A stretch of DNA of 64,000 nucleotides from Desulfonatronospira thiodismutans ASO3-1 (GCF_000174435.1 NZ_ACJN02000001.1:364001-428000); one strand, 5' to 3'. Numbered from the stretch's first letter, positions 1 to 64,000 are shown. The notes: generated from the letters alone by a model not told the origin. Translations and numbers: made by a program.

Positions 1-930
1 TTTTCCAACATGGTCAAAGGCATAGCCTCTTATTTCACCCATCCGGCAGAACATAAAATCAAAGACCAGATCAATGTCCTGCCCGGATACGTGGAACCGG
101 CGGACATGCGCAAAATAAAAAGCATGGTCTCTGAGATGGGCCTTAAACAGCTGGTCTTTCCAGACACCTCGGATGTACTGGATACCCCCAAAACAGGTGA
201 ATACAGCATGTATCCCAAAGGCGGCATAAAGATGCAGGAGCTCGAGCAGACCGGAAACAGCCTGCATACAATAGCCATGGGACATTTTTCCTCTCTTGAG
301 GCTGCCACCTACATGGATCAGAAAGCCGGTGTCCCTTTTACCCTGTGCGATATACCCATAGGGGTTCAGGCCACGGACAGGTTTGTGCAGGCTGTCATGG
401 ACGCCACAGGAGCCTCACCGACCCAGGCCATGCTGGATGACCGGGGCCGCCTAGTGGATATGATGACTGACTACCAGCACTATCTGTACGGAAAAAAAGT
501 GGCCCTGTGGGGAGATCCGGACCAGATCATCAGTATGGCCGAATTCATGGTCAGCATGGGCATGCAGCCTGTGTACGTGCTCACCGGCACTCCGGGCAAG
601 GCCTTTGAGAAACGCATGAAAAAAATATTAAATGACACTGTGCCCAATGCTGTATTCGGCCACAGCCAGGACCTGTTCTACCTGCATCAGCTTATCAAGC
701 AGGAGCCTGTGGACCTGCTGGTGGGCAATACCTACGGTAAATACATTGCCCGGGCCGAGGACATACCCTTTGTCCGCTTCGGATTTCCCATACTGGACCG
801 TACCGGACACAGCTATTTCCCAAGCGTTGGCTATAAGGGCGGCATGCATTTTTTAAGTGCCATGATAAATACACTTCTGGAACGTATGGACCGCGACAGC
901 CCGGACGAATGCTTCGAACTGGTGCTGTGA
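1..930 (+). CDS. nifK: Nitrogenase molybdenum-iron protein beta chain, C-terminal part
   Basis: The reading frame is open at base 1, so the N-terminus lies outside the window; about 309 residues of a usual 450-520 are visible. NifK forms the alpha2beta2 MoFe protein with NifD and shares the P-cluster, which is the electron entry to FeMo-co. Seen: the PGYVEPADMRKIKSM segment, the LDTPKTGEYSMY segment, the PIGVQATDRF stretch and the C-terminal FGFPILDRTGH motif followed by GYKGGMHFLSAMINTLLE, all in the positions expected for the beta chain. The cysteine ligands of the P-cluster would be in the missing part. nifE follows 45 bases later, the usual cofactor-assembly order. An alternative nitrogenase beta chain (VnfK) cannot be fully excluded from the C-terminus alone. 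Confidence 0.9.
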   Translation, partial: FSNMVKGIASYFTHPAEHKIKDQINVLPGYVEPADMRKIKSMVSEMGLKQLVFPDTSDVLDTPKTGEYSMYPKGGIKMQELEQTGNSLHTIAMGHFSSLEAATYMDQKAGVPFTLCDIPIGVQATDRFVQAVMDATGASPTQAMLDDRGRLVDMMTDYQHYLYGKKVALWGDPDQIISMAEFMVSMGMQPVYVLTGTPGKAFEKRMKKILNDTVPNAVFGHSQDLFYLHQLIKQEPVDLLVGNTYGKYIARAEDIPFVRFGFPILDRTGHSYFPSVGYKGGMHFLSAMINTLLERMDRDSPDECFELVL

Positions 931-975
931 TCTGTACTGTTGCGCATGCCCGTAAAACACAAAAGGAAAGATAAA

Positions 976-2355
976 ATGCAGCCTGGATTGCTTAAAGACA
1001 GACAGAAACAGGTCTATCAGAAAGGGACCACTCCCTTTGACCTGGATTGCAACAAAGGCAGCCTGGCCGGAGCCGTGAGTCAACGGGCCTGCGTATTCTG
1101 CGGCTCCAGGGTGGTGCTCTACCCCATTGCCGATGCCCTGCACTTAGTACACGGCCCGGTGGGTTGTGCAGCCTACACCTGGGACATCCGGGGCTCCCTG
1201 TCCTCGGGTCCTGAACTGTACCGCCTTAGTTTTACCACGGATCTCCAGGAAAAGGATGTCATATTCGGCGGAGAAAAAAAGCTCTACCAGGCCCTGGTGG
1301 AACTCATCGAGCGCCATGACCCCAGGGCCGCCTTTGTCTACTCCACCTGTATCGTGGGACTCATCGGGGATGACCTGGCAGGAGTATGCAAAAAGGTCAG
1401 CCGGGAAAAGGATATACCGGTCATCCCGGTGCAGTCCGAGGGATTCAAAGGCAATAAAAGGGCCGGATACCAGGCCGCCTGCAAGGCCATGTTTGAACTG
1501 GTGGGTTCGGCTGACACCAGTGATATTTCCCCGGTGGCAGTCAATATCCTGGGGGATTTCAACCTGGCCGGGGAGACCTGGATCATCAGGGATTATTACC
1601 GGCGCATGGGAGTAGAAGTGGTGGCCAACATAACCGGAGACGGCCGGGTGGATGACATCAGACGATGTCACGGAGCCTCCCTGAACCTGGTGCAGTGCTC
1701 CGGAGCCACCGTGGAGCTGGCCAGAATGATGCAGGAAAAATACGGCATCCCCTATAAGCAGGTCTCCTATTTTGGAATGGAGGATATGGCCAGGGCCCTG
1801 TATGAAACCGCTGATTTCTTCCAGGATAAGGACCCGGGCATAGCAGCCAGGACCCAGGAAATTGTCCGCCGGGAACTGCAGGCCATACACCCGGAAGTGC
1901 AGAAATACCGCTGGGACCTGGAAGGCAGAAAAGCAGCCATTTACGTGGGCGGAGCCTTTAAGGCCTTTTCCCTCATCAAGTGCTTCAGGCACCTGGGTAT
2001 GCAGGTGGAGATCGTCGGGTCCCAGACAGGCACAAAGGAGGAATACCAGGAAATGGCTGACATGTGCCATGAAGGCACTATTATCGTAGACGACACCAAC
2101 CCCTCTGAACTTGCCCGTTTTATCAAGGAAAAGGACGTGGATATTCTGGTTGGAGGCATCAAGGAGCGTCCCATAGCCTATAAGCTGGGCATCGGCTTTT
2201 GTGATCACAATCATGAGCGCAAGCTGGCCCTGGAAGGCTTTGAAGGCATGGTCAACTTTGCCCGCGAAGTACACTCCACAGTCATGAGCCCGGTCTGGAA
2301 TTTTGTCCCCCGAAGGGCCGGCGGCATGACAAACCACAAAAACATGGAGGATTGA
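976..2355 (+). CDS. nifE: Nitrogenase iron-molybdenum cofactor scaffold subunit NifE
   Basis: NifE pairs with NifN to form the scaffold on which the NifB product is converted to FeMo-co before insertion into NifDK. About 459 residues, the normal size. Seen: conserved cysteine contexts DLDCNKGS, VHGPVGCAAYTWD and YSTCIVGLIGDD, plus RGSLSSGPELYR, which is typical of NifE. The frame extends upstream to a TTG at 940 and an ATG at 946, but AGGAAAG ends six bases before the ATG at 976, so that start is preferred. The stop overlaps the ribosome-binding region of nifN, so the two are probably translationally coupled. Confidence 0.92.
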   Translation: MQPGLLKDRQKQVYQKGTTPFDLDCNKGSLAGAVSQRACVFCGSRVVLYPIADALHLVHGPVGCAAYTWDIRGSLSSGPELYRLSFTTDLQEKDVIFGGEKKLYQALVELIERHDPRAAFVYSTCIVGLIGDDLAGVCKKVSREKDIPVIPVQSEGFKGNKRAGYQAACKAMFELVGSADTSDISPVAVNILGDFNLAGETWIIRDYYRRMGVEVVANITGDGRVDDIRRCHGASLNLVQCSGATVELARMMQEKYGIPYKQVSYFGMEDMARALYETADFFQDKDPGIAARTQEIVRRELQAIHPEVQKYRWDLEGRKAAIYVGGAFKAFSLIKCFRHLGMQVEIVGSQTGTKEEYQEMADMCHEGTIIVDDTNPSELARFIKEKDVDILVGGIKERPIAYKLGIGFCDHNHERKLALEGFEGMVNFAREVHSTVMSPVWNFVPRRAGGMTNHKNMED

Positions 2356-2357
2356 TC

Positions 2358-3722
2358 ATGCTGGATGCTGCAACACCTTATGTCTCCACTACCAATGCCT
2401 GCAAACTGTGTACTCCCCTGGGGGCCTGCATTGCCTTTAAAGGCCTCGAAGGCTGTATGCCCATCCTGCACGGTTCCCAGGGCTGTGCCACCTACATGCG
2501 CAGGTACATCATCAGCCATTTCCGGGAACCTGTGGACATAGCATCTTCTGCTCTGGGGGAGGACCAGGCCATCTATGGCGGCGGTCCCAACCTGATGCAG
2601 GGCATCATCAATGTTATGGACAAATACAATCCAGATATCATCGGAATAGCCTCCACCTGCCTCACAGAGACCATTGGAGACGACGTGCCCATGATTTTGT
2701 CCGGATTTAAGAAAGAATTTGCACATTTAAAAATTCCGGAACTCATCCACGTATCCACTCCGAGCTATTCCGGCACCCATATGGAGGGCTTTCACAGGGC
2801 CATCAGGCAGACTGCAATACAAATGGCTGAGCCGGACCCCCTGCCCCACAGCAAAATTACAGTCCTGCCGGGATTTGTCTCCCCCTGGGACGTTCGGCAC
2901 CTGAAAGGGGTCATGCGTGATTTTGATATTCCCGGTATCATCCTGCCGGACATCTCCGAGACCCTGGAAGGAACCATCCAGGAAGACATTGAGATGGTCC
3001 CCTCCGGCGGCACGTCCATGCAGGATCTCAAATCCCTGGGCGGCAGCCCCGCCTGCATCGAACTTGGCAACTGCATAAAAAACGATCTGAGTACTGCCGG
3101 GTGGCTTGAAAAAAACCTGAATGTACCTGCACACCGCCTGGGCCTGCCCATAGGACTGCGGGGCATGGATGCTTTCATGCAGACCCTGTCCCGGATTTCA
3201 GGCAAAGACATGCCCCGGGAGCAGATGCTGGAGCGGGGCAGACTGGTGGATGCATACGTGGATGCGCACAAGTATCTGTTCGGCAAGAAGTGCCTGATCT
3301 ATGGCGAAGAAGACCTGGTAACAGGACTGGTATCCTTTCTGGCGGAAACAGGTGTGCAGCCGGTGCTGGCTGCATCCGGAGGCAGAAGCGGCCTGATGCA
3401 GAAAAGCATCGAACAGGCCTGTGACGGAATGCTGCCACAGACGCCCTCTGTATTATCCGGAGTGGATTTCTACCAGATAGTGGAAGAGGCTGAAAAGCTG
3501 GAGCCGGACTTTATCCTGGGCAACAGCAAGGCTTATCGCATAGCTGCAGGCAAATGGGACATACCTCTTATCAGAGTAGGCTTTCCAGTACATGACCGCA
3601 TGGGGGCTGGACGCATAAGGCATGCAGGTTATGAAGGAGCCTACGACCTGCTCATGAGAATCGTAAATACCCTGCTGGAAAAAAGACAGGAAGATGCCGA
3701 TCTGGGCTGGGGCTACATGTAG
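2358..3722 (+). CDS. nifN: Nitrogenase iron-molybdenum cofactor scaffold subunit NifN
   Basis: Partner of NifE in FeMo-co assembly. About 454 residues. Seen: the N-terminal NACKLCTPLGA cysteines, the HGSQGCATYMRRY motif, the ASTCLTETIGDD motif and the C-terminal VGFPVHDRMGAGR segment, which match the NifK/NifN family. A TTG at 2352 is in frame, but GGAGG at 2346-2350 fits the ATG at 2358 better. It begins two bases after the nifE stop. The protein is standard in length, with no fused NifX or NifB domain. Confidence 0.92.
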   Translation: MLDAATPYVSTTNACKLCTPLGACIAFKGLEGCMPILHGSQGCATYMRRYIISHFREPVDIASSALGEDQAIYGGGPNLMQGIINVMDKYNPDIIGIASTCLTETIGDDVPMILSGFKKEFAHLKIPELIHVSTPSYSGTHMEGFHRAIRQTAIQMAEPDPLPHSKITVLPGFVSPWDVRHLKGVMRDFDIPGIILPDISETLEGTIQEDIEMVPSGGTSMQDLKSLGGSPACIELGNCIKNDLSTAGWLEKNLNVPAHRLGLPIGLRGMDAFMQTLSRISGKDMPREQMLERGRLVDAYVDAHKYLFGKKCLIYGEEDLVTGLVSFLAETGVQPVLAASGGRSGLMQKSIEQACDGMLPQTPSVLSGVDFYQIVEEAEKLEPDFILGNSKAYRIAAGKWDIPLIRVGFPVHDRMGAGRIRHAGYEGAYDLLMRIVNTLLEKRQEDADLGWGYM

Positions 3723-3806
3723 GCAGAATCCCTGATCCGGTCTGAATATAAAATACCTGAGGCGGTGACGGAAAACTTTCAAGCCGTCTGAACATCGGAG
3801 ACCAAT

Positions 3807-5099
3807 ATGAGTAAATTAGACCTCTCCAGACACCCGTGTTTCAACAAAAAAGCAAAAGGGGGATGTGGGAGAATCCACCTGCCGGTGGCCCCCAAGTGCA
3901 ATATCCAATGCAATTTCTGCAACCGCAAGTATGACTGCGTCAATGAATCCAGGCCGGGGGTAACCTCTGCAGTGCTTACCCCGGTTCAGGCGGTGGAATA
4001 TCTAAAAGAGGTCCAGAGGCTCGAAGGCAGTCTGACAGTAGCTGGAATAGCCGGTCCCGGGGATCCCATGGCCAATGCCCCCCAGACCCTGGAAACCATC
4101 GCCAGGGTGCGCAGTGAGTTTCCGGATCTGTTGCTGTGTCTGTCTTCCAATGGCCTGAATCTGCCTGATCACGTAACAGAGCTAAAAAAGCTGGGCGTGA
4201 CCCATGCCACAGTAACCGTCAATGCCATTGACCCGGAAACAGGCAAGGATATATATGCCTGGGTCAGGGACAGCAAAGTCGCTTACCAGGGCAGGGAAGC
4301 GGCGTCTCTACTCTGGTCCAGACAGAAGGAAGCGATCTTGAAGCTCAGGGAAAATGGTATCCTGGTCAAGATGAACTCCATTGTCCTGCCGGGAATAAAC
4401 GACCATCATATCCAGGATATAGCTGAAAAAGCCGGAGAAATGGATGTAAGCCTGCTGAACTGCATCCCGGTGCATCCGAGTCCCGGGGCCAGGTTTGAAA
4501 ATATAGACGAACCGGATAAGGCTTTTATAGATTCCCTCCGGAAAAAAGCCTCGCAGCACGTACCGCAGATGACCCACTGCCGCAGATGCCGGGCCGATGC
4601 AGTGGGCCTTCTGGACCGGGACAGATCCTTAGAGCTTGCACCTGTCATGCGCGATGTTGCTGCCAGACCGGTAATCCCCGACGACAGTGAAAAGCGACCC
4701 CATGTGGCGGTGGCCACCAGGGAAGGAATGCTGGTAAACCAGCACCTGGGCCATGCAGAAAAGTTTCAGATATGGACCCGGTCCAATGGTGACTACAAGC
4801 TGGTGGAGTCCAGGCAGGCCCCGGAAGCCGGAGGCGGATTACAGCGCTGGCATGAAATGGCCCGGGTCCTGCAGGACTGCCGGGCGGTGATAATAAGTGC
4901 TGTCGGGGATACCCCGAGAACTGTCCTGGAAAAATCCGGAATGGTGGTCCTGGAAATGGAAGGTCTCATTGAAGAAGGCCTGGATGCAGCGTATAAAGGC
5001 ACTGATGTTTCCGGCTTAAGACCAGTCAAGACCAAAAGCTGTTCCGGAGGGGATAGCTGGAGGCTGCGGATAAGGGTTGGGGGTGATTTTTTTAAATGA
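3807..5099 (+). CDS. nifB: Radical SAM FeMo-cofactor biosynthesis protein NifB with C-terminal NifX-like domain
   Basis: NifB builds NifB-co (the 8Fe-9S-C core) from two 4Fe-4S clusters by radical SAM chemistry. Seen: the HPCFN and GCGRIHLPVAP start typical of NifB, then the radical SAM CxxxCxxC at Cys31, Cys35 and Cys38 (KCNIQCNFC), and the later MTHCRRCRADAVGLL segment that binds a further cluster. From about residue 295 the protein continues into a NifX/NafY-like cofactor-binding domain (VAVATREGMLVNQHLGHA...). No separate nifX is present between nifN and nifB. The 84-base gap after nifN holds GGAG before the ATG but no clear sigma-54 promoter. The stop abuts the stop of the convergent gene at 5100. 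Confidence 0.93.
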   Translation: MSKLDLSRHPCFNKKAKGGCGRIHLPVAPKCNIQCNFCNRKYDCVNESRPGVTSAVLTPVQAVEYLKEVQRLEGSLTVAGIAGPGDPMANAPQTLETIARVRSEFPDLLLCLSSNGLNLPDHVTELKKLGVTHATVTVNAIDPETGKDIYAWVRDSKVAYQGREAASLLWSRQKEAILKLRENGILVKMNSIVLPGINDHHIQDIAEKAGEMDVSLLNCIPVHPSPGARFENIDEPDKAFIDSLRKKASQHVPQMTHCRRCRADAVGLLDRDRSLELAPVMRDVAARPVIPDDSEKRPHVAVATREGMLVNQHLGHAEKFQIWTRSNGDYKLVESRQAPEAGGGLQRWHEMARVLQDCRAVIISAVGDTPRTVLEKSGMVVLEMEGLIEEGLDAAYKGTDVSGLRPVKTKSCSGGDSWRLRIRVGGDFFK

Positions 5100-5774
5100 T
5101 CACTTCCTTTTGATACCGCGCTTTGCCCGGATTTCGTGCAGCAATACAAGGTACGGCTCGATGCTTCGAACCTTTTTAATGCCTGCTGGTGTCGCGGCCT
5201 TCAGGGTACGCTCCGGGAACAGGCGGTTAAATGAGGCCCGGTCCGCTTCCAGCTCCATGGCCTGCATGATTTTTATCCGGTCCCCGGCGCTCTTGATTTC
5301 CGGATGAACGCAGTTATCCAGGCCGGCGGCAACCACAGGATCATCATGTACGCTGTGATGAATCTCATGCCAGACAAGCCACTCGTAAAATAATTCCAGA
5401 GGGATATCCCGGACGAGATCCAGTTCCAGCCGCCTGGCCGACCGGATCTCGTCTAAGGGGATCTTGTTGGCGATTTCGATTGCGGTAATTTCAGCCGATA
5501 CCTTTTCGCTGCTGCGCCTGTACCTGTCGCTCCCGGCGGGGCTGCAGTTCGCCCAGTCCATGGGCTCAAGCACCCCGGAGCGTCGCTCGTCCAGGTCAAA
5601 GACTTCCAGAAACATGCCTGCATGTTCCCTGACCAGGTTGTCCAGCCGCACATAAAGGCCCGGGGTCAGATACAGGCAATTTCCTGAAACAAGATGTTCC
5701 CGGGCTTCCTGCTTATTTGCTTCTGATTTATCAGGCAGCACTTTCCCCGTACGAACGAGCACCTGCCTGATCAT
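5100..5774 (-). CDS. Putative zinc metallopeptidase of ImmA/IrrE-like pattern
   Basis: 224 residues; I do not recognise a named family member. Seen: WHEIHH at residues 135-140, which fits the HExxH zinc motif, and about 34 residues later MELEADRASFNRLFPE, which resembles the EExEANxFAxxLL helix that supplies the third zinc ligand in ImmA/IrrE (M78) peptidases. There is no signal peptide, so it is probably cytoplasmic. Its start overlaps the end of the upstream gene by 44 bases, which suggests coupling. It is convergent with nifB, with the stops directly adjacent and no terminator between them. Function and substrate are unknown; the metallopeptidase call is inference from motifs. Confidence 0.6.
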   Translation of the reverse strand: MIRQVLVRTGKVLPDKSEANKQEAREHLVSGNCLYLTPGLYVRLDNLVREHAGMFLEVFDLDERRSGVLEPMDWANCSPAGSDRYRRSSEKVSAEITAIEIANKIPLDEIRSARRLELDLVRDIPLELFYEWLVWHEIHHSVHDDPVVAAGLDNCVHPEIKSAGDRIKIMQAMELEADRASFNRLFPERTLKAATPAGIKKVRSIEPYLVLLHEIRAKRGIKRK

Positions 5775-6129
5775 GTTTCCAGTCCCGGGTCAAAGTATTC
5801 CAGAGTGTCCTGCCTCTTTCTTCAGAAACCTGGCCACAGTATACACTTCCTGCATTCTTTGATGCAGCACCTGCGATATGATTCAGAAGATTTGCAGGCA
5901 TATGCCTGACAGTGCCGGCCTGGTCCTGGGTATTCATGTGGGCCAACACACGGGAGGCATGCCCGGGCTCAATCATGCAGAGCACTCGGGCCGCTTCTTT
6001 GGAAGAAACGGGTTCAAGGGCACAGGCCAGATCCTGGGGATGCAGGCTCTTGCAGAATTTCTGCAGCAGACCTGTTTCATTTTTTTCAAGGTATTTCTGC
6101 AGGGAATGGTTGATATAGGGTGTAGACAT
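5731..6129 (-). CDS. Small protein with MgtE_N-like helical repeats
   Basis: 132 residues from the ATG at 6129, which has AAGGAGGTG eight bases upstream; an in-frame GTG at 6138 lies inside that ribosome-binding site and is rejected. Residues about 25-85 show the cadence LHPQDLACALEPVSSKEAARVL followed by EPGHASRVLAHMNTQDQAG, which resembles the superhelical MgtE N-terminal domain also seen in FliG-like contexts. No membrane segment is present, so it is not a magnesium channel itself. The gene is the first well-supported member of a two- or three-gene operon with the metallopeptidase-like gene. Its role is unknown. Confidence 0.55.
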   Translation of the reverse strand: MSTPYINHSLQKYLEKNETGLLQKFCKSLHPQDLACALEPVSSKEAARVLCMIEPGHASRVLAHMNTQDQAGTVRHMPANLLNHIAGAASKNAGSVYCGQVSEERGRTLWNTLTRDWKHDQAGARSYGESAA

Positions 6130-6200
6130 CTGGTTCACCTCCTTAAAGAGTTGCCGCCATGCAGTGAAGCAGCGGCCAGGAGGAGAACATGCGGGGATAT

Positions 6201-6308
6201 TTATCCGGAGTGCACGGCTCCTGCCGCCTCTTCACCTGAAGGCGGTGCTTCGGATTCCGGGTTTTGATGATCAGCGCCTTGAAAGCGCCTGATACTGTCT
6301 GCTTCCAT
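6201..6308 (-). CDS. Possible 35-residue acidic leader peptide
   Basis: A small frame starting at ATG 6308 with AGGAG about nine bases upstream and ending at TAA 6201. The product begins MEADSIRRFQGADHQ and is rich in Glu, Ala and Pro. It lies between a plausible promoter (6373-6401) and the MgtE_N-like gene, on the same strand. Nothing else supports it as coding, so it could be leader RNA only. Confidence 0.25.
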   Translation of the reverse strand: MEADSIRRFQGADHQNPESEAPPSGEEAAGAVHSG

Positions 6309-6372
6309 GGATGCTAAAGCTCCTGTTAGGGTTGCCTGGGCTGCCCGCTGCAGCCGACTCCAAACGCGGGAA

Positions 6373-6401
6373 TATATGTATTATCTGCAGGCTGTTGTCA
6401 A
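6373..6401 (-). promoter_or_regulatory. Candidate sigma-70 promoter of the minus-strand operon
   Basis: On the minus strand a perfect TTGACA (6401-6396) is followed after 17-19 bases by CATATA/TATATT, with further TA-rich sequence between. It points at the small frame and the MgtE_N-like gene. Position and spacing are acceptable, but the -10 box is ambiguous. Confidence 0.4.
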
Positions 6402-6975
6402 GTATTTTATATTGACTTTGACCTGTCAATTTACAATAAAATCCAGTGTCAGGCTTTACAAGGAGTGGCTGCTCGAGTTTGATTTTAGAGCTGAGACTGG
6501 TAACCATGCCTTGTCTCTTATCCTGTTCTCTGGTAATGGACAGACGAAGTCATGATGAAAAGTTACAAAACCTGGTTCCTCGACGTTTGATGTGGATTAA
6601 CTGCTCACAAATGAATATTATTTTTATCTCTCGCCCGCTCGAAGACTCGCTTGAGTCGCAGAGCTTGGGAGAAGAGAGGTCGGTTTTTCATTCCTGCGAG
6701 TTGCAGTAATGAAAAAGGTCCCCCGCCCCAGGCGGGGAGCATCTTATTCATAGCCCCCAACTCGGGGGATATGGATATTAAACCTCTTACTCCTGCTTTC
6801 TCTTCCTCGTGCCTTGCTCCGTGGCTCTAGGGCCGCTTCGGCCCGGGCGTGAGAAATTCTTCCAGGATGAATTGCTTGTCACTATTGATGCCCAAAAAGC
6901 CGTTGGTAGCATTAAAATGTGAATAGTTTGAACATGGTTCAAATCCATACAATACGTCGAAGAGCCCAAAACCTT
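6402..6975. other. Gene-free region with a run of hairpins
   Basis: I find no credible gene in about 570 bases. It holds several foldable segments: an interrupted long hairpin at 6626-6677 with GACTC/GAGTC at its tip; a hairpin at 6684-6716 with arms TTTTTCATT and AATGAAAAA around CTGC/GCAG; CCCCGCC/GGCGGGG near 6720-6737; and GGGCCG/CGGCCC near 6829-6843. The region may include the promoter and leader of the sensor kinase gene. Confidence 0.5.
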
Positions 6976-9627
6976 ATGCCCAAACAAGCTTTGCCAGTGC
7001 TGACCCGTATACTGCTTGCCCTTTTAGCAATACTCATCACCCCATCCCCGGGCTTTTCACAAAAAGAGGCCGCCGGGGACTTTTCAGTTTTTTATCTCAA
7101 CTCCTACCACGACGGCTATGCCTGGTCAGACGACATCCGCGAAGGCATCAGGCACAGATTCCAGGAGTCCGGGCACCGGGTGGAAATCCAGATGGAGTAT
7201 ATGGATACCAAGGTGTTCCACCGTCCAGGCGTAACCAAAAGGCTCCTGGAGCTCTACCGCGAAAAGTACTCGAATGAAGAATACGACATAGTAATCGTGT
7301 CCGACGATGATGCCCTGGATTTCATGCTGGACTATGGAGACGAGCTTTTTCCCGGGCTGCCCATAGTCTTTTGCGGCATCAATTACCTGGAAGAAGAACT
7401 TCTGGACCGGGAACGCACCACCGGCATCGTGGAAAACTTCAACGTAAAAAGGACTCTGGAGCTGGCCCTTTCCATTCACCAGGACAAAAACCGCATGGTG
7501 GTCATAGGCGACGAATCCACCACGGGTATAGCCATCAAGGGCCAGATCAAGGAAGCTATACCTGATTTTCAGGGCAGGCTGGATTTCGAGTTCTGGACCC
7601 AGTACTCCTTAGACGAGATTGCAGACAAGGTCAAAGACCTGCCACAGGACACACTGGTTTACTTCATTCCTTTTTTTTATTCCGCTGGAGGACAGGTGTT
7701 TTCCGCCGGTGAAGTACTGGAGAATGTAGCAGGGTTCAGCGACCTGCCCATTTACAGCAACTGGGAGTTTCTCCTGGGCCACGGCATGGTGGGCGGCAAC
7801 CTCATCAGCGGCTTTGAGCACGGTTCCATTGCCGCAGGCATGGCCCTGGATATCCTGGAAGGCAAAAGCCCTGCCGACATTCCCATAATCCACGATATTG
7901 TGGATCAAAACATGTTTGACTACAACGTACTGCAAAAGCAGGGCATAAAGCAGACCCAACTACCACCGGAAAGCGTCCTCATAAATGAGCCCCCGGCCTT
8001 TTACGAACTGGACAAGCAGGTTTTCTGGGTGATCATGTCCAGCCTGGGGGCGCTTGTAATTATCCTGGCCTTTCTGGTGCGCAGCATAATTCATAAACGC
8101 ATTGTGGAAAGCCGGATCCGCAACCAGCTGGCCTTTCAGGAGAGCCTCATGGACACTATTCCACAGCTCGTCTGCTGGAAGGACCTCAACCAGCGCTATA
8201 TGGGGGCCAACCAGGCTTTTACCGACTTTTTCGGCATAGAGTCCCCGGACAAGATCATGCACCAGACGGATTCCCTGCTCATGCCCTCCCGGGATTTCGC
8301 CCAGTGGGCCGCCCGCATGGACAAACAGGTGCTTCAGACCGGCCAGGCCCTTAGAAAGGTGCGCATGTCGGTCAGGGATCAAGATGGCGATTCCTCCTGG
8401 CTGGAGGTAAACAAAATTCCCCTGCGTGATGAAAAGGGGGAAATAGTCGGTACGCTGAGTACTGCGGAAAACATCACCAACGAGATAAACCTGGAACGCC
8501 AGCTCCTGCAGTCCCAGAAAATGGAGGCCATGGGCACCCTGGCCGGTGGCATATCCCACGACTTCAACAATATACTTACCTCCATCATGAATTCCACTGA
8601 ACTGGCCCAGGGAGATCTGGACCCGGACTCCCCGGCTTACCAGGATCTGGAGAGGGTACTCAAAGCATCTCACAGGGGCCGGGACCTGGTCCAGCGAATT
8701 CTAACCTTCAGCCGTCCCTCCCAGGAGGGCTTCCGGCCCACGGTATTGCCCGAGCTGGTGCGGGATTCAGTATCTCTGCTGCAATCCTCGCTGCCCCGCA
8801 ACATAGAGGTCCGTTCCAGTGTCAGCGGCGGCTACGAACCGGTCAACGTGAATCCCACCCAGATTTCCCAGGTGGTAATGAACCTGTGCACAAATGCCTT
8901 CCAGGCCATCCAGGACCAGAAAGGCACCCTTACGATAAACCTGGAGGAAATAGAGCTGGATGTATACCGGGCCGAAGAACTGGACATGCCTGCCGGCAAA
9001 GCCTTCAGGCTGGAGATATCAGATACCGGGCCCGGCATAGACCGTCGGGACCTGGACAAAATCTTTGATCCTTTTTTTACCACAAAGAGCCAGTCCGGGG
9101 GCACCGGTCTGGGTCTGGCCGTGGTCCTGGGCATAGTCAAGAACCACAAAGGGGTCATCCAGGTGGACAGCAGTCCGGACCAAGGCACCTCCTTTGAAAT
9201 CCTGCTTCCCGCCCGGGAGCCCGGCAACCAGGAATCATCCCCTTCCGGCGCTTCCCTGAAAAGAGGCAGTGGAACCCTGCTCTTTGTTGAAGATGACCAG
9301 GACCTGCTGGAAACCACCCCCAGGAGCCTGCAGGCCATGGGCTACAGTGTTTTTTCCGCCTCCAGTGCCCAGAAAGCCCTGGAAATCCTGGGCCAGGACA
9401 TTCCCTTGGACCTGGTCATCACAGACTTTGACATGCCCGGCTTAAACGGCATCGAACTGGCAAAAAAGATCCAGGCAGAGCACCCGGACCTCCCGGTCAT
9501 GCTCATTACCGGGCGTATCCAGGCCCTGGAGGGCATTGAGCAGCCGGACAACATCAGGCTCACCCTGTCCAAGCCCTTCAACCAGGCTGATTTGTCCCAG
9601 GCGGTGTCAACAGCCATAACTGACTGA
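6976..9627 (+). CDS. Hybrid sensor histidine kinase with periplasmic ABC-type ligand-binding domain
   Basis: Sensor partner of the next gene. From ATG 6976: signal-like segment (PVLTRILLALLAILITPS), a periplasmic domain of about 300 residues of the ABC substrate-binding type (SVFYLNSYHDGYAWSDDI, VIVSDDDALDFML, GGNLISGFEHGS), one membrane helix at about 349-369, a PAS domain at about 390-500, a HisKA domain with the phospho-acceptor in GGISHDFNN (about His528), an HATPase with N box NLCTNAF and G boxes DTGPGID and GGTGLGL, and a C-terminal receiver with acceptor Asp in TDFDMPG (about Asp817). The frame extends to a GTG at 6919, but only the 6976 start gives a normal signal peptide. It probably senses lactate or another organic acid. 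In Desulfovibrio vulgaris a similar pair, DVU3022/3023 (recalled from memory), precedes the lactate operon. Confidence 0.85.
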   Translation: MPKQALPVLTRILLALLAILITPSPGFSQKEAAGDFSVFYLNSYHDGYAWSDDIREGIRHRFQESGHRVEIQMEYMDTKVFHRPGVTKRLLELYREKYSNEEYDIVIVSDDDALDFMLDYGDELFPGLPIVFCGINYLEEELLDRERTTGIVENFNVKRTLELALSIHQDKNRMVVIGDESTTGIAIKGQIKEAIPDFQGRLDFEFWTQYSLDEIADKVKDLPQDTLVYFIPFFYSAGGQVFSAGEVLENVAGFSDLPIYSNWEFLLGHGMVGGNLISGFEHGSIAAGMALDILEGKSPADIPIIHDIVDQNMFDYNVLQKQGIKQTQLPPESVLINEPPAFYELDKQVFWVIMSSLGALVIILAFLVRSIIHKRIVESRIRNQLAFQESLMDTIPQLVCWKDLNQRYMGANQAFTDFFGIESPDKIMHQTDSLLMPSRDFAQWAARMDKQVLQTGQALRKVRMSVRDQDGDSSWLEVNKIPLRDEKGEIVGTLSTAENITNEINLERQLLQSQKMEAMGTLAGGISHDFNNILTSIMNSTELAQGDLDPDSPAYQDLERVLKASHRGRDLVQRILTFSRPSQEGFRPTVLPELVRDSVSLLQSSLPRNIEVRSSVSGGYEPVNVNPTQISQVVMNLCTNAFQAIQDQKGTLTINLEEIELDVYRAEELDMPAGKAFRLEISDTGPGIDRRDLDKIFDPFFTTKSQSGGTGLGLAVVLGIVKNHKGVIQVDSSPDQGTSFEILLPAREPGNQESSPSGASLKRGSGTLLFVEDDQDLLETTPRSLQAMGYSVFSASSAQKALEILGQDIPLDLVITDFDMPGLNGIELAKKIQAEHPDLPVMLITGRIQALEGIEQPDNIRLTLSKPFNQADLSQAVSTAITD

Positions 9628-9649
9628 AAAACCTGAGAGACGAGATATT

Positions 9650-11059
9650 ATGCCCCGAGTACTGGTAGTGGACGATGACCCGGAAGTACAATCCACAATG
9701 GCCAGCCTGCTGTCGCGCCAGGACATCCCGCATCACCTGGCCAAAGACCTGGTCTCCACTAAGCAGGCCCTGCAGGAAGACTGCTTCGACCTGGTTCTAC
9801 TGGACGTGGGCCTTCCCGACGGCAACGGCCTGGACCTGCTGCCGGAAATAAAGGCCCTGAAAAACGCCCCGGAGGTCATAATCCTCACCGGCCGGGGGGA
9901 CAGCGAAGGTGCGGAACTGGCCATTGAGGGAGGTGTCTGGGATTACCTCTTAAAACCCTCACCCATCAAGGAGATAAAACTGAGCATCTCCAGGGCCCTC
10001 AAGTACAGGCAGCAGAAAGAAAGCGCCCGGCCCAGGGCCCTGGACCTGTCCGGGGTGGTCGGGTCCAGCCCGGCCATGCAGTCCTGCTATGACCTTCTGG
10101 CCTGCGCCGCCGGATCGGATTCAAATATTCTTATCACCGGTGAAACCGGGGTGGGCAAGGAACTTATGGCCCGCACCATCCACGCCAACAGCTCCAGATC
10201 GGGTCATCCCTTTGTAGTAGTGGACTGTGCCGGAATAACCGATTCCTTAGTGGAAAGCACTCTTTTCGGACACTGCAGAGGCGCTTTCACCGGGGCCCTG
10301 GCCGATCACACCGGACTCATCAGCCAGGCTCACCAGGGAACACTCTTTCTGGACGAACTGGGAGAGCTGCCCCTGTTGATTCAAAAATCACTGCTTCGAG
10401 TGCTGCAGGAAAGAAAGTTCCGCCCGGTAGGGTCCAGCCGGGAGCAAAAAAGTGATTTCCGCCTCATGGCCGCCACCAACCGGGACCTGGAAGGCATGGT
10501 CAGTGAGGGCACCTTTAGAAATGACCTGTATTTTCGCATCAAGACCATGCATATGCACCTGCCGCCTTTGCGGGACCGGGTCCAGGACATAAGGCCCCTG
10601 GCCATGCACTTCGCGGACGAACTGTGCACCAGGAGCGGTATTGCATCCAAAGGTCTGGGGGCGGACTTTCTGGAAACCCTGGAAGCCTACTCCTGGCCCG
10701 GCAACGTGCGCGAACTGTGCAACGTCATAGAGCAGGCCCTGGTAGCCTGCGCCGGGGAAACCAATTTATACTCCATGCACCTGCCCAAGGAGATCCGCAT
10801 CAAGGTCACCCGATCAAGGCTGGAAAAGTGTCCCCCGGACGAATCCAGTCACGGCACGCCCCCCTGGGCTCAAAAAGGCGACTCCCCCCCCATGCCCGAT
10901 ATTTCCGACTTCAAGTCCTACAAACAGGAGTGCGAAAAAAAATACCTGCAATGCCTGCTTCAGAAATACCCGGGCAACGTTCCTGCTATACTCAGGCTTT
11001 CAGGTCTTTCCCGCTCTCATTTCTATACCCTGCTCAAAAAATACGGCCTGGAAAGCTGA
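9650..11059 (+). CDS. Sigma-54-dependent response regulator of the lactate operon
   Basis: 469 residues in NtrC layout: receiver (acceptor Asp52 in LLDVGLPDGNG), AAA+ domain with Walker A GETGVGKE at about 164-171, the sigma-54-contacting GAFTGA loop at about 211-216, Walker B LFLDELGEL, and a Fis-type helix-turn-helix at the C-terminus (RLSGLSRSHFYTLLKKYG). All catalytic elements look intact. It starts 22 bases after the kinase. Two dyad sites and a sigma-54-like promoter lie just downstream, ahead of lldP, so the lactate operon is its likely target. Confidence 0.88.
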   Translation: MPRVLVVDDDPEVQSTMASLLSRQDIPHHLAKDLVSTKQALQEDCFDLVLLDVGLPDGNGLDLLPEIKALKNAPEVIILTGRGDSEGAELAIEGGVWDYLLKPSPIKEIKLSISRALKYRQQKESARPRALDLSGVVGSSPAMQSCYDLLACAAGSDSNILITGETGVGKELMARTIHANSSRSGHPFVVVDCAGITDSLVESTLFGHCRGAFTGALADHTGLISQAHQGTLFLDELGELPLLIQKSLLRVLQERKFRPVGSSREQKSDFRLMAATNRDLEGMVSEGTFRNDLYFRIKTMHMHLPPLRDRVQDIRPLAMHFADELCTRSGIASKGLGADFLETLEAYSWPGNVRELCNVIEQALVACAGETNLYSMHLPKEIRIKVTRSRLEKCPPDESSHGTPPWAQKGDSPPMPDISDFKSYKQECEKKYLQCLLQKYPGNVPAILRLSGLSRSHFYTLLKKYGLES

Positions 11060-11078
11060 CAGTACCAAAAGACCGTTC

Positions 11079-11096
11079 TGTCCGTTTTTCAGGACA
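11079..11096. promoter_or_regulatory. Dyad site 1, probable upstream activator sequence
   Basis: TGTCC-N8-GGACA, a perfect 5-bp dyad with spacer GTTTTTCA. It repeats in near-identical form 102 bases downstream and sits about 220 bases before the presumed lldP transcription start, a normal enhancer distance for a sigma-54 activator. Confidence 0.55.
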
Positions 11097-11180
11097 ACAC
11101 TAATCTGCTGTATCACAAACCATACAATCAGCCTCAGATGGGCATTTACTGAGAATTTGCAGACATTGACTCCCTGCATC

Positions 11181-11198
11181 TGTCCGTTTTTCCGCACA
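11181..11198. promoter_or_regulatory. Dyad site 2, probable upstream activator sequence
   Basis: TGTCC-N8-GCACA, the second copy of site 1. The spacer GTTTTTCC differs at one base and the right half has one change. CTGTCCGTTTTTC is shared exactly between the two sites. It lies about 120 bases upstream of the candidate -24/-12 promoter. Confidence 0.5.
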
Positions 11199-11283
11199 GC
11201 ACACCCTGCTCCTGCCGAGCACTTCTGAAAGAGAAAGACTCATAACATTCTGAAATAATTAAAAAAAATTTTAAAAAGATATC

Positions 11284-11300
11284 CAGGCATATTTTTTGTA
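11284..11300 (+). promoter_or_regulatory. Candidate sigma-54 promoter for lldP
   Basis: CAGGCATATTTTTTGTA holds GG and GT separated by 10 bases, one base off the GG-N10-GC rule, with the expected T run before the -12 element. Transcription would begin near 11311 and leave a leader of about 155 bases. A weak terminator-like fold (GCCAA/TTGGGC then six T) lies in that leader at about 11402-11426. Confidence 0.4.
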
Positions 11301-11465
11301 GTAGCGTTCTGAATTCTGCTGTATGCTTTCCCAGGTCTAAACATTGAATTGATTTTTCAGCATACGTTCATCAGGCCGAGTACCTGCTCATAACCTGTCA
11401 ATGCCAAGAAGCGTTGGGCTTTTTTATATAGGAACATGTTTAATCATTTAAGGAGGTATTGACCC

Positions 11466-13178
11466 ATGTCTGTAGGATTTTTGGCCCTTTTAGCGGCGAT
11501 ACCCATTGCTATCGCCCTGGTTCTCATGGCCGGGCTGCGCTGGCCGGCCACCAAGGCCATGCCGGTTGCCTGGCTGGCAACCGCCCTGGCCGGCATCATT
11601 TTCTGGCAGCTGCCGGTGGGCTATGTGGCCGCCCTTTCCATTGAAGGGATTATCGGCGCTATAGGAATTTTAATCATCGTGTTCGGAGCGATCCTCATTC
11701 TCATGACCCTGCGAGACTCGGGAGGCATGGAAACCATCCAGGCCGGAATGCAGGATGTATCACCGGACATGCGGGTCCAGGCCATCATCATCGGGTTTTT
11801 GTTCGCAGCCTTTATCGAGGGCGCCGCCGGATTCGGCACGCCAGCCGCCCTGGCTGCCCCGCTGCTTCTGGCCCTGGGTTTTCCTGCCCTGGCAGCTGCG
11901 GTCATCTGTCTGACCTTCAATTCCGTCCCGGTTACCTTTGGAGCCGTGGGCACCCCCGTTATCCTGGGGCTTGGACCCCTTGACGACTTTGTAACCCGGG
12001 CGGTGGAAAGCGGAGCAGAGACCCTGAACTTTTCCGATCCCACAACATTCGGTATAGTTGTTGGTCAGTGGTCATCTCTGATGCACCTGCCCATGGCCAT
12101 AATCCTGCCCATTTTCATGCTGGGATTCATCACCCGCTTTTTCGGGCCCAACCGCTCCTGGTCTGATGGATTCGGTGCCTGGAAGTTCTGCATCTTTGCC
12201 TCTGTTGCCTTTGCCATTCCCTATGTGCTCCTGGCCTGGCTGTTAGGACCTGAATTTCCGAGTCTCGTAGGCGGTCTCATCGGTCTTGGCATCGTGGTCT
12301 GGGGAGCCAAGCAGGGCATTGCCGTTCCCAAGGACGTTTTCACCTTCGGCGCCCAGAAGGACTGGGATCCTGAATGGACAGGAACTGTCAGCGTGGCCGA
12401 AGGCAGCAAGTTTGAGGCCCGCATGAGCCAGTTCAAGGCCTGGTCACCCTACATCCTTATCGGCTTTATCCTGGTGCTCACCCGCCTGGACTGGCTGCCT
12501 TTCAAGTCTTTCCTGGCCGGTATCACTATAGATTTCCAGAACATCCTGGGTTATGAAGAGGTGGCCAACTCCATTGCTATACTCTACCTGCCGGGAACCA
12601 TCCCCTTTGTGCTGGTGGCCATTTTGACTATCTTCATCCACCAGATGAGTTCAGACAAGGTCAAAACCGCCTGGGTGGACGCCATCAAGCGCATCAAGAA
12701 CCCGGCCATAGCCCTTTTCTTTGCCGTGGCCCTGGTGCATATCTTCAGAGGATCCGGCGTGGAAAACGAGGCATTGAACCCCAACCTTTATCCCTCCATG
12801 CCCCTGGCCCTGGCTGAGTCCATAGCCGCCATCGCCGGGCAGACCTGGCCCTTCTTCGCCGGCTTCATCGGCGGTCTGGGAGGCTTTATAACCGGCTCCA
12901 ACACGGTTTCCAACCTGCTCTTTGCCGAGTTCCAGTGGGGCATGGCCTCTCAGCTTGACCTGCCGCACCAGCTCATCGTAGCGGCCCAGGCCGTGGGCGG
13001 CGGTTTCGGCAATATGATCTGCATCCACAACATCGTGGCTGTGTGCGCGGTGGTGGGCCTGTCCGGCAAGGAAGGGCTCATCCTGAGAAAGACCTTCTGG
13101 CCATTCATGGTCTACGCTGTAATAACCGGCCTGTGGGTAACCCTCATGAGCTTCGTGCTCTTCCCGGGTCTTTACTAA
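11466..13178 (+). CDS. lldP: L-lactate permease
   Basis: 570 residues, about 12-14 membrane segments, LctP family. It imports lactate (and glycolate in relatives) with protons. Seen: the family signature [17 protein letters not shown] and the later [18 protein letters not shown] and [17 protein letters not shown] motifs. AAGGAGG precedes the ATG by nine bases. It is the first gene of the lactate operon and follows the two-component genes after a 406-base control region. No truncation is seen. Confidence 0.94.
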
Positions 13179-13202
13179 ACTCTGAACCAACAAGCTGACA
13201 AT

Positions 13203-13236
13203 GCCCCTGGTGCAGTAAAATATCTGCACCAGGGGC
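13203..13236 (+). terminator. Intra-operon hairpin between lldP and the D-lactate dehydrogenase gene
   Basis: A perfect 13-bp stem (GCCCCTGGTGCAG with CTGCACCAGGGGC, loop of 8). There is no T run after it, so it is more likely an mRNA-stabilising or attenuating hairpin than a full terminator. It lies 24 bases after the lldP stop. Confidence 0.6.
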
Positions 13237-13267
13237 CAACAAAGGATATCTTACCAAGGAGCATTTT

Positions 13268-14659
13268 ATGTCCAACGAGAGCCTGCAAAAAGAATTCGCC
13301 AAGGTGGTGGGGCAGGACAACGTCATGACCAGCGAGTCCGAGATGCACGCCTATTCCTATGACTCGGCCGTGCTGGATCAGGTCAGCCCGGCCATGGTGG
13401 TCCGGCCGACATCTTCCGAAGCCCTGGGCCAGGTGGTGAAACTCTGCAACGACAACGAACTGAAACTGACAGTACGCGGTGCCGGCACCAACCTATCCGG
13501 GGGCACTATTCCTCATCCCGGAGGCATTGTCTGCCTGACCACCGCTTTAAATAACATCCTGGAAATAAACGAAGAAGACCTGTACGCTGTGGTAGAACCT
13601 GGAGTGATCACTGCCAAGTTCGCGGCCCAGGTGGCCTCCAAGGGTCTTTTGTACCCCCCAGATCCCGGTTCCCAGGCCGTATCCACCCTGGGGGGCAACG
13701 TGGCTGAAAACGCCGGGGGCCTCAGAGCCCTCAAGTACGGGGTAACCAAAGACTACGTCATGGGCGTGGACTTTTTCGACGTCAACGGCGAACTGGTCAA
13801 GTCAGGATCAAGAACGGTCAAGTGCGTCACCGGCTACAACCTGGCCGGACTCATGGTAGCCTCCGAAGGCACCCTGGGCGTCTTTGAAAAATTGATCCTC
13901 AAACTGGTGCCGCCCCCAAAGGCTATCAAATCCATGATGGCCGAATTCGACGATGTTGCTGCAGCGTCTCAGGCTGTATCAGCCATTATCGCTGCCAAAA
14001 TAGTCCCGGCCACTCTTGAGTTCATGGACAACTTCACCATCAAGACTGTGGAAAACTTCCGCGGAGCCGGCCTTAATACCGAGGCCGCTGCCCTGCTTCT
14101 GCTGGAGGTGGATGGCCACCCGGCCCAGGTGGAGGACGATGCGGCTCAGGTCCAGGAAATCTGCAACAAGCTCGGAGCCAGGCAATTCACAGTGGCCCAG
14201 GACGCCAAGCAGCGCGATGCAGTCTGGCAGGCCAGGCGCGACGCTCTGCCGGCACTGGCCAGGGTCAAGCCCACAACCGTCCTGGAGGACGCCACCGTGC
14301 CACGTTCCAAGATACCCGACATGATGCAGGCCTTAAAACGCATTGCCCGGGAATACAAGCTGACCATAGGCACCTTCGGCCATGCCGGGGACGGCAACCT
14401 GCACCCGACCATTCTTACTGACAAGCGCGATACCCAGGAATGGGAAAGAGTGGAGAAGGCCATAGACGAGATCTTTGACGTGGCCCTGGATCTTGGTGGC
14501 ACCCTGTCCGGGGAACATGGCATAGGCATCGCCAAGTCCAAGTTCATGCACCAGGAACACGGCCTGGCCGCCATTGAATACTCCCGCCGCATGAAAAGCG
14601 TATTGGACCCCAAAGATATCCTGAATCCGGGCAAGATGCTTGGACCTTTGCTCGCTTAA
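13268..14659 (+). CDS. D-lactate dehydrogenase, FAD-binding subunit (GlcD family)
   Basis: 463 residues. It oxidises D-lactate to pyruvate at the membrane face and passes electrons to the Fe-S partner encoded next. Seen: the FAD-binding type-4 region (VRGAGTNLSGGTIPHPGG, YPPDPGSQAVSTLGGNVAENAGG), then the FAD-oxidase C domain (GTFGHAGDGNLHPTIL, GTLSGEHGIGIAKSKF), all standard for the GlcD/LDH-D family. CAAGGAG precedes the ATG by seven bases. Glycolate oxidase activity is an alternative, but the operon context (lldP, pta, ackA) favours lactate. Confidence 0.9.
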   Translation: MSNESLQKEFAKVVGQDNVMTSESEMHAYSYDSAVLDQVSPAMVVRPTSSEALGQVVKLCNDNELKLTVRGAGTNLSGGTIPHPGGIVCLTTALNNILEINEEDLYAVVEPGVITAKFAAQVASKGLLYPPDPGSQAVSTLGGNVAENAGGLRALKYGVTKDYVMGVDFFDVNGELVKSGSRTVKCVTGYNLAGLMVASEGTLGVFEKLILKLVPPPKAIKSMMAEFDDVAAASQAVSAIIAAKIVPATLEFMDNFTIKTVENFRGAGLNTEAAALLLLEVDGHPAQVEDDAAQVQEICNKLGARQFTVAQDAKQRDAVWQARRDALPALARVKPTTVLEDATVPRSKIPDMMQALKRIAREYKLTIGTFGHAGDGNLHPTILTDKRDTQEWERVEKAIDEIFDVALDLGGTLSGEHGIGIAKSKFMHQEHGLAAIEYSRRMKSVLDPKDILNPGKMLGPLLA

Positions 14660-14674
14660 CCCCGGGAGGAAAAT

Positions 14675-15946
14675 ATGGCCGATATAAAACAACTATCCAG
14701 GATGCTTCAGGAACTGGATGACCTGCTCACGCGCTGCATGCGCTGCGGCATGTGCCAGGCCCAGTGTCCTGTGTTCACAAAATCCGGCAAGGAAACCGAC
14801 GTAACCCGGGGCAAGCTGGCTCTGCTTTCAGGGCTGTCCCAGGAGATGCTCAAAGACCCCAAAGAGGTCCAGGATAATCTGAACCGCTGCCTTTTGTGCG
14901 GTACATGCGAGGCCAACTGCCCTTCCGGAGTCAAAGTTACGGATATCTTCCTCAAGGCCAGGGCTATCTTAAACGGATATCTCGGACTCTCTTCCACCCA
15001 GAGGCTCATTTTCAGGCGTCTTCTCACCAGGCCCAAACTCATGAACGCCCTTATTTCCATGAGTTCCGCCTTTCAAGGGGTCTTCAGCAAGGATGCTGAC
15101 CAGATAATCGGGACTTCCTGCGCCAGGTTCAATGCACCCCTTATCCGGGACCGCCACTTCAAAAAGCTGGCCGGCAAACCTCTGCACAGGCAGGTCCCCA
15201 GCCTGGATACTCCGGCCGGATCCTCGGGCATCAAAGTTGCCTTTTTTCCTGGATGTGTCACTGACAAGGTCTTTCCTGATGTGGGCCAGGCAGTAATAAA
15301 AATCCTCAAGCACCATCAGGTGGGGATTTACATGCCCGAAAACCAGGCCTGCTGTGGCATTCCCGCCCTGTCCTCCGGGGAGTCTGACGCCTTTTCCACT
15401 ATGGTGCGACAGAACGTGGAACTCTTTTCCGCCGGAAAATGGGATTACCTCATTACTCCCTGCGCCACCTGCACAGCCACCATGCGCAAGCTCTGGCCGG
15501 AATACCACAAGGGCAGCCTGGGCCGGGTCATAACCGAAAACATCCTGGATGTAAGCCAGTTCCTGGTGGACGTCCTGGGGGTCAAGCCCGAGACATCCGA
15601 TAACCGGAAAACACCGGTGGCCTATCACGATCCATGTCACCTGCGAAACAGCCTCAAGGTCAGCGCTCAACCCAGGGCGGTACTGGAGGCCGGCGGCACA
15701 TACAAAACGGCTGAGATCCCCGGCGGGCCATCATGCTGCGGTTCCGGAGGCAGCTTTAATATCAAGCATTACCAGCTTTCTAAGGATATCGGGCAGGAAA
15801 AGGCCCGGAACATCAAAGCCTCAGGAGCGGAGATGGCCGCCACGGCATGCCCTGCCTGCATGCTGCAGCTTGCGGACATGCTTTCCCAGGAAGAAGCCTC
15901 CATGCCTGTAAAACACGTGCTGGAACTTTACGCTGAATCATTGTAA
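14675..15946 (+). CDS. D-lactate dehydrogenase, iron-sulfur subunit (GlcF family)
   Basis: 423 residues. Seen: two ferredoxin-type 4Fe-4S motifs near the N-terminus (CMRCGMCQAQCP and CLLCGTCEANCP) and two CCG domains (CCGIPALSSGESD, HDPCHLRNS, CCGSGGSFN, CPACMLQLADM) typical of heterodisulfide-reductase-like electron carriers. It takes electrons from the FAD subunit 15 bases upstream, probably to menaquinone. GGGAGG precedes the ATG. Confidence 0.9.
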   Translation: MADIKQLSRMLQELDDLLTRCMRCGMCQAQCPVFTKSGKETDVTRGKLALLSGLSQEMLKDPKEVQDNLNRCLLCGTCEANCPSGVKVTDIFLKARAILNGYLGLSSTQRLIFRRLLTRPKLMNALISMSSAFQGVFSKDADQIIGTSCARFNAPLIRDRHFKKLAGKPLHRQVPSLDTPAGSSGIKVAFFPGCVTDKVFPDVGQAVIKILKHHQVGIYMPENQACCGIPALSSGESDAFSTMVRQNVELFSAGKWDYLITPCATCTATMRKLWPEYHKGSLGRVITENILDVSQFLVDVLGVKPETSDNRKTPVAYHDPCHLRNSLKVSAQPRAVLEAGGTYKTAEIPGGPSCCGSGGSFNIKHYQLSKDIGQEKARNIKASGAEMAATACPACMLQLADMLSQEEASMPVKHVLELYAESL

Positions 15947-15948
15947 AA

Positions 15949-15986
15949 CTGCTGTCAGTCGCCGGGTATCAGGCGGCTGACAGCAG
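15949..15986 (+). terminator. Intra-operon hairpin between the Fe-S subunit gene and pta
   Basis: A 15-bp stem, CTGCTGTCAGTCGCC with GGCGGCTGACAGCAG (one G-T pair), loop of 8, starting three bases after the upstream stop. There is no T run. It may set different transcript levels for the dehydrogenase and Pta, or end part of the transcripts. Confidence 0.55.
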
Positions 15987-16006
15987 AAGAAAAATACCAG
16001 GAGCGC

Positions 16007-18106
16007 TTGATGGCCAAAAATCTATTCGTTATCAACACCGAACCCAGAAGCGGCAAATCAGCCGTCTGTCTGGGCCTGATGCAGATGCTCAGGCGCAATA
16101 TTCGCAAGGTGGGTTTTTTCAGACCCATCATCAATACTCTGCAGGAAGGCAAGGTGGACCACGACATCCACCTCATCCTGTCCAGGTTTCAGCTGCAGCA
16201 GTCTTATGAGGATGCTTACGCATATACCCTGGAAGAGGCCAGGGACCTCATCAACCAGGGCAAGCACTACGTGCTCATGGAAAATATCATGTCCAAGTAC
16301 AAGGCCCTGGAAAAAAACTGTGATTTTGTCCTGTGCGAGGGTACGGACTTCGTCGGCACGGATTCGGCCTTTGAATATGATATAAATGCCGAAATAGCCG
16401 CCAACCTGGGCTCACCAGTAATACTCATAACCAACGCCCAGAAAAAAAACCCCAAGCAGGTGGTATCCCAGACCCAGATGGCCATTGACAGCTTTATAGA
16501 AAAAGGCGTGGACATACTGGCCACCATCATCAACCGCTCCCGGGTGGAGGACAAGTATGAAATTTTGTCCGGGCTTCGCTGCAAGTTCCGGGACGAGGCC
16601 GACTGCCTGAGTTTTCTCATCCCCGAAGTGGAGTCTCTGGGCAGACCCACCATGCATGACGTGCACAAGTGGCTGGGAGGCGAAGTAATAAGCGGCCAGG
16701 ATTTTCTGGATGTCCAGGTGGACGATTACCTGGTGGCGGCCATGCAGGTGAACAACTTTCTGGATTATGTCACTCAGAACTCTCTGGTCATTACTCCTGG
16801 AGATCGCTCGGACATCCTGCTGGGTTGTTTTTCCACCCGCCAGTCCAGGGCGTATCCGGAAGTGGCCGGGATCGTTCTCACCGGCGGTATGCACCCGCCG
16901 GCCTCCATGACCAGACTGCTGGAAGGCTGGGCTGGAGTGCCCCTGCCCATCCTGGCTGTAGAAGGACATACATTCAAAGTAGCCCGCATACTTACGGAGC
17001 TTTACGGGCGCATCGACCCCGAGGATGAAAAGAAGGTGGCCACTGCCCTTGGCTCCTTTGAAGAACATGTGGATACCGAGGCACTGCTCAGCCGCCTGGA
17101 AGCCAAGCGGTCCACCCGGGTCACCCCCATTATGTTTGAATTCAGCCTCCTGGAAAAGGCCAAAGCGGACAAGAAACATATTGTCCTGCCCGAAGGCTCT
17201 TCGGACCGGGTCCTGCAGGCCGCGGATATCCTTCTTCGCCGGGGCATCGTGGACCTGACCATTCTGGGGGAGCCGGACAGGATGCGCACCAGGGCCTCCC
17301 AGATGGGGCTGCACCTGGAAAAGGCCCTGCTGTTGGACCCTACATCCTCCAAGGAGTTTGAAGACTACGCAGATACTTATCTGGAACTGCGCAAGGCCAA
17401 GGGCGTGACCCCGGAAGTGGCCAGGGACACCATGTCCGAACCTACTTATTTCGGGACCATGATGGTCTACAAAGAACATGCCCACGGCATGGTCTCCGGC
17501 TCCATCACCACCACCCAGCAGACCATTCGCCCGGCCCTGCAGTTCATCAGGACCAAGCCGGGTATCTCATTAGTGTCATCAGTATTTTTCATGTGCCTGC
17601 CGGACAGGGTATTGGTATTTGGCGACTGTGCAGTCAATCCCAACCCCTCTGCAGAGCAGCTGGCGGAAATCGCTATCTCGTCCAGCGAGACGGCAGTACA
17701 GTTCGGAGTGGAACCCAGGGTGGCCATGCTTTCCTATTCTACAGGAGAATCCGGTGCCGGGGAGGATGTCAAGAAAGTGCGCCAGGCGACGGAAATAGCC
17801 CGGTCCAAGGCCCCTGAACTGCTCCTGGAAGGCCCCATTCAATACGATGCTGCTTACGACCCTGAGGTGGCCAGGGCCAAGATGCCCGACTCCAAGGTCG
17901 CCGGCAGGGCTACCGTATACATATTTCCGGATCTCAATACCGGCAACAACACCTACAAGGCGGTCCAGCGCGCAGCCAACGCCGTGGCCATCGGCCCGGT
18001 GCTGCAGGGCCTGAACAAACCGGTCAACGACCTTTCCCGGGGATGCACAGTGGCCGACATTTTGAACACCGTGGCCATCACCGCCATTCAGGCCCAGCAT
18101 GCGTGA
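16007..18106 (+). CDS. pta: Phosphate acetyltransferase, long form with DRTGG domain
   Basis: 699 residues. It converts acetyl-CoA and phosphate to acetyl phosphate, the step before ATP formation by acetate kinase. Seen: an N-terminal dethiobiotin-synthetase-like P-loop region (NTEPRSGKSAVCLGLMQML), a central DRTGG-like domain (about 215-340), and the C-terminal catalytic domain (HIVLPEGSSDRVLQAADIL, PTYFGTMMVYKEHAHGMVSGS, PDLNTGNNTYKAVQRAANA). This is the three-domain architecture of enteric and Desulfovibrio Pta. AGGAG lies eight bases before ATG 16007. Confidence 0.93.
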   Translation: MMAKNLFVINTEPRSGKSAVCLGLMQMLRRNIRKVGFFRPIINTLQEGKVDHDIHLILSRFQLQQSYEDAYAYTLEEARDLINQGKHYVLMENIMSKYKALEKNCDFVLCEGTDFVGTDSAFEYDINAEIAANLGSPVILITNAQKKNPKQVVSQTQMAIDSFIEKGVDILATIINRSRVEDKYEILSGLRCKFRDEADCLSFLIPEVESLGRPTMHDVHKWLGGEVISGQDFLDVQVDDYLVAAMQVNNFLDYVTQNSLVITPGDRSDILLGCFSTRQSRAYPEVAGIVLTGGMHPPASMTRLLEGWAGVPLPILAVEGHTFKVARILTELYGRIDPEDEKKVATALGSFEEHVDTEALLSRLEAKRSTRVTPIMFEFSLLEKAKADKKHIVLPEGSSDRVLQAADILLRRGIVDLTILGEPDRMRTRASQMGLHLEKALLLDPTSSKEFEDYADTYLELRKAKGVTPEVARDTMSEPTYFGTMMVYKEHAHGMVSGSITTTQQTIRPALQFIRTKPGISLVSSVFFMCLPDRVLVFGDCAVNPNPSAEQLAEIAISSSETAVQFGVEPRVAMLSYSTGESGAGEDVKKVRQATEIARSKAPELLLEGPIQYDAAYDPEVARAKMPDSKVAGRATVYIFPDLNTGNNTYKAVQRAANAVAIGPVLQGLNKPVNDLSRGCTVADILNTVAITAIQAQHA

Positions 18107-18109
18107 TTT

Positions 18110-18180
18110 GTGGATTCTCGGATTGAGGGATTTAGGGATTCTCGGATTGAGGAATTCGGGGATTTTGGGATTCTGGAATT
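18110..18180. repeat. GATT-rich degenerate short tandem repeats
   Basis: Irregular 8-10 base units of the type GGATT(C/G)(T/A)(C/G)GG repeat after the pta stop. The same texture continues at 18440-18500 beyond the inserted element and returns at 28930-29020. The tract may have been split by the MITE-like insertion. Confidence 0.6.
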
Positions 18181-18439
18181 GTAACTATTCACCATCTGCA
18201 TCAGCTGGATAAAACGCCTGGTTGCGGATTCATGGTCCGGGGGCTTTGCAAATTGGGCGTAAACTGTCTGAACGACGTAGGAAGCGTTAATCAAAACCGT
18301 AAAACACCGAACTTGATTCAAAGCATGCTACAGAATATATCCTGCCTATCAAACCAGTGTGTAGGTTTTGATTTACGCTTCCTTGGAGTGAGTTTTTACG
18401 TCCTGTTTGCAAAGTTCCCGGACCATGGTGAATAGTTAC
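18181..18439. mobile_element. MITE-like element with 8-bp target duplication (copy 1)
   Basis: A 259-bp non-coding element. The ends are perfect inverted repeats GTAACTATTCACC (18181-18193) and GGTGAATAGTTAC (18427-18439). Arms continue inward with ATGGTCCGGG/CCCGGACCAT, CTTTGCAAA/TTTGCAAAG and ATCAAAACC/GGTTTTGAT, so one strand can fold into a long hairpin. The left arm has an extra 35 bases or so. The 8-bp sequence CTGGAATT occurs directly outside both ends (18173-18180 and 18440-18447), as expected of a target duplication. The GTAA ends and 8-bp duplication resemble IS66-family habits; no transposase is present. Confidence 0.75.
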
Positions 18440-18506
18440 CTGGAATTTAGGAATTCGGGAATTGAGAAATTTGAGCATTCAAGGATTAAAGGATTAGGAT
18501 AAAATT

Positions 18507-19721
18507 ATGATCATTCTGGTACTGAACTCTGGCAGTTCATCTGTAAAATATCAGCTCCTGGAGATGCAGGACAAAACCCTTCTGGCCTCCGGGCTGGTGG
18601 AACGCATCGGGCAGTCCGGTTCAGCCTACAAACATGAGCGCCTGCCTGGAACGGACACCAGCCAGGTGTTTTCAAACGAACAAGATATCCCGGATCACTC
18701 CACAGCCCTGGACCTGGTGGTAAAACTCATCACCGGAGAGCAGACCGGAGTAATAAAGGACGTCTCCAGCATAAACGGCATCGGCCACCGCATTGTTCAC
18801 GGGGGTGAAGACTTCAACACACCCATCCTGGTGGATGATGACGTTGTAGAAGGCATCCGGGCCCAGATACCCCTGGCCCCGCTGCACAACCCCGGCGGGC
18901 TGGCCGGCATAGAGACAGCCAAGAGGCTTATGCCCGGAATTCCCAATGTGGCCGTGTTCGATACCGCCTTTCACCAGACCATGCCCCCCGAGGCTTACCG
19001 CATGGCCATACCTGCAGAGCTTTACAGCGAACTGAAAATCAGGCGTTACGGCTTTCACGGCACCTCACACCTGTATGTGGCCAAGCAGTGCGCTGCTACT
19101 CTGGGCCAGACCCTGGAACAGACCAGCTGCATCACCGTGCACCTGGGCAACGGATGCTCCATGGCGGCAGTAAAACAGGGTCGCTGTGTGGACACCAGCA
19201 TGGGCCTGACTCCTCTGGCCGGGCTGGTCATGGGCACCCGCAGCGGTGACGTGGACCCGGCCCTGCATGCTTTTCTGACGGACAAAAAGGGGTATTCCAT
19301 TCAGGACATAGACAACCTGTTGAACAAGAAAAGCGGCCTCCTGGGACTGTGCGGCGACAATGACATGCGCGACATCCACGCCCGTATAGACAAAGGGGAC
19401 AGCGATGCTGAGCTGGCCCTGAAGATATTCTGCCGCAGGGTGACCCAGTACATAGGTCAGTACATGGCCATACTGGACAAAACCCAGGCCATCTGCTTTA
19501 CTGCCGGAGTGGGCGAAAACGATGAGCGGGTACGCGAGCTTTCCTGCGCCACTCTGTCCGGTCTGGGGGTAGTCCTGGATAAAAAGCGCAACCAGGAAGT
19601 CCGCAGAGGTGAGATATGTGAAATAAGCTCCCCGGAAAGCCGGGTAAAAGTGTTGGTCATCCCCACCAACGAAGAACTGGAAATAGCCACCCAGACTGCA
19701 CAAGTCCTGTCCAGTTCATAG
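18507..19721 (+). CDS. ackA: Acetate kinase
   Basis: 404 residues, full length. It makes ATP and acetate from acetyl phosphate and completes lactate oxidation. Seen: the start ILVLNSGSSSVKYQL, the family signature in GFHGTSHLYV, HLGNGCSMAA and the DTSMGLTPLAGLVMGTRSGD stretch, and the C-terminal FTAGVGEN motif. It is separated from pta by the 259-bp element and GATT tracts, so it may be less tightly co-transcribed than in relatives where pta and ackA are adjacent. Confidence 0.95.
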   Translation: MIILVLNSGSSSVKYQLLEMQDKTLLASGLVERIGQSGSAYKHERLPGTDTSQVFSNEQDIPDHSTALDLVVKLITGEQTGVIKDVSSINGIGHRIVHGGEDFNTPILVDDDVVEGIRAQIPLAPLHNPGGLAGIETAKRLMPGIPNVAVFDTAFHQTMPPEAYRMAIPAELYSELKIRRYGFHGTSHLYVAKQCAATLGQTLEQTSCITVHLGNGCSMAAVKQGRCVDTSMGLTPLAGLVMGTRSGDVDPALHAFLTDKKGYSIQDIDNLLNKKSGLLGLCGDNDMRDIHARIDKGDSDAELALKIFCRRVTQYIGQYMAILDKTQAICFTAGVGENDERVRELSCATLSGLGVVLDKKRNQEVRRGEICEISSPESRVKVLVIPTNEELEIATQTAQVLSSS

Positions 19722-19755
19722 TTCAACCGTGAACCATCAATCATAGAGGTACAAA

Positions 19756-20382
19756 ATGCAAAATGAAATGGTGGAAACCTTTACTGCCAAGGCCAAGGCT
19801 GTATCAGCAGAAGTCCGGCATATCAAAAGCATGCAGGAGGCCTTCGACTATACGGTCAACATCTGCGTGGACAAGGAGGCCTGTCAGTTTCTCATGGCCG
19901 GCTGTGAACTGCCGGTCTCTGACGAGGCCCAGCAGCTGTGTGAAATTAAGCCTGGAGAAAAAGTTATCGCTGCCCCGGCCCTGGACGACAAGAACCTTTC
20001 CGGGCTTACCTCCCAGGCGGAAAAACAGGGCATTACCACCATTACCAGTGAGCTGCGCCGCTACCTGGGGGGTATAGATATCGGTCTGGCTGTGGCTGAT
20101 CTGGGACTGGCGGAAACCGGCACCCTGGTACTTAAATCAGCCTCCGAGGACCTGAGGCTGGCCACCATGATCTGTGAGATAAATGTCATGGTTCTGCCTC
20201 TGTCCCGCATGCGCCAGGGCTCTTATGACGCCGAAAAAGAACTCTCGGAAATGCTGAGAGACGGGGCCAACTACCTGTCCTTTATCACCGGAGCCAGCCG
20301 CACCGCCGACATAGAAAGAGTACTGGCCCTTGGTGTGCACGGCCCCCTGGAACTTCACATATTGCTTTTGGAGGATGCCTGA
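19756..20382 (+). CDS. lutC: LUD-domain protein, LutC/YkgG-like L-lactate utilisation subunit
   Basis: 208 residues. LutC-type subunit of the LutABC L-lactate dehydrogenase complex. Seen: the C-terminal LUD pattern GIDIGLAVADLGLAETGTLV followed by LPLSRM and a final TGASRTADIERVLALGVHGP block, which is the family signature. AGAGG precedes the ATG by about eight bases. Its last base overlaps the start of the next gene (ATGC at 20382), so the two are coupled. Confidence 0.88.
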   Translation: MQNEMVETFTAKAKAVSAEVRHIKSMQEAFDYTVNICVDKEACQFLMAGCELPVSDEAQQLCEIKPGEKVIAAPALDDKNLSGLTSQAEKQGITTITSELRRYLGGIDIGLAVADLGLAETGTLVLKSASEDLRLATMICEINVMVLPLSRMRQGSYDAEKELSEMLRDGANYLSFITGASRTADIERVLALGVHGPLELHILLLEDA

Positions 20383-22541
20383 TGCTTAACGCAGACAATC
20401 TGAAAGACTACCTGAAAGAAATTGAAGAGCAACTGCAAAACGATTTTCAGCGCAAGACCCTGGATACTTTTGCAGTGGCCTACCGTACAGGACGGGCCAA
20501 TGCCTTCGCCGGAATGGATATAGACTCACTGGTAAAGGAAATAGCCGAGGCCAAGGACTCCTCCCTGTCCCGCATGGACGCCTTGTACAAGGAGTTCAAG
20601 AAAAACGCCGAGGCTTTGGGGGTAAAGGTTCATCTGGCCAAGGATCCCAAAGAGGCCAACGAGATAATCGCCTCCATAGCCAAAGAAAACAACTGCAAAA
20701 ATATTGTCAAAGCCAAGTCCATGACCGCCGAGGAAATCCATGTCAACACCCACCTGGAAAAGGAGGGGTACAGGATTGTGGAGACCGACCTGGGGGAATG
20801 GATAATCCAGCTTCGAAACGAGCCTCCTTCGCACATGGTCCTGCCGGCCATTCACCTTTCCAGATACCAGGTTGCAGACCTTTTTGAGGGAGTGACCAAG
20901 AAAAAGCAGGACACGGATGTACACAAGCTGGTCAAGGTGGCCAGGCGGGAACTGCGCAAGGAATACGCCTATGCCGACATGGGCATTACCGGAGCCAACT
21001 TCGCCATATCCGAAACCGCCACCCTGGGCATGATAACCAATGAAGGCAACGGACGTCTGGTGACCACGCTGCCCCGGGTACACGTGGCCCTGGTGGGCCT
21101 GGAAAAACTGGCTCCCAAGCTGAGAGACGCCCTGCGCCTTTTAAAGGCCCTGCCCCGCAATGCCACCGGCCAGCAGATAACCTCGTATGTCAGCTGGATC
21201 ACCGGACCCAATGAATGTAAAAGCGCACCGGATAACAAAAAGGTCATGCACGTGGTCTTTCTGGACAATGGCCGGCGCAAACTGTCCACGGACAGGAATT
21301 TCTCCCAGATCCTGCGCTGCATCCGCTGCGGTGCCTGCGCCAATGTCTGTCCGGTGTACCGCCTGGTGGGCGGGCACAAGTACGGCTACGTATACATCGG
21401 AGCCATCGGCCTGGTGGCCACATACTTTTTCCACGGCAAGGACAAGGCCAGACTTTTGGTGCAGAACTGCGTAAACTGCGGAGCCTGCAAGGAAATATGC
21501 GCTGCCGGAATCGACCTGCCAAGACTTATCAAAGACATTCACGCCCGGATCCAGGACGAGGATGGTCATCCCCCCAAGTCCAAACTTCTGGGCATGGTCA
21601 TGAAAAACCGCCGCCTTTTTCATTCGCTGCTTAAAAACATGCGCTTCGCCCAGCTGCCCTTTGCAGACACCGAGGCCAGATACGTGCGGCACCTGCCCTC
21701 CATCTTCATGAAGGACCAGGATTTCCGCAAATTGCCGGTCATAGCCTCAAAACCCTTCCGGGACCGCTGGGAGGATTTAAAGCCCAGAGTGACCCAGCCC
21801 CGGAAAAAGGTCGCCCTGTTCTCCGGCTGCGCCGTGGATTTTATTTACCCGGAACAGATGGAGGCTGCCTCGAAAATCCTGTCCAAGGGCCGGGGCATTG
21901 CCCAGGAGCACCCAATGGATCAGACCTGTTGCGGACTGCCCGCCCTGATGATGGGCGAGAAAAAGGCCGCCAGGGAAGTGGCCAGGCAGAACCTGGAGGC
22001 CATAAACCCCGACGATTTCGACCATATCATCACCCTGTGCGCTTCATGTGCCTCGCACCTGAAGCACGGCTACACAAAGCTTCTGGAAAAGGACAAGGAC
22101 CTGAAAGACAGGCTCAAGGCCTTTACCGGAAAAATAATCGATTTCAGCTCATATATCCGCGATGAAATGCGCCTGTCCTCCATGCTCTTTGAGCACTCCG
22201 GCAAAAAAGTGGGCTACCATTCACCGTGTCACCTGTGCCGTGGGCTGGAAGTCCGCGAAGCCCCGCGCAAAAATATCGCCCTGGCCCACGAGTATGTGCC
22301 CACTGACGAAGAAGAGGTCTGCTGCGGTTTCGGCGGAAGCTACTCCATGAACTTCCCTGCCGTATCCAGGACCCTGCTGGCCAAAAAAATGGCCAACCTG
22401 CAGGCCGGTCAGGTCTCGGCCGTGGCCACCGACTGCCCCGGATGCGTCATGCAGATCCGCGGCGGCATGGCCAAAGACGGCAAGGACATCAAGGTCAAGC
22501 ATATAGCCGAGCTCCTGGCTGAACAGCTGAAAAAAGGCTGA
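20382..22541 (+). CDS. Fused LutB/LutA-like L-lactate dehydrogenase iron-sulfur protein
   Basis: 719 residues. Residues 1-300 are a LUD (DUF162) domain with TGANFAISETATLGM. Then come two 4Fe-4S motifs (CIRCGACANVCP at about 310 and CVNCGACKEICAAG at about 364), and from about 480 two CCG domains (CCGLPALMMGEK, HSPCHLCRG, CCGFGGSYSMN, CPGCVMQIRGG). LutB normally lacks the CCG part and LutA is a separate protein; here the two are joined, which explains the lack of a separate lutA. It probably passes L-lactate electrons to the quinone pool or a heterodisulfide-reductase-like chain. Confidence 0.88.
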   Translation: MLNADNLKDYLKEIEEQLQNDFQRKTLDTFAVAYRTGRANAFAGMDIDSLVKEIAEAKDSSLSRMDALYKEFKKNAEALGVKVHLAKDPKEANEIIASIAKENNCKNIVKAKSMTAEEIHVNTHLEKEGYRIVETDLGEWIIQLRNEPPSHMVLPAIHLSRYQVADLFEGVTKKKQDTDVHKLVKVARRELRKEYAYADMGITGANFAISETATLGMITNEGNGRLVTTLPRVHVALVGLEKLAPKLRDALRLLKALPRNATGQQITSYVSWITGPNECKSAPDNKKVMHVVFLDNGRRKLSTDRNFSQILRCIRCGACANVCPVYRLVGGHKYGYVYIGAIGLVATYFFHGKDKARLLVQNCVNCGACKEICAAGIDLPRLIKDIHARIQDEDGHPPKSKLLGMVMKNRRLFHSLLKNMRFAQLPFADTEARYVRHLPSIFMKDQDFRKLPVIASKPFRDRWEDLKPRVTQPRKKVALFSGCAVDFIYPEQMEAASKILSKGRGIAQEHPMDQTCCGLPALMMGEKKAAREVARQNLEAINPDDFDHIITLCASCASHLKHGYTKLLEKDKDLKDRLKAFTGKIIDFSSYIRDEMRLSSMLFEHSGKKVGYHSPCHLCRGLEVREAPRKNIALAHEYVPTDEEEVCCGFGGSYSMNFPAVSRTLLAKKMANLQAGQVSAVATDCPGCVMQIRGGMAKDGKDIKVKHIAELLAEQLKKG

Positions 22542-22564
22542 TCGCATACCACCAGGCTCTTCAT

Positions 22565-22600
22565 GATACGCCTGCAAAAATAACTTTTTGCAGGCGTATC
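22565..22600. terminator. Perfect 16-bp hairpin ending the lactate operon
   Basis: GATACGCCTGCAAAAA and its exact complement around a TAAC loop, 24 bases after the stop of the lutB/A fusion. The T run is inside the stem, so it can work in both directions. The CTGCAAAAA/TTTTTGCAG core recurs at 40865 and 49917. Confidence 0.7.
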
Positions 22601-22660
22601 GAAATAGGAAAAGATGGTAATAAAGACAGTAATGCACCATTTTCAGTGGGAGGTGGAGTC

Positions 22661-22852
22661 ATGAGAGTGAGTTATGATGAAGCTGACGATATCCTCGTTA
22701 TTCGTCTTTCCAATAAAGAAATAACCAGAGAAACTTCCCAGGACTGGAATACACATATTAGTTATGCGGGGGATGGAACTGTCGTTGAAGTTGTCGTTCT
22801 TGATGCCTCTAAACAGGGGGCCTGGCCACTGCTTAGAAGTGAAGCTGCATAG
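22661..22852 (+). CDS. DUF2283 family small protein
   Basis: 63 residues from ATG 22661, which is preceded by GGGAGGTGGAGTC; an in-frame GTG at 22646 would lie ahead of that site and is rejected. Seen: MRVSYDEADDILVIRLSN and a late VEVVVLDASKQ segment, the usual DUF2283 pattern. Such proteins often accompany toxin-antitoxin-like DUF4258 genes, but no partner is evident. Function is unknown. Confidence 0.65.
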   Translation: MRVSYDEADDILVIRLSNKEITRETSQDWNTHISYAGDGTVVEVVVLDASKQGAWPLLRSEAA

Positions 22853-23129
22853 ATCTCGTAGATCTTCGCAGATGGCAGTATATTTTCTTTAATGACAGTT
22901 ATACATTTTCTGAACTTGCAGACAAAGACCAGCAGCACGTCCGGTTTTTATCCAGAGTTTACCTTGAGTTGCGTGATCGACAAACAGCCTGTCAAAAAAA
23001 CTTTTAAGAGACCTGACACGGGACAAAGATTCTATTTTTCATCCGACTATCGGAGGCGGTTCAGACTTTCAGCACCATAGTATAACCTGAGAATATGCAG
23101 AATTAAAACCTCAAAAATGGAGTAGGCAC
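22853..23129. other. Short spacer, possible gene remnant
   Basis: 277 bases between the DUF2283 gene and the radical SAM gene. One frame can be read as ...FSELADKDQQHVRFLSRVYL... without a start codon or ribosome-binding site, which could be a relic of a small partner gene. Nothing firmer is seen. Confidence 0.25.
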
Positions 23130-24065
23130 ATGCAGCCGGGTTACTTACAGGCGCTGGAAACAGGCGAGTTGAAGCGCAGGATCGACAAGGCCGGGCAGTG
23201 GTCAACCAGATGCTGCCTGTGCCCGCGCAACTGTGGGGTGAACAGGCTGGAGGGAGAACTGGGATTCTGCCGCACAGGCCCCCTGGCTCAGGTGGCCGCG
23301 TTCAATCTGCATTTCGGAGAGGAAGCCCCCCTGGTGGGTGAGAACGGTTCCGGAACAGTATTCTTCGGCCACTGCAACCTGGGCTGCGTCTTCTGCCAGA
23401 ACCACGACATAAGCGACAACCAGAGCACCCACCAGGAAGTGCACCCAAATCAGCTGGCCTGGATCTTCATGCAGCTGCAGAAACAGGGAGCGCACAATAT
23501 CAACCTGGTCACTCCTTCCCATGTGGTCCTGCAGGTCCTGCAGGCACTGGAACTGGCCGCTGGTGACGGGCTGAATATTCCCCTGGTATATAACACCAGC
23601 TCCTACGACGAAGTGCATACCCTGAAGCTTCTGGAGGGCATTGTGGACATATATCTGGCGGACTCCAAGTTTTTCTACAGCGAACAGGCCCGCAAATACG
23701 CAGACGCCCCGGACTACCCCCAGAAAGCAAAAGAGGCCATCCTGGAGATGCACCGCCAGGTGGGGGGACTGGAAACTGATGATCAGGGCATCGCCAGGAG
23801 GGGACTGATGATCCGGCACCTGGTCATGCCGGACAACCTGGCCGGCTCGGATGAGTGGCTGCAGTTTTTTGCAGAAAACCTGAGCAAGGATACCTTTTTA
23901 AACATCATGGGTCAGTACCGTCCGGCCGGCATGGCCCATAACTATCCGGAACTCCTGGGCCGGGTCAGCGGCAACCAGGTGGAGACCCTGAATAAAAAAG
24001 CCCGCAAACTCGGACTGACCAACCTGGACCAGAGGTCTTCGGGCATTTTCCGGCTGCTGGTTTAG
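23130..24065 (+). CDS. PflX-like radical SAM protein (COG1313 type)
   Basis: 311 residues. Seen: an N-terminal cysteine group CCLCPRNCGVNR plus GFCRTG, then the radical SAM CxxxCxxC in CNLGCVFCQN (about Cys87-94). The length and pattern match the uncharacterised pyruvate-formate-lyase-activase-like family. The target of the enzyme is not known. The last 160 bases of the gene belong to the direct repeat and recur as a fragment at 26096-26259; this copy is intact. Confidence 0.8.
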   Translation: MQPGYLQALETGELKRRIDKAGQWSTRCCLCPRNCGVNRLEGELGFCRTGPLAQVAAFNLHFGEEAPLVGENGSGTVFFGHCNLGCVFCQNHDISDNQSTHQEVHPNQLAWIFMQLQKQGAHNINLVTPSHVVLQVLQALELAAGDGLNIPLVYNTSSYDEVHTLKLLEGIVDIYLADSKFFYSEQARKYADAPDYPQKAKEAILEMHRQVGGLETDDQGIARRGLMIRHLVMPDNLAGSDEWLQFFAENLSKDTFLNIMGQYRPAGMAHNYPELLGRVSGNQVETLNKKARKLGLTNLDQRSSGIFRLLV

Positions 24066-24102
24066 TGGCTTACTCCTGAAAATCTGTCACAAAAAACAAT
24101 AA

Positions 24103-24433
24103 CCACGCGCTGCGCGTGGCAGGCCTTGGACAGGATTACCCCAGTTGAATGGAAGAGATTCAACGGGGCAAGCAGGATAAGCAATCAGCGGCCCCAGTGA
24201 AATCAACTGCGCTGTCCTTCGGAATTTCACAGGGCAAGCCGGAAGCCGCAGATTGCATTAACCATCCAGCACTCACTTTCTTCTTCATGAGTGCCGGAAA
24301 AAAGTGAGTGCTGGAGTGATTACCTTTTGGCCTGGCTTCCGCCTGTCCCGTTTTACCCGGTTAAACACGGCTATGCCGTAGACCAGAGGTCTGTTTAACT
24401 GGGTGAATTGCTCGCAGAGCAAGCCCCAAGGGC
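24103..24433. ncRNA. Strongly structured intergenic element (copy A), candidate RNA
   Basis: Seven foldable units in about 330 bases: CCACGCG/CGCGTGG (24103-24119); CCCC-GTTGAAT/ATTCAAC-GGGG (24139-24168); a long hairpin with GCAATC-A-GCGGC/GCCGC-A-GATTGC and inner GTGAAAT/ATTTCAC (24181-24256); a 14-bp stem CCAGCACTCACTTT (24266-24314); a three-way junction closed by CCC-GGTTAAAC/GTTTAAC-GGG with two inner hairpins (24356-24403); TTGCTC/GAGCAA (24408-24422); and GCCC/GGGC (24423-24433). Strand and function are unknown. Confidence 0.45.
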
Positions 24434-24542
24434 ATTAAACCGGGAGCCAGGACAAAAATGTTTTTCTCTTAATCAATCTCTTAATCCTGTTAATCCTGTC
24501 AAAAAAGCTCTTTTCTTTATTGGGTTGCGAGCAAAGCCCGAG

Positions 24543-24752
24543 TTAGATTTTCTGACTGAAGGCAGCTTCAGGGCATGGGCCAGTTCCAGCTGCAGCACCA
24601 GGGCGTCTTCACCTGTGTCGGTGTAATACTTCTCCCGCCTGCCCACTTCCTTGAATCCGCAGCTCTGGTACAGTCTTATGGCCGGGACATTGGACATGCG
24701 TACTTCCAGGGAAATCCACTGCACCCCGTGTATGCGGCAGTAGTCCAGAAGA
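24543..24752 (-). pseudogene. Truncated rimI copy (C-terminal fragment)
   Basis: Encodes only about the last 70 residues of the acetyltransferase (YCRIHGVQWISLEVRMSN... to LQLELAHALKL). The 5' part is replaced by the AAA ATPase cassette. Compared with the intact gene at 26758 it has lost one A near the 3' end, shifting the frame past the normal stop, plus several substitutions (for example YQSCGFKE for YQGFGFKE). It is decaying and not expected to be functional. Confidence 0.85.
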
Positions 24753-24788
24753 CGAGACCACAGCCGAGTTTGTTGTTCGGAAAACAGC

Positions 24789-25955
24789 CTAATAGGCCGG
24801 GCCAGCCAGACCCTGATGGGCCGGATCCAAACCCAGCAGGAATTCCTGGCATGGTATGCACAAGATGCCATCGATCATCAGACGCTCCCGGCCCAGGTAT
24901 GCCAGGCAGGCCCTGGCCTCCGGATAATCCTGGCAAAAAGTCTTTAAAGAGCGCAGGTCCTTGCTGTGGATGGATCCTGATCTCTTGACTTCCACGGCCC
25001 AGAATGTATCCGGACCATAGATCACAAAATCCACTTCACTGCCGGACTTGGTCCGCCAGTAATACAGACGGGCCGGAGTTTGCCGGTAGGTTGCCCATGC
25101 CCGCAGATTCTGGGCCACGAGTCCTTCCAGGGCAGGGCCTTCAATCTCCTCTGGTCTATCCAGGGGGCCGGAAGGACGCAAGGAGCGGTACACGCCCACG
25201 TCAAAGAAATAGAACTTTGCATGCCTGACCAGATGGCGCTTGGCCCGCCGGGTAAACACGGGCAAACGGAAACACAGCAGCAGATCTTCCAGAATGTCCA
25301 GGTAGCCCTCCGCGGTCTTACGGCCCACCTGGCATTCCCGGGCCACCTGGGCCAGGTTGAGAATGCTGCCCTGGGAAAAGCTGATGGCCTCCAGAAATCT
25401 GGAGAAGGCACCTATGTCTCGCACCAGGGCCTCGGCCTGAACTTCCTCGTTCAGGTACAGCGAGGCATAAGTCCGCAATACCGCAGCGGGGTCAGGGGCC
25501 GACGTCACCAAGGGGACCATTCCATACCGCAGGGCGTGCTCCAGGCTGAAGGCCGAACCCAGTTCCGCGGCCATAAAGGGGTGCATGAATGTTTCCATAA
25601 GACGGCCAGCCAGAAGATTAAACCCTCCCCGCCGCAATTTGCGAGCGCTGGAACCAGTCAGCACGAAACGCAGTTGCCGGTCCGACTCAATCATGGCATG
25701 AACCACGTCCAGCAGGGCTGGAGCCTTTTGGATCTCGTCGATCACCACATCTCGGGCCGCCGGGTTTCCAGCCACCACCTGATGCAACCGCTCGGGCCGT
25801 GCCCTGTACAGACGCTGCGCCTCAGGATCGAGCAGATCGATCCATACGGCATTCTCCATGGTCTGCTCCAGCCATGTGGATTTGCCGGTTCCTCTCGGCC
25901 CGAACAGAAAAAACCCGTATTGAGGCTCGCGGAAAAAACGAGGTACATTTTCCAT
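24789..25955 (-). CDS. AAA family ATPase with DUF4143 C-terminal domain
   Basis: 388 residues. Seen: Walker A GPRGTGKST at 19-27, Walker B VIDEIQK at 71-77, the FVLTGSSARKLRRGG sensor segment, a winged-helix-like middle (LAQVARECQVGRKTAEGYL), and a C-terminal SEVDFVIYG...AVEVKRSG pattern resembling the PD-(D/E)xK fold of DUF4143. Such ATPases are common, often mobile or horizontally acquired, with no agreed function. It is the only intact gene inside the segment bounded by the long direct repeats, so it arrived with the duplication. The ribosome-binding site is weak (AAGAAG). Confidence 0.82.
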   Translation of the reverse strand: MENVPRFFREPQYGFFLFGPRGTGKSTWLEQTMENAVWIDLLDPEAQRLYRARPERLHQVVAGNPAARDVVIDEIQKAPALLDVVHAMIESDRQLRFVLTGSSARKLRRGGFNLLAGRLMETFMHPFMAAELGSAFSLEHALRYGMVPLVTSAPDPAAVLRTYASLYLNEEVQAEALVRDIGAFSRFLEAISFSQGSILNLAQVARECQVGRKTAEGYLDILEDLLLCFRLPVFTRRAKRHLVRHAKFYFFDVGVYRSLRPSGPLDRPEEIEGPALEGLVAQNLRAWATYRQTPARLYYWRTKSGSEVDFVIYGPDTFWAVEVKRSGSIHSKDLRSLKTFCQDYPEARACLAYLGRERLMIDGILCIPCQEFLLGLDPAHQGLAGPAY

Positions 25956-26095
25956 TTTTACTTCTTTTAAGGAAAAACCAGTTCCATTTTTAAAGATGTA
26001 TAGCTGGCGACAAAGAATAGCATAGATTGGCTGGAACTTGAGAGCTGCCGCTCAAACAATTTTGCTGTTTCCATTTATATGCCCCTCCTCTTTAT

Positions 26096-26259
26096 ACATC
26101 ATGGGTCAGTACCGTCCGGCCGGCATTGCCCATAACTATCCGGAACTCCTGGGCCGGGTCAGCGGCAACCAGGTGGAGACCCTGAATAAAAAAGCCCGCA
26201 AACTCGGACTGACCAACCTGGACCAGAGGTCTTCGGGCATTTTCAGGTTGCTGGTTTAG
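26096..26259 (+). pseudogene. 3' fragment of the PflX-like radical SAM gene
   Basis: Repeats the last 53 codons of the gene at 23130-24065 (MGQYRPAGIAHNYPELL... to the same stop) with a Met-to-Ile change. No catalytic part is present. The frame runs back to 26038 through unrelated sequence, so a chimeric peptide is possible but unlikely. Confidence 0.85.
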
Positions 26260-26296
26260 TGGCTTACTCCTGAAACGCTGTCACAAAAAACAATAA

Positions 26297-26649
26297 CTAC
26301 GCGAACCACGCTAAGAAGCGTGGCAGGACGCGTGGCAGGCCTTGGACAGGATTACCCCAGTTGAATGGAAGAGATTCAACGGGGCAAGCAGGATAAGCAA
26401 TCAGCGGCCCCAGTGAAATCAACTGCGCTGTCCTTCGGAATTTCACAGGGCAAGCCGGAAGCCGCAGATTGCATTAACCATCCAGCACTCACTTTCTTCT
26501 TCATGAGTGCCGGAAAAAAGTGAGTGCTGGAGTGATTACCTTTTGGCCTGGCTTCCGCCTGTCCCGTTTTACCCGGTTAAACACGGCTATGCCGTAGACC
26601 AGAGGTCTGTTTAACTGGGTGAATTGCTCGCAGAGCAAGCCCCAAGGGC
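26297..26649. ncRNA. Strongly structured intergenic element (copy B), candidate RNA
   Basis: The same set of hairpins as copy A. The first one is enlarged to a nested pair: outer CTACGCG (26297-26303) with CGCGTGG (26329-26335), one wobble pair, and inner CCACGCT (26306-26312) with AGCGTGG (26317-26323). The insertion keeps full pairing, which argues that the fold matters or that the element spreads by a hairpin-based process. Confidence 0.45.
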
Positions 26650-26757
26650 ATTAAACCGGGAGCCAGGACAAAAATGTTTTTCTCTTAATCAAGCTCTTAA
26701 TCCTGTCAATCCTGTCAAAAAACTCTTTTATTTATTGGGTTGCGGGCAAAGCCCGAG

Positions 26758-27252
26758 TTAGATTTTCTGACTGAAAGGCAGCTTCAGGGCATCGGCCAGT
26801 TCCAGCTGCAGCACCAGGGCGTCTTCACCGGTGTCGGTGTAATACTTCTCCCGCCTGCCCACTTCTTTGAAACCAAATCCCTGGTACAGGCTTATGGCCG
26901 GGACATTGGACATGCGTACTTCCAGGGAAATCCACTGCACCCCGTGTATGCGGCAGTAGCCCAGAAGCGCCTTCATGAGCTTTTTGCCAAGCCCTTTTTG
27001 TCTTTTTCCGGGATGCACGGCCAGGTTCATGATCTCAGCCTGGTCCCGGACATGCAGAAATGAAAGATAACCCCTGAGTTCACCGCATTCCATCATCCCC
27101 AGCACCTTGAAGTGCTCCCCGGTCATGAGCCGGCTGAACTGTGTCTCATCCCAGGGCAGGGTGAAACACTGCGCCTCCAGCTTCAGCAGTTGCCGGATGT
27201 GCGACTGGTTCAAGAAAACTATACACAGTTCCTGTTCCACAAGTTCAACCAA
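26758..27252 (-). CDS. rimI: Ribosomal-protein-alanine N-acetyltransferase, RimI-like
   Basis: 164 residues, GNAT fold. Members acetylate the N-terminus of ribosomal protein S18 or other proteins. Seen: the acetyl-CoA-binding segment VHPGKRQKGLGKKLMKALL, then EVRMSNVPAISLYQGFGFKEVGRRE, the RimI hallmark with the late Asn and Tyr. Its start overlaps the stop of the upstream SRPBCC gene by 8 bases, so the two form a small operon. It is the intact copy; a truncated copy lies at 24543. Confidence 0.85.
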   Translation of the reverse strand: MVELVEQELCIVFLNQSHIRQLLKLEAQCFTLPWDETQFSRLMTGEHFKVLGMMECGELRGYLSFLHVRDQAEIMNLAVHPGKRQKGLGKKLMKALLGYCRIHGVQWISLEVRMSNVPAISLYQGFGFKEVGRREKYYTDTGEDALVLQLELADALKLPFSQKI

Positions 27253-27697
27253 AGATTTCAGTCAGAGCCTTTCGTCTGAACGTAAATATTTCCTCCAGCC
27301 TGGGCCGGACCAGCAGGACATGCAGAGGCGATGCCAGAGGGCCCAGGTAAAGGGAATAGTGCACCAGGTCCGTTACCTCCACCCCGCCCTGCGCTTCCTT
27401 GAGCAAATGCTGATGGTGCCAGAACCGGTAAGGCCCAAGTCTTTGCTCATCCACGAAGAAATACGGCTTCTGCACCTGGGTGATCTCAGTTAACCAGCGC
27501 ATGGGAATGCCTGCCACTGCCCGGATCACGTATTCAATGATCATCCCGGGGTACATTTTTTCATCCGGGGCAAAACGTATGTCAAAGCAGAGCCAGTCAG
27601 GCGTAATACGGCAAAGGTTTGCCGGTTGGGAAAAAAAATCCCACGCGGTGTTGACATCCACCGGAAGAATTTGAGTATAATGCAGGCGATAAACCAT
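27245..27697 (-). CDS. SRPBCC (START-like) ligand-binding domain protein
   Basis: 150 residues. Seen: the LHYTQILPVDVNTAWDFFSQ opening, then WLTEITQVQKPYFFVDEQRLGPYRFWHHQH and the C-terminal FTFRRKALTEIFG, all typical of the single-domain SRPBCC family that includes cell-division-inhibitor-like and polyketide-cyclase-like proteins. The fold binds hydrophobic ligands; the actual ligand is not known. A run of ten G (on this strand) lies three to four bases before the ATG in place of a normal ribosome-binding site. Confidence 0.8.
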   Translation of the reverse strand: MVYRLHYTQILPVDVNTAWDFFSQPANLCRITPDWLCFDIRFAPDEKMYPGMIIEYVIRAVAGIPMRWLTEITQVQKPYFFVDEQRLGPYRFWHHQHLLKEAQGGVEVTDLVHYSLYLGPLASPLHVLLVRPRLEEIFTFRRKALTEIFG

Positions 27698-27701
27698 CCA
27701 T

Positions 27702-27711
27702 CCCCCCCCCC
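27702..27711. repeat. Homopolymer of ten C/G at the ribosome-binding position
   Basis: Ten C on the plus strand, read as ten G just upstream of the SRPBCC start. A tract of this length is prone to slippage and could change translation efficiency of the SRPBCC-rimI pair. Confidence 0.55.
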
Positions 27712-27975
27712 TTGATCAGGCATAAATCAAAAGTTGATCTTTACCATTTGATGAGATATTTTCAATAATTAATCCATACTGGAAAGTTAATAGTTATCAG
27801 TTAATTGTTAACATGCGAACAAAAAAGAATTGTGATTTCAATGTGTTAGATCATGAATGCATCTGGACAGTTGGGCTTTAGAAAAACACAATAAATCCAG
27901 AGCATTGTACAAATCACGCCTCAGGAGTGATTGACTCTCCAGGTCAATAGTAGCATCTTATAACAAGGATATTGT

Positions 27976-28926
27976 ATGCAGGAAAATTTTCTTCACAAAA
28001 AAGTAACCATAATCGGCACCGGCATGGTGGGCATGTCCTATGCCTATGCCCTGACCATCAAGGGATTCGTCCGGGAGCTTGGCCTGATAAACCGCACCCC
28101 TGAGAGGGCCCAGGGCGAGGCCATGGACCTCTGCCACTGTCTGCCCTTTGTGGAGCCCATGGACATCAAGGCCGGCGGATACGAAATGTGCCGCGACGCC
28201 CAGATCGTGGTCATCACAGCCGGCGCGGCCCAGCGAGAGGGAGAGACCAGGCTGGACCTGCTGCACAAAAACGCCGGCATCATCCAGGATATCGTTCCCA
28301 GAGTCCTGGAACAAAATCCCAACCCCATACTGCTAATTGCCAGCAATCCTGTAGACGTACTTACTTATGTAGCCCTGAAGGTCTCTGGACTCCCTTCCAG
28401 CAGGGTCATAGGTTCAGGCACTGTCCTGGACACCATGCGTTTTCGCTATCTTATTTCCCAGTACTACAACGTGGATGCCAGAAACGTGCACGGCTACATC
28501 CTGGGTGAACATGGAGACAGCGAGGTGCCGGTATGGAGCCGGGTGAACATAGCAGGGATTCCTTTGTCCGAGTACTGCATGATGTGCGGGGAACTGGTGG
28601 ACAGTCAGAAAAAGGAAATCGAGTCAGATGTTCGCAATGCGGCCTATCACGTAATCCAGAAAAAGGACTCAACATATTATGCCATAGGGCTGGCCCTGGT
28701 GCGCATCACCCAGGCCATTCTCATGAACCAGCAAAGTGTTCTCACCGTGGGCACCCTGGTCAACGGCGAATACGGCATCAAAGACGTATGCCTGTCCCTG
28801 CCGTGCGTAGTGGGCAGCAACGGCATAAGTCAGGTACTGGCCAATCCCATGCAGCAAAACGAGGTCGAGGCCCTGCAGAATTCTGCTGCTGTTCTTCGCA
28901 AGGCCCTGGATTCCATTGGATGGTAG
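27976..28926 (+). CDS. ldh: L-lactate dehydrogenase (NAD-dependent)
   Basis: 316 residues, LDH/MDH superfamily. Seen: the NAD-binding TIIGTGMVGMSYAYAL, the loop AGAAQREGETRLDLL with Gln at the specificity position (Arg in malate dehydrogenases), the NPVDVLTY segment, and the catalytic GYILGEHGDSEVPVWS with the active His. The Gln favours lactate/pyruvate over malate. AAGGA lies six bases before the ATG. It stands alone on the plus strand, separate from the lactate oxidation operon, and could supply or remove lactate in the cytoplasm. Confidence 0.85.
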   Translation: MQENFLHKKVTIIGTGMVGMSYAYALTIKGFVRELGLINRTPERAQGEAMDLCHCLPFVEPMDIKAGGYEMCRDAQIVVITAGAAQREGETRLDLLHKNAGIIQDIVPRVLEQNPNPILLIASNPVDVLTYVALKVSGLPSSRVIGSGTVLDTMRFRYLISQYYNVDARNVHGYILGEHGDSEVPVWSRVNIAGIPLSEYCMMCGELVDSQKKEIESDVRNAAYHVIQKKDSTYYAIGLALVRITQAILMNQQSVLTVGTLVNGEYGIKDVCLSLPCVVGSNGISQVLANPMQQNEVEALQNSAAVLRKALDSIGW

Positions 28927-28929
28927 GCT

Positions 28930-29020
28930 TGGGATTCTGGATTCAGGAAGGGATTCTGGTATTGAGGTATTGAGGTATTGAGGAATTAGGGATTCAGGGA
29001 TTCAGGGATTGGGGAATTGT
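28930..29020. repeat. GATT-rich degenerate short tandem repeats
   Basis: Units such as GGGATTCTGG, GGTATTGA (three times in a row) and GGGATTCA (repeated) fill the space after the ldh stop. The texture matches the tracts around the MITE-like element at 18110-18500. Confidence 0.65.
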
Positions 29021-29070
29021 GTATTCATGGAGCAAGAGGAGATGGCTGCTCGCCATGATAATGGTTTTGC

Positions 29071-29220
29071 TGACACCCTGCCCCGCTGGATTACGTGCAC
29101 GGCGTAAACTCCCCTCCTTAGCCAAGGAGGGGCCGGGGGTGGTTGTATGAGATCCCTTCCTTTTACTGATGGTGCCCCGTAGAGGCCTCTTTTTCCGCGC
29201 AGGGTCGCGGAAAAGGCATA
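29071..29220. repeat. Dispersed intergenic repeat family R1, copy 1
   Basis: Contains CTCCCCTCCTTAGCCAAGG followed by AGGGGCCGGGGGTGGTTG and later AGAGGCCTCTTTTTCCGCG. The same blocks recur at 56079-56380, where they are separated by an insertion, and a shorter one at 59510-59580. CTCCTTAGCCAAGGAG is an inverted repeat, so each copy can fold. Confidence 0.75.
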
Positions 29221-29251
29221 GAAGCTGAATCGTTAATCAGGAGTTCTGGTT

Positions 29252-29992
29252 ATGAAAATTGTTTTTCACAAACAATTCCTGGAAAGTTACGCTACGGACC
29301 CGGCAGCCGAGGAAGGCAGGCTGGACCGGGCCAGGCAGGTACTGCAGGAAGAGTACGAATTTATTGAACCCCGTGAGGCCTCCCTGGAAGACATTCTGCT
29401 GGTGCACACCCAGGCCCATGTGGACAAAATCTCGCGGATGGAGCCCATTTACAGCGCAGCCATGCTCGCTGCAGGCGGCGCCTGCATGGCTGCCGATATT
29501 GCCATGCAGGGCGAGCCGGCCTTCGGCCTTATCCGCCCTCCCGGGCACCACGCCAGCCCGGATTTCTGCTGGGGGTTCTGCTGGTTCAATAACGTAGCCA
29601 TAGCTGTAGAAAGACTGATTCACAGAGGTGAAATAAATTCAGCCTATATCCTGGATATAGACCTGCATTTCGGGGACGGCACACAGGGATTTTTCCTGGG
29701 CCGCGAAGACGTGATTTATCAGCACATGGGTGATATGGACGAATTGCCCCGGGAGCTGGAACAGGCCGGCAATCCTGACCTCATTGCCGTATCAGCCGGC
29801 TTTGACCGCCACCTCCTGGACTGGGGAGGATATCTGAGCACCCAGGACTATCAAGAAATAGGCCGGCAGGTGAAAGACCTTGCCCAAAACACCTGCCCGG
29901 GACGGGTATTTGCTGTCCTGGAAGGCGGATATAATCACCAAGTCCTGGGCGACAACATACTGGCGCTGCTACAGGGACTGCAGGAGTCCTGA
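29252..29992 (+). CDS. Histone-deacetylase-family deacylase
   Basis: 246 residues. Seen: RPPGHHA (active-site His pair), DIDLHFGDGTQ (zinc-binding Asp and His), SAGFD (second zinc Asp) and the LEGGYN end, so the catalytic set looks complete. Bacterial members act on acetylated amines or small amides (acetylpolyamine amidohydrolase, AcuC-like). It is shorter than AcuC and closer to the compact prokaryotic type. It has no operon partner: the next gene is convergent. The substrate is unknown. Confidence 0.85.
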   Translation: MKIVFHKQFLESYATDPAAEEGRLDRARQVLQEEYEFIEPREASLEDILLVHTQAHVDKISRMEPIYSAAMLAAGGACMAADIAMQGEPAFGLIRPPGHHASPDFCWGFCWFNNVAIAVERLIHRGEINSAYILDIDLHFGDGTQGFFLGREDVIYQHMGDMDELPRELEQAGNPDLIAVSAGFDRHLLDWGGYLSTQDYQEIGRQVKDLAQNTCPGRVFAVLEGGYNHQVLGDNILALLQGLQES

Positions 29993-30029
29993 TGAGAGGC
30001 TTATGTGCGCCTGTGTTTTTGACGACACA

Positions 30030-30344
30030 TTACCAGCAGCCTCTCCAGTGCCTGACAGGACCGTAATACCTGGGATACCAGCGGCCGGGCTCAGGCTTTT
30101 TGAACCTGAAATCAGCAGGCCTGGGGCTGCAGCGCAGGTCCCAGTGATGAACCTTATACGGAAGACTCCTGTATGCAGGCTGGTACCCAGGACAAACAGG
30201 GCGCTGAAAATCCTCATGCAGGACTTCGTTGCCAGACACTGCAGAATCTGCATATTGATGTGGACAATACCCTCGCGGAGCAGCACACCCTGCCAGGAAA
30301 ATCAGCAGCAAACCCACCAGCCCAAAACAATAAAACCTGTTCAT
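30030..30344 (-). CDS. Small Cys/Tyr/Pro-rich lipoprotein
   Basis: 104 residues with a lipobox ending at Cys20 (LLIFLAGC) after MNRFYCFGLVG. The mature part is rich in Pro, Tyr, Arg and Trp (YHPQ, RWYPRYYGP). GGGGGAAG precedes the ATG. I do not recognise a family. The gene is the most distal of the minus-strand envelope block. Confidence 0.5.
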   Translation of the reverse strand: MNRFYCFGLVGLLLIFLAGCAAPRGYCPHQYADSAVSGNEVLHEDFQRPVCPGYQPAYRSLPYKVHHWDLRCSPRPADFRFKKPEPGRWYPRYYGPVRHWRGCW

Positions 30345-30493
30345 AATCTTCCCCCGAATTTTGATCGGAATTTAATTCTGCCTACTCTGTGCACCCATTA
30401 AATGCTTCAGCTTCAAACATTCTCCAGCAAGATTCAACTCAACTGACACTATTTTATAAATTCCTGATTTTCTGGCCTGACCTGCCCTGCTTT

Positions 30494-31312
30494 TTACTGT
30501 CCCGTACTCCTGAAAAGCCTGATCTGGGTCTGCGCATCCCACTTCTGGGGATCAGGCAGCTGGTTTTTGCTTTTAAACATTTCCAGGGCCCGTTTGGAAT
30601 TTCTGCCCCATATGCCGTCTATTCTGTCCAGGTATAGACCAAGGTCCGCCAGGCGTTTCTGGATAAGCTTGGCATCTGTACTCCTGGATGGATTGAGTAG
30701 AATTGCTCCTTCTGACAGAGGCCCTTTGCCGTTGACCTTTTTCTCCTCCACCTCTTCTTCCGAGGGCACAGTTTCCGCTTCGGTCATGGCCTTGAGGTCC
30801 CCGTCCAGCCGGAATGAAAAATCATGGGAAGCGATAACAGCATTGTCTGTTGTTTTAACCAGCTTGGTGGTAACCATAGCTCTATCGCCCTGTACATGAT
30901 AAGTCCCGGTAAGAATTGCCTGGGCCCCCCAGGAGTCCTTGAGGTGATCCATATCCCTGGACAGGGCGAATTCACCGCTTCCCCTGGCCATGCGCATGGA
31001 ATCCTGTCTAAGCTTCATCTCCACCACATTGTACCCGTGCTGGGAAAGCCTGGACCCCATGAGTTCTCCCATCTGCCTGCCAAGAACCGAGGTCTGATCC
31101 AGGTCGCTTACATCCACAAAGCTGGTGGTCATAATGGGCAGTGTTCTGCTCAAATCACGGGTAATATTGTACTCCAGCATGTCCGCCGCCTGATATGCTA
31201 TCCCCGGCAGCCCCTCTTTTGCGTGATATAATTGCGGCTGCCAGGCATAAACAGTATTTATGCCCGCCATGAAAAACAACATCGCCGCAATAAAGATTGC
31301 AAGTCTTTTCAT
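30494..31312 (-). CDS. FlgO-domain protein with C-terminal peptidoglycan-binding domain
   Basis: 272 residues: signal peptide 1-22, FlgO-like domain about 45-165 (TTSFVDVSDLDQTSVLGRQM, RLSQHGYNVVEMKLRQDS, ILTGTYHVQGDRAMVTTKLV), a variable linker, and a PG_binding_1 unit at about 205-265 (IQKRLADLGLYLDRIDGIWG). FlgO is an outer-membrane lipoprotein linked to flagellar or envelope stability in Vibrio; here the lipid anchor is replaced by a wall-binding tail. GGAGGAG precedes the ATG. It shares its domain with the plus-strand lipoprotein at 32455. Anchoring to peptidoglycan is inference. Confidence 0.72.
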   Translation of the reverse strand: MKRLAIFIAAMLFFMAGINTVYAWQPQLYHAKEGLPGIAYQAADMLEYNITRDLSRTLPIMTTSFVDVSDLDQTSVLGRQMGELMGSRLSQHGYNVVEMKLRQDSMRMARGSGEFALSRDMDHLKDSWGAQAILTGTYHVQGDRAMVTTKLVKTTDNAVIASHDFSFRLDGDLKAMTEAETVPSEEEVEEKKVNGKGPLSEGAILLNPSRSTDAKLIQKRLADLGLYLDRIDGIWGRNSKRALEMFKSKNQLPDPQKWDAQTQIRLFRSTGQ

Positions 31313-31341
31313 AACTCCTCCGGTTTAATCATAATCGCGTC

Positions 31342-32076
31342 TCAATCAACAAGCCGGTAGTTTACCTTTGACGGATCCCTGTAGATTGAATGCTGTTTGT
31401 AATGATCCCAGTCAGCATCATTTATATAGTATATGGAGGAATCACGCATGATATAATTATCATTCATGGTCAGAGAGGTTGTGACCATCACTTCCACCGA
31501 AGGCAGTTCCGGGGTATATGCTCCGGATTCTACGTTTACCATGGCTCCTCCCACCTGACGTTCCTGCGGGGCTATGGTGCCTGGTGATGCCTGCCCCGGC
31601 GGCTGTCTCTTTACGTACATTCCAGGAGCAAGGGACCTGTACACTCCCTTTTGCGTTCTGACCATGCGCTCACTGTGTCTGACCATCTCCAGGTCAAAAG
31701 ACAGCACCATCGACTGACTCTCACTCCTGGAAACTCGCATGCCCTGCTGCACCATTTTGGTTAAGACAAGATCGTAAAAGGCCTTTTCAAATGGAGTGCT
31801 GCCTGGAGGAGCCACATAAATGGAATAACTGCCCATGGGAATGGAACGCGCTTCCAGAGAATTTTCTATTCTTCTGGCCACATCCCCTGCCAGCAGCTCC
31901 CAGTGCTGTACGGCCTGCATCTTTTTCTGGGTGGTCAGGGAATACCCCGTGGGCACAGGCACCTGTGAGGACACAGGCTGGGCCGCCCTGGGCTGGTACG
32001 GCTTTTCATAGTAGGTACATCCGCCTATGAACATAAATAAAAGTAAAATGACAAACAACCTGTAATAGCAGGACAT
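31342..32076 (-). CDS. Lipoprotein of unknown family next to FlgO-like genes
   Basis: 244 residues with lipobox IGGC (Cys20). The mature protein contains a domain with ARRIENSLEARSIPMGSYSIY and a later VEVMVTTSLTMNDNYIMRDS stretch, plus a Pro/Gln-rich insert. The combination of paired export lipoproteins with the FlgO-domain gene 29 bases downstream suggests one outer-membrane assembly. GGAGGTAAT precedes the ATG. Confidence 0.6.
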   Translation of the reverse strand: MSCYYRLFVILLLFMFIGGCTYYEKPYQPRAAQPVSSQVPVPTGYSLTTQKKMQAVQHWELLAGDVARRIENSLEARSIPMGSYSIYVAPPGSTPFEKAFYDLVLTKMVQQGMRVSRSESQSMVLSFDLEMVRHSERMVRTQKGVYRSLAPGMYVKRQPPGQASPGTIAPQERQVGGAMVNVESGAYTPELPSVEVMVTTSLTMNDNYIMRDSSIYYINDADWDHYKQHSIYRDPSKVNYRLVD

Positions 32077-32210
32077 ATTACCTCCACAGGAAAAGTATTG
32101 GCTGCGGTAACAGAAGATTCGCTATATTATTCGGACAGGGTCACAAAAAGTTTAGGCACAAACATCTCAAAATAATCCTGAATGACTGCTCATGTCGATG
32201 TGAATATACC

Positions 32211-32389
32211 GTAACCATTCAGTGGGTTCCGCGGTGATGATTACTGGCACCAGGCCCTGGGGACTGTCCCCCGCTAAGTACTAAATGTGCAGATTCACGA
32301 AACTTCGCGTCTGTACTTTTTGTATTTGTGCAGAAAAGGTGTCGCGGGGACTGTCCCCAGGCCGATTGAGGCATCCCCTGAATGGTTAC
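32211..32389. mobile_element. MITE-like element with 8-bp target duplication (copy 2)
   Basis: 179 bp, with inverted ends GTAACCATTCAG (32211-32222) and CTGAATGGTTAC (32378-32389). The 8-bp AATATACC stands directly outside each end (32203-32210 and 32390-32397). Inside are two facing GGGGACTGTCCCC palindromes (32259-32272 and 32346-32358 approximately) of the kind found in REP sequences. Shares GTAAC(T/C)ATTCA ends and 8-bp duplication with copy 1 at 18181. No coding capacity. Confidence 0.75.
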
Positions 32390-32454
32390 AATATACCCAG
32401 GCCTTTTATCTAAAATGGCACGGCAAGTGCATAACATTTTTTCAGGAGGAAATT

Positions 32455-33060
32455 ATGACCAGGTACTGCACAGCAATTCTAGTTTGTCTGATTTTGTCTA
32501 TTGCGGCAGGTTGCGCTTGGCAGGGTCAGAATAACGACGTCCGGAAAATCCCGGAAAAGCAGGCGGAAATCATTCATGATAATCACCGTGCAGGATATGA
32601 GCTGCATAACATGCTTGTTGCCACTTTACCGCAGGAAACCACCATCCTCCTGACCACTTTCGTCAACCTGGACAACTTGGAAGAAACCAGCTCCCTGGGG
32701 CGTATCGTGCCGCACCATATCGGCACCGCCCTGACCAGATGCGGTCACGAAATTGTTGATATCCGCCTTCGCCGGGACTCCCTGCTGGTCAGGCAAAAGC
32801 AGGGAGAGTTCGGACTTTCACGTGAAATAAAAGAAATCGCCCGGGACAACCAGGCCAATTATGTCCTGGCAGGCACCTATTCAGTTCTTTACAACCGCAT
32901 CCTGGTCAACGCCAAGGTCCTGCGCAGCTCAGACGGCCTGACTGTTGCCGCCACAGACTATTACCTTCCCTACGATTCCACGGTCCTCGATCCTGCAGGC
33001 TTCTCAGGAGAGCAGGCCGCGGAAACTATTTTTACTCCAAACGTCCTTACCGGATTTTGA
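32455..33060 (+). CDS. FlgO-domain lipoprotein
   Basis: 201 residues from ATG 32455, chosen because CAGGAGG lies seven bases before it; the frame opens earlier at 32287 inside the MITE-like element. Lipobox IAAGC at Cys20. The FlgO-like domain (TTFVNLDNLEETSSLGRIV, TRCGHEIVDIRLRRDS, YVLAGTYSVLYNRILVNAKV) covers about residues 45-170. It is divergent from the minus-strand FlgO gene and similar to it in the core. It is the only gene in this block on the plus strand. Confidence 0.72.
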   Translation: MTRYCTAILVCLILSIAAGCAWQGQNNDVRKIPEKQAEIIHDNHRAGYELHNMLVATLPQETTILLTTFVNLDNLEETSSLGRIVPHHIGTALTRCGHEIVDIRLRRDSLLVRQKQGEFGLSREIKEIARDNQANYVLAGTYSVLYNRILVNAKVLRSSDGLTVAATDYYLPYDSTVLDPAGFSGEQAAETIFTPNVLTGF

Positions 33061-33137
33061 CAGTCAAGGGATAAAGCTTGGCAGTCAATACCGGAATCGG
33101 CGTCAGTCCTCAATAATTTCCCGAACTCAAATCTCAC

Positions 33138-34424
33138 TCAGACAAACGCACTCTCCAGGTCCTGGGCAGCCTGCCTTGCTTCCTGCTCCCTGCCGGCAGG
33201 AACGGGCACGCGCACCAGGATATCCCCGCCCCCGTGGCCCAGCTGGAAATAATGGATGACCAGGCAGGGGTTGGCCCCGGTTTCCACCGCGGCTGACTGA
33301 AACCTGTGAAAGAAGCCGGTCCAGGTGTGGGTCTGCCCCCCGAGGTACAGGCCCTTGAGTCCTATGTGGGCCTCAAAAGGGCCACGCAGGAGACGCCGCC
33401 GGGAAAACACCGGAACTGATACGGCGGTGAAGACAAGCGCAAAAAACACCCCGCTTATGATCATCACTGCCAGCACCCCGGCCAGCCAGGAGACCACCAG
33501 GGCTGCGGCCAGGAGTACAAGGCCTATAAAAGCCAGCTTCTGCAGCATATCCCCGCGCTCTATATCGTACTGCGTATGGACAAAGTTCTGCCATTCCGCA
33601 GGGGTGTAGCTCCACTTAATCAGGCGCTTTTCTCCCTGCAAAAGAGCCTGGATATACTTATAGGGTCCAAGAAAAACCAGGGCGCTGAGCGCTCCGCTCA
33701 AACACAGGAAAAGGCCCACGAAAAAGGCGGCAAAACCCAGATCACCCCTGCCCCATATTCCGTACAGATGAGGCATGCAGATCATGGCCGCACCCACAAG
33801 AATAAGACCCAGGCAGCAGGCCAGAGTTGTCCCGATCCTGCTGTCTGATGCGCTGGGTATAAGCTCCGTGTTGCTTCTGCTCCAGGCCAGACCGGCAGTT
33901 GCAAGCATGACCAACCCCGCAAGCGTGGCAAACAGACGCAGGGGATGCCTGTCCTGCCAGCCCAGATCGGCCCCGAAGACATCCTGTGGTCCCAGCCAGG
34001 CCAGCTGCAGGAGTTGTATGTCTTCTTCCTTTTCCAGAACAGCCGTCCGGGGTCCCCGGTATTCTGCCGGCCAGGGCAGGGGCCATTGCTCAGGCCCCAG
34101 GTATACCTGACCCTGACTGCTTAATTTGTCCGCCAGAGAACTCCATGACTTAGAATCAGCTGCAAGGATCACATCAGCTGCTTGCATAAAAGCGGACCGG
34201 AACTGTTCAAAAGATACATCCTGCCTGTTGCCGCCGGTCATTTCCAGTGGAAGGCCGAAAGTTGGGGTGATGCCCATCCACGTAGGGTTCTGAAAACGCT
34301 CAAAGCGACTCTCCAGGTCCACCGGCTCAATGCGCACCAGGTGCTGGGCCGGATACCACCAGGCCAGAAGCAGGACTAGGCCCATGAGACACATAACTAA
34401 TTTTTTCAGCATACTTTTTTCCAC
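33138..34424 (-). CDS. Multi-spanning membrane protein of unknown function
   Basis: 428 residues. One N-terminal segment (about 8-25), a periplasmic loop of about 130 residues, then five or six membrane helices (PLRLFATLAGLVMLATAGLA, LACCLGLILVGAAMI, AAFFVGLFLCLSGALSALVF, FIGLVLLAAALVVSWLAG and following), and a cytoplasmic C-terminal domain. Start is a GTG at 34424 or ATG at 34412, both with weak sites. No known family is recognised. It is convergent with the FlgO lipoprotein gene. Confidence 0.6.
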   Translation of the reverse strand: MEKSMLKKLVMCLMGLVLLLAWWYPAQHLVRIEPVDLESRFERFQNPTWMGITPTFGLPLEMTGGNRQDVSFEQFRSAFMQAADVILAADSKSWSSLADKLSSQGQVYLGPEQWPLPWPAEYRGPRTAVLEKEEDIQLLQLAWLGPQDVFGADLGWQDRHPLRLFATLAGLVMLATAGLAWSRSNTELIPSASDSRIGTTLACCLGLILVGAAMICMPHLYGIWGRGDLGFAAFFVGLFLCLSGALSALVFLGPYKYIQALLQGEKRLIKWSYTPAEWQNFVHTQYDIERGDMLQKLAFIGLVLLAAALVVSWLAGVLAVMIISGVFFALVFTAVSVPVFSRRRLLRGPFEAHIGLKGLYLGGQTHTWTGFFHRFQSAAVETGANPCLVIHYFQLGHGGGDILVRVPVPAGREQEARQAAQDLESAFV

Positions 34425-34537
34425 AAGGTAAAAGGTGTACCCGCTCCTTGGAGGTAACCAGCTGAATTACATATAGTGCGCAGCTGGCATAAAGAGAACT
34501 CCATGCCTGCTTGAAATGAACTGAACTCCCTGCATCA

Positions 34538-35704
34538 CTATTCTTGAGGCAAGGCGGTCACATAAAGGTCATATCCGCCTTTTCCACCCGGCCGGTCTGA
34601 GGAAAAAAGCAGCAGCTTGAGCTGTTGATAACCCTTCAGAGACATGGTCATAATGGATGGTCTGAACTCATTGGCCTTTGTATTGAGTTCCACACCCGGG
34701 GGCATGATTTTTTGCATGTTGAAGGGCTTTTGCCATTTGCCGTCTTCATAGCGGGTGGCGTAAAGATCGTACCCTCCGTAGCCGCCGGGCCGGTCAGAGG
34801 CGAAAACCAGCAGATTACCCTCAATATATGGAGCCAAAGTATTGCCCTGGGCAGTGAACTCCGTTGCCGGTTCGATTTTTTCTGCCAGAGAAACGTCCCC
34901 GAGCCACCGACTGAAGTCCGTATCATGCGAAGGATTCTGGAAGCGATAAATCTGAAAACGTCCGCTGCGGTTGGAACTGAAGTAGAGCACGTGGCGCTTG
35001 AAATCATATGTTGCATAAGCATCATCTGCCCCTGGCTCATTGCCAAAAAAAGGCCTTGGCTCATTGTTGTCATCCAGAAAATATAAGTTGCGTTTGCCGT
35101 CCTTGTCCGAATCAAACATCCAGACCCCGCCGGGTGACAACTCACCCTTTTCGTTCCAGGGCAAGGATTCTTTATCCAGGGTCAGTCTCAAGGGCCAGGG
35201 CTTAGGTTCCCTGCCCGGGTTCAGTCCCAGGGAAAGATAATAGTTGTAAGCCTCGTCATAAGGACGCTCAGGTACAAAACTGGAAACCAGCGGGGTGGGG
35301 CCGAGATGGTTGCCGGCTGACTCAGAGGCAGGGGCAAAAGGTCCTGCTCTTTCGCCGGCAATGATCAAAGGCGGCGGCAGCTCTTTTTTTCGACTGGAAT
35401 ATGGTTTCTGGGTGATTTGCACCCGGCCTGTTTCCAGGGAAAAAGCCTGCCCTTTGGAAGCGGCATTGCTGGCAAATACTATAAAGGAATCCATTTTCAG
35501 GGGAGGAGGGACAGCCACCGCGTTAAAATCGTCATAAGGAGAATTCAGCCCTTCCAAGGCATAAACCCCGGGAGCACTTTCCAGTGTGTCGGGCATATCA
35601 CCGTAAAGCATCTGCATGATGCAGCCGCTCAAATAAAGCAGGAAAAGAGCGCAGGCCAGCATCATCCCGGCAGTTTTCAAGTATTTTACATGCAGCGATC
35701 GCAC
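34538..35704 (-). CDS. PD40-type beta-propeller lipoprotein
   Basis: 388 residues, lipobox LSGC at Cys28. The C-terminal half contains TolB-like PD40 repeats: LYFSSNRSGRFQIYRF, LVFASDRPGGYGGYDLYATR and LLFSSDRPGGKGGYDLYVTA. These form part of a propeller and usually bind other envelope proteins. The start is a GTG within 9 bases of the stop of the large upstream ankyrin gene, so the two are co-transcribed. The N-terminal half is not recognised. Confidence 0.68.
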   Translation of the reverse strand: MRSLHVKYLKTAGMMLACALFLLYLSGCIMQMLYGDMPDTLESAPGVYALEGLNSPYDDFNAVAVPPPLKMDSFIVFASNAASKGQAFSLETGRVQITQKPYSSRKKELPPPLIIAGERAGPFAPASESAGNHLGPTPLVSSFVPERPYDEAYNYYLSLGLNPGREPKPWPLRLTLDKESLPWNEKGELSPGGVWMFDSDKDGKRNLYFLDDNNEPRPFFGNEPGADDAYATYDFKRHVLYFSSNRSGRFQIYRFQNPSHDTDFSRWLGDVSLAEKIEPATEFTAQGNTLAPYIEGNLLVFASDRPGGYGGYDLYATRYEDGKWQKPFNMQKIMPPGVELNTKANEFRPSIMTMSLKGYQQLKLLLFSSDRPGGKGGYDLYVTALPQE

Positions 35705-35713
35705 CGGTCTGCC

Positions 35714-38700
35714 TTACTCCTGGTAACTCACTGCATATACGTGTCCGTCATAACTTCCAAAGTAGACAATGTCATTAAGTATCAGAGGCGAGGAGATAAT
35801 CGTTGCCAGGGCTGAGAATCTCCATTTCTCCCGGCCTGATTCGCTGTCCAGTGCATAAAGGATGCCTTTTGAATCACCAAAATAGAGGGTGTTTCCCGCC
35901 ATTGCAGGGCTTGACTGAATCCCCCCTCCCGAATCAAATTTCCAGATCTCTTTACCGGTATGCAGGTCCAGAGCATACATATACCCTTCAAGGCTTCCCA
36001 CATAAATCCTGTCCCGTGCAATCACAGGAACTGTCAAAAGATCCCTGCCGGCCTGGGTACTCCAGAGTTCCTGGCCGGATTCAGCATCCAGTGCATAAAC
36101 GTTTCCCTGCCAGTCTCCGACAACGACCATATCTTCCGTCAAAGCCGGAGAAGATAAAATCTCTGCTTCAGTTTCAAAGCTCCAGAGCTTCTCACCGTTT
36201 TTGCCGTCCAGGGCAATCAGTTCTCCATCTCCGCTGCCGAAATAGACAACACCATCCAGTATCACTGCAGAAGATATGCTTCTGCTGCCGGACTCAAATT
36301 TCCAGATCTTGTCGCCGGTTTCAGCGTCTACAGCAAAGACATCCCCCTGAAGATTGCTGATAAAGGCTGATCCTTCCCAGTGGTAAGGGGAAGAAACTAT
36401 GTCTTTATCGGCATTAAACCTCCATTTTTCTTCACCGGTCTCCTGGTGGACAGCGTACAAGAATCCGTCCAGGCTCCCTGTATAGACCACACCCTCGACT
36501 ACTGCAGGGGAGGAAAAGATTGTATCTGCGGTTTTAAAGCTCCAGATTTTGCTGCCCGTGGCCTGGTCCAGGGAATAAAGGTAATTGTCCTGGCCTGCTA
36601 TGAAGATATGTCCATTGGAATACCTTGCTGAAGAGTCAACTGGACCGCCGGTTCCGAACTTCCAGACCAGATCCGCTGTTGGAAGCAGTGCAGCAAGCAG
36701 ATCCAGCAGTTCAGACCTGTTGGATATCCAGGTATTTTCTTCCACAACCTGCAAAGGAGTCAGGCCCTCATCATTGGTGACGTCCGCAGAAGCACCGTTT
36801 TCCAGCAGAAGGGCGGCCATGGCCACATTTCCTTCATCTACAGCACTATGCAGGGGAGTATTACCATCATGGTCCTGCAGGTCAGGATCAGCACCATATT
36901 GAAGCAAAAGCCCGGTCAATTCGGATTTTTTATCTGCAACAGCCACATTCAGCCGGGTCTCTCCATGCAGGTTGCGCACATTTACGTCTGCTCCCAGGTC
37001 AAGTAGGTGCTGCAGCATTTCCTGGTCCCGGGCCTGAAACAAAGGCGGGTCCCAGGAATCAGATCCAGCATCAAGATCCACTCCGGCCGCTGCAAACTTA
37101 GTCAAGATTTCCATATCCCGGTTATGACCGATGGCACTCAATAAAATCCTCTGCAGAGGATCAGGATCCGCTCCTTTTTGCAGCAGAACCTGCACAGCAT
37201 CCCGCTTGCCCTCCATAGCAGCTGAGACAAGGGGTGTATAATGCGCGCCCCAACCTATACTGTATTCAAGGTCCGCGCCGCTTTCTATGAGTATTTCCAG
37301 CACATCTGCACGCCCTGCCCTGGCAGCTGAATGAAGGATGGGCCAGGCCCAGTCCTCATCCTCGGTCAACTGCTCCGGGCTGTCTGCAAGCACCTGCCTG
37401 ACCTGGTCAACCTCACCTCGAACAGCTGCAATACGAAGCTCCGGCCAGCCCATGACCCGGGGATCTGCTTTTGCACCGTGAGCAATCAACATCTCGGCTA
37501 TGTTCAGATATATCTCATGGGAAATAATTTCACCTACAAGGTCCAAAGGCGTATGGCCCTGGGCATCCTCAAGGTCAATATCAGCACCGCGGTTTATCAG
37601 ATACTCCACTGTTTCTGGATTGCCAACCTCGTAAGCAGCTACATGCAGAACAGACCAGCCATCCTCATCCTGGGCGTTTATGCTTACGCCGTGCTCCAGC
37701 AGATATTCCAGGCCAGGAATCTGTCCCTGGTATACTGCTTCAAACATCAATTCCAGACCGATCTGCTGAGCTTGCAGTTCTGCTCCCAGTTCCAGCAGTT
37801 TATCAGCTATGCCTGTATTCCCAAAGACAACAGCCACGTGCAATGCAGTAAAACCATGTCTGTCAGGCACTTCAATCTCCGCACCATTTTCCAGTAAAAT
37901 TTCCAGCAGATCTTCTTCACCAGTCATGGCTGCCTTGTGCAATGGAGTTTCATGTCTTTTATTCAGGGCGTTAACGTTGGCACCTGCCTTGAGCAGTGTT
38001 TCTGCTGCATCTTTGTGTCCTGCAGCAATAGCCAGGTGTAAAGCTGTATTCTGGTCATCATCAACAGCATTGACATCCGCCCCGGAGTCAATATGCCGCT
38101 TAATATCCTGTGCATCGCCCTGGGCGGCTGCCTGTAACAAATCGCCGTGCAAACTTGCCCCGCTTTTCTCCAGCATGAGCACCACTTCTGAATGCCCGTT
38201 GGAATGGGCCAGTTCCATGGCGGTATTGCCTCTGCGGTTCTGGACCTGAATATCTGCCCCGCTTTGAACAAGCAGCTCCACTATGTCCAGGTGCCCGCCC
38301 TGGGCCGCCAGGTGCAGGGGAGTAAGTTCACCTGGTCCGGGTTCGTCCACTTTCAGGCCTTTTTCCAGCAACTGCTTTACCATCTGAGTGTTGCCTTTTC
38401 CTGCCGCCAAGTGCAGGGGGGTGTTGCCTCGGCCGTCTTTGACATTGGTGTCTGCACCCGCAGCCAGAAGAACCTCAGTTATTGTCTTAACCTCATCAGC
38501 TTCTGCATAATAGTGGTTCAGGATCTGAAGAAGGGCAGTCAGGTTCTCATGGTGCGAATATTCCGGGTCTGCTCCATTTTCCAGAAGCAGAGATACTACC
38601 GGGGCTTCTCTGTAGCCTATGGCAAGCTGGAGAGCCGTTCTATGCTGCCCGTCGACAAGCGAGATATCCGCATCATATTTCAGCAGAACTGCAGCTGACT

Positions 38701-40726
38701 CTTTACTTCCATGTTGTGCTGCCAGCATAAGAGGGGTCATCTGGAGATAATTTACAGCATCTGCGTTTGCTCCCAGTTGCAGCAGTTTCTCAGCCACCGC
38801 ATACCTGTTCTGCAGGACTGCTGAGTGCAGATAGGTCATCTGCTGGACAAACTCCTGATCAAGGTCTATGCCTTCTACAAACAGGCTTTCCATAACAAAG
38901 GGCTGACTGTAGCGGACTGCATAGTCGAAAGGATGAGCACCATCATTATTTGTTGCCAGGACATCAGCTCCCTCTTCAAGCAGCATTTCCACCCAAGGGC
39001 GGGCATTATCTTCCAGAGTTGCAGCCATATGAAGGGCTGTATCACCGCTTGACATGGCAGCTCCTGTATCAGACCCGGACGATATCAGCAGTTCACCAAC
39101 TGCCAGGTTATTACTGACAACAGCCAGATGCAGAGCAGTGCGCTGTGCATTATCTCTGGCCTCCAGTTCTGACCCGGCTTCAATAAGCATCTCGGCAACG
39201 TTTTTTGCAGGGTTACCTGCTGCATAATGCAAAGGGAGCTGTCCTCTGCGGCATTTTTTATCAATAGACGCACCGGCATCAATAAGCACCTGCACGAAAT
39301 CACTGTCCGCCATAAGGGCTGCAAAATGCAGGGCAGCAGCACCGCCTCTTCCCGTGGCGTCAACGTCTGCACCCGCATCAAGCAGCACCATTGCCACTTC
39401 CAGGTCCGAATTTTCGGCAGCCAGCATCAGGGGCAGCCGCCAGTTCTGTTCTCCTGCAGAGCCTGGGTCAGCACCCTGTTCAAGCAGATACTTGACCACT
39501 TCAATATGACCCTTGGCAACAGCAAAGTGCAGAGGGTCAATGGACTCAGTACCCATGTCCCCTGGGCCAATGGGATTTTCTTCTGAGGCTCTTCCGTACC
39601 TGGGTGCTCCTACAATCCTCCTGGAAGTAACATCAGCTCCTTCCTGCACCAGCCTTTTCACTTCTGCAAGGCTGCCGGCTTGAGCTGCATCGAAAAGATT
39701 GTCAAAAGAAACCCTGACCCGGGTTTCAGGCACTTCTGCCCCAAGAGCGCTCAGCCTTGTCCTGGCGGCATTCTGCAGAGTACGGCTGTCTTTTTCAGTA
39801 TTTTGGAGATAGGCCTTGTATACTGCAACAGCTTCTTCGTTTCGATCCAGATTTTCCAGTACCCGCCCATAAGAAATATAATGCTCCAGCAAGTCCTGGC
39901 CCGAAGCATCAAGATCAACAATCAGCTGCCCATAAAGATCTGCAGCCTCTGACCATAACTCTTCTGTTTCATACAGGTACAACAGCCTTTTTTTGGCCGT
40001 AGGCATGCCCGGAGTAGCAAACATGGCAAATTGATCATCAAGAAATGTGGAGCCGGGATAACGCTGCACGTAAGTTTCCAGGATATCTATGGCATCCAGA
40101 TTTCTGGAGGGGCTGTAGGCCCGCATGTACATATTACTGAGCCGCCAGTAGCTTTCCTGGGCATATCCAGTATCAGGAGCTTTCTGCATTACCTGGTGGT
40201 ACAGCTTTTCCATCTCATCCAGTTCATCATCATCCAGGGCATCAATCCTGGCAAAAAGAGTTCTGGCCATGTTCTGCTGCTGTGAAACTGAAAGACTTTC
40301 CTTTTTTGCAGTCTTCTGCACATCATTTATGCCAGCTTTAGTTTCAAAGGATTGAGCAGCAAGGACAAACTCATGCATATATTCTGCAAGTTCCTCCAGG
40401 GGATGGGCAAAAGCGTTCAGTAATTCGTCTTCCACAGCACGGTCTAAAAGCTCTGAAAGCGTTTGCATATCAGCATCAAGAAGGTTTATGCCCTGAGAGC
40501 GAAGCTCCAGTGCCAGATGCATAAACCGCTCCGGCAACATCCCCCAGGCACGCATGGCCCTTACGGTCAGTTCGCCCTGCACTGCAAGATCCTGAAGTTC
40601 CTGCTGCTTATTTGCTGCAGTTTCCCGGGCAATACTCTTCTCAGGACCTGACAGACACAGTATGAACGCCCAAAAACAGAAAAAAAAGCTCAAAAACATT
40701 TTTTTGTAGAAATTCAAGTTTTTCAT
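35714..40726 (-). CDS. Giant exported ankyrin-repeat and PQQ-propeller protein with LTVRA module
   Basis: 1,670 residues: signal peptide (1-34), LTVRA module (about 40-125, GELTVRAMRAWGMLPERF... LLDAD), TPR-like region (about 170-330, with YHQVMQKAPDTGYAQESYW), roughly thirty ankyrin repeats (about 340-1350, for example DGRGNTPLHLAAGKGNTQMV), and a complete eight-blade PQQ-type propeller (about 1352-1670, VYFGSGDGELIALDGKNGEKL). It should face the periplasm or surface and serve as a large binding platform. Ankyrin repeats on this scale joined to a PQQ propeller in one secreted chain are unusual. It is followed 9 bases later by the PD40 lipoprotein gene. Base composition is less GC-rich than the lactate operon. 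Confidence 0.85.
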   Translation of the reverse strand: MKNLNFYKKMFLSFFFCFWAFILCLSGPEKSIARETAANKQQELQDLAVQGELTVRAMRAWGMLPERFMHLALELRSQGINLLDADMQTLSELLDRAVEDELLNAFAHPLEELAEYMHEFVLAAQSFETKAGINDVQKTAKKESLSVSQQQNMARTLFARIDALDDDELDEMEKLYHQVMQKAPDTGYAQESYWRLSNMYMRAYSPSRNLDAIDILETYVQRYPGSTFLDDQFAMFATPGMPTAKKRLLYLYETEELWSEAADLYGQLIVDLDASGQDLLEHYISYGRVLENLDRNEEAVAVYKAYLQNTEKDSRTLQNAARTRLSALGAEVPETRVRVSFDNLFDAAQAGSLAEVKRLVQEGADVTSRRIVGAPRYGRASEENPIGPGDMGTESIDPLHFAVAKGHIEVVKYLLEQGADPGSAGEQNWRLPLMLAAENSDLEVAMVLLDAGADVDATGRGGAAALHFAALMADSDFVQVLIDAGASIDKKCRRGQLPLHYAAGNPAKNVAEMLIEAGSELEARDNAQRTALHLAVVSNNLAVGELLISSGSDTGAAMSSGDTALHMAATLEDNARPWVEMLLEEGADVLATNNDGAHPFDYAVRYSQPFVMESLFVEGIDLDQEFVQQMTYLHSAVLQNRYAVAEKLLQLGANADAVNYLQMTPLMLAAQHGSKESAAVLLKYDADISLVDGQHRTALQLAIGYREAPVVSLLLENGADPEYSHHENLTALLQILNHYYAEADEVKTITEVLLAAGADTNVKDGRGNTPLHLAAGKGNTQMVKQLLEKGLKVDEPGPGELTPLHLAAQGGHLDIVELLVQSGADIQVQNRRGNTAMELAHSNGHSEVVLMLEKSGASLHGDLLQAAAQGDAQDIKRHIDSGADVNAVDDDQNTALHLAIAAGHKDAAETLLKAGANVNALNKRHETPLHKAAMTGEEDLLEILLENGAEIEVPDRHGFTALHVAVVFGNTGIADKLLELGAELQAQQIGLELMFEAVYQGQIPGLEYLLEHGVSINAQDEDGWSVLHVAAYEVGNPETVEYLINRGADIDLEDAQGHTPLDLVGEIISHEIYLNIAEMLIAHGAKADPRVMGWPELRIAAVRGEVDQVRQVLADSPEQLTEDEDWAWPILHSAARAGRADVLEILIESGADLEYSIGWGAHYTPLVSAAMEGKRDAVQVLLQKGADPDPLQRILLSAIGHNRDMEILTKFAAAGVDLDAGSDSWDPPLFQARDQEMLQHLLDLGADVNVRNLHGETRLNVAVADKKSELTGLLLQYGADPDLQDHDGNTPLHSAVDEGNVAMAALLLENGASADVTNDEGLTPLQVVEENTWISNRSELLDLLAALLPTADLVWKFGTGGPVDSSARYSNGHIFIAGQDNYLYSLDQATGSKIWSFKTADTIFSSPAVVEGVVYTGSLDGFLYAVHQETGEEKWRFNADKDIVSSPYHWEGSAFISNLQGDVFAVDAETGDKIWKFESGSRSISSAVILDGVVYFGSGDGELIALDGKNGEKLWSFETEAEILSSPALTEDMVVVGDWQGNVYALDAESGQELWSTQAGRDLLTVPVIARDRIYVGSLEGYMYALDLHTGKEIWKFDSGGGIQSSPAMAGNTLYFGDSKGILYALDSESGREKWRFSALATIISSPLILNDIVYFGSYDGHVYAVSYQE

Positions 40727-40864
40727 TGAGTTTTATCCTTTGTAAAATATCAGGAATTGTATGATGTGACTGCAAAAAATCTAGGCATGAGTAATTCAGC
40801 AATAGATCAAACTTATAATGCTTTGTTTTTACTGACTCCTGATCCCTGTCTCCTGACACCTGTG

Positions 40865-40888
40865 ACTGCAAAAAGTACTTTTTGCAGT
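40865..40888. terminator. CTGCAAAAA-type perfect palindrome
   Basis: A 24-base perfect palindrome with core CTGCAAAAAGT. Flanking sequence from about 40765 resembles that before the similar palindrome at 49917, so this is a repeat family that may also terminate transcripts in both directions. Confidence 0.55.
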
Positions 40889-40919
40889 TGAGTCTTTATA
40901 ACTATATCCATCTGATGGC

Positions 40920-41741
40920 TCATCCATATGCACCTGTCAGTTTAAATCCATCCTCCTGCTTCTCCAGATAAATACTATTGTATATCAAGCAGCTGCCATC
41001 TTTATAGGTAAACATGTAGGATATCAGATACTCACCTGAAGTGATCACTTCAAAATCTTGAATCATATCTATTCTTGCCTGAAATGAAGTTTTCACATTC
41101 AGCAGATAGTTCATACAGCAGATGCTTAGATCCTGCATTTTATATATTCCGGGAAACAGCAGTTCATACAGAAACTGTGGGGTATTTTTCTGCAGTATGC
41201 TGTCATGCTGCTTTTGCAGATATTCATGGTGAATATAATCCTCCATGAGACGCTTCCAGTCATGGGCGTTAACTGTCTTTTCCAGGCCCAGGACAAATGT
41301 GCCCAGTTTCAAAGAAAGCTTCTCATCCTGCAGGGTAGCCGGAGTAAAAGTCTTTCTGTCCGACTGGACATGGTATTTCAGGCATGATCTTGAGATACTG
41401 CATGCTTTATCCTGTGGGCCTTTGTCCAGGATGACCACGTCCGTGGGGCAGGTAAACATGCCGTTATAGAGGTCTATTCCCGCCGTGGCCCGGATCTTTC
41501 TGCCCTCGAACAGATCTGGATCAAAGGGGATATTGGAGCAGGGAACAATCTCTAAAGGCTTGTTTGAAGCAAAGCGCTGCGGTTCTATTATTGTTATCTG
41601 CCCGCCCCGGACAAGGCCTTCAACGGTTTTTACAGGCACCGGCATGGAAGCCCCGGCCGGCAGGCATAAGACTGCGGCAAGAAAAATACTGAGTACAGTC
41701 ATGACCAGCATTACCCGCCCGGAGCTTGATGGATATTTCAA
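40920..41741 (-). CDS. Exported protein of unknown family
   Basis: 273 residues with a signal peptide (MTVLSIFLAAVLCLPAGA). Mature part begins with PVKTVEGLVRGGQITI and holds six or more cysteines, including the CTICS-like pair region near residues 115-120. The start is a TTG at 41741 with AGGAGG five bases before it; no nearer ATG has a site. It is separated by the palindrome region from the giant gene. Function unknown. Confidence 0.55.
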   Translation of the reverse strand: MKYPSSSGRVMLVMTVLSIFLAAVLCLPAGASMPVPVKTVEGLVRGGQITIIEPQRFASNKPLEIVPCSNIPFDPDLFEGRKIRATAGIDLYNGMFTCPTDVVILDKGPQDKACSISRSCLKYHVQSDRKTFTPATLQDEKLSLKLGTFVLGLEKTVNAHDWKRLMEDYIHHEYLQKQHDSILQKNTPQFLYELLFPGIYKMQDLSICCMNYLLNVKTSFQARIDMIQDFEVITSGEYLISYMFTYKDGSCLIYNSIYLEKQEDGFKLTGAYG

Positions 41742-41774
41742 GAGTGCCTCCTGGCTTGAAGCCCTGTTTATTTA

Positions 41775-43121
41775 CTATTCATCTGACGAATCCATATAAC
41801 CCCACTCCTGCAGCCTCTTGCGGGCATAGTCGGCCTTTTCTCCGGCACCGGAACTGTGCAGAAACCTCTCGTACTCCCCGGCCGAATCACTTTTGCGGCC
41901 CATGCCTTCCAGACAGACAGCCTTGAGGAAAATGGTATTCGGGTTGCCCGGCAACATGTCTTCATAGCGTCTAAACCCCTCCAGAGCAGCGTCATACCGC
42001 CCCAGATCCATTGCCGCCACACCGCTTATGTGATGCGCCTGGGCCTCCTGCGGATAAACCCTCACGGCCCTGTCGGAAAAGTTCCTGGCTCTTTGGGGCC
42101 GGTTCAGGGCCAGCTGGCATTTGGACATGAGCACCAGGGCAGCATAGTCTTCAGGTGCCTGGCTCAGGGCCCGGCTGAATGAGTCTTCAGCCTCATGGAA
42201 GCGCTGCCGGCCCATATGTTCTTCTCCTTCCTGCATATCTTCGATGGCCCCTCTCATGCGGCGAAGATCGGCGGTATTGTCCATGTAGCGCTCTCTATGA
42301 ACCGGAAAATCGCGGGCATGGGCATACTCATTCTCGGCCCTGTACCGGGCGGTGTCGTAACGCTCCTGGCTCATGGGATGGGTTGAGAACATGCGCTCGA
42401 TGGCCGAAGGTTTCCTGCTGTTCACCCCCTGCAGCACATCCATAAGGCCGACCATTCCCTGGGGATTCATGCCGGCATCGGTCATATACTGCATGCCCAG
42501 CTCATCGGCCTCCCGTTCGTTGGCCCGGCTGTAGCTGGCCAGAAGCGCTCCAGTGGCCACTGCTCCCAGTCCGGCTGCCACAGCAGCATAATCCTCCTGC
42601 TGGCTTTCCAGATACAGGGATGCACCTGCCAGCAGAGCCTGAGCCATTATGGCCCGGGACATGCGTGCGGCGGTGTGCCTGGCGTTGACGTGGGCTATTT
42701 CATGCCCCAGCAGGGCGTCCAGTTCGGCCTCATTTTCCATCTCCAGGAGTATGCCCCGGGTGGTGGCGATGCTCCCGCCGGGAAAGGCGTATGCATTGAC
42801 GTTAGTAGCATTGACGCATCTGAAGGAGTAAGGCATGTCCGGGCGATGAGTGATTGCGGCCAGATCTTTGCCCTTGCGGTCCAGGTAACTGTTCAGGTTT
42901 GAGTCCTGGACCTCTCCGTAATCGGCTGAAAACTGATGCGGGGAGTGCTTCTGATCCAGGCTTATTTCGCCTGATTCGGACATAAGCATGAACTGGCGCT
43001 CTCCAGTGACCGGGTTGACCGCGCAACCGGAGACCAGGCCCAGGGTGGATACCGAGGCCAGCCACAGAAAGTCCCGGCGTTTCATGCTCCGGGTGGATAT
43101 CCGGTTTTGTGGATGGTACAA
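41775..43121 (-). CDS. M48-family metalloprotease lipoprotein with C-terminal TPRs
   Basis: 448 residues. MKRRDFLWL with a twin-arginine-like start, then lipobox LVSGC (Cys33). The zinc motif HEIAH is at about 140-144 and the third-ligand region (EREADELGM) follows at about 205-212; TPR repeats fill the last 140 residues. This is the BepA/LoiP-type outer-membrane quality protease layout. The start is TTG 43121, supported by GGAGG; ATG 43085 has GGAG too close. It probably helps process or clear the large exported proteins of this block. Confidence 0.85.
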   Translation of the reverse strand: MYHPQNRISTRSMKRRDFLWLASVSTLGLVSGCAVNPVTGERQFMLMSESGEISLDQKHSPHQFSADYGEVQDSNLNSYLDRKGKDLAAITHRPDMPYSFRCVNATNVNAYAFPGGSIATTRGILLEMENEAELDALLGHEIAHVNARHTAARMSRAIMAQALLAGASLYLESQQEDYAAVAAGLGAVATGALLASYSRANEREADELGMQYMTDAGMNPQGMVGLMDVLQGVNSRKPSAIERMFSTHPMSQERYDTARYRAENEYAHARDFPVHRERYMDNTADLRRMRGAIEDMQEGEEHMGRQRFHEAEDSFSRALSQAPEDYAALVLMSKCQLALNRPQRARNFSDRAVRVYPQEAQAHHISGVAAMDLGRYDAALEGFRRYEDMLPGNPNTIFLKAVCLEGMGRKSDSAGEYERFLHSSGAGEKADYARKRLQEWGYMDSSDE

Positions 43122-43132
43122 AAAGACCTCCT

Positions 43133-43345
43133 TCAGTCGTCGTCATCCTTGTCGTCTTTATCGTTTCTACTGTCTGCACTGACTATTACAGGCCCTTGTT
43201 TGCGCTCATCCTCCCTGTCCGCCCACCACTGCTCGCGGTGCAGATCGTCGAGTGTCTCTTCCCTTTGCTCCTTGCCTTTGTTTTTCCAGATGACAAAACC
43301 AATAAAGCCGGCCATAACCAGTATACCGATCAAGATTTCACCCAT
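43133..43345 (-). CDS. Small single-helix membrane protein with acidic tail
   Basis: 70 residues: GEILIGILVMAGFIGFVIW forms one membrane helix, then a charged region ending in a DKDDKDDDD tail. AAGGAG precedes the ATG by eight bases. It ends 12 bases upstream of the M48 gene start and is probably in the same transcript. No family recognised. Confidence 0.5.
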   Translation of the reverse strand: MGEILIGILVMAGFIGFVIWKNKGKEQREETLDDLHREQWWADREDERKQGPVIVSADSRNDKDDKDDDD

Positions 43346-43514
43346 GGCACTTTCTCCTTGCTCAAGTTTTTTTGCCCTTTATGGCATCACAATGTCCGCT
43401 CAATATTTCAAAAAATTGTTGTCAGCTGATTTAATGATTTAATGCGTGCATCTGAATGCATCAATCAATGGCATGGAATCGGTAATCCATGTTCATGAAA
43501 ACAATTTGCCGGAT

Positions 43515-43763
43515 CTACCGCTGGGCCTGCCATTCCTCTACTGCTTGAAGCATTTCAACGCCAAACTGCTTACCAGCGCAATATTCCCATATTTCAGGGC
43601 CTGTGGGCAGTGAGTGGCGTGAACAGCCAAACCCCGAGCAAATGCAGGGATCTCCAGGGTCGCCGCATGTCGGGGCAGCACAAAACACAGACAGTAACAG
43701 TACAAAAAAAACCAGCAGAATTGAGGCTTTCCTGAAATTAAAGTAAAGCATCTTTCCCGCCAT
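43515..43763 (-). CDS. Small cysteine-rich exported protein
   Basis: 82 residues: a signal-like helix (ILLVFFVLLLSVFCAA) then six cysteines (TCGDPGDPCICSGFGCSRHS and one later), which could form disulfides in the periplasm. GGAGG lies five bases before ATG 43763. Function unknown. Confidence 0.5.
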   Translation of the reverse strand: MAGKMLYFNFRKASILLVFFVLLLSVFCAAPTCGDPGDPCICSGFGCSRHSLPTGPEIWEYCAGKQFGVEMLQAVEEWQAQR

Positions 43764-43991
43764 TCATACCTCCTCAAACGTTTGCTCAAGACTCACACGG
43801 CTCTGCATAACATCTCGAAGAATTGTTCAGTGACAAAAGTCAAAAAGTTATGCACTGCATTTTACTCAAGAAATGTGTGCTATGTGAATTTTTATAGTCA
43901 CATTTGATTATATGAAGAACATGTACTTGAAACTCCCAGATAGTTACATTTTTCATCGTAGCTTTGAACATACTGCAGCCCCGTTAGATAA

Positions 43992-44828
43992 CTACTGAAC
44001 TTCACGCGTGATTAAAGCCATGCTTTCGGCGAGTTGTTCCAGAGGGTCGGCCCATTGTTCAAGCTGACTGTCTTGCCGCGCCTCTTGGGACAGTACCCGT
44101 ATTTGTCGATGATCAGCACCAAGGAGGTCAGAGTCGAGGTGCTGGAAGGCAAGAATCAGGCTGTCAAATTTTTCAGGCAGCATGCCCCATCCGCGCAAGG
44201 CTCTGACTGTTAGCGCATCCTGTTCTGCCAGCGGCAAAAGCTCCGGTGGCAGGTCGGTTTCGAAAGACGGGGCCGCCCTGCCCTGGCCGGAATGGCTGAT
44301 GTCTGTGGGTTCGTCTGCGCCGGCATCTGTGGAAAGAGCTGAAGACACCAATTCCATCTTTTGCGTGATAACATCCAGAAGGTTCTCATGGCAGGCGTCC
44401 TGGAGAACGGTCACGGAGTCAGCACCGGAGACGAAAAAAGTGTCTCCAGGCAGAAGACTTCCTTTAATGCCCAGCGACTTGCCTTCATAATCGCTCAGAT
44501 CCAAAAGCTCATAGGGAGATTTATCAATGTGCGGATATATCTGATAAACATCCCCCAGGCCTGGGGTATCCGAGACCAGACCCTTGTATATTTCTTCAGC
44601 CCTGTTCAGGTCATGTTCAAATAAGGGGTGTCCCAGACTGTAAAAACTTCTTTCCACCACGCACCCCACCAGGGTGGTATCCACAGGCTCTGAAGCAAGA
44701 ACAGCCTTTGAATGCAGAGGAATATACAAAGTCAACAGCAAGAGCAGCGCACACATTAGTACGCCCGAATAACTGATCCAAAAACCTCGCCCGTGCCCTG
44801 GAAAATACCTTTTTGAAATACTGCTCAT
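43992..44828 (-). CDS. Membrane-anchored protein with C-terminal LTVRA module
   Basis: 278 residues: one membrane helix near the N-terminus (SGVLMCALLLLLTLYIPL), a middle domain of unknown type, and the LTVRA module at about 194-278 (QDALTVRALRGWGMLPEKF, DLLGADHRQIRVLSQEAR). GGAG lies six bases before the ATG. It is the smallest member of the module family and the next gene after the four-unit repeat protein, 102 bases away. Confidence 0.7.
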   Translation of the reverse strand: MSSISKRYFPGHGRGFWISYSGVLMCALLLLLTLYIPLHSKAVLASEPVDTTLVGCVVERSFYSLGHPLFEHDLNRAEEIYKGLVSDTPGLGDVYQIYPHIDKSPYELLDLSDYEGKSLGIKGSLLPGDTFFVSGADSVTVLQDACHENLLDVITQKMELVSSALSTDAGADEPTDISHSGQGRAAPSFETDLPPELLPLAEQDALTVRALRGWGMLPEKFDSLILAFQHLDSDLLGADHRQIRVLSQEARQDSQLEQWADPLEQLAESMALITREVQ

Positions 44829-44930
44829 CTAGCACTCCCCTGACCTTGTGTGAAAAGATATACTGGCATTTACCCACCTGAAAAAGCAGGGCCTGTCCGG
44901 TCCTTGCTATGGGAGTTGTTGCAGCACAGC

Positions 44931-47822
44931 CTACAAACTGGACCCCGTGTCCACCGGCACCAGCTCCCCTTCATTATTAAAGGCAAAGCGTTCCATATGC
45001 TCCTTGAGAGCTCGAATATCCTGGGCATATTCCGAGATAGACCTGTTGGTCCCTGACTCTGCTTTAGCCAGCAGCTCACTGATCTCGGCCATATCGGCCC
45101 CCAGCAAGTCGACCCCATGCCTGCGCAGGTCCAGGGCCAGCCGGCTGAAACGATCCGGAAGATGTCCCCACGCGCCCAGAGCCCTTACAGTAACCTGGTC
45201 ATGCAATACTGTATGCTCAGCTGTATAGTCTGACACTGAAGACTTTTCGGGAAGGACATTGACCCAGCTGTAAAGAAAGACATCAGGATTATTCAGGCTT
45301 ATTAATTTAATCTGTGTCAGCCCGGGTTCTTCTCCTGTAACCTCCCCGAGTTCGGAAAGAGAAGCCACTTGTATATCAACTGGTTCCCAGGAAAGCTTGT
45401 GGTCCCTGGCGTCAACAGCAACCTCCAGGTTGGAAGAGGCTCCGGAAACCAGATCCATCTGCACAGGACTCAATGAGACTCCAAACTTGGTGTGGACTCG
45501 AAAACTCTCTGGAAGAACAACCCTGTTATTGTGATCATTTACCAGAATCAGGATTTGAAACCCCGAGTTCTGCGGTCTTTCAAAAGAGACGCGCTGCATG
45601 GAGTCACCGGAAAAAACCACCTTGTGGGATTCAGTGGCATTGAAATTGTGGTTGTTGCCGGCTTTTTGCTGAAAATCACCTCTTACCTCCAGAACACCCC
45701 GAGTCAAACGGTTGGAATGACTTCGGCTGGTTTGAGTGATGAAGTCGCCCTTGACCAGCACTTTGTCTCTGTCGTGGGTCATATTCAGATAACCCCGGCT
45801 GTCTTCAGGCTCGCCTCCCTCTTCTTGAGGCATGCCCTGCATAATATAATCGCCATGGACGACCAGGGTACCTCCACCAATGGTCAGGGTGCCATCAGGC
45901 TGGACCAGGTTGCCTTGAACAGTAAAGTTTCCGCTGGATATATCCAGCGTTCCTGGACCTTCAAAAGATATAGAGTTGTCAACCGTGAGAGAGTGACCGT
46001 CCAGATCCATGGTACCGTTAAAGCCATAAAGCCCTTTGATGACAGCATCATCTGTCAGCCGCCATCCCCTCAGCACGCTGTCAAAATAGACATCTTTGTT
46101 TGAGATGGAACACCCGGCAAAACCTGAATTGCCGGGCGCTTCAAAAAAAACTCTCTGCTCATTTTCTCCTGAAAAGAGCACCTTGTGGGATTCAGAAGCA
46201 TTGAAATTGTGGTTGTTGCCGGCTTTTTGATGAAAATCACCCCTTACCTCCAGAACACCCCGGGTCAAACGGTTGGAATGACTCCGGCTGGTTTGAGTGA
46301 TGAAGTCCCCCTTGACCAGCACTTTGTCTCTGTCGTGGGTCATATTCAGATAACCCCGGCTGTCTTCAGGCTCGCCTCCCTCTTCTTGAGGCATGCCTTG
46401 CATAATGTAATCGCCTTGGACGATCAGTGTGCCTCCACCAATGGTCAGGGTGCCATCAGGCTGGACCAGGTCACCTCCGATAACCAGCTTCCCCCTGGAA
46501 AGACTGCATGTACCTGGACCCTGCATTGTAACCGGATTTTTCACTGTCAGCGTGCGTCCTCCCAGATCCATAGTCCCGGTAAACCCGTGCATTTCCCTGA
46601 TGACAGCATCTTCCTTCAACTTCCAGCCTCTCACAACTGTCAGGAAGTAAACCTCTTCGTTAGAGATAGTATTGATTCCAAACCCGGAATTGTTTGGACT
46701 TTCGAATGATACTTCCTGTTTTTTCTTTCCGGAAAGTAGTACGTTATGCGAACCTGATGCATTGAAGTTATGATTGTTGCCCGCTTTCTGCATGAAATTT
46801 CCCTGGACTTCCAATGTCCCACTGGTCAGCCTGTTGGAGTGACTGCGACTGCTCTGAGTAATGAAATCACCTTGAACCAATACGGAATCATTTTCCCCGG
46901 TCATAACCAGGTACCCATTGCTGTCTTTCTTGTTCCCCTCATCATCCTTTTCCATACTTTGCAGGCGGTAGTCCCCGGTCACTGTCAACCTGCCTCCATC
47001 TATATCAACTGTCCCCCCGGACTGGATAAAGTCGCCATGTATATCAAGTGCCCCTCCTGCGAGTTTGAAAGTGCCATGATGTTCCGGGATTCCCCCTTTA
47101 ACGGTCATCTTGTTTCCGGCCATATCCATTGTACCAGTAAAACCATGCCCTACATTCCTGATTTTCAGATCATCATGCAGTGTCCACCCCCTTAAAACAG
47201 AATCGAAATGGACATGATCATTTGAGATCTCCAAAAGAGCAAATCCGGAATTGCCTGGACTTTCGAATGATACATCCTGTTTCTCCTTTCCGGAAAGAAT
47301 TACTTTATGAGAACCTGATGCATTGAAATTATGATTGCTGCCCGCTTTCTGCTGGAAATTTCCCCGGACTTCCAGGATTCCACTGGTCAGCCTGTTGGAG
47401 TGACTGTGACTGCTCTGAGTGACGAAATCACCTTGAACCAATACGGAATCGTTTTCTCCGGTCATAACCAGGTACCCGCTGCTGTCTTTCTTTTTACCCT
47501 CATCATCTTTTTCCATGCTTTGCAGGCGGTAGTCATGAGCGACAATCAGTTTACCTTCATTAACATTAATGGTTCCACCCACATGATATATAGATCCGGA
47601 AGAAGTAAAGGTATGTCCATTCAGATTAACATTACCACTCAGTATTAAAATATCTTTTTCATAGTTTACACTCTGAGTTAAAGACATATTAGTATCTATT
47701 ATCTTAAATTCAGAATGTTCATTGGATGCTATTGATCTTGTAAAAAAAGACCCTGACAGAATTAAGATCATCATGCAGGAAAAAATATACACTATCTGGT
47801 ATATTCTATGTTTGATTTTCAT
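44931..47822 (-). CDS. Large exported repeat protein with Big_2 domain and C-terminal LTVRA module
   Basis: 963 residues: signal peptide, four repeats of about 190 residues (GFTGTMDLGG, QGDFITQSSRSHSNRLTSG, NHNFNASGSHKV), then a bacterial Ig-like Big_2 domain (about 775-850, VSLSPVQMDLVSGASS...GEVTGEEPGLTQIKL) and the LTVRA module at 869-963. The repeats resemble parallel beta-helix or adhesin-like folds. Repeat pairs are nearly identical in DNA (about 45.60-45.88 with 46.18-46.46 kb, and 46.73-46.99 with 47.29-47.54 kb), so they arose by recent duplication. AAGGAG precedes the ATG. Confidence 0.75.
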   Translation of the reverse strand: MKIKHRIYQIVYIFSCMMILILSGSFFTRSIASNEHSEFKIIDTNMSLTQSVNYEKDILILSGNVNLNGHTFTSSGSIYHVGGTINVNEGKLIVAHDYRLQSMEKDDEGKKKDSSGYLVMTGENDSVLVQGDFVTQSSHSHSNRLTSGILEVRGNFQQKAGSNHNFNASGSHKVILSGKEKQDVSFESPGNSGFALLEISNDHVHFDSVLRGWTLHDDLKIRNVGHGFTGTMDMAGNKMTVKGGIPEHHGTFKLAGGALDIHGDFIQSGGTVDIDGGRLTVTGDYRLQSMEKDDEGNKKDSNGYLVMTGENDSVLVQGDFITQSSRSHSNRLTSGTLEVQGNFMQKAGNNHNFNASGSHNVLLSGKKKQEVSFESPNNSGFGINTISNEEVYFLTVVRGWKLKEDAVIREMHGFTGTMDLGGRTLTVKNPVTMQGPGTCSLSRGKLVIGGDLVQPDGTLTIGGGTLIVQGDYIMQGMPQEEGGEPEDSRGYLNMTHDRDKVLVKGDFITQTSRSHSNRLTRGVLEVRGDFHQKAGNNHNFNASESHKVLFSGENEQRVFFEAPGNSGFAGCSISNKDVYFDSVLRGWRLTDDAVIKGLYGFNGTMDLDGHSLTVDNSISFEGPGTLDISSGNFTVQGNLVQPDGTLTIGGGTLVVHGDYIMQGMPQEEGGEPEDSRGYLNMTHDRDKVLVKGDFITQTSRSHSNRLTRGVLEVRGDFQQKAGNNHNFNATESHKVVFSGDSMQRVSFERPQNSGFQILILVNDHNNRVVLPESFRVHTKFGVSLSPVQMDLVSGASSNLEVAVDARDHKLSWEPVDIQVASLSELGEVTGEEPGLTQIKLISLNNPDVFLYSWVNVLPEKSSVSDYTAEHTVLHDQVTVRALGAWGHLPDRFSRLALDLRRHGVDLLGADMAEISELLAKAESGTNRSISEYAQDIRALKEHMERFAFNNEGELVPVDTGSSL

Positions 47823-47864
47823 TTTTATTGTCTCCTTAATATAGATACATATCCCTATAAATCA

Positions 47865-49769
47865 TCACGATACACCTGCAGCCTGCATAACTTTATTCAT
47901 TTGTTCGTGCAGTTTTTTTAAGGTCTTTTGATGTTCTGCTGACATACGCAGGCTGTCAGCGCTGTTGATCCATTTTTCTAATTGATCTATATCTGCGCCC
48001 AGCAGATCTTTGCCCTGCCCCCTAAGATGCATGGCCAGGGAGTTAAATCCCGGGGGCACATCTTCAAAAGCCCTGAAGGCCCGTACTGTAAGCCCTTCCT
48101 GGCTGACCAGGGCCAAAAGTTCCCGGCTGAATCCTTCCTGAACTTCCACCTCTTCAGCAGTGTCGTCACCCATGACTGTTTCGCTGCTTTCCACTTCTTC
48201 AGGCTCCTGAGGTGCAGGTGCCGGCATTTCAATTGCCCTGACTTCAGCAGGCTCTATGTTTTTATACATGAACACTGCAGGACCGGAAGTCATAGGTCCC
48301 GGCCTCCTGCCGGTATTTACCAGCATAACATGGCCTTCCGGTCCCACAGCCATTTCGTTGCGGTTGCCCGCCTGATTGCTGGTGGGTACTACCTGGAGTA
48401 AACGCCCGCTTCGGTCATAAATCCATATGGAATATCTTTCCTGGGCATAGATATTGCCGGCATTATCAACTTCCAGGTGCTCAAAATCCGGCATATTGAA
48501 CTCATCTACATATACAGGCGGTGTACCTGAACCATACAGGCCCCAGGCCTCCATACGCCGGCCTTCATGGTCCAAATTTACAAAAAATCCTTCTGCATCA
48601 TCTTCATAAACTGCAAATATGCTCCCGTCAGGAAAAATAGCAAAAGGATATGTACCGTCCATATTCAACTTTGTCTGAACTTGCATATCCCTTGAAAATT
48701 TGACTAAAAAAGGGCCATTTGCATCACCCGATCTGGATTCTGCACCCATTAAAAGACCTTTCTGATTTGAGCTGATTATGTAACGAGCATATAAACGTTC
48801 ATCTTTACCAGACACCGATAGATCCAGGGAAAAGCTGTCATCAAGCTCTCCTGCGGGACTGAATCTCAAAAGCTCATCCGGGTTCTCATTATTTCTGCCT
48901 ATCAGGATCAGCAGGTGACCATCGCTTTCCGCCCTTGCATCTATGCGTCTTACGGCAAGATTATCTCTTGTGGCCTCTTCTTCAAAGCTCCATTCATGCT
49001 GGACCTCTCCCCCATGGTCATAGATGCGCACCACGTACCGGGAACGGTCCACCAGAGCTGCATACCTGCCCGGCAGCATCACCGGCTGGAAATCGTTGAA
49101 CTCCCGTTCTCCAATTTCCTTGTATGTAAAATAGGAATCCAGCTCCAGTGGAGGCGGGCTGTCAGCATCTGCGGATTTCAGGATACTTTCAATTAAACCC
49201 GGATGCTGGTTCAAAAGATGGTCATTGGCCATAAGAAATAACATCCGGTAGTTGCCCTCTGCATCAGGTATCTTATTCACCGCCACAGCCCATGTTTGAT
49301 GTGAGTCAAAAGTTCCATCCGGAGCATTTTCCTGCATTGTGAACATGGCTTTGACCAGGAATGCCTCCTCTCCGGCCAGGGTAATGTACGATGTTTCAAA
49401 TTCTGGTTCATCAGTACTCATCTCAGGCAGCATTTCCTGAAAATCCTTATAAAAACCCCGGTAACCGGCTTCGGCATGACCGCGCGGAGGAGGTTCGTGT
49501 CCCAGCCCAACACCTCCCCTGGCCATTTTCTTGAGCTCTTCAACTGAAATATCCTGCGGAATTCCCATGGGGCCAATACCCAGAATATACAGCAACTCAT
49601 CTCTTTCCATCAGAGGCAGGGCATTTGCAGGAAGATCAAGATAAAATCCACCCATCCAGCGCGTAACAGTTTCGTTCTTTTCTGCTGCAGCATTTACTGA
49701 AAAAAGCAATAACATTAAGGACATCATAAAAATCACAGGGACAAAGCTGTTTTTTAGCTCTTTAATCAT
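47865..49769 (-). CDS. Exported beta-propeller protein with C-terminal LTVRA module
   Basis: 634 residues: signal peptide (VIFMMSLMLLLFSVNAAA), an N-terminal domain, an NHL-like propeller at about 230-510 (for example GHLLILIGRNNENPDELLRF, FEHLEVDNAGNIYAQERYS), a Pro/Glu-rich linker and the LTVRA module at 547-634 (QEGLTVRAFRAFEDVPPGF, DLLGADIDQLEKW). It is the most divergent member of the module family: Trp is replaced by Phe. AGGAG precedes the ATG. Confidence 0.75.
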   Translation of the reverse strand: MIKELKNSFVPVIFMMSLMLLLFSVNAAAEKNETVTRWMGGFYLDLPANALPLMERDELLYILGIGPMGIPQDISVEELKKMARGGVGLGHEPPPRGHAEAGYRGFYKDFQEMLPEMSTDEPEFETSYITLAGEEAFLVKAMFTMQENAPDGTFDSHQTWAVAVNKIPDAEGNYRMLFLMANDHLLNQHPGLIESILKSADADSPPPLELDSYFTYKEIGEREFNDFQPVMLPGRYAALVDRSRYVVRIYDHGGEVQHEWSFEEEATRDNLAVRRIDARAESDGHLLILIGRNNENPDELLRFSPAGELDDSFSLDLSVSGKDERLYARYIISSNQKGLLMGAESRSGDANGPFLVKFSRDMQVQTKLNMDGTYPFAIFPDGSIFAVYEDDAEGFFVNLDHEGRRMEAWGLYGSGTPPVYVDEFNMPDFEHLEVDNAGNIYAQERYSIWIYDRSGRLLQVVPTSNQAGNRNEMAVGPEGHVMLVNTGRRPGPMTSGPAVFMYKNIEPAEVRAIEMPAPAPQEPEEVESSETVMGDDTAEEVEVQEGFSRELLALVSQEGLTVRAFRAFEDVPPGFNSLAMHLRGQGKDLLGADIDQLEKWINSADSLRMSAEHQKTLKKLHEQMNKVMQAAGVS

Positions 49770-49916
49770 TTTGGACTCCTTTTATCCCCCGGCCTTTACC
49801 GGAAGAATCTCTTTACTTGATGCACCTGCAAAAAGTCGGGAAATGAATAATTCAGAAACCAACAATCTACATAAGTCTTTGATTTTACTGAACTCTGACG
49901 TCTGATCTCTGACGTC

Positions 49917-49948
49917 TGTGACTGCAAAAATGACTTTTTGCAGTCACA
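49917..49948. terminator. CTGCAAAAA-type hairpin
   Basis: TGTGACTGCAAAAA and its exact complement around TGAC, a 14-bp stem. The preceding 100 bases are similar to those before the palindrome at 40865, with CTGATCTCTGACGTCTG-type short repeats. It lies between the propeller gene and the TPR gene and probably ends the transcript coming from upstream. Confidence 0.6.
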
Positions 49949-50028
49949 TCTTACTTGCACCCAGATAACTTCAAAGCAGATACCTCTGCAGTATTCATTA
50001 CGCTTTTCTCAAAAAAACACGCCTGCAT

Positions 50029-50841
50029 TTACTGCTGCAGCTCGATATAAGAGCGAAGCCGCCTGATTCTGTCTGCCAGTTCAGGAGTGGGCTCCATTTC
50101 CTGGCTTTGTTCAAAATACTCCAGTGCACGGGAATATTCTCCCCGGCCCATGAAATCCATACCCTTACTGAACATCCCGGCAGCAGCGGAATCTTCAGTC
50201 TGGCCCAGCTGTTCATGTACTTTGCCCGCAGGATCTTCGCCCGGGTGAACAGTCGAGACTCGAAGAAGTTCTTCCAGTTCCTGCGTAAGGGCTTCTTCAT
50301 CAAAAACAGAATCCACGGATACAACTGACTCAAGTTCCTGAGCCTGAAGACCAAAGTCCTGCATTCGCACCCTGTTCAGGGTCCAGCTCTGATCAGCCAG
50401 GCCCCGGTCCAGAGAAATATAAATGTTTTCTCCCGGGTGAACCCTGATCAGCCTCCGGGTTCCCAGTTTGTTCCCCTGGGGTACAAACTGGACGAAAAAG
50501 GCCTGGTCCTCAGCGTGATCCGGGTCCTGAAAAACCTGGAAAAAGACAACCGGGGAACTGGACTCATCACCTGCCACCGGTCTTTTTGCCGAATCCAGAA
50601 GCTGCAGATGTCCTGAAGCACTTGTTCTGACCCAGATTTGGGTGACCACCGCTTCCTGCTCTTCATCCGGGTCAGGCAGATAAGCCCCGAACTCCATCAC
50701 CTGTGGCAGACCCTGCAACGGATCATTCCAGTCCCCGTGGATTTTCTGCGGGAAGACAAGGCAGGAGAATACAAGCACCAAGAGCACTACATTACTCTTG
50801 CCCGGCCATATCTTGTTGTAAAACAATAAATAATCGTGCAT
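50029..50841 (-). CDS. Exported protein with C-terminal TPR
   Basis: 270 residues with one hydrophobic segment near the N-terminus (SNVVLLVLVFSCLVFP). The middle is a domain with AVVTQIWVRTSASGHLQLLD; the end carries a TPR (GMDFMGRGEYSRALEYFEQS). Probably periplasmic, possibly a partner of the large protein upstream. No family recognised. Confidence 0.55.
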   Translation of the reverse strand: MHDYLLFYNKIWPGKSNVVLLVLVFSCLVFPQKIHGDWNDPLQGLPQVMEFGAYLPDPDEEQEAVVTQIWVRTSASGHLQLLDSAKRPVAGDESSSPVVFFQVFQDPDHAEDQAFFVQFVPQGNKLGTRRLIRVHPGENIYISLDRGLADQSWTLNRVRMQDFGLQAQELESVVSVDSVFDEEALTQELEELLRVSTVHPGEDPAGKVHEQLGQTEDSAAAGMFSKGMDFMGRGEYSRALEYFEQSQEMEPTPELADRIRRLRSYIELQQ

Positions 50842-50966
50842 GATGAACTACTTCCCCAAAAAGGTTGGAGCCTGGAAATGCTGGCGTTGCCTGCACTGCC
50901 TGCTCTTATCAGCCCGGGGTACAGACTTCTCTTGGATTGCGGAAAGTCCGGGCCTGAACCATTTTG

Positions 50967-53900
50967 CTAATCAGTCTCCAGCGTCCCGGGGGGTTCTTTT
51001 AACGGCAAAAAGAAAAATCCCAGGGTAAAATATGTGGTCATGGGGTCATATCTCAAGGGTATACCGTCCTCCACCAAGGGTTCATCTGTCCCGGCCTTGA
51101 AAAAATCAATGCTGTAATTGGTAATAAGCTCCAGTGAAAAGGATTCGGTGTGCTCATCAGGTTCCGGAACCCAGGAAATAGAGGTTGCGGCATTGTTGCC
51201 CCTTACCCTGGGGCTGTACATAAACCCTGTGGAAAGCATCCAGTGTTTGACACGCACCTCGGCATCCAGGGACGCTGCTCCTTGCGGAGAAGGAAACATA
51301 ACCCTGAACCGCGGGGGCATGGGCACGGAAACTGTAAGGTCCAGCTCTACCGGCTCTCCTGGATAAACATATCCGCTGCCCAGAAGGTCCGGCGGCTCAA
51401 TCCCCTGCTCTCCTGCAAGACCTGTAAGACCGCCGGCCATTTGCAGAGCCTGAGCCATTTGTGCTTCACTCAGTTCCATACCCATTTTTTCCAGTTCCGC
51501 CTGCATGTGCTGCTTCATAATATCCTCCACAGACTCCTTGGGGTGAAGCATTTCCTGCAGCCTCTCCCAGTCGGAACTGTATTCGGATATCTCTTCCTGT
51601 ATTCCTGAAATCCCGGGGGTGGCTATAATTGTGGCTTCTGGAAACCTGACCGTGGGATCGTTGGCAAAAGGTGTTGCAGTGGTCCAGTAGGTACGGTTCT
51701 CAAACAGATCCATAGTGATGGTTTCTTCTAGAATTTCCACGGGATGCACATGCACCATGGCCTGGTCTTCATCCAGAAGAAGACCTGTCCTTATGTCTGC
51801 AAGGCTGACAGTAGCCGTAAAACTCTGGGGCTCTTCGCTGTCCTCGAGGATGGCGTGCAGCTTCCAGGCGGGGATCTCGGTGATGCCGTCCTGCTCCATA
51901 AAGGTCCAGTAATAATAGTAAGTGCTGTCCGGGTTCAGATTCGAGACAACAGCATGCACTGGCTCATAGTCCCCATCGGTGAAACTGTACTGGCTTTCTT
52001 GGAACTCGATTTTTTCCTCTGCTGCCAGAAGAAGCAGGACGTCTCCCGTCTGACGCCGAACCGTGCGCTGCATGAAGGAAAAGTGTCCGTCCAGACCGGA
52101 TATATTCACCTCAATATCCACTAAAAAAGGGTACGCCTCGGGTACTGCAGGGATCTCAGCCAGCCACTGGCCCGGCTCCGTCTCCTGGGCGCCGGGAAGG
52201 GATATCTCATAAGTCACGCTGACATCAGGGTCCTGCCCTGCGGCGTCACGGATTCCATGCCGGATGCGATTGACTGTGTTCTGAAAACCTCCCCCCAGGC
52301 TTATTTCCACCTCAAAAACCATATCCTCATCTGCATCCGGATCATAAGGAATGTTCATGGGGGATGGAGGTGTGGTGTGCACGGTAATATCCATCCAGCG
52401 CAGCCTGTTGATTTCCGAAAGGATTCGGTTTATGCGCTGCTCCAGATCAAGGATTTCAGCTTCCAGCCTCTCCTGCTCCAGCCGGGCCTGCTCCTGCAGC
52501 TCTCTGGCCTCCTGAAAAACACTTCTCATGAAGCTGCCGCCTTCATTAACCGCCTGCAGGGCCTTATCTCTTTCAATGCCGGCATTACGCAGAGCTCTGA
52601 ACATCTGTACGCGCATATCCGCTTCAGCGGTGCGGCTGTCGTATTCCAGGACCGCCTCGGCCAGTTCCCCTTCTGCCCAGGATTCCACGATCCGCCCGGG
52701 GGCTCTGATGGTATAAGCAGCTCCGCTGTAGACAGACTCCCCCATCCCGTACACTACATCCCCGAGGTTATAGAGCATGTACAGCTTGCCGCCGTCAGGT
52801 CCTATCCCGTCCTCTATCACCAGTTCCGGCGATTCTATCTCTGCACCGGCGGCACGCAGGGCCTCGGCCCTGGCTTCCAGGACGTCCAGGTTTCCCGCCT
52901 CTACCGAAGCAGCTACGTATGCCCTGGCCTCTCCCGGGTCCATGCCCGCCCTCCTGAAACGGATTTCCCACTGGGTCAGGTAGGCAGCCAGATTGTTCTC
53001 ATTGGCCTGCCTGATTGTCAGGTGGGCGTCCCTGGCATCCACTATGCTCTGTCCCATTCTCTTGCTTGTTCCAACTATGGTTTCCGCTCCACCTGCGACC
53101 ATGCCCACAGGGGTAGCAGACAAGGGCGGTACCCTCAGGCCCTGACGGGCCACATCAAAAAGGCTGGCATCCCCCTCCATATAGTCTTCCAGGGTCTGTC
53201 CCAGATGACCTATATCCGTAAAATCAGTAACAGTACCGTAAACCTGGGCTGCTCTGCGTGCCCCACTGCCCAGCTGCTGCATCCTTGTGGGCCCGGCCGG
53301 GGTCTCCGGGCCTGTCAGTTCAATTACCGGTTTTCTGCCGTTGGCAGCGGCAGTGGCCTGCATTCTGGCCCTGGAATCTGTTATTTCCTGACGCAGTGCA
53401 CTCTGTCGCTGCTGGTAGGATTGCTGCAGCCTTTCCTTTCTGAGCCTTGTGGCCTCTGTGTCACTTACGTTATCGAGTCGGCGCATGTTTTCATCTATAC
53501 GGCGCAGGGCATCTTCCCTGGCCCTGAGTTCCTGATTGGCCCGCTGCAGTGTTCTGGATTCAGCAGAGTCAAAAATTTCTGCTGCAGCCTGACGCATACG
53601 TCCGGCCTCAGAGGGATCACTGACCACGGTACGGGCTTCCTTTATATTGTTCAGTTTCCTGCGAAACTCTTGCGGACTCTCTCGTATACCGTGACGTTCT
53701 AAGATTGAACCCAGTTCTTCATCAGGCAGTTCACTGACTCTCAAGGTTTTATCCACACTTTTAGCCATGGGCTGCATGAGTTCAGGGTTTCCTGCCAGAT
53801 CTCCTGAACTGGAATTAAGTCCTCCGGAAGCCTTTTTCAGGTGATCCTGGACCTCAACGTATCCTGCCCCGGCCCGGGTTTTGCCGGTAACCGGATCACG

Positions 53901-54602
53901 CATGGAGGCGGAGACAAAAACTTCATGGTTCCGGGCATGGTTTTCAATCTGGATCCGGTGGTATTCGCTGCCTACCTGGGCCGGCAGGCCTTGTTTATGC
54001 ACTGTAAGATCAAAAGGGTCGTCCCCCCAGGGAGTCGGAGCACCGACTTCTAATGTTGCCGGACTGTCGGTAACCGTTAAATGGTCCAGCCCCATATCCT
54101 GCAGAACGGATTCCACATTATCCACTGCAACGGCTCCTCCTGCTGCATCCAGATCCCCCATCAGTCCGCGATGGGCCCGGTCGTCTATACTTGTTCCCAG
54201 GGAGGCGTCTATGCGCTGTCGAAGAATGCTCCGGGAATTACCGGCCCTGGCACTGGATTCGTTTAACACTGCCTGATGCACCTGATGCCTCTTGCGACCA
54301 AGCTCCTGAGACACTGCTCTGTGCCGGCTGACTTCGCGCTGCATAAAATACTTCTTCCGGGTCTCGGACATGGGTGAATTTTCAATCTGTGCAAGGTTAT
54401 CCCGGTAGGCCTGCATCTCGGCATCCCAGGCCACTTCAGTCTGTTTCCAGAGGTTGCCGATGGCCCAGAGTTCTTTGTCGGTGTAAAGAACAGGGTCCAC
54501 CGCACTCATTGCCCGGCAAGGCGAAAGCAGCGCTAAAAAGACTATCAATCCTATACAGATCAAGTGCTGCAAAAAAAATTTCAGGCATAAATCATTATTC
54601 AC
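50967..54602 (-). CDS. Giant exported protein of unknown family
   Basis: 1,211 residues from GTG 54602, preferred over GTG 54611 because AAGGAG stands six bases before it. Signal peptide, then a long N-terminal half rich in helices and coiled coil (about 350-430 and 690-750), several FGG/AGG short loops, and a C-terminal half with beta-rich domains (YYYYWTFMEQDG, VFEVEISLGGGFQNTVNRI) and a final hydrophobic-beta segment ending in FFFLPLKEPPGTLETD. No known domain is recognised. It has no LTVRA module but sits next to a protease that does. Confidence 0.55.
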   Translation of the reverse strand: MNNDLCLKFFLQHLICIGLIVFLALLSPCRAMSAVDPVLYTDKELWAIGNLWKQTEVAWDAEMQAYRDNLAQIENSPMSETRKKYFMQREVSRHRAVSQELGRKRHQVHQAVLNESSARAGNSRSILRQRIDASLGTSIDDRAHRGLMGDLDAAGGAVAVDNVESVLQDMGLDHLTVTDSPATLEVGAPTPWGDDPFDLTVHKQGLPAQVGSEYHRIQIENHARNHEVFVSASMRDPVTGKTRAGAGYVEVQDHLKKASGGLNSSSGDLAGNPELMQPMAKSVDKTLRVSELPDEELGSILERHGIRESPQEFRRKLNNIKEARTVVSDPSEAGRMRQAAAEIFDSAESRTLQRANQELRAREDALRRIDENMRRLDNVSDTEATRLRKERLQQSYQQRQSALRQEITDSRARMQATAAANGRKPVIELTGPETPAGPTRMQQLGSGARRAAQVYGTVTDFTDIGHLGQTLEDYMEGDASLFDVARQGLRVPPLSATPVGMVAGGAETIVGTSKRMGQSIVDARDAHLTIRQANENNLAAYLTQWEIRFRRAGMDPGEARAYVAASVEAGNLDVLEARAEALRAAGAEIESPELVIEDGIGPDGGKLYMLYNLGDVVYGMGESVYSGAAYTIRAPGRIVESWAEGELAEAVLEYDSRTAEADMRVQMFRALRNAGIERDKALQAVNEGGSFMRSVFQEARELQEQARLEQERLEAEILDLEQRINRILSEINRLRWMDITVHTTPPSPMNIPYDPDADEDMVFEVEISLGGGFQNTVNRIRHGIRDAAGQDPDVSVTYEISLPGAQETEPGQWLAEIPAVPEAYPFLVDIEVNISGLDGHFSFMQRTVRRQTGDVLLLLAAEEKIEFQESQYSFTDGDYEPVHAVVSNLNPDSTYYYYWTFMEQDGITEIPAWKLHAILEDSEEPQSFTATVSLADIRTGLLLDEDQAMVHVHPVEILEETITMDLFENRTYWTTATPFANDPTVRFPEATIIATPGISGIQEEISEYSSDWERLQEMLHPKESVEDIMKQHMQAELEKMGMELSEAQMAQALQMAGGLTGLAGEQGIEPPDLLGSGYVYPGEPVELDLTVSVPMPPRFRVMFPSPQGAASLDAEVRVKHWMLSTGFMYSPRVRGNNAATSISWVPEPDEHTESFSLELITNYSIDFFKAGTDEPLVEDGIPLRYDPMTTYFTLGFFFLPLKEPPGTLETD

Positions 54603-54643
54603 ACTGTTCACTCCTTAAACAGGGTAAGCATACCCAACCGGGT

Positions 54644-56014
54644 TTACCTCCAGGAACTTTTTTCCATATATTCCGCCAGGGACTCGAGTTCTCCTGCATG
54701 CCGGGCCAGGTCCGGATCATCCGAATTCCGGGCTTTATCTGACCAGATCCGTACCTGAACCTGGTTGGCCCCCAGAAGGTCCATATCGTGCTCAACAAGA
54801 TTCAGCACCAGACTTACATAACCCGACGGCAGCCTGTCCCAGGCCCGCAGCGCCCGCACCGTGAGCAGGTCTTCTTCAGCCAGCTGTTGCAGTGTATACT
54901 GCTGCCTGGTTTCCGGCAGGGCGTCCTGGGCTTCTAAAGCGGCCAGACCCTCCCGGACCAGATAAGCTGTGTCGTAAAGCCTGCTGCCGGCTACTTTAAT
55001 GTCCGGCTGCAGTCCCTCAGGAGAACAGGGGGTTTCTTCAGGGCCCAGGACATATCCGTTGGTCATCTGCAGAACTGAACCATCGGACAGAGAAATCCGG
55101 GTCTGGGTGCTGCACTTGCCATAGGACGGCTCTCCTGCCAGGAGTGCTTTGCCGTGAAATTTAAGTGCTGCGGCGAAAGCCTCTGCCGCGCTGGCTGTAT
55201 CCGGCCCTGTAAAAACAACTATCCGCCCTGAGAGCTTCTCCCCGGGAGGCGAGTTGACCAGTGTCTTGCCGGATTTTTTCGTCCAAAGGCCCCCCAGGGA
55301 CTTGCCGGGCTCAATAAACAAAGCGGCGCAGTCCAGGGCCTCGAAAAGGTCTCCTCCCGTGGATTCGCGCAGGTCAATAAAAACCGGGCTGCTGCCTGCC
55401 CCCAGATAATCGATACTCACCCTGAGAGAGGCCCTGGTTCTCCCGGCTGCAAAATCCCGGATTCTCAGCACGGCCTGATCCTGGGGCTGCAAAAGCTCCA
55501 CATGCAGAGGCCGGACAGCCTCTCTTTTCACCCGGAGCTCTACCATGTCCTCCCCGGATAAAGGCCTGAGCTTCAGGTCAACCATCTTTCCCGGAGGCCC
55601 CTGAAGCATGGCTGCTGCTTTTTCAAGCTCTTCTCCGGCTACCCTGATTCCGTTAACTTCAAGAAGTACCGATCTCTCTGTCACTCCTGCTCTGGCCAGA
55701 GGACCATCCTGATAGGGTGAAACCAGGATCTCTTCGTCCCTGGAAAAAATCTCGGCCCCTATGCCTGTATATTGCGCTTCCAGGGCAGTCTGATGTACTG
55801 ACTCGCCTTTTGCAAAATACCTGGCGTAGGCATCCAGAGACTGGAGATCATCCTGCAGAGTGTCTTTGCTCAGACTCTGCAGCAAAGCCTCATCCGGCGG
55901 GTCCGGCAGGTGCTGACGCAAAACCTGGCGTATTTCCTCCAGCAAAGGCTTCGCAGCAAGATCTGCCGGAAAAAAAAACAGCAGCAGAAAAAGCCAGGGT
56001 AGATGTTTTTTCAT
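54644..56014 (-). CDS. S41 tail-specific-type protease with PDZ domain and LTVRA module
   Basis: 456 residues from ATG 56014 (GGAAG upstream). Signal peptide (WLFLLLFFFPADLAA), PDZ domain (about 75-150, LARAGVTERSVLLEVNGIRV), S41 peptidase domain with candidate nucleophile Ser274 in TASAAEAFAAA and Lys300 in SYGKCS; the 26-residue spacing agrees with the Ser-Lys dyad of Prc/CtpA-type proteases. The C-terminal 85 residues are the LTVRA module (371-456). It probably cuts exported proteins bearing the right C-termini; the module may choose the target or location. Confidence 0.78.
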   Translation of the reverse strand: MKKHLPWLFLLLFFFPADLAAKPLLEEIRQVLRQHLPDPPDEALLQSLSKDTLQDDLQSLDAYARYFAKGESVHQTALEAQYTGIGAEIFSRDEEILVSPYQDGPLARAGVTERSVLLEVNGIRVAGEELEKAAAMLQGPPGKMVDLKLRPLSGEDMVELRVKREAVRPLHVELLQPQDQAVLRIRDFAAGRTRASLRVSIDYLGAGSSPVFIDLRESTGGDLFEALDCAALFIEPGKSLGGLWTKKSGKTLVNSPPGEKLSGRIVVFTGPDTASAAEAFAAALKFHGKALLAGEPSYGKCSTQTRISLSDGSVLQMTNGYVLGPEETPCSPEGLQPDIKVAGSRLYDTAYLVREGLAALEAQDALPETRQQYTLQQLAEEDLLTVRALRAWDRLPSGYVSLVLNLVEHDMDLLGANQVQVRIWSDKARNSDDPDLARHAGELESLAEYMEKSSWR

Positions 56015-56078
56015 ATAAGCACTTCCAGTTTCCAGGCAGTTAACACAAACTTCCAACAAACATGTTGATAACTTTTTC

Positions 56079-56380
56079 TGACATCCTGCCCCTCTGGATT
56101 AGATTACGAGCACGGCGTAAACTCCCCTCCTTAGCCAAGGAGGGGCCGGGGGTGGTTGTAACCGATCCCTTCATTGTCTCTCCCCTACTTTAAGAAGAAA
56201 GTATGGCTGTAGATGGGTATCCATGTGCGGGTGTAAAGATATTTTGACTCCCATACCCCCATACGCCCTTACTCCCATACTTCTTAAGGCCGGAGGGTGG
56301 TTGTAACCGATCCCTTCCTTATTTCGGATGTTGCCCCGAAGAGGCCTCTTTTTCCGCGCAGGGTCGAGGAAAAAGCCTAT
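56079..56380. repeat. Dispersed intergenic repeat family R1, copy 2, interrupted
   Basis: Two halves matching copy 1: 56079-56175 (CTCCCCTCCTTAGCCAAGG and AGGGGCCGGGGGTGGTTG) and 56285-56380 (AGAGGCCTCTTTTTCCGCG). The roughly 110 bases between hold CCCATAC-type short repeats and a second GGGTGGTTGTAACCGATCCC block, so an internal duplication or insertion occurred. Confidence 0.7.
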
Positions 56381-56470
56381 AAATTTACCAGACTATTGCT
56401 GAACATTTGATAAAGCCCACCCAGGAGCAGACGGACAACAGGATCATTTGACCTGTCGCCTCCTTGCAAC

Positions 56471-57028
56471 CTAACCGCTTAGTTCCAAGGCCAGCTCCAG
56501 CAAAAGCTCGTATTCCTCCTGCAGGTAGCGCCTCTGCTCTTCCAGCTGCCTGCGGCGCAGGTCCACCTCTTCCCCGGCATCGCCGTGGCCATGTGTGCCT
56601 TCCAACTGATCCAGGGCGCTTAGCTCCTGCTCCTGTTTTTGCAGGCCACTTTGCAGGTCATTCAGCCTGGATCTGAGTTCATTGACCTTTTTTTCCCCTG
56701 CAGCATCGCCGGCACTCATCCGGGACACCTCCTGTTCCAGGCGGGCGGTGGAATTTTGCATCTCCTCCAGGTGTGCCCTTTCAAGCTCAATCTGTTCGCG
56801 CAAATCGGTCTTCTGGGCGTCGATTTCCCGGCTTTCAGCATCCAAATCCTTTTGTATCTGCTGTAAACGACTGAGCCTTTGTTCGCGCTCCTCCACCCTT
56901 TCTTCATAAGCCCCCGAGCCCAGGCCGCTTATGCCTCCGAAAAATCCTCCCTCGCGCGGATCCTGGGAAGCGCCGCACCCGGCAAAAAGCAAAACGCAGA
57001 TTAAAACCGGTAAGTATAAGTATCTCAT
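56471..57028 (-). CDS. Coiled-coil lipoprotein
   Basis: 185 residues: lipobox FAGC (Cys18), then continuous heptad-like coiled coil (SRLQQIQKDLDAESREID and so on). The start overlaps the stop of the upstream gene (ATGA), so the two are coupled. Probably an outer-membrane-anchored rod that works with the preceding lipoprotein; family not recognised. Confidence 0.65.
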   Translation of the reverse strand: MRYLYLPVLICVLLFAGCGASQDPREGGFFGGISGLGSGAYEERVEEREQRLSRLQQIQKDLDAESREIDAQKTDLREQIELERAHLEEMQNSTARLEQEVSRMSAGDAAGEKKVNELRSRLNDLQSGLQKQEQELSALDQLEGTHGHGDAGEEVDLRRRQLEEQRRYLQEEYELLLELALELSG

Positions 57029-57669
57029 ATGGACAGCCTCTCATCTATGCTGGCCAGCTGGGCGCTGCCCTCGCCAAGGGCGGCGATATTGGCCTGCAGT
57101 TCCTGCACTTCCTTTTCCAGGGCGGCAATGCGGGGGTCATCCTCGGGCAGGCTCTGCCTTTCCTCTTCTATGATGGCCGTCTGGATGGCCAGCTCGCTTT
57201 TCAGTTCTTCTTCGAGTTCTTCATTTTCCTGGATACGTTTTTGAACCTCTGCCTGTCTGGCCAGCAGAGTGTCTTTCTCCTCTGCACCTTCTTCATAGGC
57301 CTGTCGCAGGGATTCCACCTCTTCTTCCAGGGCCGCCAGTTCCTGCCTGCTTCTATCGTTGTACTCGCGCATGGTTTCATTGTATTCCGCTGTCCGGGCG
57401 GCTTCAGCCTCCAGAAACTCTTCCTGAGTGGCGTACTCAGCCTTACGCTTGGCCACCTCCCGGCCCACAAGATACCCCAGGCCTGCTCCGGCCGCGGCCC
57501 CGATCAATGCCCCCCTGCCGTCTCCGATTAGATATCCGGCCAGACCTCCGGCTGCAGCACCCACGGCTGTACCCTCGGCCTTGGTCCGCCTTTGATCAGA
57601 ACCGGTTATACATCCGGACAGAATCACGGCCATAAAAACCAGCAATATAATCGCCCTGGACCCTTTCAT
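57025..57669 (-). CDS. Glycine-zipper coiled-coil lipoprotein, possibly TagQ-like
   Basis: 214 residues: lipobox LSGC (Cys20), glycine-zipper segment (about 35-70, GTAVGAAAGGLAGYLIGDGR), then coiled coil to the end. In Pseudomonas aeruginosa TagQ is the outer-membrane lipoprotein that retains TagR, encoded with TagRST; here a lipoprotein of this kind directly follows the TagR-like gene. Sequence identity with TagQ cannot be judged. AAGGAGG precedes the ATG. Confidence 0.6.
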   Translation of the reverse strand: MKGSRAIILLVFMAVILSGCITGSDQRRTKAEGTAVGAAAGGLAGYLIGDGRGALIGAAAGAGLGYLVGREVAKRKAEYATQEEFLEAEAARTAEYNETMREYNDRSRQELAALEEEVESLRQAYEEGAEEKDTLLARQAEVQKRIQENEELEEELKSELAIQTAIIEEERQSLPEDDPRIAALEKEVQELQANIAALGEGSAQLASIDERLSI

Positions 57670-57704
57670 GCTTTCCTCCTTTGGTAAAATCCCTGAAGTA
57701 AAAA

Positions 57705-59426
57705 TTATTGATCAAATTCCTTAAAGACCTCTTCATACTCTTTAAACCAGCCTTCTCTGTCTGCACGGCGGTGCTGGCTGAAATCCTCGACATGAGTGGT
57801 CAAAAGCTGCAGCACGGCCTTCTCCCGGGGCAGAGGTTCCTGCTCGCGCATGCTTTCCAGGGCCTGGTCTATGTAGTCCTGTTCGTAGTCCCCAAGCTCG
57901 CCCACCTTGTCCGTATAAGCCTGAAACTGCTCTTTTTGGGCTGAACTCAGTTCTTTTATCCTCTGCTCCACAGCACTGACCTGCTCCAGGTATCTGCTGG
58001 ACATTTCCGCCAGCCGCCTGGCGGCCTCAAGGCTGTTTTCCAGGCTTACCAGGCGGGAAATGTAGACACTCAGATTAACCCCGTTGCGGGCCGCATCCTG
58101 GGCCAGGCTGCGTGCACTTTCCCGCTGGGCCATGTCCAGGCGCTGCCTGGCCTGGTCCATGAACTCCTGCACTGTATGCAGATCATCGCTCAAATGGGGG
58201 TGCTCCTCCATGAGCCTGCCCAGGATGGGCTCCACGTCCCCCAGCTGCCCCGCGGCCTGGGCCACCAGGTTGTCCATGGTCCGGCCAACGGGCATGGCCT
58301 TGCGCACCATGTCCTTGTATTCCTGGTATTCGTCTTCCATGGCCGCTCTGACCCTGGTATTGACCACCACATTGGAACCAATGGCCAGGCGCGCCCCGGT
58401 GTTAAAGGAACGCCTTTCCTGAACCCGCTCCTGGTCCTGGTTCCAGGCGTAGACATCCAGCTCCTGACGCAGGGAGGAGCGCATATCCGACACCGGCGTG
58501 GACACGCTGCCGCCGCGAACGCTCACCCCGCCGGGCTTGCCCTGCCACACCTCGGGCCTGAAGAAACCGGCGGTCATTTCCTGGACATTGCCCAGCATGT
58601 CAAAAAAACCCAGGCGGCATGGCTGGCGCAGGCCTATGGGCCGCACCCTGTGGCTGGCATTGCCCAGATGCCAGGCATACTCATTGATCCTCTGCATGGC
58701 GAAAGGCAGGCGATCATTGAAGGTACCGTCCTCAATGGCCGGCAGCCCCCCGCGCACAGTGAACTCCCACTCCTCCTCGGAGGGAAGCCGGATAAATCCT
58801 GGTATACCGTCTATCTCCGGTATATTTTCCAGGCGCTCGGGGTGCTCTGCATCAAAAAGCCACTGGTTGTAGCTGCGGATAAACTCCTGGATATCCTGGT
58901 AGCTGACAAAAGACAGCGGCACCATCATGGCCTCCTGCAGGGCGCGGCCTTCCAGTTCAGCCAGCTGGGACGCATCCGGATCGGCACTGGCCTCAATCAA
59001 GGTATCCAGGCCCATGACCGAAGCAAACTGCCCCCTGGTCAATTCATATTTGGCCAGATAAATTGCCTGTCCCCGGCCATCATCAGCAGGAAATGATCCG
59101 CTGATCTGGGTGCGCTGCAGGCCTTCGAAAATCCCGCCGGATGCATCGCCCATCTGGATGATCTGCTCCTCATCCCCCCAGTAGCCCTGACCAGGCACCT
59201 GAACCTTGCGAAAAACCATTACAGAATCGCCGGGCATGGGCAGGACTATATCCGCCTCATCCGGTCTGGGGTTGTCCGGTCCGGCCGGGGGTGCGGCCAT
59301 GCCGGCCTCGGCCCGGAATAAAAGCAGGATGAAAAAAACAGACACAAACAGGCAAAAGTGCATTGCCCTTAGTCTTTTTGTCCAACAGCGAAGGCATGTG
59401 ATTATTTGCGGGTATTGAACATCCAC
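57705..59426 (-). CDS. tagR: SUMF1-domain periplasmic protein, TagR-like
   Basis: 573 residues: membrane or signal segment (CLFVSVFFILLLFRAEA), SUMF1/FGE-sulfatase-type domain at about 60-350 (YLAKYELTRGQFASVMGL, GFIRLPSEEEWEFTVRGG, FDMLGNVQEMTAGFF, SVRGGSV) and C-terminal coiled coil. In the T6SS threonine-phosphorylation pathway, TagR activates the kinase PpkA from the periplasm. The neighbours (FtsX permease, ABC ATPase, vWA protein, lipoprotein) match that set, but the order is reversed relative to P. aeruginosa. GTG start with AAGGA. Alternative: an unrelated FGE-like adapter. Confidence 0.65.
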   Translation of the reverse strand: MDVQYPQIITCLRCWTKRLRAMHFCLFVSVFFILLLFRAEAGMAAPPAGPDNPRPDEADIVLPMPGDSVMVFRKVQVPGQGYWGDEEQIIQMGDASGGIFEGLQRTQISGSFPADDGRGQAIYLAKYELTRGQFASVMGLDTLIEASADPDASQLAELEGRALQEAMMVPLSFVSYQDIQEFIRSYNQWLFDAEHPERLENIPEIDGIPGFIRLPSEEEWEFTVRGGLPAIEDGTFNDRLPFAMQRINEYAWHLGNASHRVRPIGLRQPCRLGFFDMLGNVQEMTAGFFRPEVWQGKPGGVSVRGGSVSTPVSDMRSSLRQELDVYAWNQDQERVQERRSFNTGARLAIGSNVVVNTRVRAAMEDEYQEYKDMVRKAMPVGRTMDNLVAQAAGQLGDVEPILGRLMEEHPHLSDDLHTVQEFMDQARQRLDMAQRESARSLAQDAARNGVNLSVYISRLVSLENSLEAARRLAEMSSRYLEQVSAVEQRIKELSSAQKEQFQAYTDKVGELGDYEQDYIDQALESMREQEPLPREKAVLQLLTTHVEDFSQHRRADREGWFKEYEEVFKEFDQ

Positions 59427-59509
59427 GGTTGTATCCTTACAAGTAACTATAATTTCATTTTTTTATGCTTTCAGCATACCGCTGTCACACAGGTGTTTCA
59501 TTTTGTACG

Positions 59510-59580
59510 TAAAGCACGATCTACTCCCCTCCTTGGTTAAGGAGGGGCAGGGGTGGTTCGTTATGTAATGAACACTTCCT
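59510..59580. repeat. Dispersed intergenic repeat family R1, short copy 3
   Basis: CTCCCCTCCTTGGTTAAGG then AGGGGCAGGGGTGGTTCG. A diverged, truncated relative of the copies at 29071 and 56079, lying between the TagR-like and TagS-like genes. The inner CTCCTTGG/TTAAGGAG arms are kept. Confidence 0.65.
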
Positions 59581-59643
59581 TATTCATATCCATTTACTCA
59601 CAGATTTGATTCCCGGCGTGCCCGGGTGAGACGCTTATCTGCA

Positions 59644-61479
59644 TCAGTTATCCCGGATTACTTCGGCCGGATCTATGCGCGTTGCCCTCCAGGCAGCCAC
59701 CAGCGAGCCGGCCAGGGCCAGGCAGGTGGTCAGAAAAACTATTCCGCCCTTATAACTCAGGGGCAGGGAGCAGAACCTCTCCCCCGGGGCCAGCTCCGAG
59801 GCAAAGGTATGATTGATCATTGCCGCCAGGGTGTAGTAGCAGGCAAAACCAAGCATCAGCCCGGCAGCAGCTATCATCAGTCCCTGGACCATGGGCAGAA
59901 AAAACACATGCCTGCGTCCCAGGCCCACTAAGCGCAGTACCCCCAGGTCCCTGCGCAGCCGTTCCACCGCAGCATAAAGGCTGGAAAGCAAAACCGCTGT
60001 TCCACCGCTTATTCCCAGCAGGGCCAACAGGGAATAAAGCCTGGTAAGACCGGCATCCAGCACCTGAATGCGCTGAATGGTTTCCACCTGGGCCAGAACC
60101 TCCATGTCCTCTTCCTGCAGCTTCCTGTACACGCCGGGAACATCGTCAATACTTTCGGTATACAGGCGAAAACCCCTGAAGCCGCCCCTGACCATGGCAA
60201 ACTCCCCTGACTCGGATTCCAGCTTCACTCCGCGCTGGCTGGCTGTTCTAAGCACACCCATGAGCTCCGCCGGGACCAGGAGCCTTTGAAGATCTGTGGT
60301 TCCAGCCTTTTGAAGCTCTATATCCAGCTGCAGCACTCCATGAAAAACCATCTCCAGCCCGGAATCAAAATCTTCAGGCAAAAGAACCCGGGTCAGTCTG
60401 TCCGCCGGTGCTGCACTGCCGGTAAAACCTCCCCAGGGAGGATAATCCACTCCCAGCAGAAGAGCCTCCCTGCGGCTTATGGACAGCCCTGCCGGAGATA
60501 TTTCCCTGCCTGCAGCATCCTGGAGCACAACTCCGCTGACATAGGGCAGCAGGATATGTTCCTTGCCCCGCAGCTTTTGGCGCAGAGCCCGGATCCAGGA
60601 CATGGTGGCCGGACTGCCTGGAGTGCTCAGGCTGTAAGCAGTCCATTCCTCAGGCAGTGGCACAGCGGTTTTTTCTGTTACTTGAGAATGTTCAGCCTTG
60701 TTTATGCCGGCGAAACCGGTGTTTATAATCAGCCCGGTGCGCTCAATGGGGTCCATGGGATCAGGCATCAATAGCAGCACCCCGTCATAGCTGAGGTAAG
60801 GCTCTGGAGTATCACCTTCCCAACCCCTCGTTGGTACACCGTAACCCTCTTTATAGGCTTCGATATCCACTACAAAGGATAATGGAGCATAAATCCGGGG
60901 CAGGGATCCGGCCCTGGGAGGCAATACTCCAGCCACCTCCAGGCCCGTTGCCGCCATCTCCCTGCGGCCTCCCCGGCTCCGGGTGACCCTGGCCTCCAGG
61001 ACATCTCCCTGCTCAAGACCGAGAACCCGGGCGGCCTCATGGGTAATCACGCACTGCCCGTCTTCTGGTGCCGGGGCACCGTTTTCCAGGAGCAGAGGAT
61101 CTCCCGGACCGCTGGATATAAGATCAAACATTTCCAGCCTGCCGGTGTGTGGATGTTCCACATGCACTATGGAAGACAGGGGCAGCACCGAGGGAACGAT
61201 GAACTCCACCCCGGGCCAGCTGCCCACCTGCTCAAACCATTCCGGGGAAAACTCATATATCTGGGCCGGCCGGACTTCCCGGTACACAGGGTCTTCCACC
61301 AGTCTGTCCCGCAGGGTTTCAATGGTGCCGTGCTTTAGCCCCAGAAGAATAAGCAGCGGTGCAATGACCGCGGCCAGGGCTATAATCAGGCACAGGGTCA
61401 GAATACGGTCGTGCACCAGGCTGGATGCGGCCAGCCGTGGTACGACCTTGAGAGGGTAATTTTTGTCAGACGACATCAT
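59644..61479 (-). CDS. tagS: FtsX-like ABC transporter permease, TagS-like
   Basis: 611 residues. One membrane helix near the N-terminus, a long periplasmic region (about 50-450), and three C-terminal helices of the FtsX/MacB type (LYSLLALLGISGGTAVLLS, FFLPMVQGLMIAAAGLMLG, FLTTCLALAGSLVAAWRA) with the final RIDPAEVIRDN. Start ATG 61479 or 61476; the former overlaps the ATPase stop as ATGA, the latter has better spacing from GGAG. It pairs with the ATPase and probably transmits mechanical force to periplasmic partners rather than moving a solute. Confidence 0.7.
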   Translation of the reverse strand: MMSSDKNYPLKVVPRLAASSLVHDRILTLCLIIALAAVIAPLLILLGLKHGTIETLRDRLVEDPVYREVRPAQIYEFSPEWFEQVGSWPGVEFIVPSVLPLSSIVHVEHPHTGRLEMFDLISSGPGDPLLLENGAPAPEDGQCVITHEAARVLGLEQGDVLEARVTRSRGGRREMAATGLEVAGVLPPRAGSLPRIYAPLSFVVDIEAYKEGYGVPTRGWEGDTPEPYLSYDGVLLLMPDPMDPIERTGLIINTGFAGINKAEHSQVTEKTAVPLPEEWTAYSLSTPGSPATMSWIRALRQKLRGKEHILLPYVSGVVLQDAAGREISPAGLSISRREALLLGVDYPPWGGFTGSAAPADRLTRVLLPEDFDSGLEMVFHGVLQLDIELQKAGTTDLQRLLVPAELMGVLRTASQRGVKLESESGEFAMVRGGFRGFRLYTESIDDVPGVYRKLQEEDMEVLAQVETIQRIQVLDAGLTRLYSLLALLGISGGTAVLLSSLYAAVERLRRDLGVLRLVGLGRRHVFFLPMVQGLMIAAAGLMLGFACYYTLAAMINHTFASELAPGERFCSLPLSYKGGIVFLTTCLALAGSLVAAWRATRIDPAEVIRDN

Positions 61480-62207
61480 TTGCTCCGCCTGCACTCAGCC
61501 CGGACCAGGCCTTCACTGCTCTGGCCCAGGACAAAGCTGTAAGTGACGTCCGCATCCGTCACCAGTTCGGTATCGTGGGTGACCACCACCACAGCCGTGC
61601 CCGACTCCCGGGTGACGCTTTGCAGATCCTGCATGATGATCCTGGCCCTGGCCTTGTCCACTGCTGCTGTGGGCTCGTCAGCCAGGACCAGAGCCGGACC
61701 GTGGGCCATGGCCCGCAAGATGGCCGCACGCTGGCGCTGGCCTATGGACAGGTAATCCGGTTTGCGTTTCAGGCAGTGCTCAATGCCCAGTCTTGCAGCC
61801 AGAGCTGTCACCTGCGTCAGATAATCCTTGCTGCCCTTTATTCTGGCCGGCAGGCACACGTTGTCCATAACGCTTAAAAAGGACAGCAGACCGCCTGTCT
61901 GCAGAATATAGCCCATGAAGTTGCGTCGGAGCCGGGCCAGGTGGGACTCCAGACCGTTTTCCCACAGGGACTGCACATCAATGGCAGCATCCTGCTCCCG
62001 GCCGGGATTGAGGATGAACCTCCCTACCCGGGTGGGCTGCATGACCAGGGCCAGCATGTCCAGAAGCGTACTCTTGCCGCAGCCGCTGTCTCCCACCAGA
62101 GCCACCATCCGCCCCGGGGCGATTTTCAGCTCCGGCACAAACAGCTCAAATACGCTGCCGGCCTGCTCCCGCCGCTTATACAGGTTATCCAGATGTATCA
62201 CTGACAA
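61476..62207 (-). CDS. tagT: ABC transporter ATPase, TagT-like
   Basis: 243 residues: Walker A GDSGCGKST, Q-loop region YILQTGG, signature LSIGQRQR (a variant of LSGGQ), Walker B LVLADEPTAAVD and the H-loop VVTHD. The closest sets are LolD/MacB-like ATPases. It is coupled to the FtsX permease by stop-start overlap. The start is uncertain: TTG 62207 or GTG 62201, both weakly supported. Assignment to TagT rests on the neighbours (SUMF1, vWA and lipoprotein genes). Confidence 0.7.
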   Translation of the reverse strand: MSVIHLDNLYKRREQAGSVFELFVPELKIAPGRMVALVGDSGCGKSTLLDMLALVMQPTRVGRFILNPGREQDAAIDVQSLWENGLESHLARLRRNFMGYILQTGGLLSFLSVMDNVCLPARIKGSKDYLTQVTALAARLGIEHCLKRKPDYLSIGQRQRAAILRAMAHGPALVLADEPTAAVDKARARIIMQDLQSVTRESGTAVVVVTHDTELVTDADVTYSFVLGQSSEGLVRAECRRSK

Positions 62208-62425
62208 AGTCCCCGGTTATCACTCCCATAAATTCTTCCCCATGCCTGCCCCGTGAAACAGCCCAAAGGGCTCCCTGTCGTAGACATGGGTTTCACCGGG
62301 GCCCTATGCCCCATGCCCAGTGCCCTATGCTCCATGCCCCATGCGCTTTGCCCCATGCCGTCCGTCCTCTTCTTCTTTCTTACACTTCCATACACCCACA
62401 CTTACATACACGCATACGTCCCTGA
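62208..62425. repeat. Spacer with GCCCCATG-type short repeats
   Basis: Irregular repeats of GCCCTATGC, CCATGCCCCATGC and similar between the vWA gene and the ABC ATPase gene, followed by ACACCCAC/TACATAC-type sequence. No coding potential is seen. Confidence 0.5.
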
Positions 62426-64000
62426 TCATGGCAGATAATCCAGATGCAGGGGATAAACCATTTCCCGGTCCGGATCGGTTTCATTAAGCCTGAACCATAC
62501 ATCCACCTGCTCATTAATGGCCCTGTACTGCTCCAGCTTGGCCAGGATATTCCACTCCAGCTGGGATCTCTGCTCAGCGGTCATGCTGGCGAACATCTCG
62601 TCATTTAAAGACAGGATATCGCTTTTATACGGCAGGGCCTGGATAAAGGACGGCAGCAGGCCGGTATCAGCCAGCCTGCCGGCACCGGATATATCCTCAG
62701 GACTCTGCATGGTCTGACTGGAAACGCTCTGCAGGGCCTCGAAAAACTGCATCTGGGTCACTTCTGCGCGCATGAGGGCCTGAATGACATTGTCCAGGGC
62801 CTGGGCCAGGGAGCTCAGCTGATCCCTGTTCACAAGCACCCGCACCTCCAGGGAACGGTCCGCAGTGTAGACCAGATCCCGGTCCATGGCCCAGGCCACA
62901 ATATCCTTGGGAGGGCTTGCGGACTGTCCGATGTACTCCACTAGGGCCGCTTCCCAGAGCTTGCCCACAGCCTCCTGTCCCTGGCCCACCTCCTGGGGTT
63001 CGTCCTGGACCTGGGCTGTGGCAGCTGCGGCATCATCGTCTGTGCCCAGCGCCTTTTGCAGCAGATCGTTAATCTCCATGACTATATCATCCACCAGTGC
63101 CTGATATTCTTCCTGCTCAAAAGCATCCACGGAGGTGTAGGCCGATTCGCTGCTGCCCCTTACCTGGGAGAGCTTCATATACTGCGGGGTGGCTATGGGA
63201 TGATCCTCCGTTGCCCTGGGGTCCAGAAGGTGAATGGCCAGAATATGTACCTGGGCATCGTCTGCTTCCCGGCGCAGGTCATGCTCATCCTTGCCGGTGG
63301 TGTTCTGTGGGTCACCTTTGGGGTTGGAGCTGGCGTCGGTGATGAAAACCATGAAACGAAGAGAATTATCCCTCCAGTCGGAGCGCAGGGCCTCGTCCAC
63401 GCCGGCGAAGCCTTCCTCTGCATAGTCCCCACTGCCTACTTCGGTCTCTTCAAGCTCATGTTCCAGCAGGTGGATGAGCCTATCACCGTCCACCAGTTCC
63501 GGAGTGAAGTTTAGCACATCGTATTCCAGCCAGGGGACGGTGTCGATGCAGTCCCTGAAACCCACCAGCCCGAAACGGAAACGTGCTGCTGTATCATCTG
63601 TAAAGTCCTGGACCATTTTCACCACAGCTTCCCTGGTCATATCGATAAAGGGCTGCATGCTCCGGGTGGTGTCAATGGTAAAGACTATGTCTACATTCAG
63701 ATCCTCCATGGCGGCCCCGGCCTGATCACCGCGCTGAATCCGTGCCTGGGAGCTGTATTCCTCGTCATCCAGGGTGTCGGCCCCGCGCTGCTCGGGCACG
63801 GCTGCTGCCAACTGCAGAAGGCGCACGTCATCGCCCATGATGCTGGTCTCTTCCCAGTCCAGGATGGGCAGGATGTAGAACTGCTTGGTGATATCCACGA
63901 AACGCTGGGGCTCCATGCTCACTATTTCCCCGGGCACATCGCCCGTCTCAATGCCCTGGTAGATCTCGCGGGCCCTGTCCTGACGCCCGAAATCGTCAAC
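62426..64000 (-). CDS. von Willebrand A domain protein, possibly the C-terminal part of PpkA
   Basis: Open at the right edge, 524 residues visible. A vWA domain at about 100-300 has the MIDAS-type DTTRS (DIVFTIDTTRSM), then GLVGFRD and FITDASSNPKGD, so the metal site is probably functional. Before it stands QRFVDITKQFYILPILDWEE, and after it a helix-rich C-terminal region. In P. aeruginosa PpkA the extracytoplasmic vWA domain is the TagR contact site; gene content here agrees with that, but the kinase domain is not in the window. No signal is visible because the N-terminus is missing. Confidence 0.7.
   Translation of the reverse strand, partial: VDDFGRQDRAREIYQGIETGDVPGEIVSMEPQRFVDITKQFYILPILDWEETSIMGDDVRLLQLAAAVPEQRGADTLDDEEYSSQARIQRGDQAGAAMEDLNVDIVFTIDTTRSMQPFIDMTREAVVKMVQDFTDDTAARFRFGLVGFRDCIDTVPWLEYDVLNFTPELVDGDRLIHLLEHELEETEVGSGDYAEEGFAGVDEALRSDWRDNSLRFMVFITDASSNPKGDPQNTTGKDEHDLRREADDAQVHILAIHLLDPRATEDHPIATPQYMKLSQVRGSSESAYTSVDAFEQEEYQALVDDIVMEINDLLQKALGTDDDAAAATAQVQDEPQEVGQGQEAVGKLWEAALVEYIGQSASPPKDIVAWAMDRDLVYTADRSLEVRVLVNRDQLSSLAQALDNVIQALMRAEVTQMQFFEALQSVSSQTMQSPEDISGAGRLADTGLLPSFIQALPYKSDILSLNDEMFASMTAEQRSQLEWNILAKLEQYRAINEQVDVWFRLNETDPDREMVYPLHLDYLP

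Follow-up and report, generated by a model that had tools for sequence, protein, structure and literature searches.

In the sulfate reducer Desulfonatronospira thiodismutans, five otherwise dissimilar exported proteins have in common one homologous module of about 85 residues, the LTVRA module, which is found across two phyla almost only beside a seven-gene envelope operon. Because one complex is matched by several unrelated exported partners, which bear at either chain end one small domain that has a near-invariant motif and is present only with that complex, we favor a docking reading (probability of about 0.58), in which the module would be a helical periplasmic docking domain attaching Sec-exported client proteins to the trans-envelope complex of the seven-gene operon. 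Judged from sequence, the module is probably a plug that joins exchangeable proteins to a sensing complex working without its classic secretion system.

A domain common to five exported proteins

The five module genes all lie in a minus-strand block between 35 and 56 kb of the window, that is, of the whole 64,000-nucleotide stretch that was analyzed. The five copies are the following.

40349–40615, minus strand: LTVRA module 1, N-terminal, directly after the signal peptide of a 1670-aa ankyrin/PQQ-propeller protein (35714–40726) with Ank and PQQ domains; own-genome HMM E 6e-39, leave-one-out E 2.4e-25, AlphaFold2 pLDDT 91
43995–44258, minus strand: LTVRA module 2, C-terminal in a 278-aa exported protein (43992–44828) without Pfam domain; leave-one-out E 6.3e-23
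44967–45233, minus strand: LTVRA module 3, near the C terminus of a 963-aa repeat protein (44931–47822); leave-one-out E 3.7e-21
47871–48137, minus strand: LTVRA module 4, C-terminal in a 634-aa exported protein (47865–49769); leave-one-out E 2.2e-17
54647–54910, minus strand: LTVRA module 5, C-terminal add-on of an S41 protease (54644–56059); leave-one-out E 1.5e-22

These segments align over about 90 columns, the other copies being 34 to 42% identical to module 1, and their invariant columns include T22, V23, R24, and A25 as well as P, LL, A, and L/E/M columns. Profiles built from four copies were run against the six-frame window and the fifth copy was sought; each left-out copy was found at E values of 2e-25 to 2e-17, while the best unrelated ORF scored 0.04 to 0.32. 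This rules out chance or low complexity as the origin of the likeness and bears out the initial annotation, which had recognized the five shared segments as homologous and placed them in the right frames and to within a few residues. The whole 4.1-Mb genome contains exactly five strong copies, all in the window (next candidate, E 0.01). Recent duplication within the window was also rejected as their source, since the copies group with the clients of other genomes in a module tree of 84 columns, many forks of which are unresolved.

What the initial annotation said of the partner proteins stood only in part. Its ankyrin/PQQ and S41 protease partners are matched by the corresponding Ank, PQQ, and S41 domains in Pfam. 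On the other hand, the propeller proposed for the 47865–49769 protein finds no support in Pfam, a formal Big_2 domain in 44931–47822 reaches 20.2 bits against a cut-off of 22.8, and no sign was seen of the membrane anchor attributed to the 43995–44828 protein, whose N terminus is ordinary and signal-peptide-like. The copy given as C-terminal at 44934–45218 is followed by about 16 more residues and is therefore near-C-terminal.

A scan of the genomes of 84,980 species with the five-row profile returned 23 loci, in Desulfonatronospira, Desulfonatronovibrio, Desulfacinum, Desulfopila, Desulfomicrobium, Ectothiorhodospira, Thiorhodospira, Thioalkalivibrio, Wenzhouxiangella, an Oceanospirillales MAG, and others, many of them with two or three module genes side by side. 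Together with later searches of relatives, this gave a family set of 64 near-full-length, nonidentical copies from two phyla, with a mean pairwise identity of 38%. The Arg of TVRA is kept in 64/64 copies, and T, V, A, L, P, D, and A are each kept in more than 90%.

AlphaFold2 predicts module 1 as a compact all-helical domain (pLDDT as above, pTM 0.79). Foldseek against the PDB gave no structural relative (best E 1.5), which does not establish a new fold, and a second structure aligner (VIA) gave Z scores of at most 3.5 against known folds. A profile match to the PDB sequence of a de novo helical repeat (E 9e-4) was put down to helical composition. When 40 members were compared with Pfam, NCBIfam, and PHROGs, no match was convincing or over a curated cut-off (PHROGs having none curated): the best E values in Pfam and NCBIfam were 0.0017 (C2c1_helical_1st, seven members) and 0.0028 (aroma_sacti_dom, one member), the best in PHROGs was 0.015 (phrog_3622, one member), and module 1 itself had no match in the three collections. 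Identification with a PADLOC family was discarded, the PADLOC matches being generic ATPase ones only. A search for the module in viral contigs found none, as did a search for an RNA family in the block. Literature searches for the gene set, covering open-license papers, turned up no account of either the module or the seven-gene operon. The module thus appears to be a hitherto undescribed domain family, in agreement with the initial annotation, which did not recognize the pattern and had proposed profile searching and structure prediction as checks; no well-described family was matched, and the AlphaFold2 helix order of the protease-borne module 5 is the same as that of module 1.

The adjoining operon and its linkage to the module

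A core operon lies directly upstream of the module block. In order of transcription, its genes are as follows.

62426–64000, minus strand: VWA-domain exported protein, running past the window end, 743 aa in all (L032:2426–4657)
61476–62207, minus strand: ABC ATPase, TagT-like; PF00005 E 1e-23
59644–61494, minus strand: long FtsX permease, TagS-like; PF02687, profile A3
57705–59426, minus strand: long SUMF1-like (FGE) exported protein, TagR-like; PF03781 E 4e-19, signal-peptide-like N terminus
57025–57669, minus strand: glycine-zipper lipoprotein (LSGC lipobox), TagQ-like; PF05433 Rick_17kDa_Anti at 29.4 bits, over cut-off, and synteny
56471–57028, minus strand: coiled-coil lipoprotein (LFAGC lipobox); orthologues at the same place
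54644–56059, minus strand: S41 C-terminal-processing-type protease; PF03572 E 2e-23, aligned to a carboxyl-terminal protease chain

The VWA assignment is based on a VWA_4 match below cut-off and on orthologues at the same place; a Pfam search for a kinase domain in this protein and in the other operon genes found none. The SUMF1-like protein is the sole FGE protein found in the genome, with orthologues 55 to 61% identical in other taxa, and the coiled-coil lipoprotein has orthologues in G025, G033, G036, G040, G052, G061, G546, G687, L014, L015, and L020. Apparent permease-ATPase fusions in G060, G546, and G202 proved to be an artifact of ORF selection, the ATPase lying in another frame. In the VWA protein, an LEGTHGHG-like motif recurs behind the signal peptide, and one copy of it (LEGTHGHGDAG) is also found in the coiled-coil lipoprotein at 56471–57028; the motif was not seen in the orthologues scanned, and the stretch could be metal-binding or recombined. 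In three Desulfovibrionales genomes (G036, G040, and G052), a second ABC pair, made of an 865-aa MacB-type permease and an ATPase, lies upstream of the VWA gene.

The S41 protease has PDZ and S41 domains, and its catalytic Ser and Lys (S290 and K315) are invariant in 13 orthologues. In most lineages, it has no module, and such orthologues stop at the very junction where the module starts in Desulfonatronospira, G025, G033, and G016. The AlphaFold2 model of the window protease consists of a well-predicted PDZ/S41 body, a weakly predicted linker (pLDDT of about 54), and a separate helical domain whose helices follow each other as in module 1. The end of the module-free orthologues at the junction, together with the linker and the separate domain of the model, thus indicates that the module is a domain appended to S41.

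Co-occurrence was followed with profile A3, which is the permease minus its generic C-terminal domain, a strong hit being one with E below 1e-200. In the order panel of 61 Desulfovibrionales genomes (the window's own and 60 relatives), a strong permease hit is present in 10/12 module genomes versus 0/49 others, and the two module genomes without such a hit (G002 and G016) are split into 200 or more contigs. Among 321 Gammaproteobacteria, two genomes, G061 and G202, have the module, and the strong permease hits fall in exactly these two; in the phylum panel of 395 genomes, both are present in the window's genome and in G546. The corresponding Fisher p values (7e-10 for the order, 2e-5 for Gammaproteobacteria, and 1e-5 for the phylum) ignore shared descent and are descriptive. 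Scoring in the large panels covered a share of each genome's candidates, so that single weak copies may be missed there.

Physical linkage is equally close. Of the 28 module copies on a permease-bearing contig, 27 lie within 25 kb of the permease, and in G052 about 990 kb separate one module gene from the operon. Two phyla share the seven-gene order; single-protein searches recovered the operon order beside module genes in G025, G033, G036, G040, G052, G060, G061, G202, and G546, and in part, up to the locus ends, in L011, L014, L015, L020, L023, L025, and L027. The module gene of G202 is even inside the operon, between the VWA and ATPase genes. Conversely, G687, G660, G403, and the Azospirillum plasmid L096 have the whole seven-gene order, in more divergent sequences, and no module could be detected in them, so that the complex does not need the module, which is therefore an addition in one operon clade. 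The initial annotation had proposed that the module genes form one system, possibly with the TagQRST-like complex next door, and that profile hits be inspected for such neighbors, and this proposal is strongly supported by synteny and co-occurrence in the two phyla.

Three further genes of the neighborhood recur elsewhere.

50967–54611, minus strand: 1214-aa exported protein between S41 and the clients; 44% identical over its full length to its positional counterpart in L020 (Oceanospirillales)
50029–50841, minus strand: TPR protein paired with the 1214-aa protein; same neighbor order in L020
33138–34424, minus strand: 428-aa membrane protein, a recurrent client neighbor; homologues adjoin module genes in L010, L012, L024, L025, L029, G025, G546, and G060

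The agreement with L020 thus extends past the operon, in the order S41, 1214-aa protein, TPR protein, and two module genes. Distant homologues of the 428-aa membrane protein are found beside module clients in Ectothiorhodospira, Desulfacinum, and G025, and this protein is possibly a further component of the system. Two FlgO-family proteins on opposite strands, at 30494–31312 and 32287–33060, flank the block, one of them with a peptidoglycan-binding domain. The L009 and L010 contigs (MAG Syntrophobacteraceae T3Sed10_239) encode proteins 70 to 96% identical to window genes (55% for the 278-aa protein); filed under another family, they are probably a binning contamination.

Client proteins and readings of the module

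The clients, usually two to five per genome, are otherwise unrelated to one another. They comprise ankyrin giants (the ankyrin/PQQ protein of the window, L016, and L022), FGE/SUMF1 proteins (L011, L012, and L014), WD40 proteins (L014 and L009), Sel1-repeat proteins (L023 and G033), a weakly hydrolase-like protein (L020), S41 proteases, and many proteins without Pfam domain. A simple hydropathy test finds a signal peptide in 59/68 module ORFs, many of the failures being incomplete pieces. In 51/67 copies, the module is N-terminal, directly after the signal peptide, and in the remainder it is internal or C-terminal, some ORFs of this count ending at locus ends. The predominantly C-terminal placement described by the initial annotation is a trait of this genus and of the S41 fusions. 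In the weakly resolved tree of 84 columns, clusters unite modules of one client type from different genera and phyla and not those of one genome, with support of 98/96 for the S41-fused clade and 99/99 for the FGE-fused clade, which indicates that the tagged clients are old and maintained.

In the docking reading, the module would be a small, independently folding helical domain of the periplasm through which Sec-exported proteins join a shared trans-envelope complex, the product of the seven genes. This complex would work like the TagQRST sensing complex, its outer-membrane lipoproteins and its periplasmic SUMF1 and VWA proteins being coupled to an ATP-driven FtsX-type machine of the inner membrane, and would run without needing a T6SS. 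Ankyrin giants, WD40, Sel1, FGE, and hydrolase-like proteins and proteins of unknown domains would be recruited through the module as exchangeable inputs or outputs, as would, in some lineages, the S41 protease. One complex with several clients per genome is the many-to-one pattern seen for docking. Binding of the module to the complex and a role in signaling are what we infer from these sequences, and the complex may act on its clients by sensing, as a scaffold, or by regulated S41 processing. As the module goes with the long-permease clade, the permease, the SUMF1-like protein, and the VWA protein are the first receptor candidates. More tentatively, and as a proposal that falls somewhat short of an even bet, the whole may be a T6SS-independent, TagRST-type trans-envelope sensing machine of at least two phyla, programmed through a dedicated, undescribed docking module by exchangeable clients acting as lineage-specific input and output.

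Homotypic association is the main rival, and the same genomics would be expected from it. Like the Death-like adaptor domains of the cytoplasm, the modules would associate with one another and thereby build the different exported proteins and the protease into a single periplasmic particle, the operon being the partner of this particle and not the receptor of the module. We consider this a minority possibility that deserves weight: several copies per genome in adjacent genes, a small helical domain, unrelated partners, and the presence of the module on S41 alone among the core subunits all fit it, but G202, with one genome match among the part of candidates scored, has a single module gene in the operon region, which therefore has no different partner to bind. 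The module could also be the feature that the operon S41 protease recognizes in choosing or processing its clients, much as C-terminal processing proteases (CTPs) recognize tails. Although the protease is always in the operon, with its catalytic Ser and Lys kept, this is unlikely, given that known S41 CTPs act on C-terminal tails and that most modules are N-terminal, in proteins of up to about 1500 aa; moreover, the protease itself bears the module in some lineages, and S41 is present also in module-free operons.

A signal sending Sec-exported proteins out of the periplasm, via the complex or another machine and in the manner of the T9SS CTD, is still less probable. The large repeat and adhesin-like passengers would suit such a signal, and SUMF1-like GldK/PorK occur in T9SS, GldK being weakly matched by a module-bearing FGE protein; however, sorting tags are usually at one end, the position of the module varies from N-terminal through internal to C-terminal, and no outer-membrane channel gene was recognized in the operon. 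The initial annotation had envisaged a docking or sorting module; a pure C-terminal sorting signal is disfavored because most copies are N-terminal, where T9SS CTD and PEP-CTERM signals are always C-terminal, and because a Sec signal peptide is already present on nearly all carriers. Finally, it is very improbable that the module acts on its own as a ligand- or membrane-binding domain and is linked to the operon by a mere shared genomic island, for the linkage persists across two phyla whose client sets differ, and hundreds of genomes lack both the operon permease and the module.

If the docking reading is true, the module is a searchable signature for clients of a TagQRST-type envelope complex and can serve as bait for the receptor subunit, its unrelated partners reveal which domains nature attached to the complex, and dozens of "hypothetical" exported giants become members of one system.

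Comparison with known systems

In P. aeruginosa, TagQRST is an envelope-spanning sensory module that activates PpkA and the H1-T6SS (PMC6657622, PMC6082577), in which TagQ resembles the 17-kDa antigen with its glycine zipper (PMC3608642). The window operon resembles this system by gene content: its TagR counterpart combines PF03781 with a signal-peptide-like N terminus, PF02687 and PF00005 correspond to TagS and TagT, and the TagQ counterpart, with PF05433 over cut-off and a LSGC lipobox, is a predicted outer-membrane lipoprotein. It differs by its VWA protein, which is no PpkA-type Ser/Thr kinase according to Pfam, by the additional coiled-coil lipoprotein and S41 protease, and by the module-bearing clients. 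VipB, a T6SS sheath gene, was sought in G025, G040, and G052, which have the operon and modules on single-contig, 99% complete assemblies, and was absent, so that the operon is no T6SS accessory there; in the window's genome, VipB is present on another contig. The "TagQRST-like complex" of the initial annotation thus holds for gene content and not for T6SS service, in at least three module genomes, or for the kinase.

TagQRST has been called restricted to Pseudomonas (PMC6082577), but Tag genes are annotated in Deltaproteobacteria, most of them without T6SS, and host-associated members combine srfBC with tagQ, ppkA, and often tagRST, one alone having T6SS genes (PMC3608642). TagQRST-type cassettes that stand apart from T6SS had thus been seen before; what is new, as far as our literature searches go, is the S41-containing branch and the module. 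Weaker permease hits (E 1e-29 to 1e-44) were rejected as T6SS TagS, most of these genomes having no VipB and 11 having a nearby SrfB. They include a second branch, with a short permease of about 400 aa, within about 7 to 14 kb of srfB in 11 genomes (G026, G030, G034, G038, G042, G050, G053, G768, G530, G204, and G230), which suggests that a Tag-type cassette is a regular partner of srfABC. The srfABC-linked cassette of host-associated Desulfovibrio (PMC3608642) and of a Klebsiella IncFIB plasmid has the same order of VWA, ABC ATPase, permease, and SUMF1 genes, with permease and SUMF1 homologous to those of the window operon, and differs by its short permease, the nearby srfB, and the absence of the LTVRA module; SrfB was found in none of the module genomes tested. 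On the Klebsiella pneumoniae plasmid pPM48TC_140 (L095), the row srfB, srfC, a gene of unknown function, VWA, ABC ATPase, short permease, and SUMF1 is a plasmid-borne relative of the core cassette, and 115 Klebsiella plasmid records match the SUMF1-like protein of the window. On the Thiodictyon plasmid pTs485 (L097), an FtsX permease gene and a SUMF1 gene of this kind lie a few kilobases from VgrG and PAAR genes and represent a T6SS-linked branch outside Pseudomonas.

In cohesin-dockerin and similar docking systems, a small domain repeated on exported partners attaches them to a common complex. The resemblance of the LTVRA module to them is one of arrangement, with one small domain on many unrelated exported partners that would join a common complex. 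As for the protease, it shares with CtpA and CtpB, which are S41 C-terminal processing proteases, a fold made of PDZ and S41 domains and the Ser/Lys motifs of the catalytic site, and is distinguished from them by the C-terminal LTVRA module, present in some Desulfovibrionales, and by its membership in a seven-gene operon.
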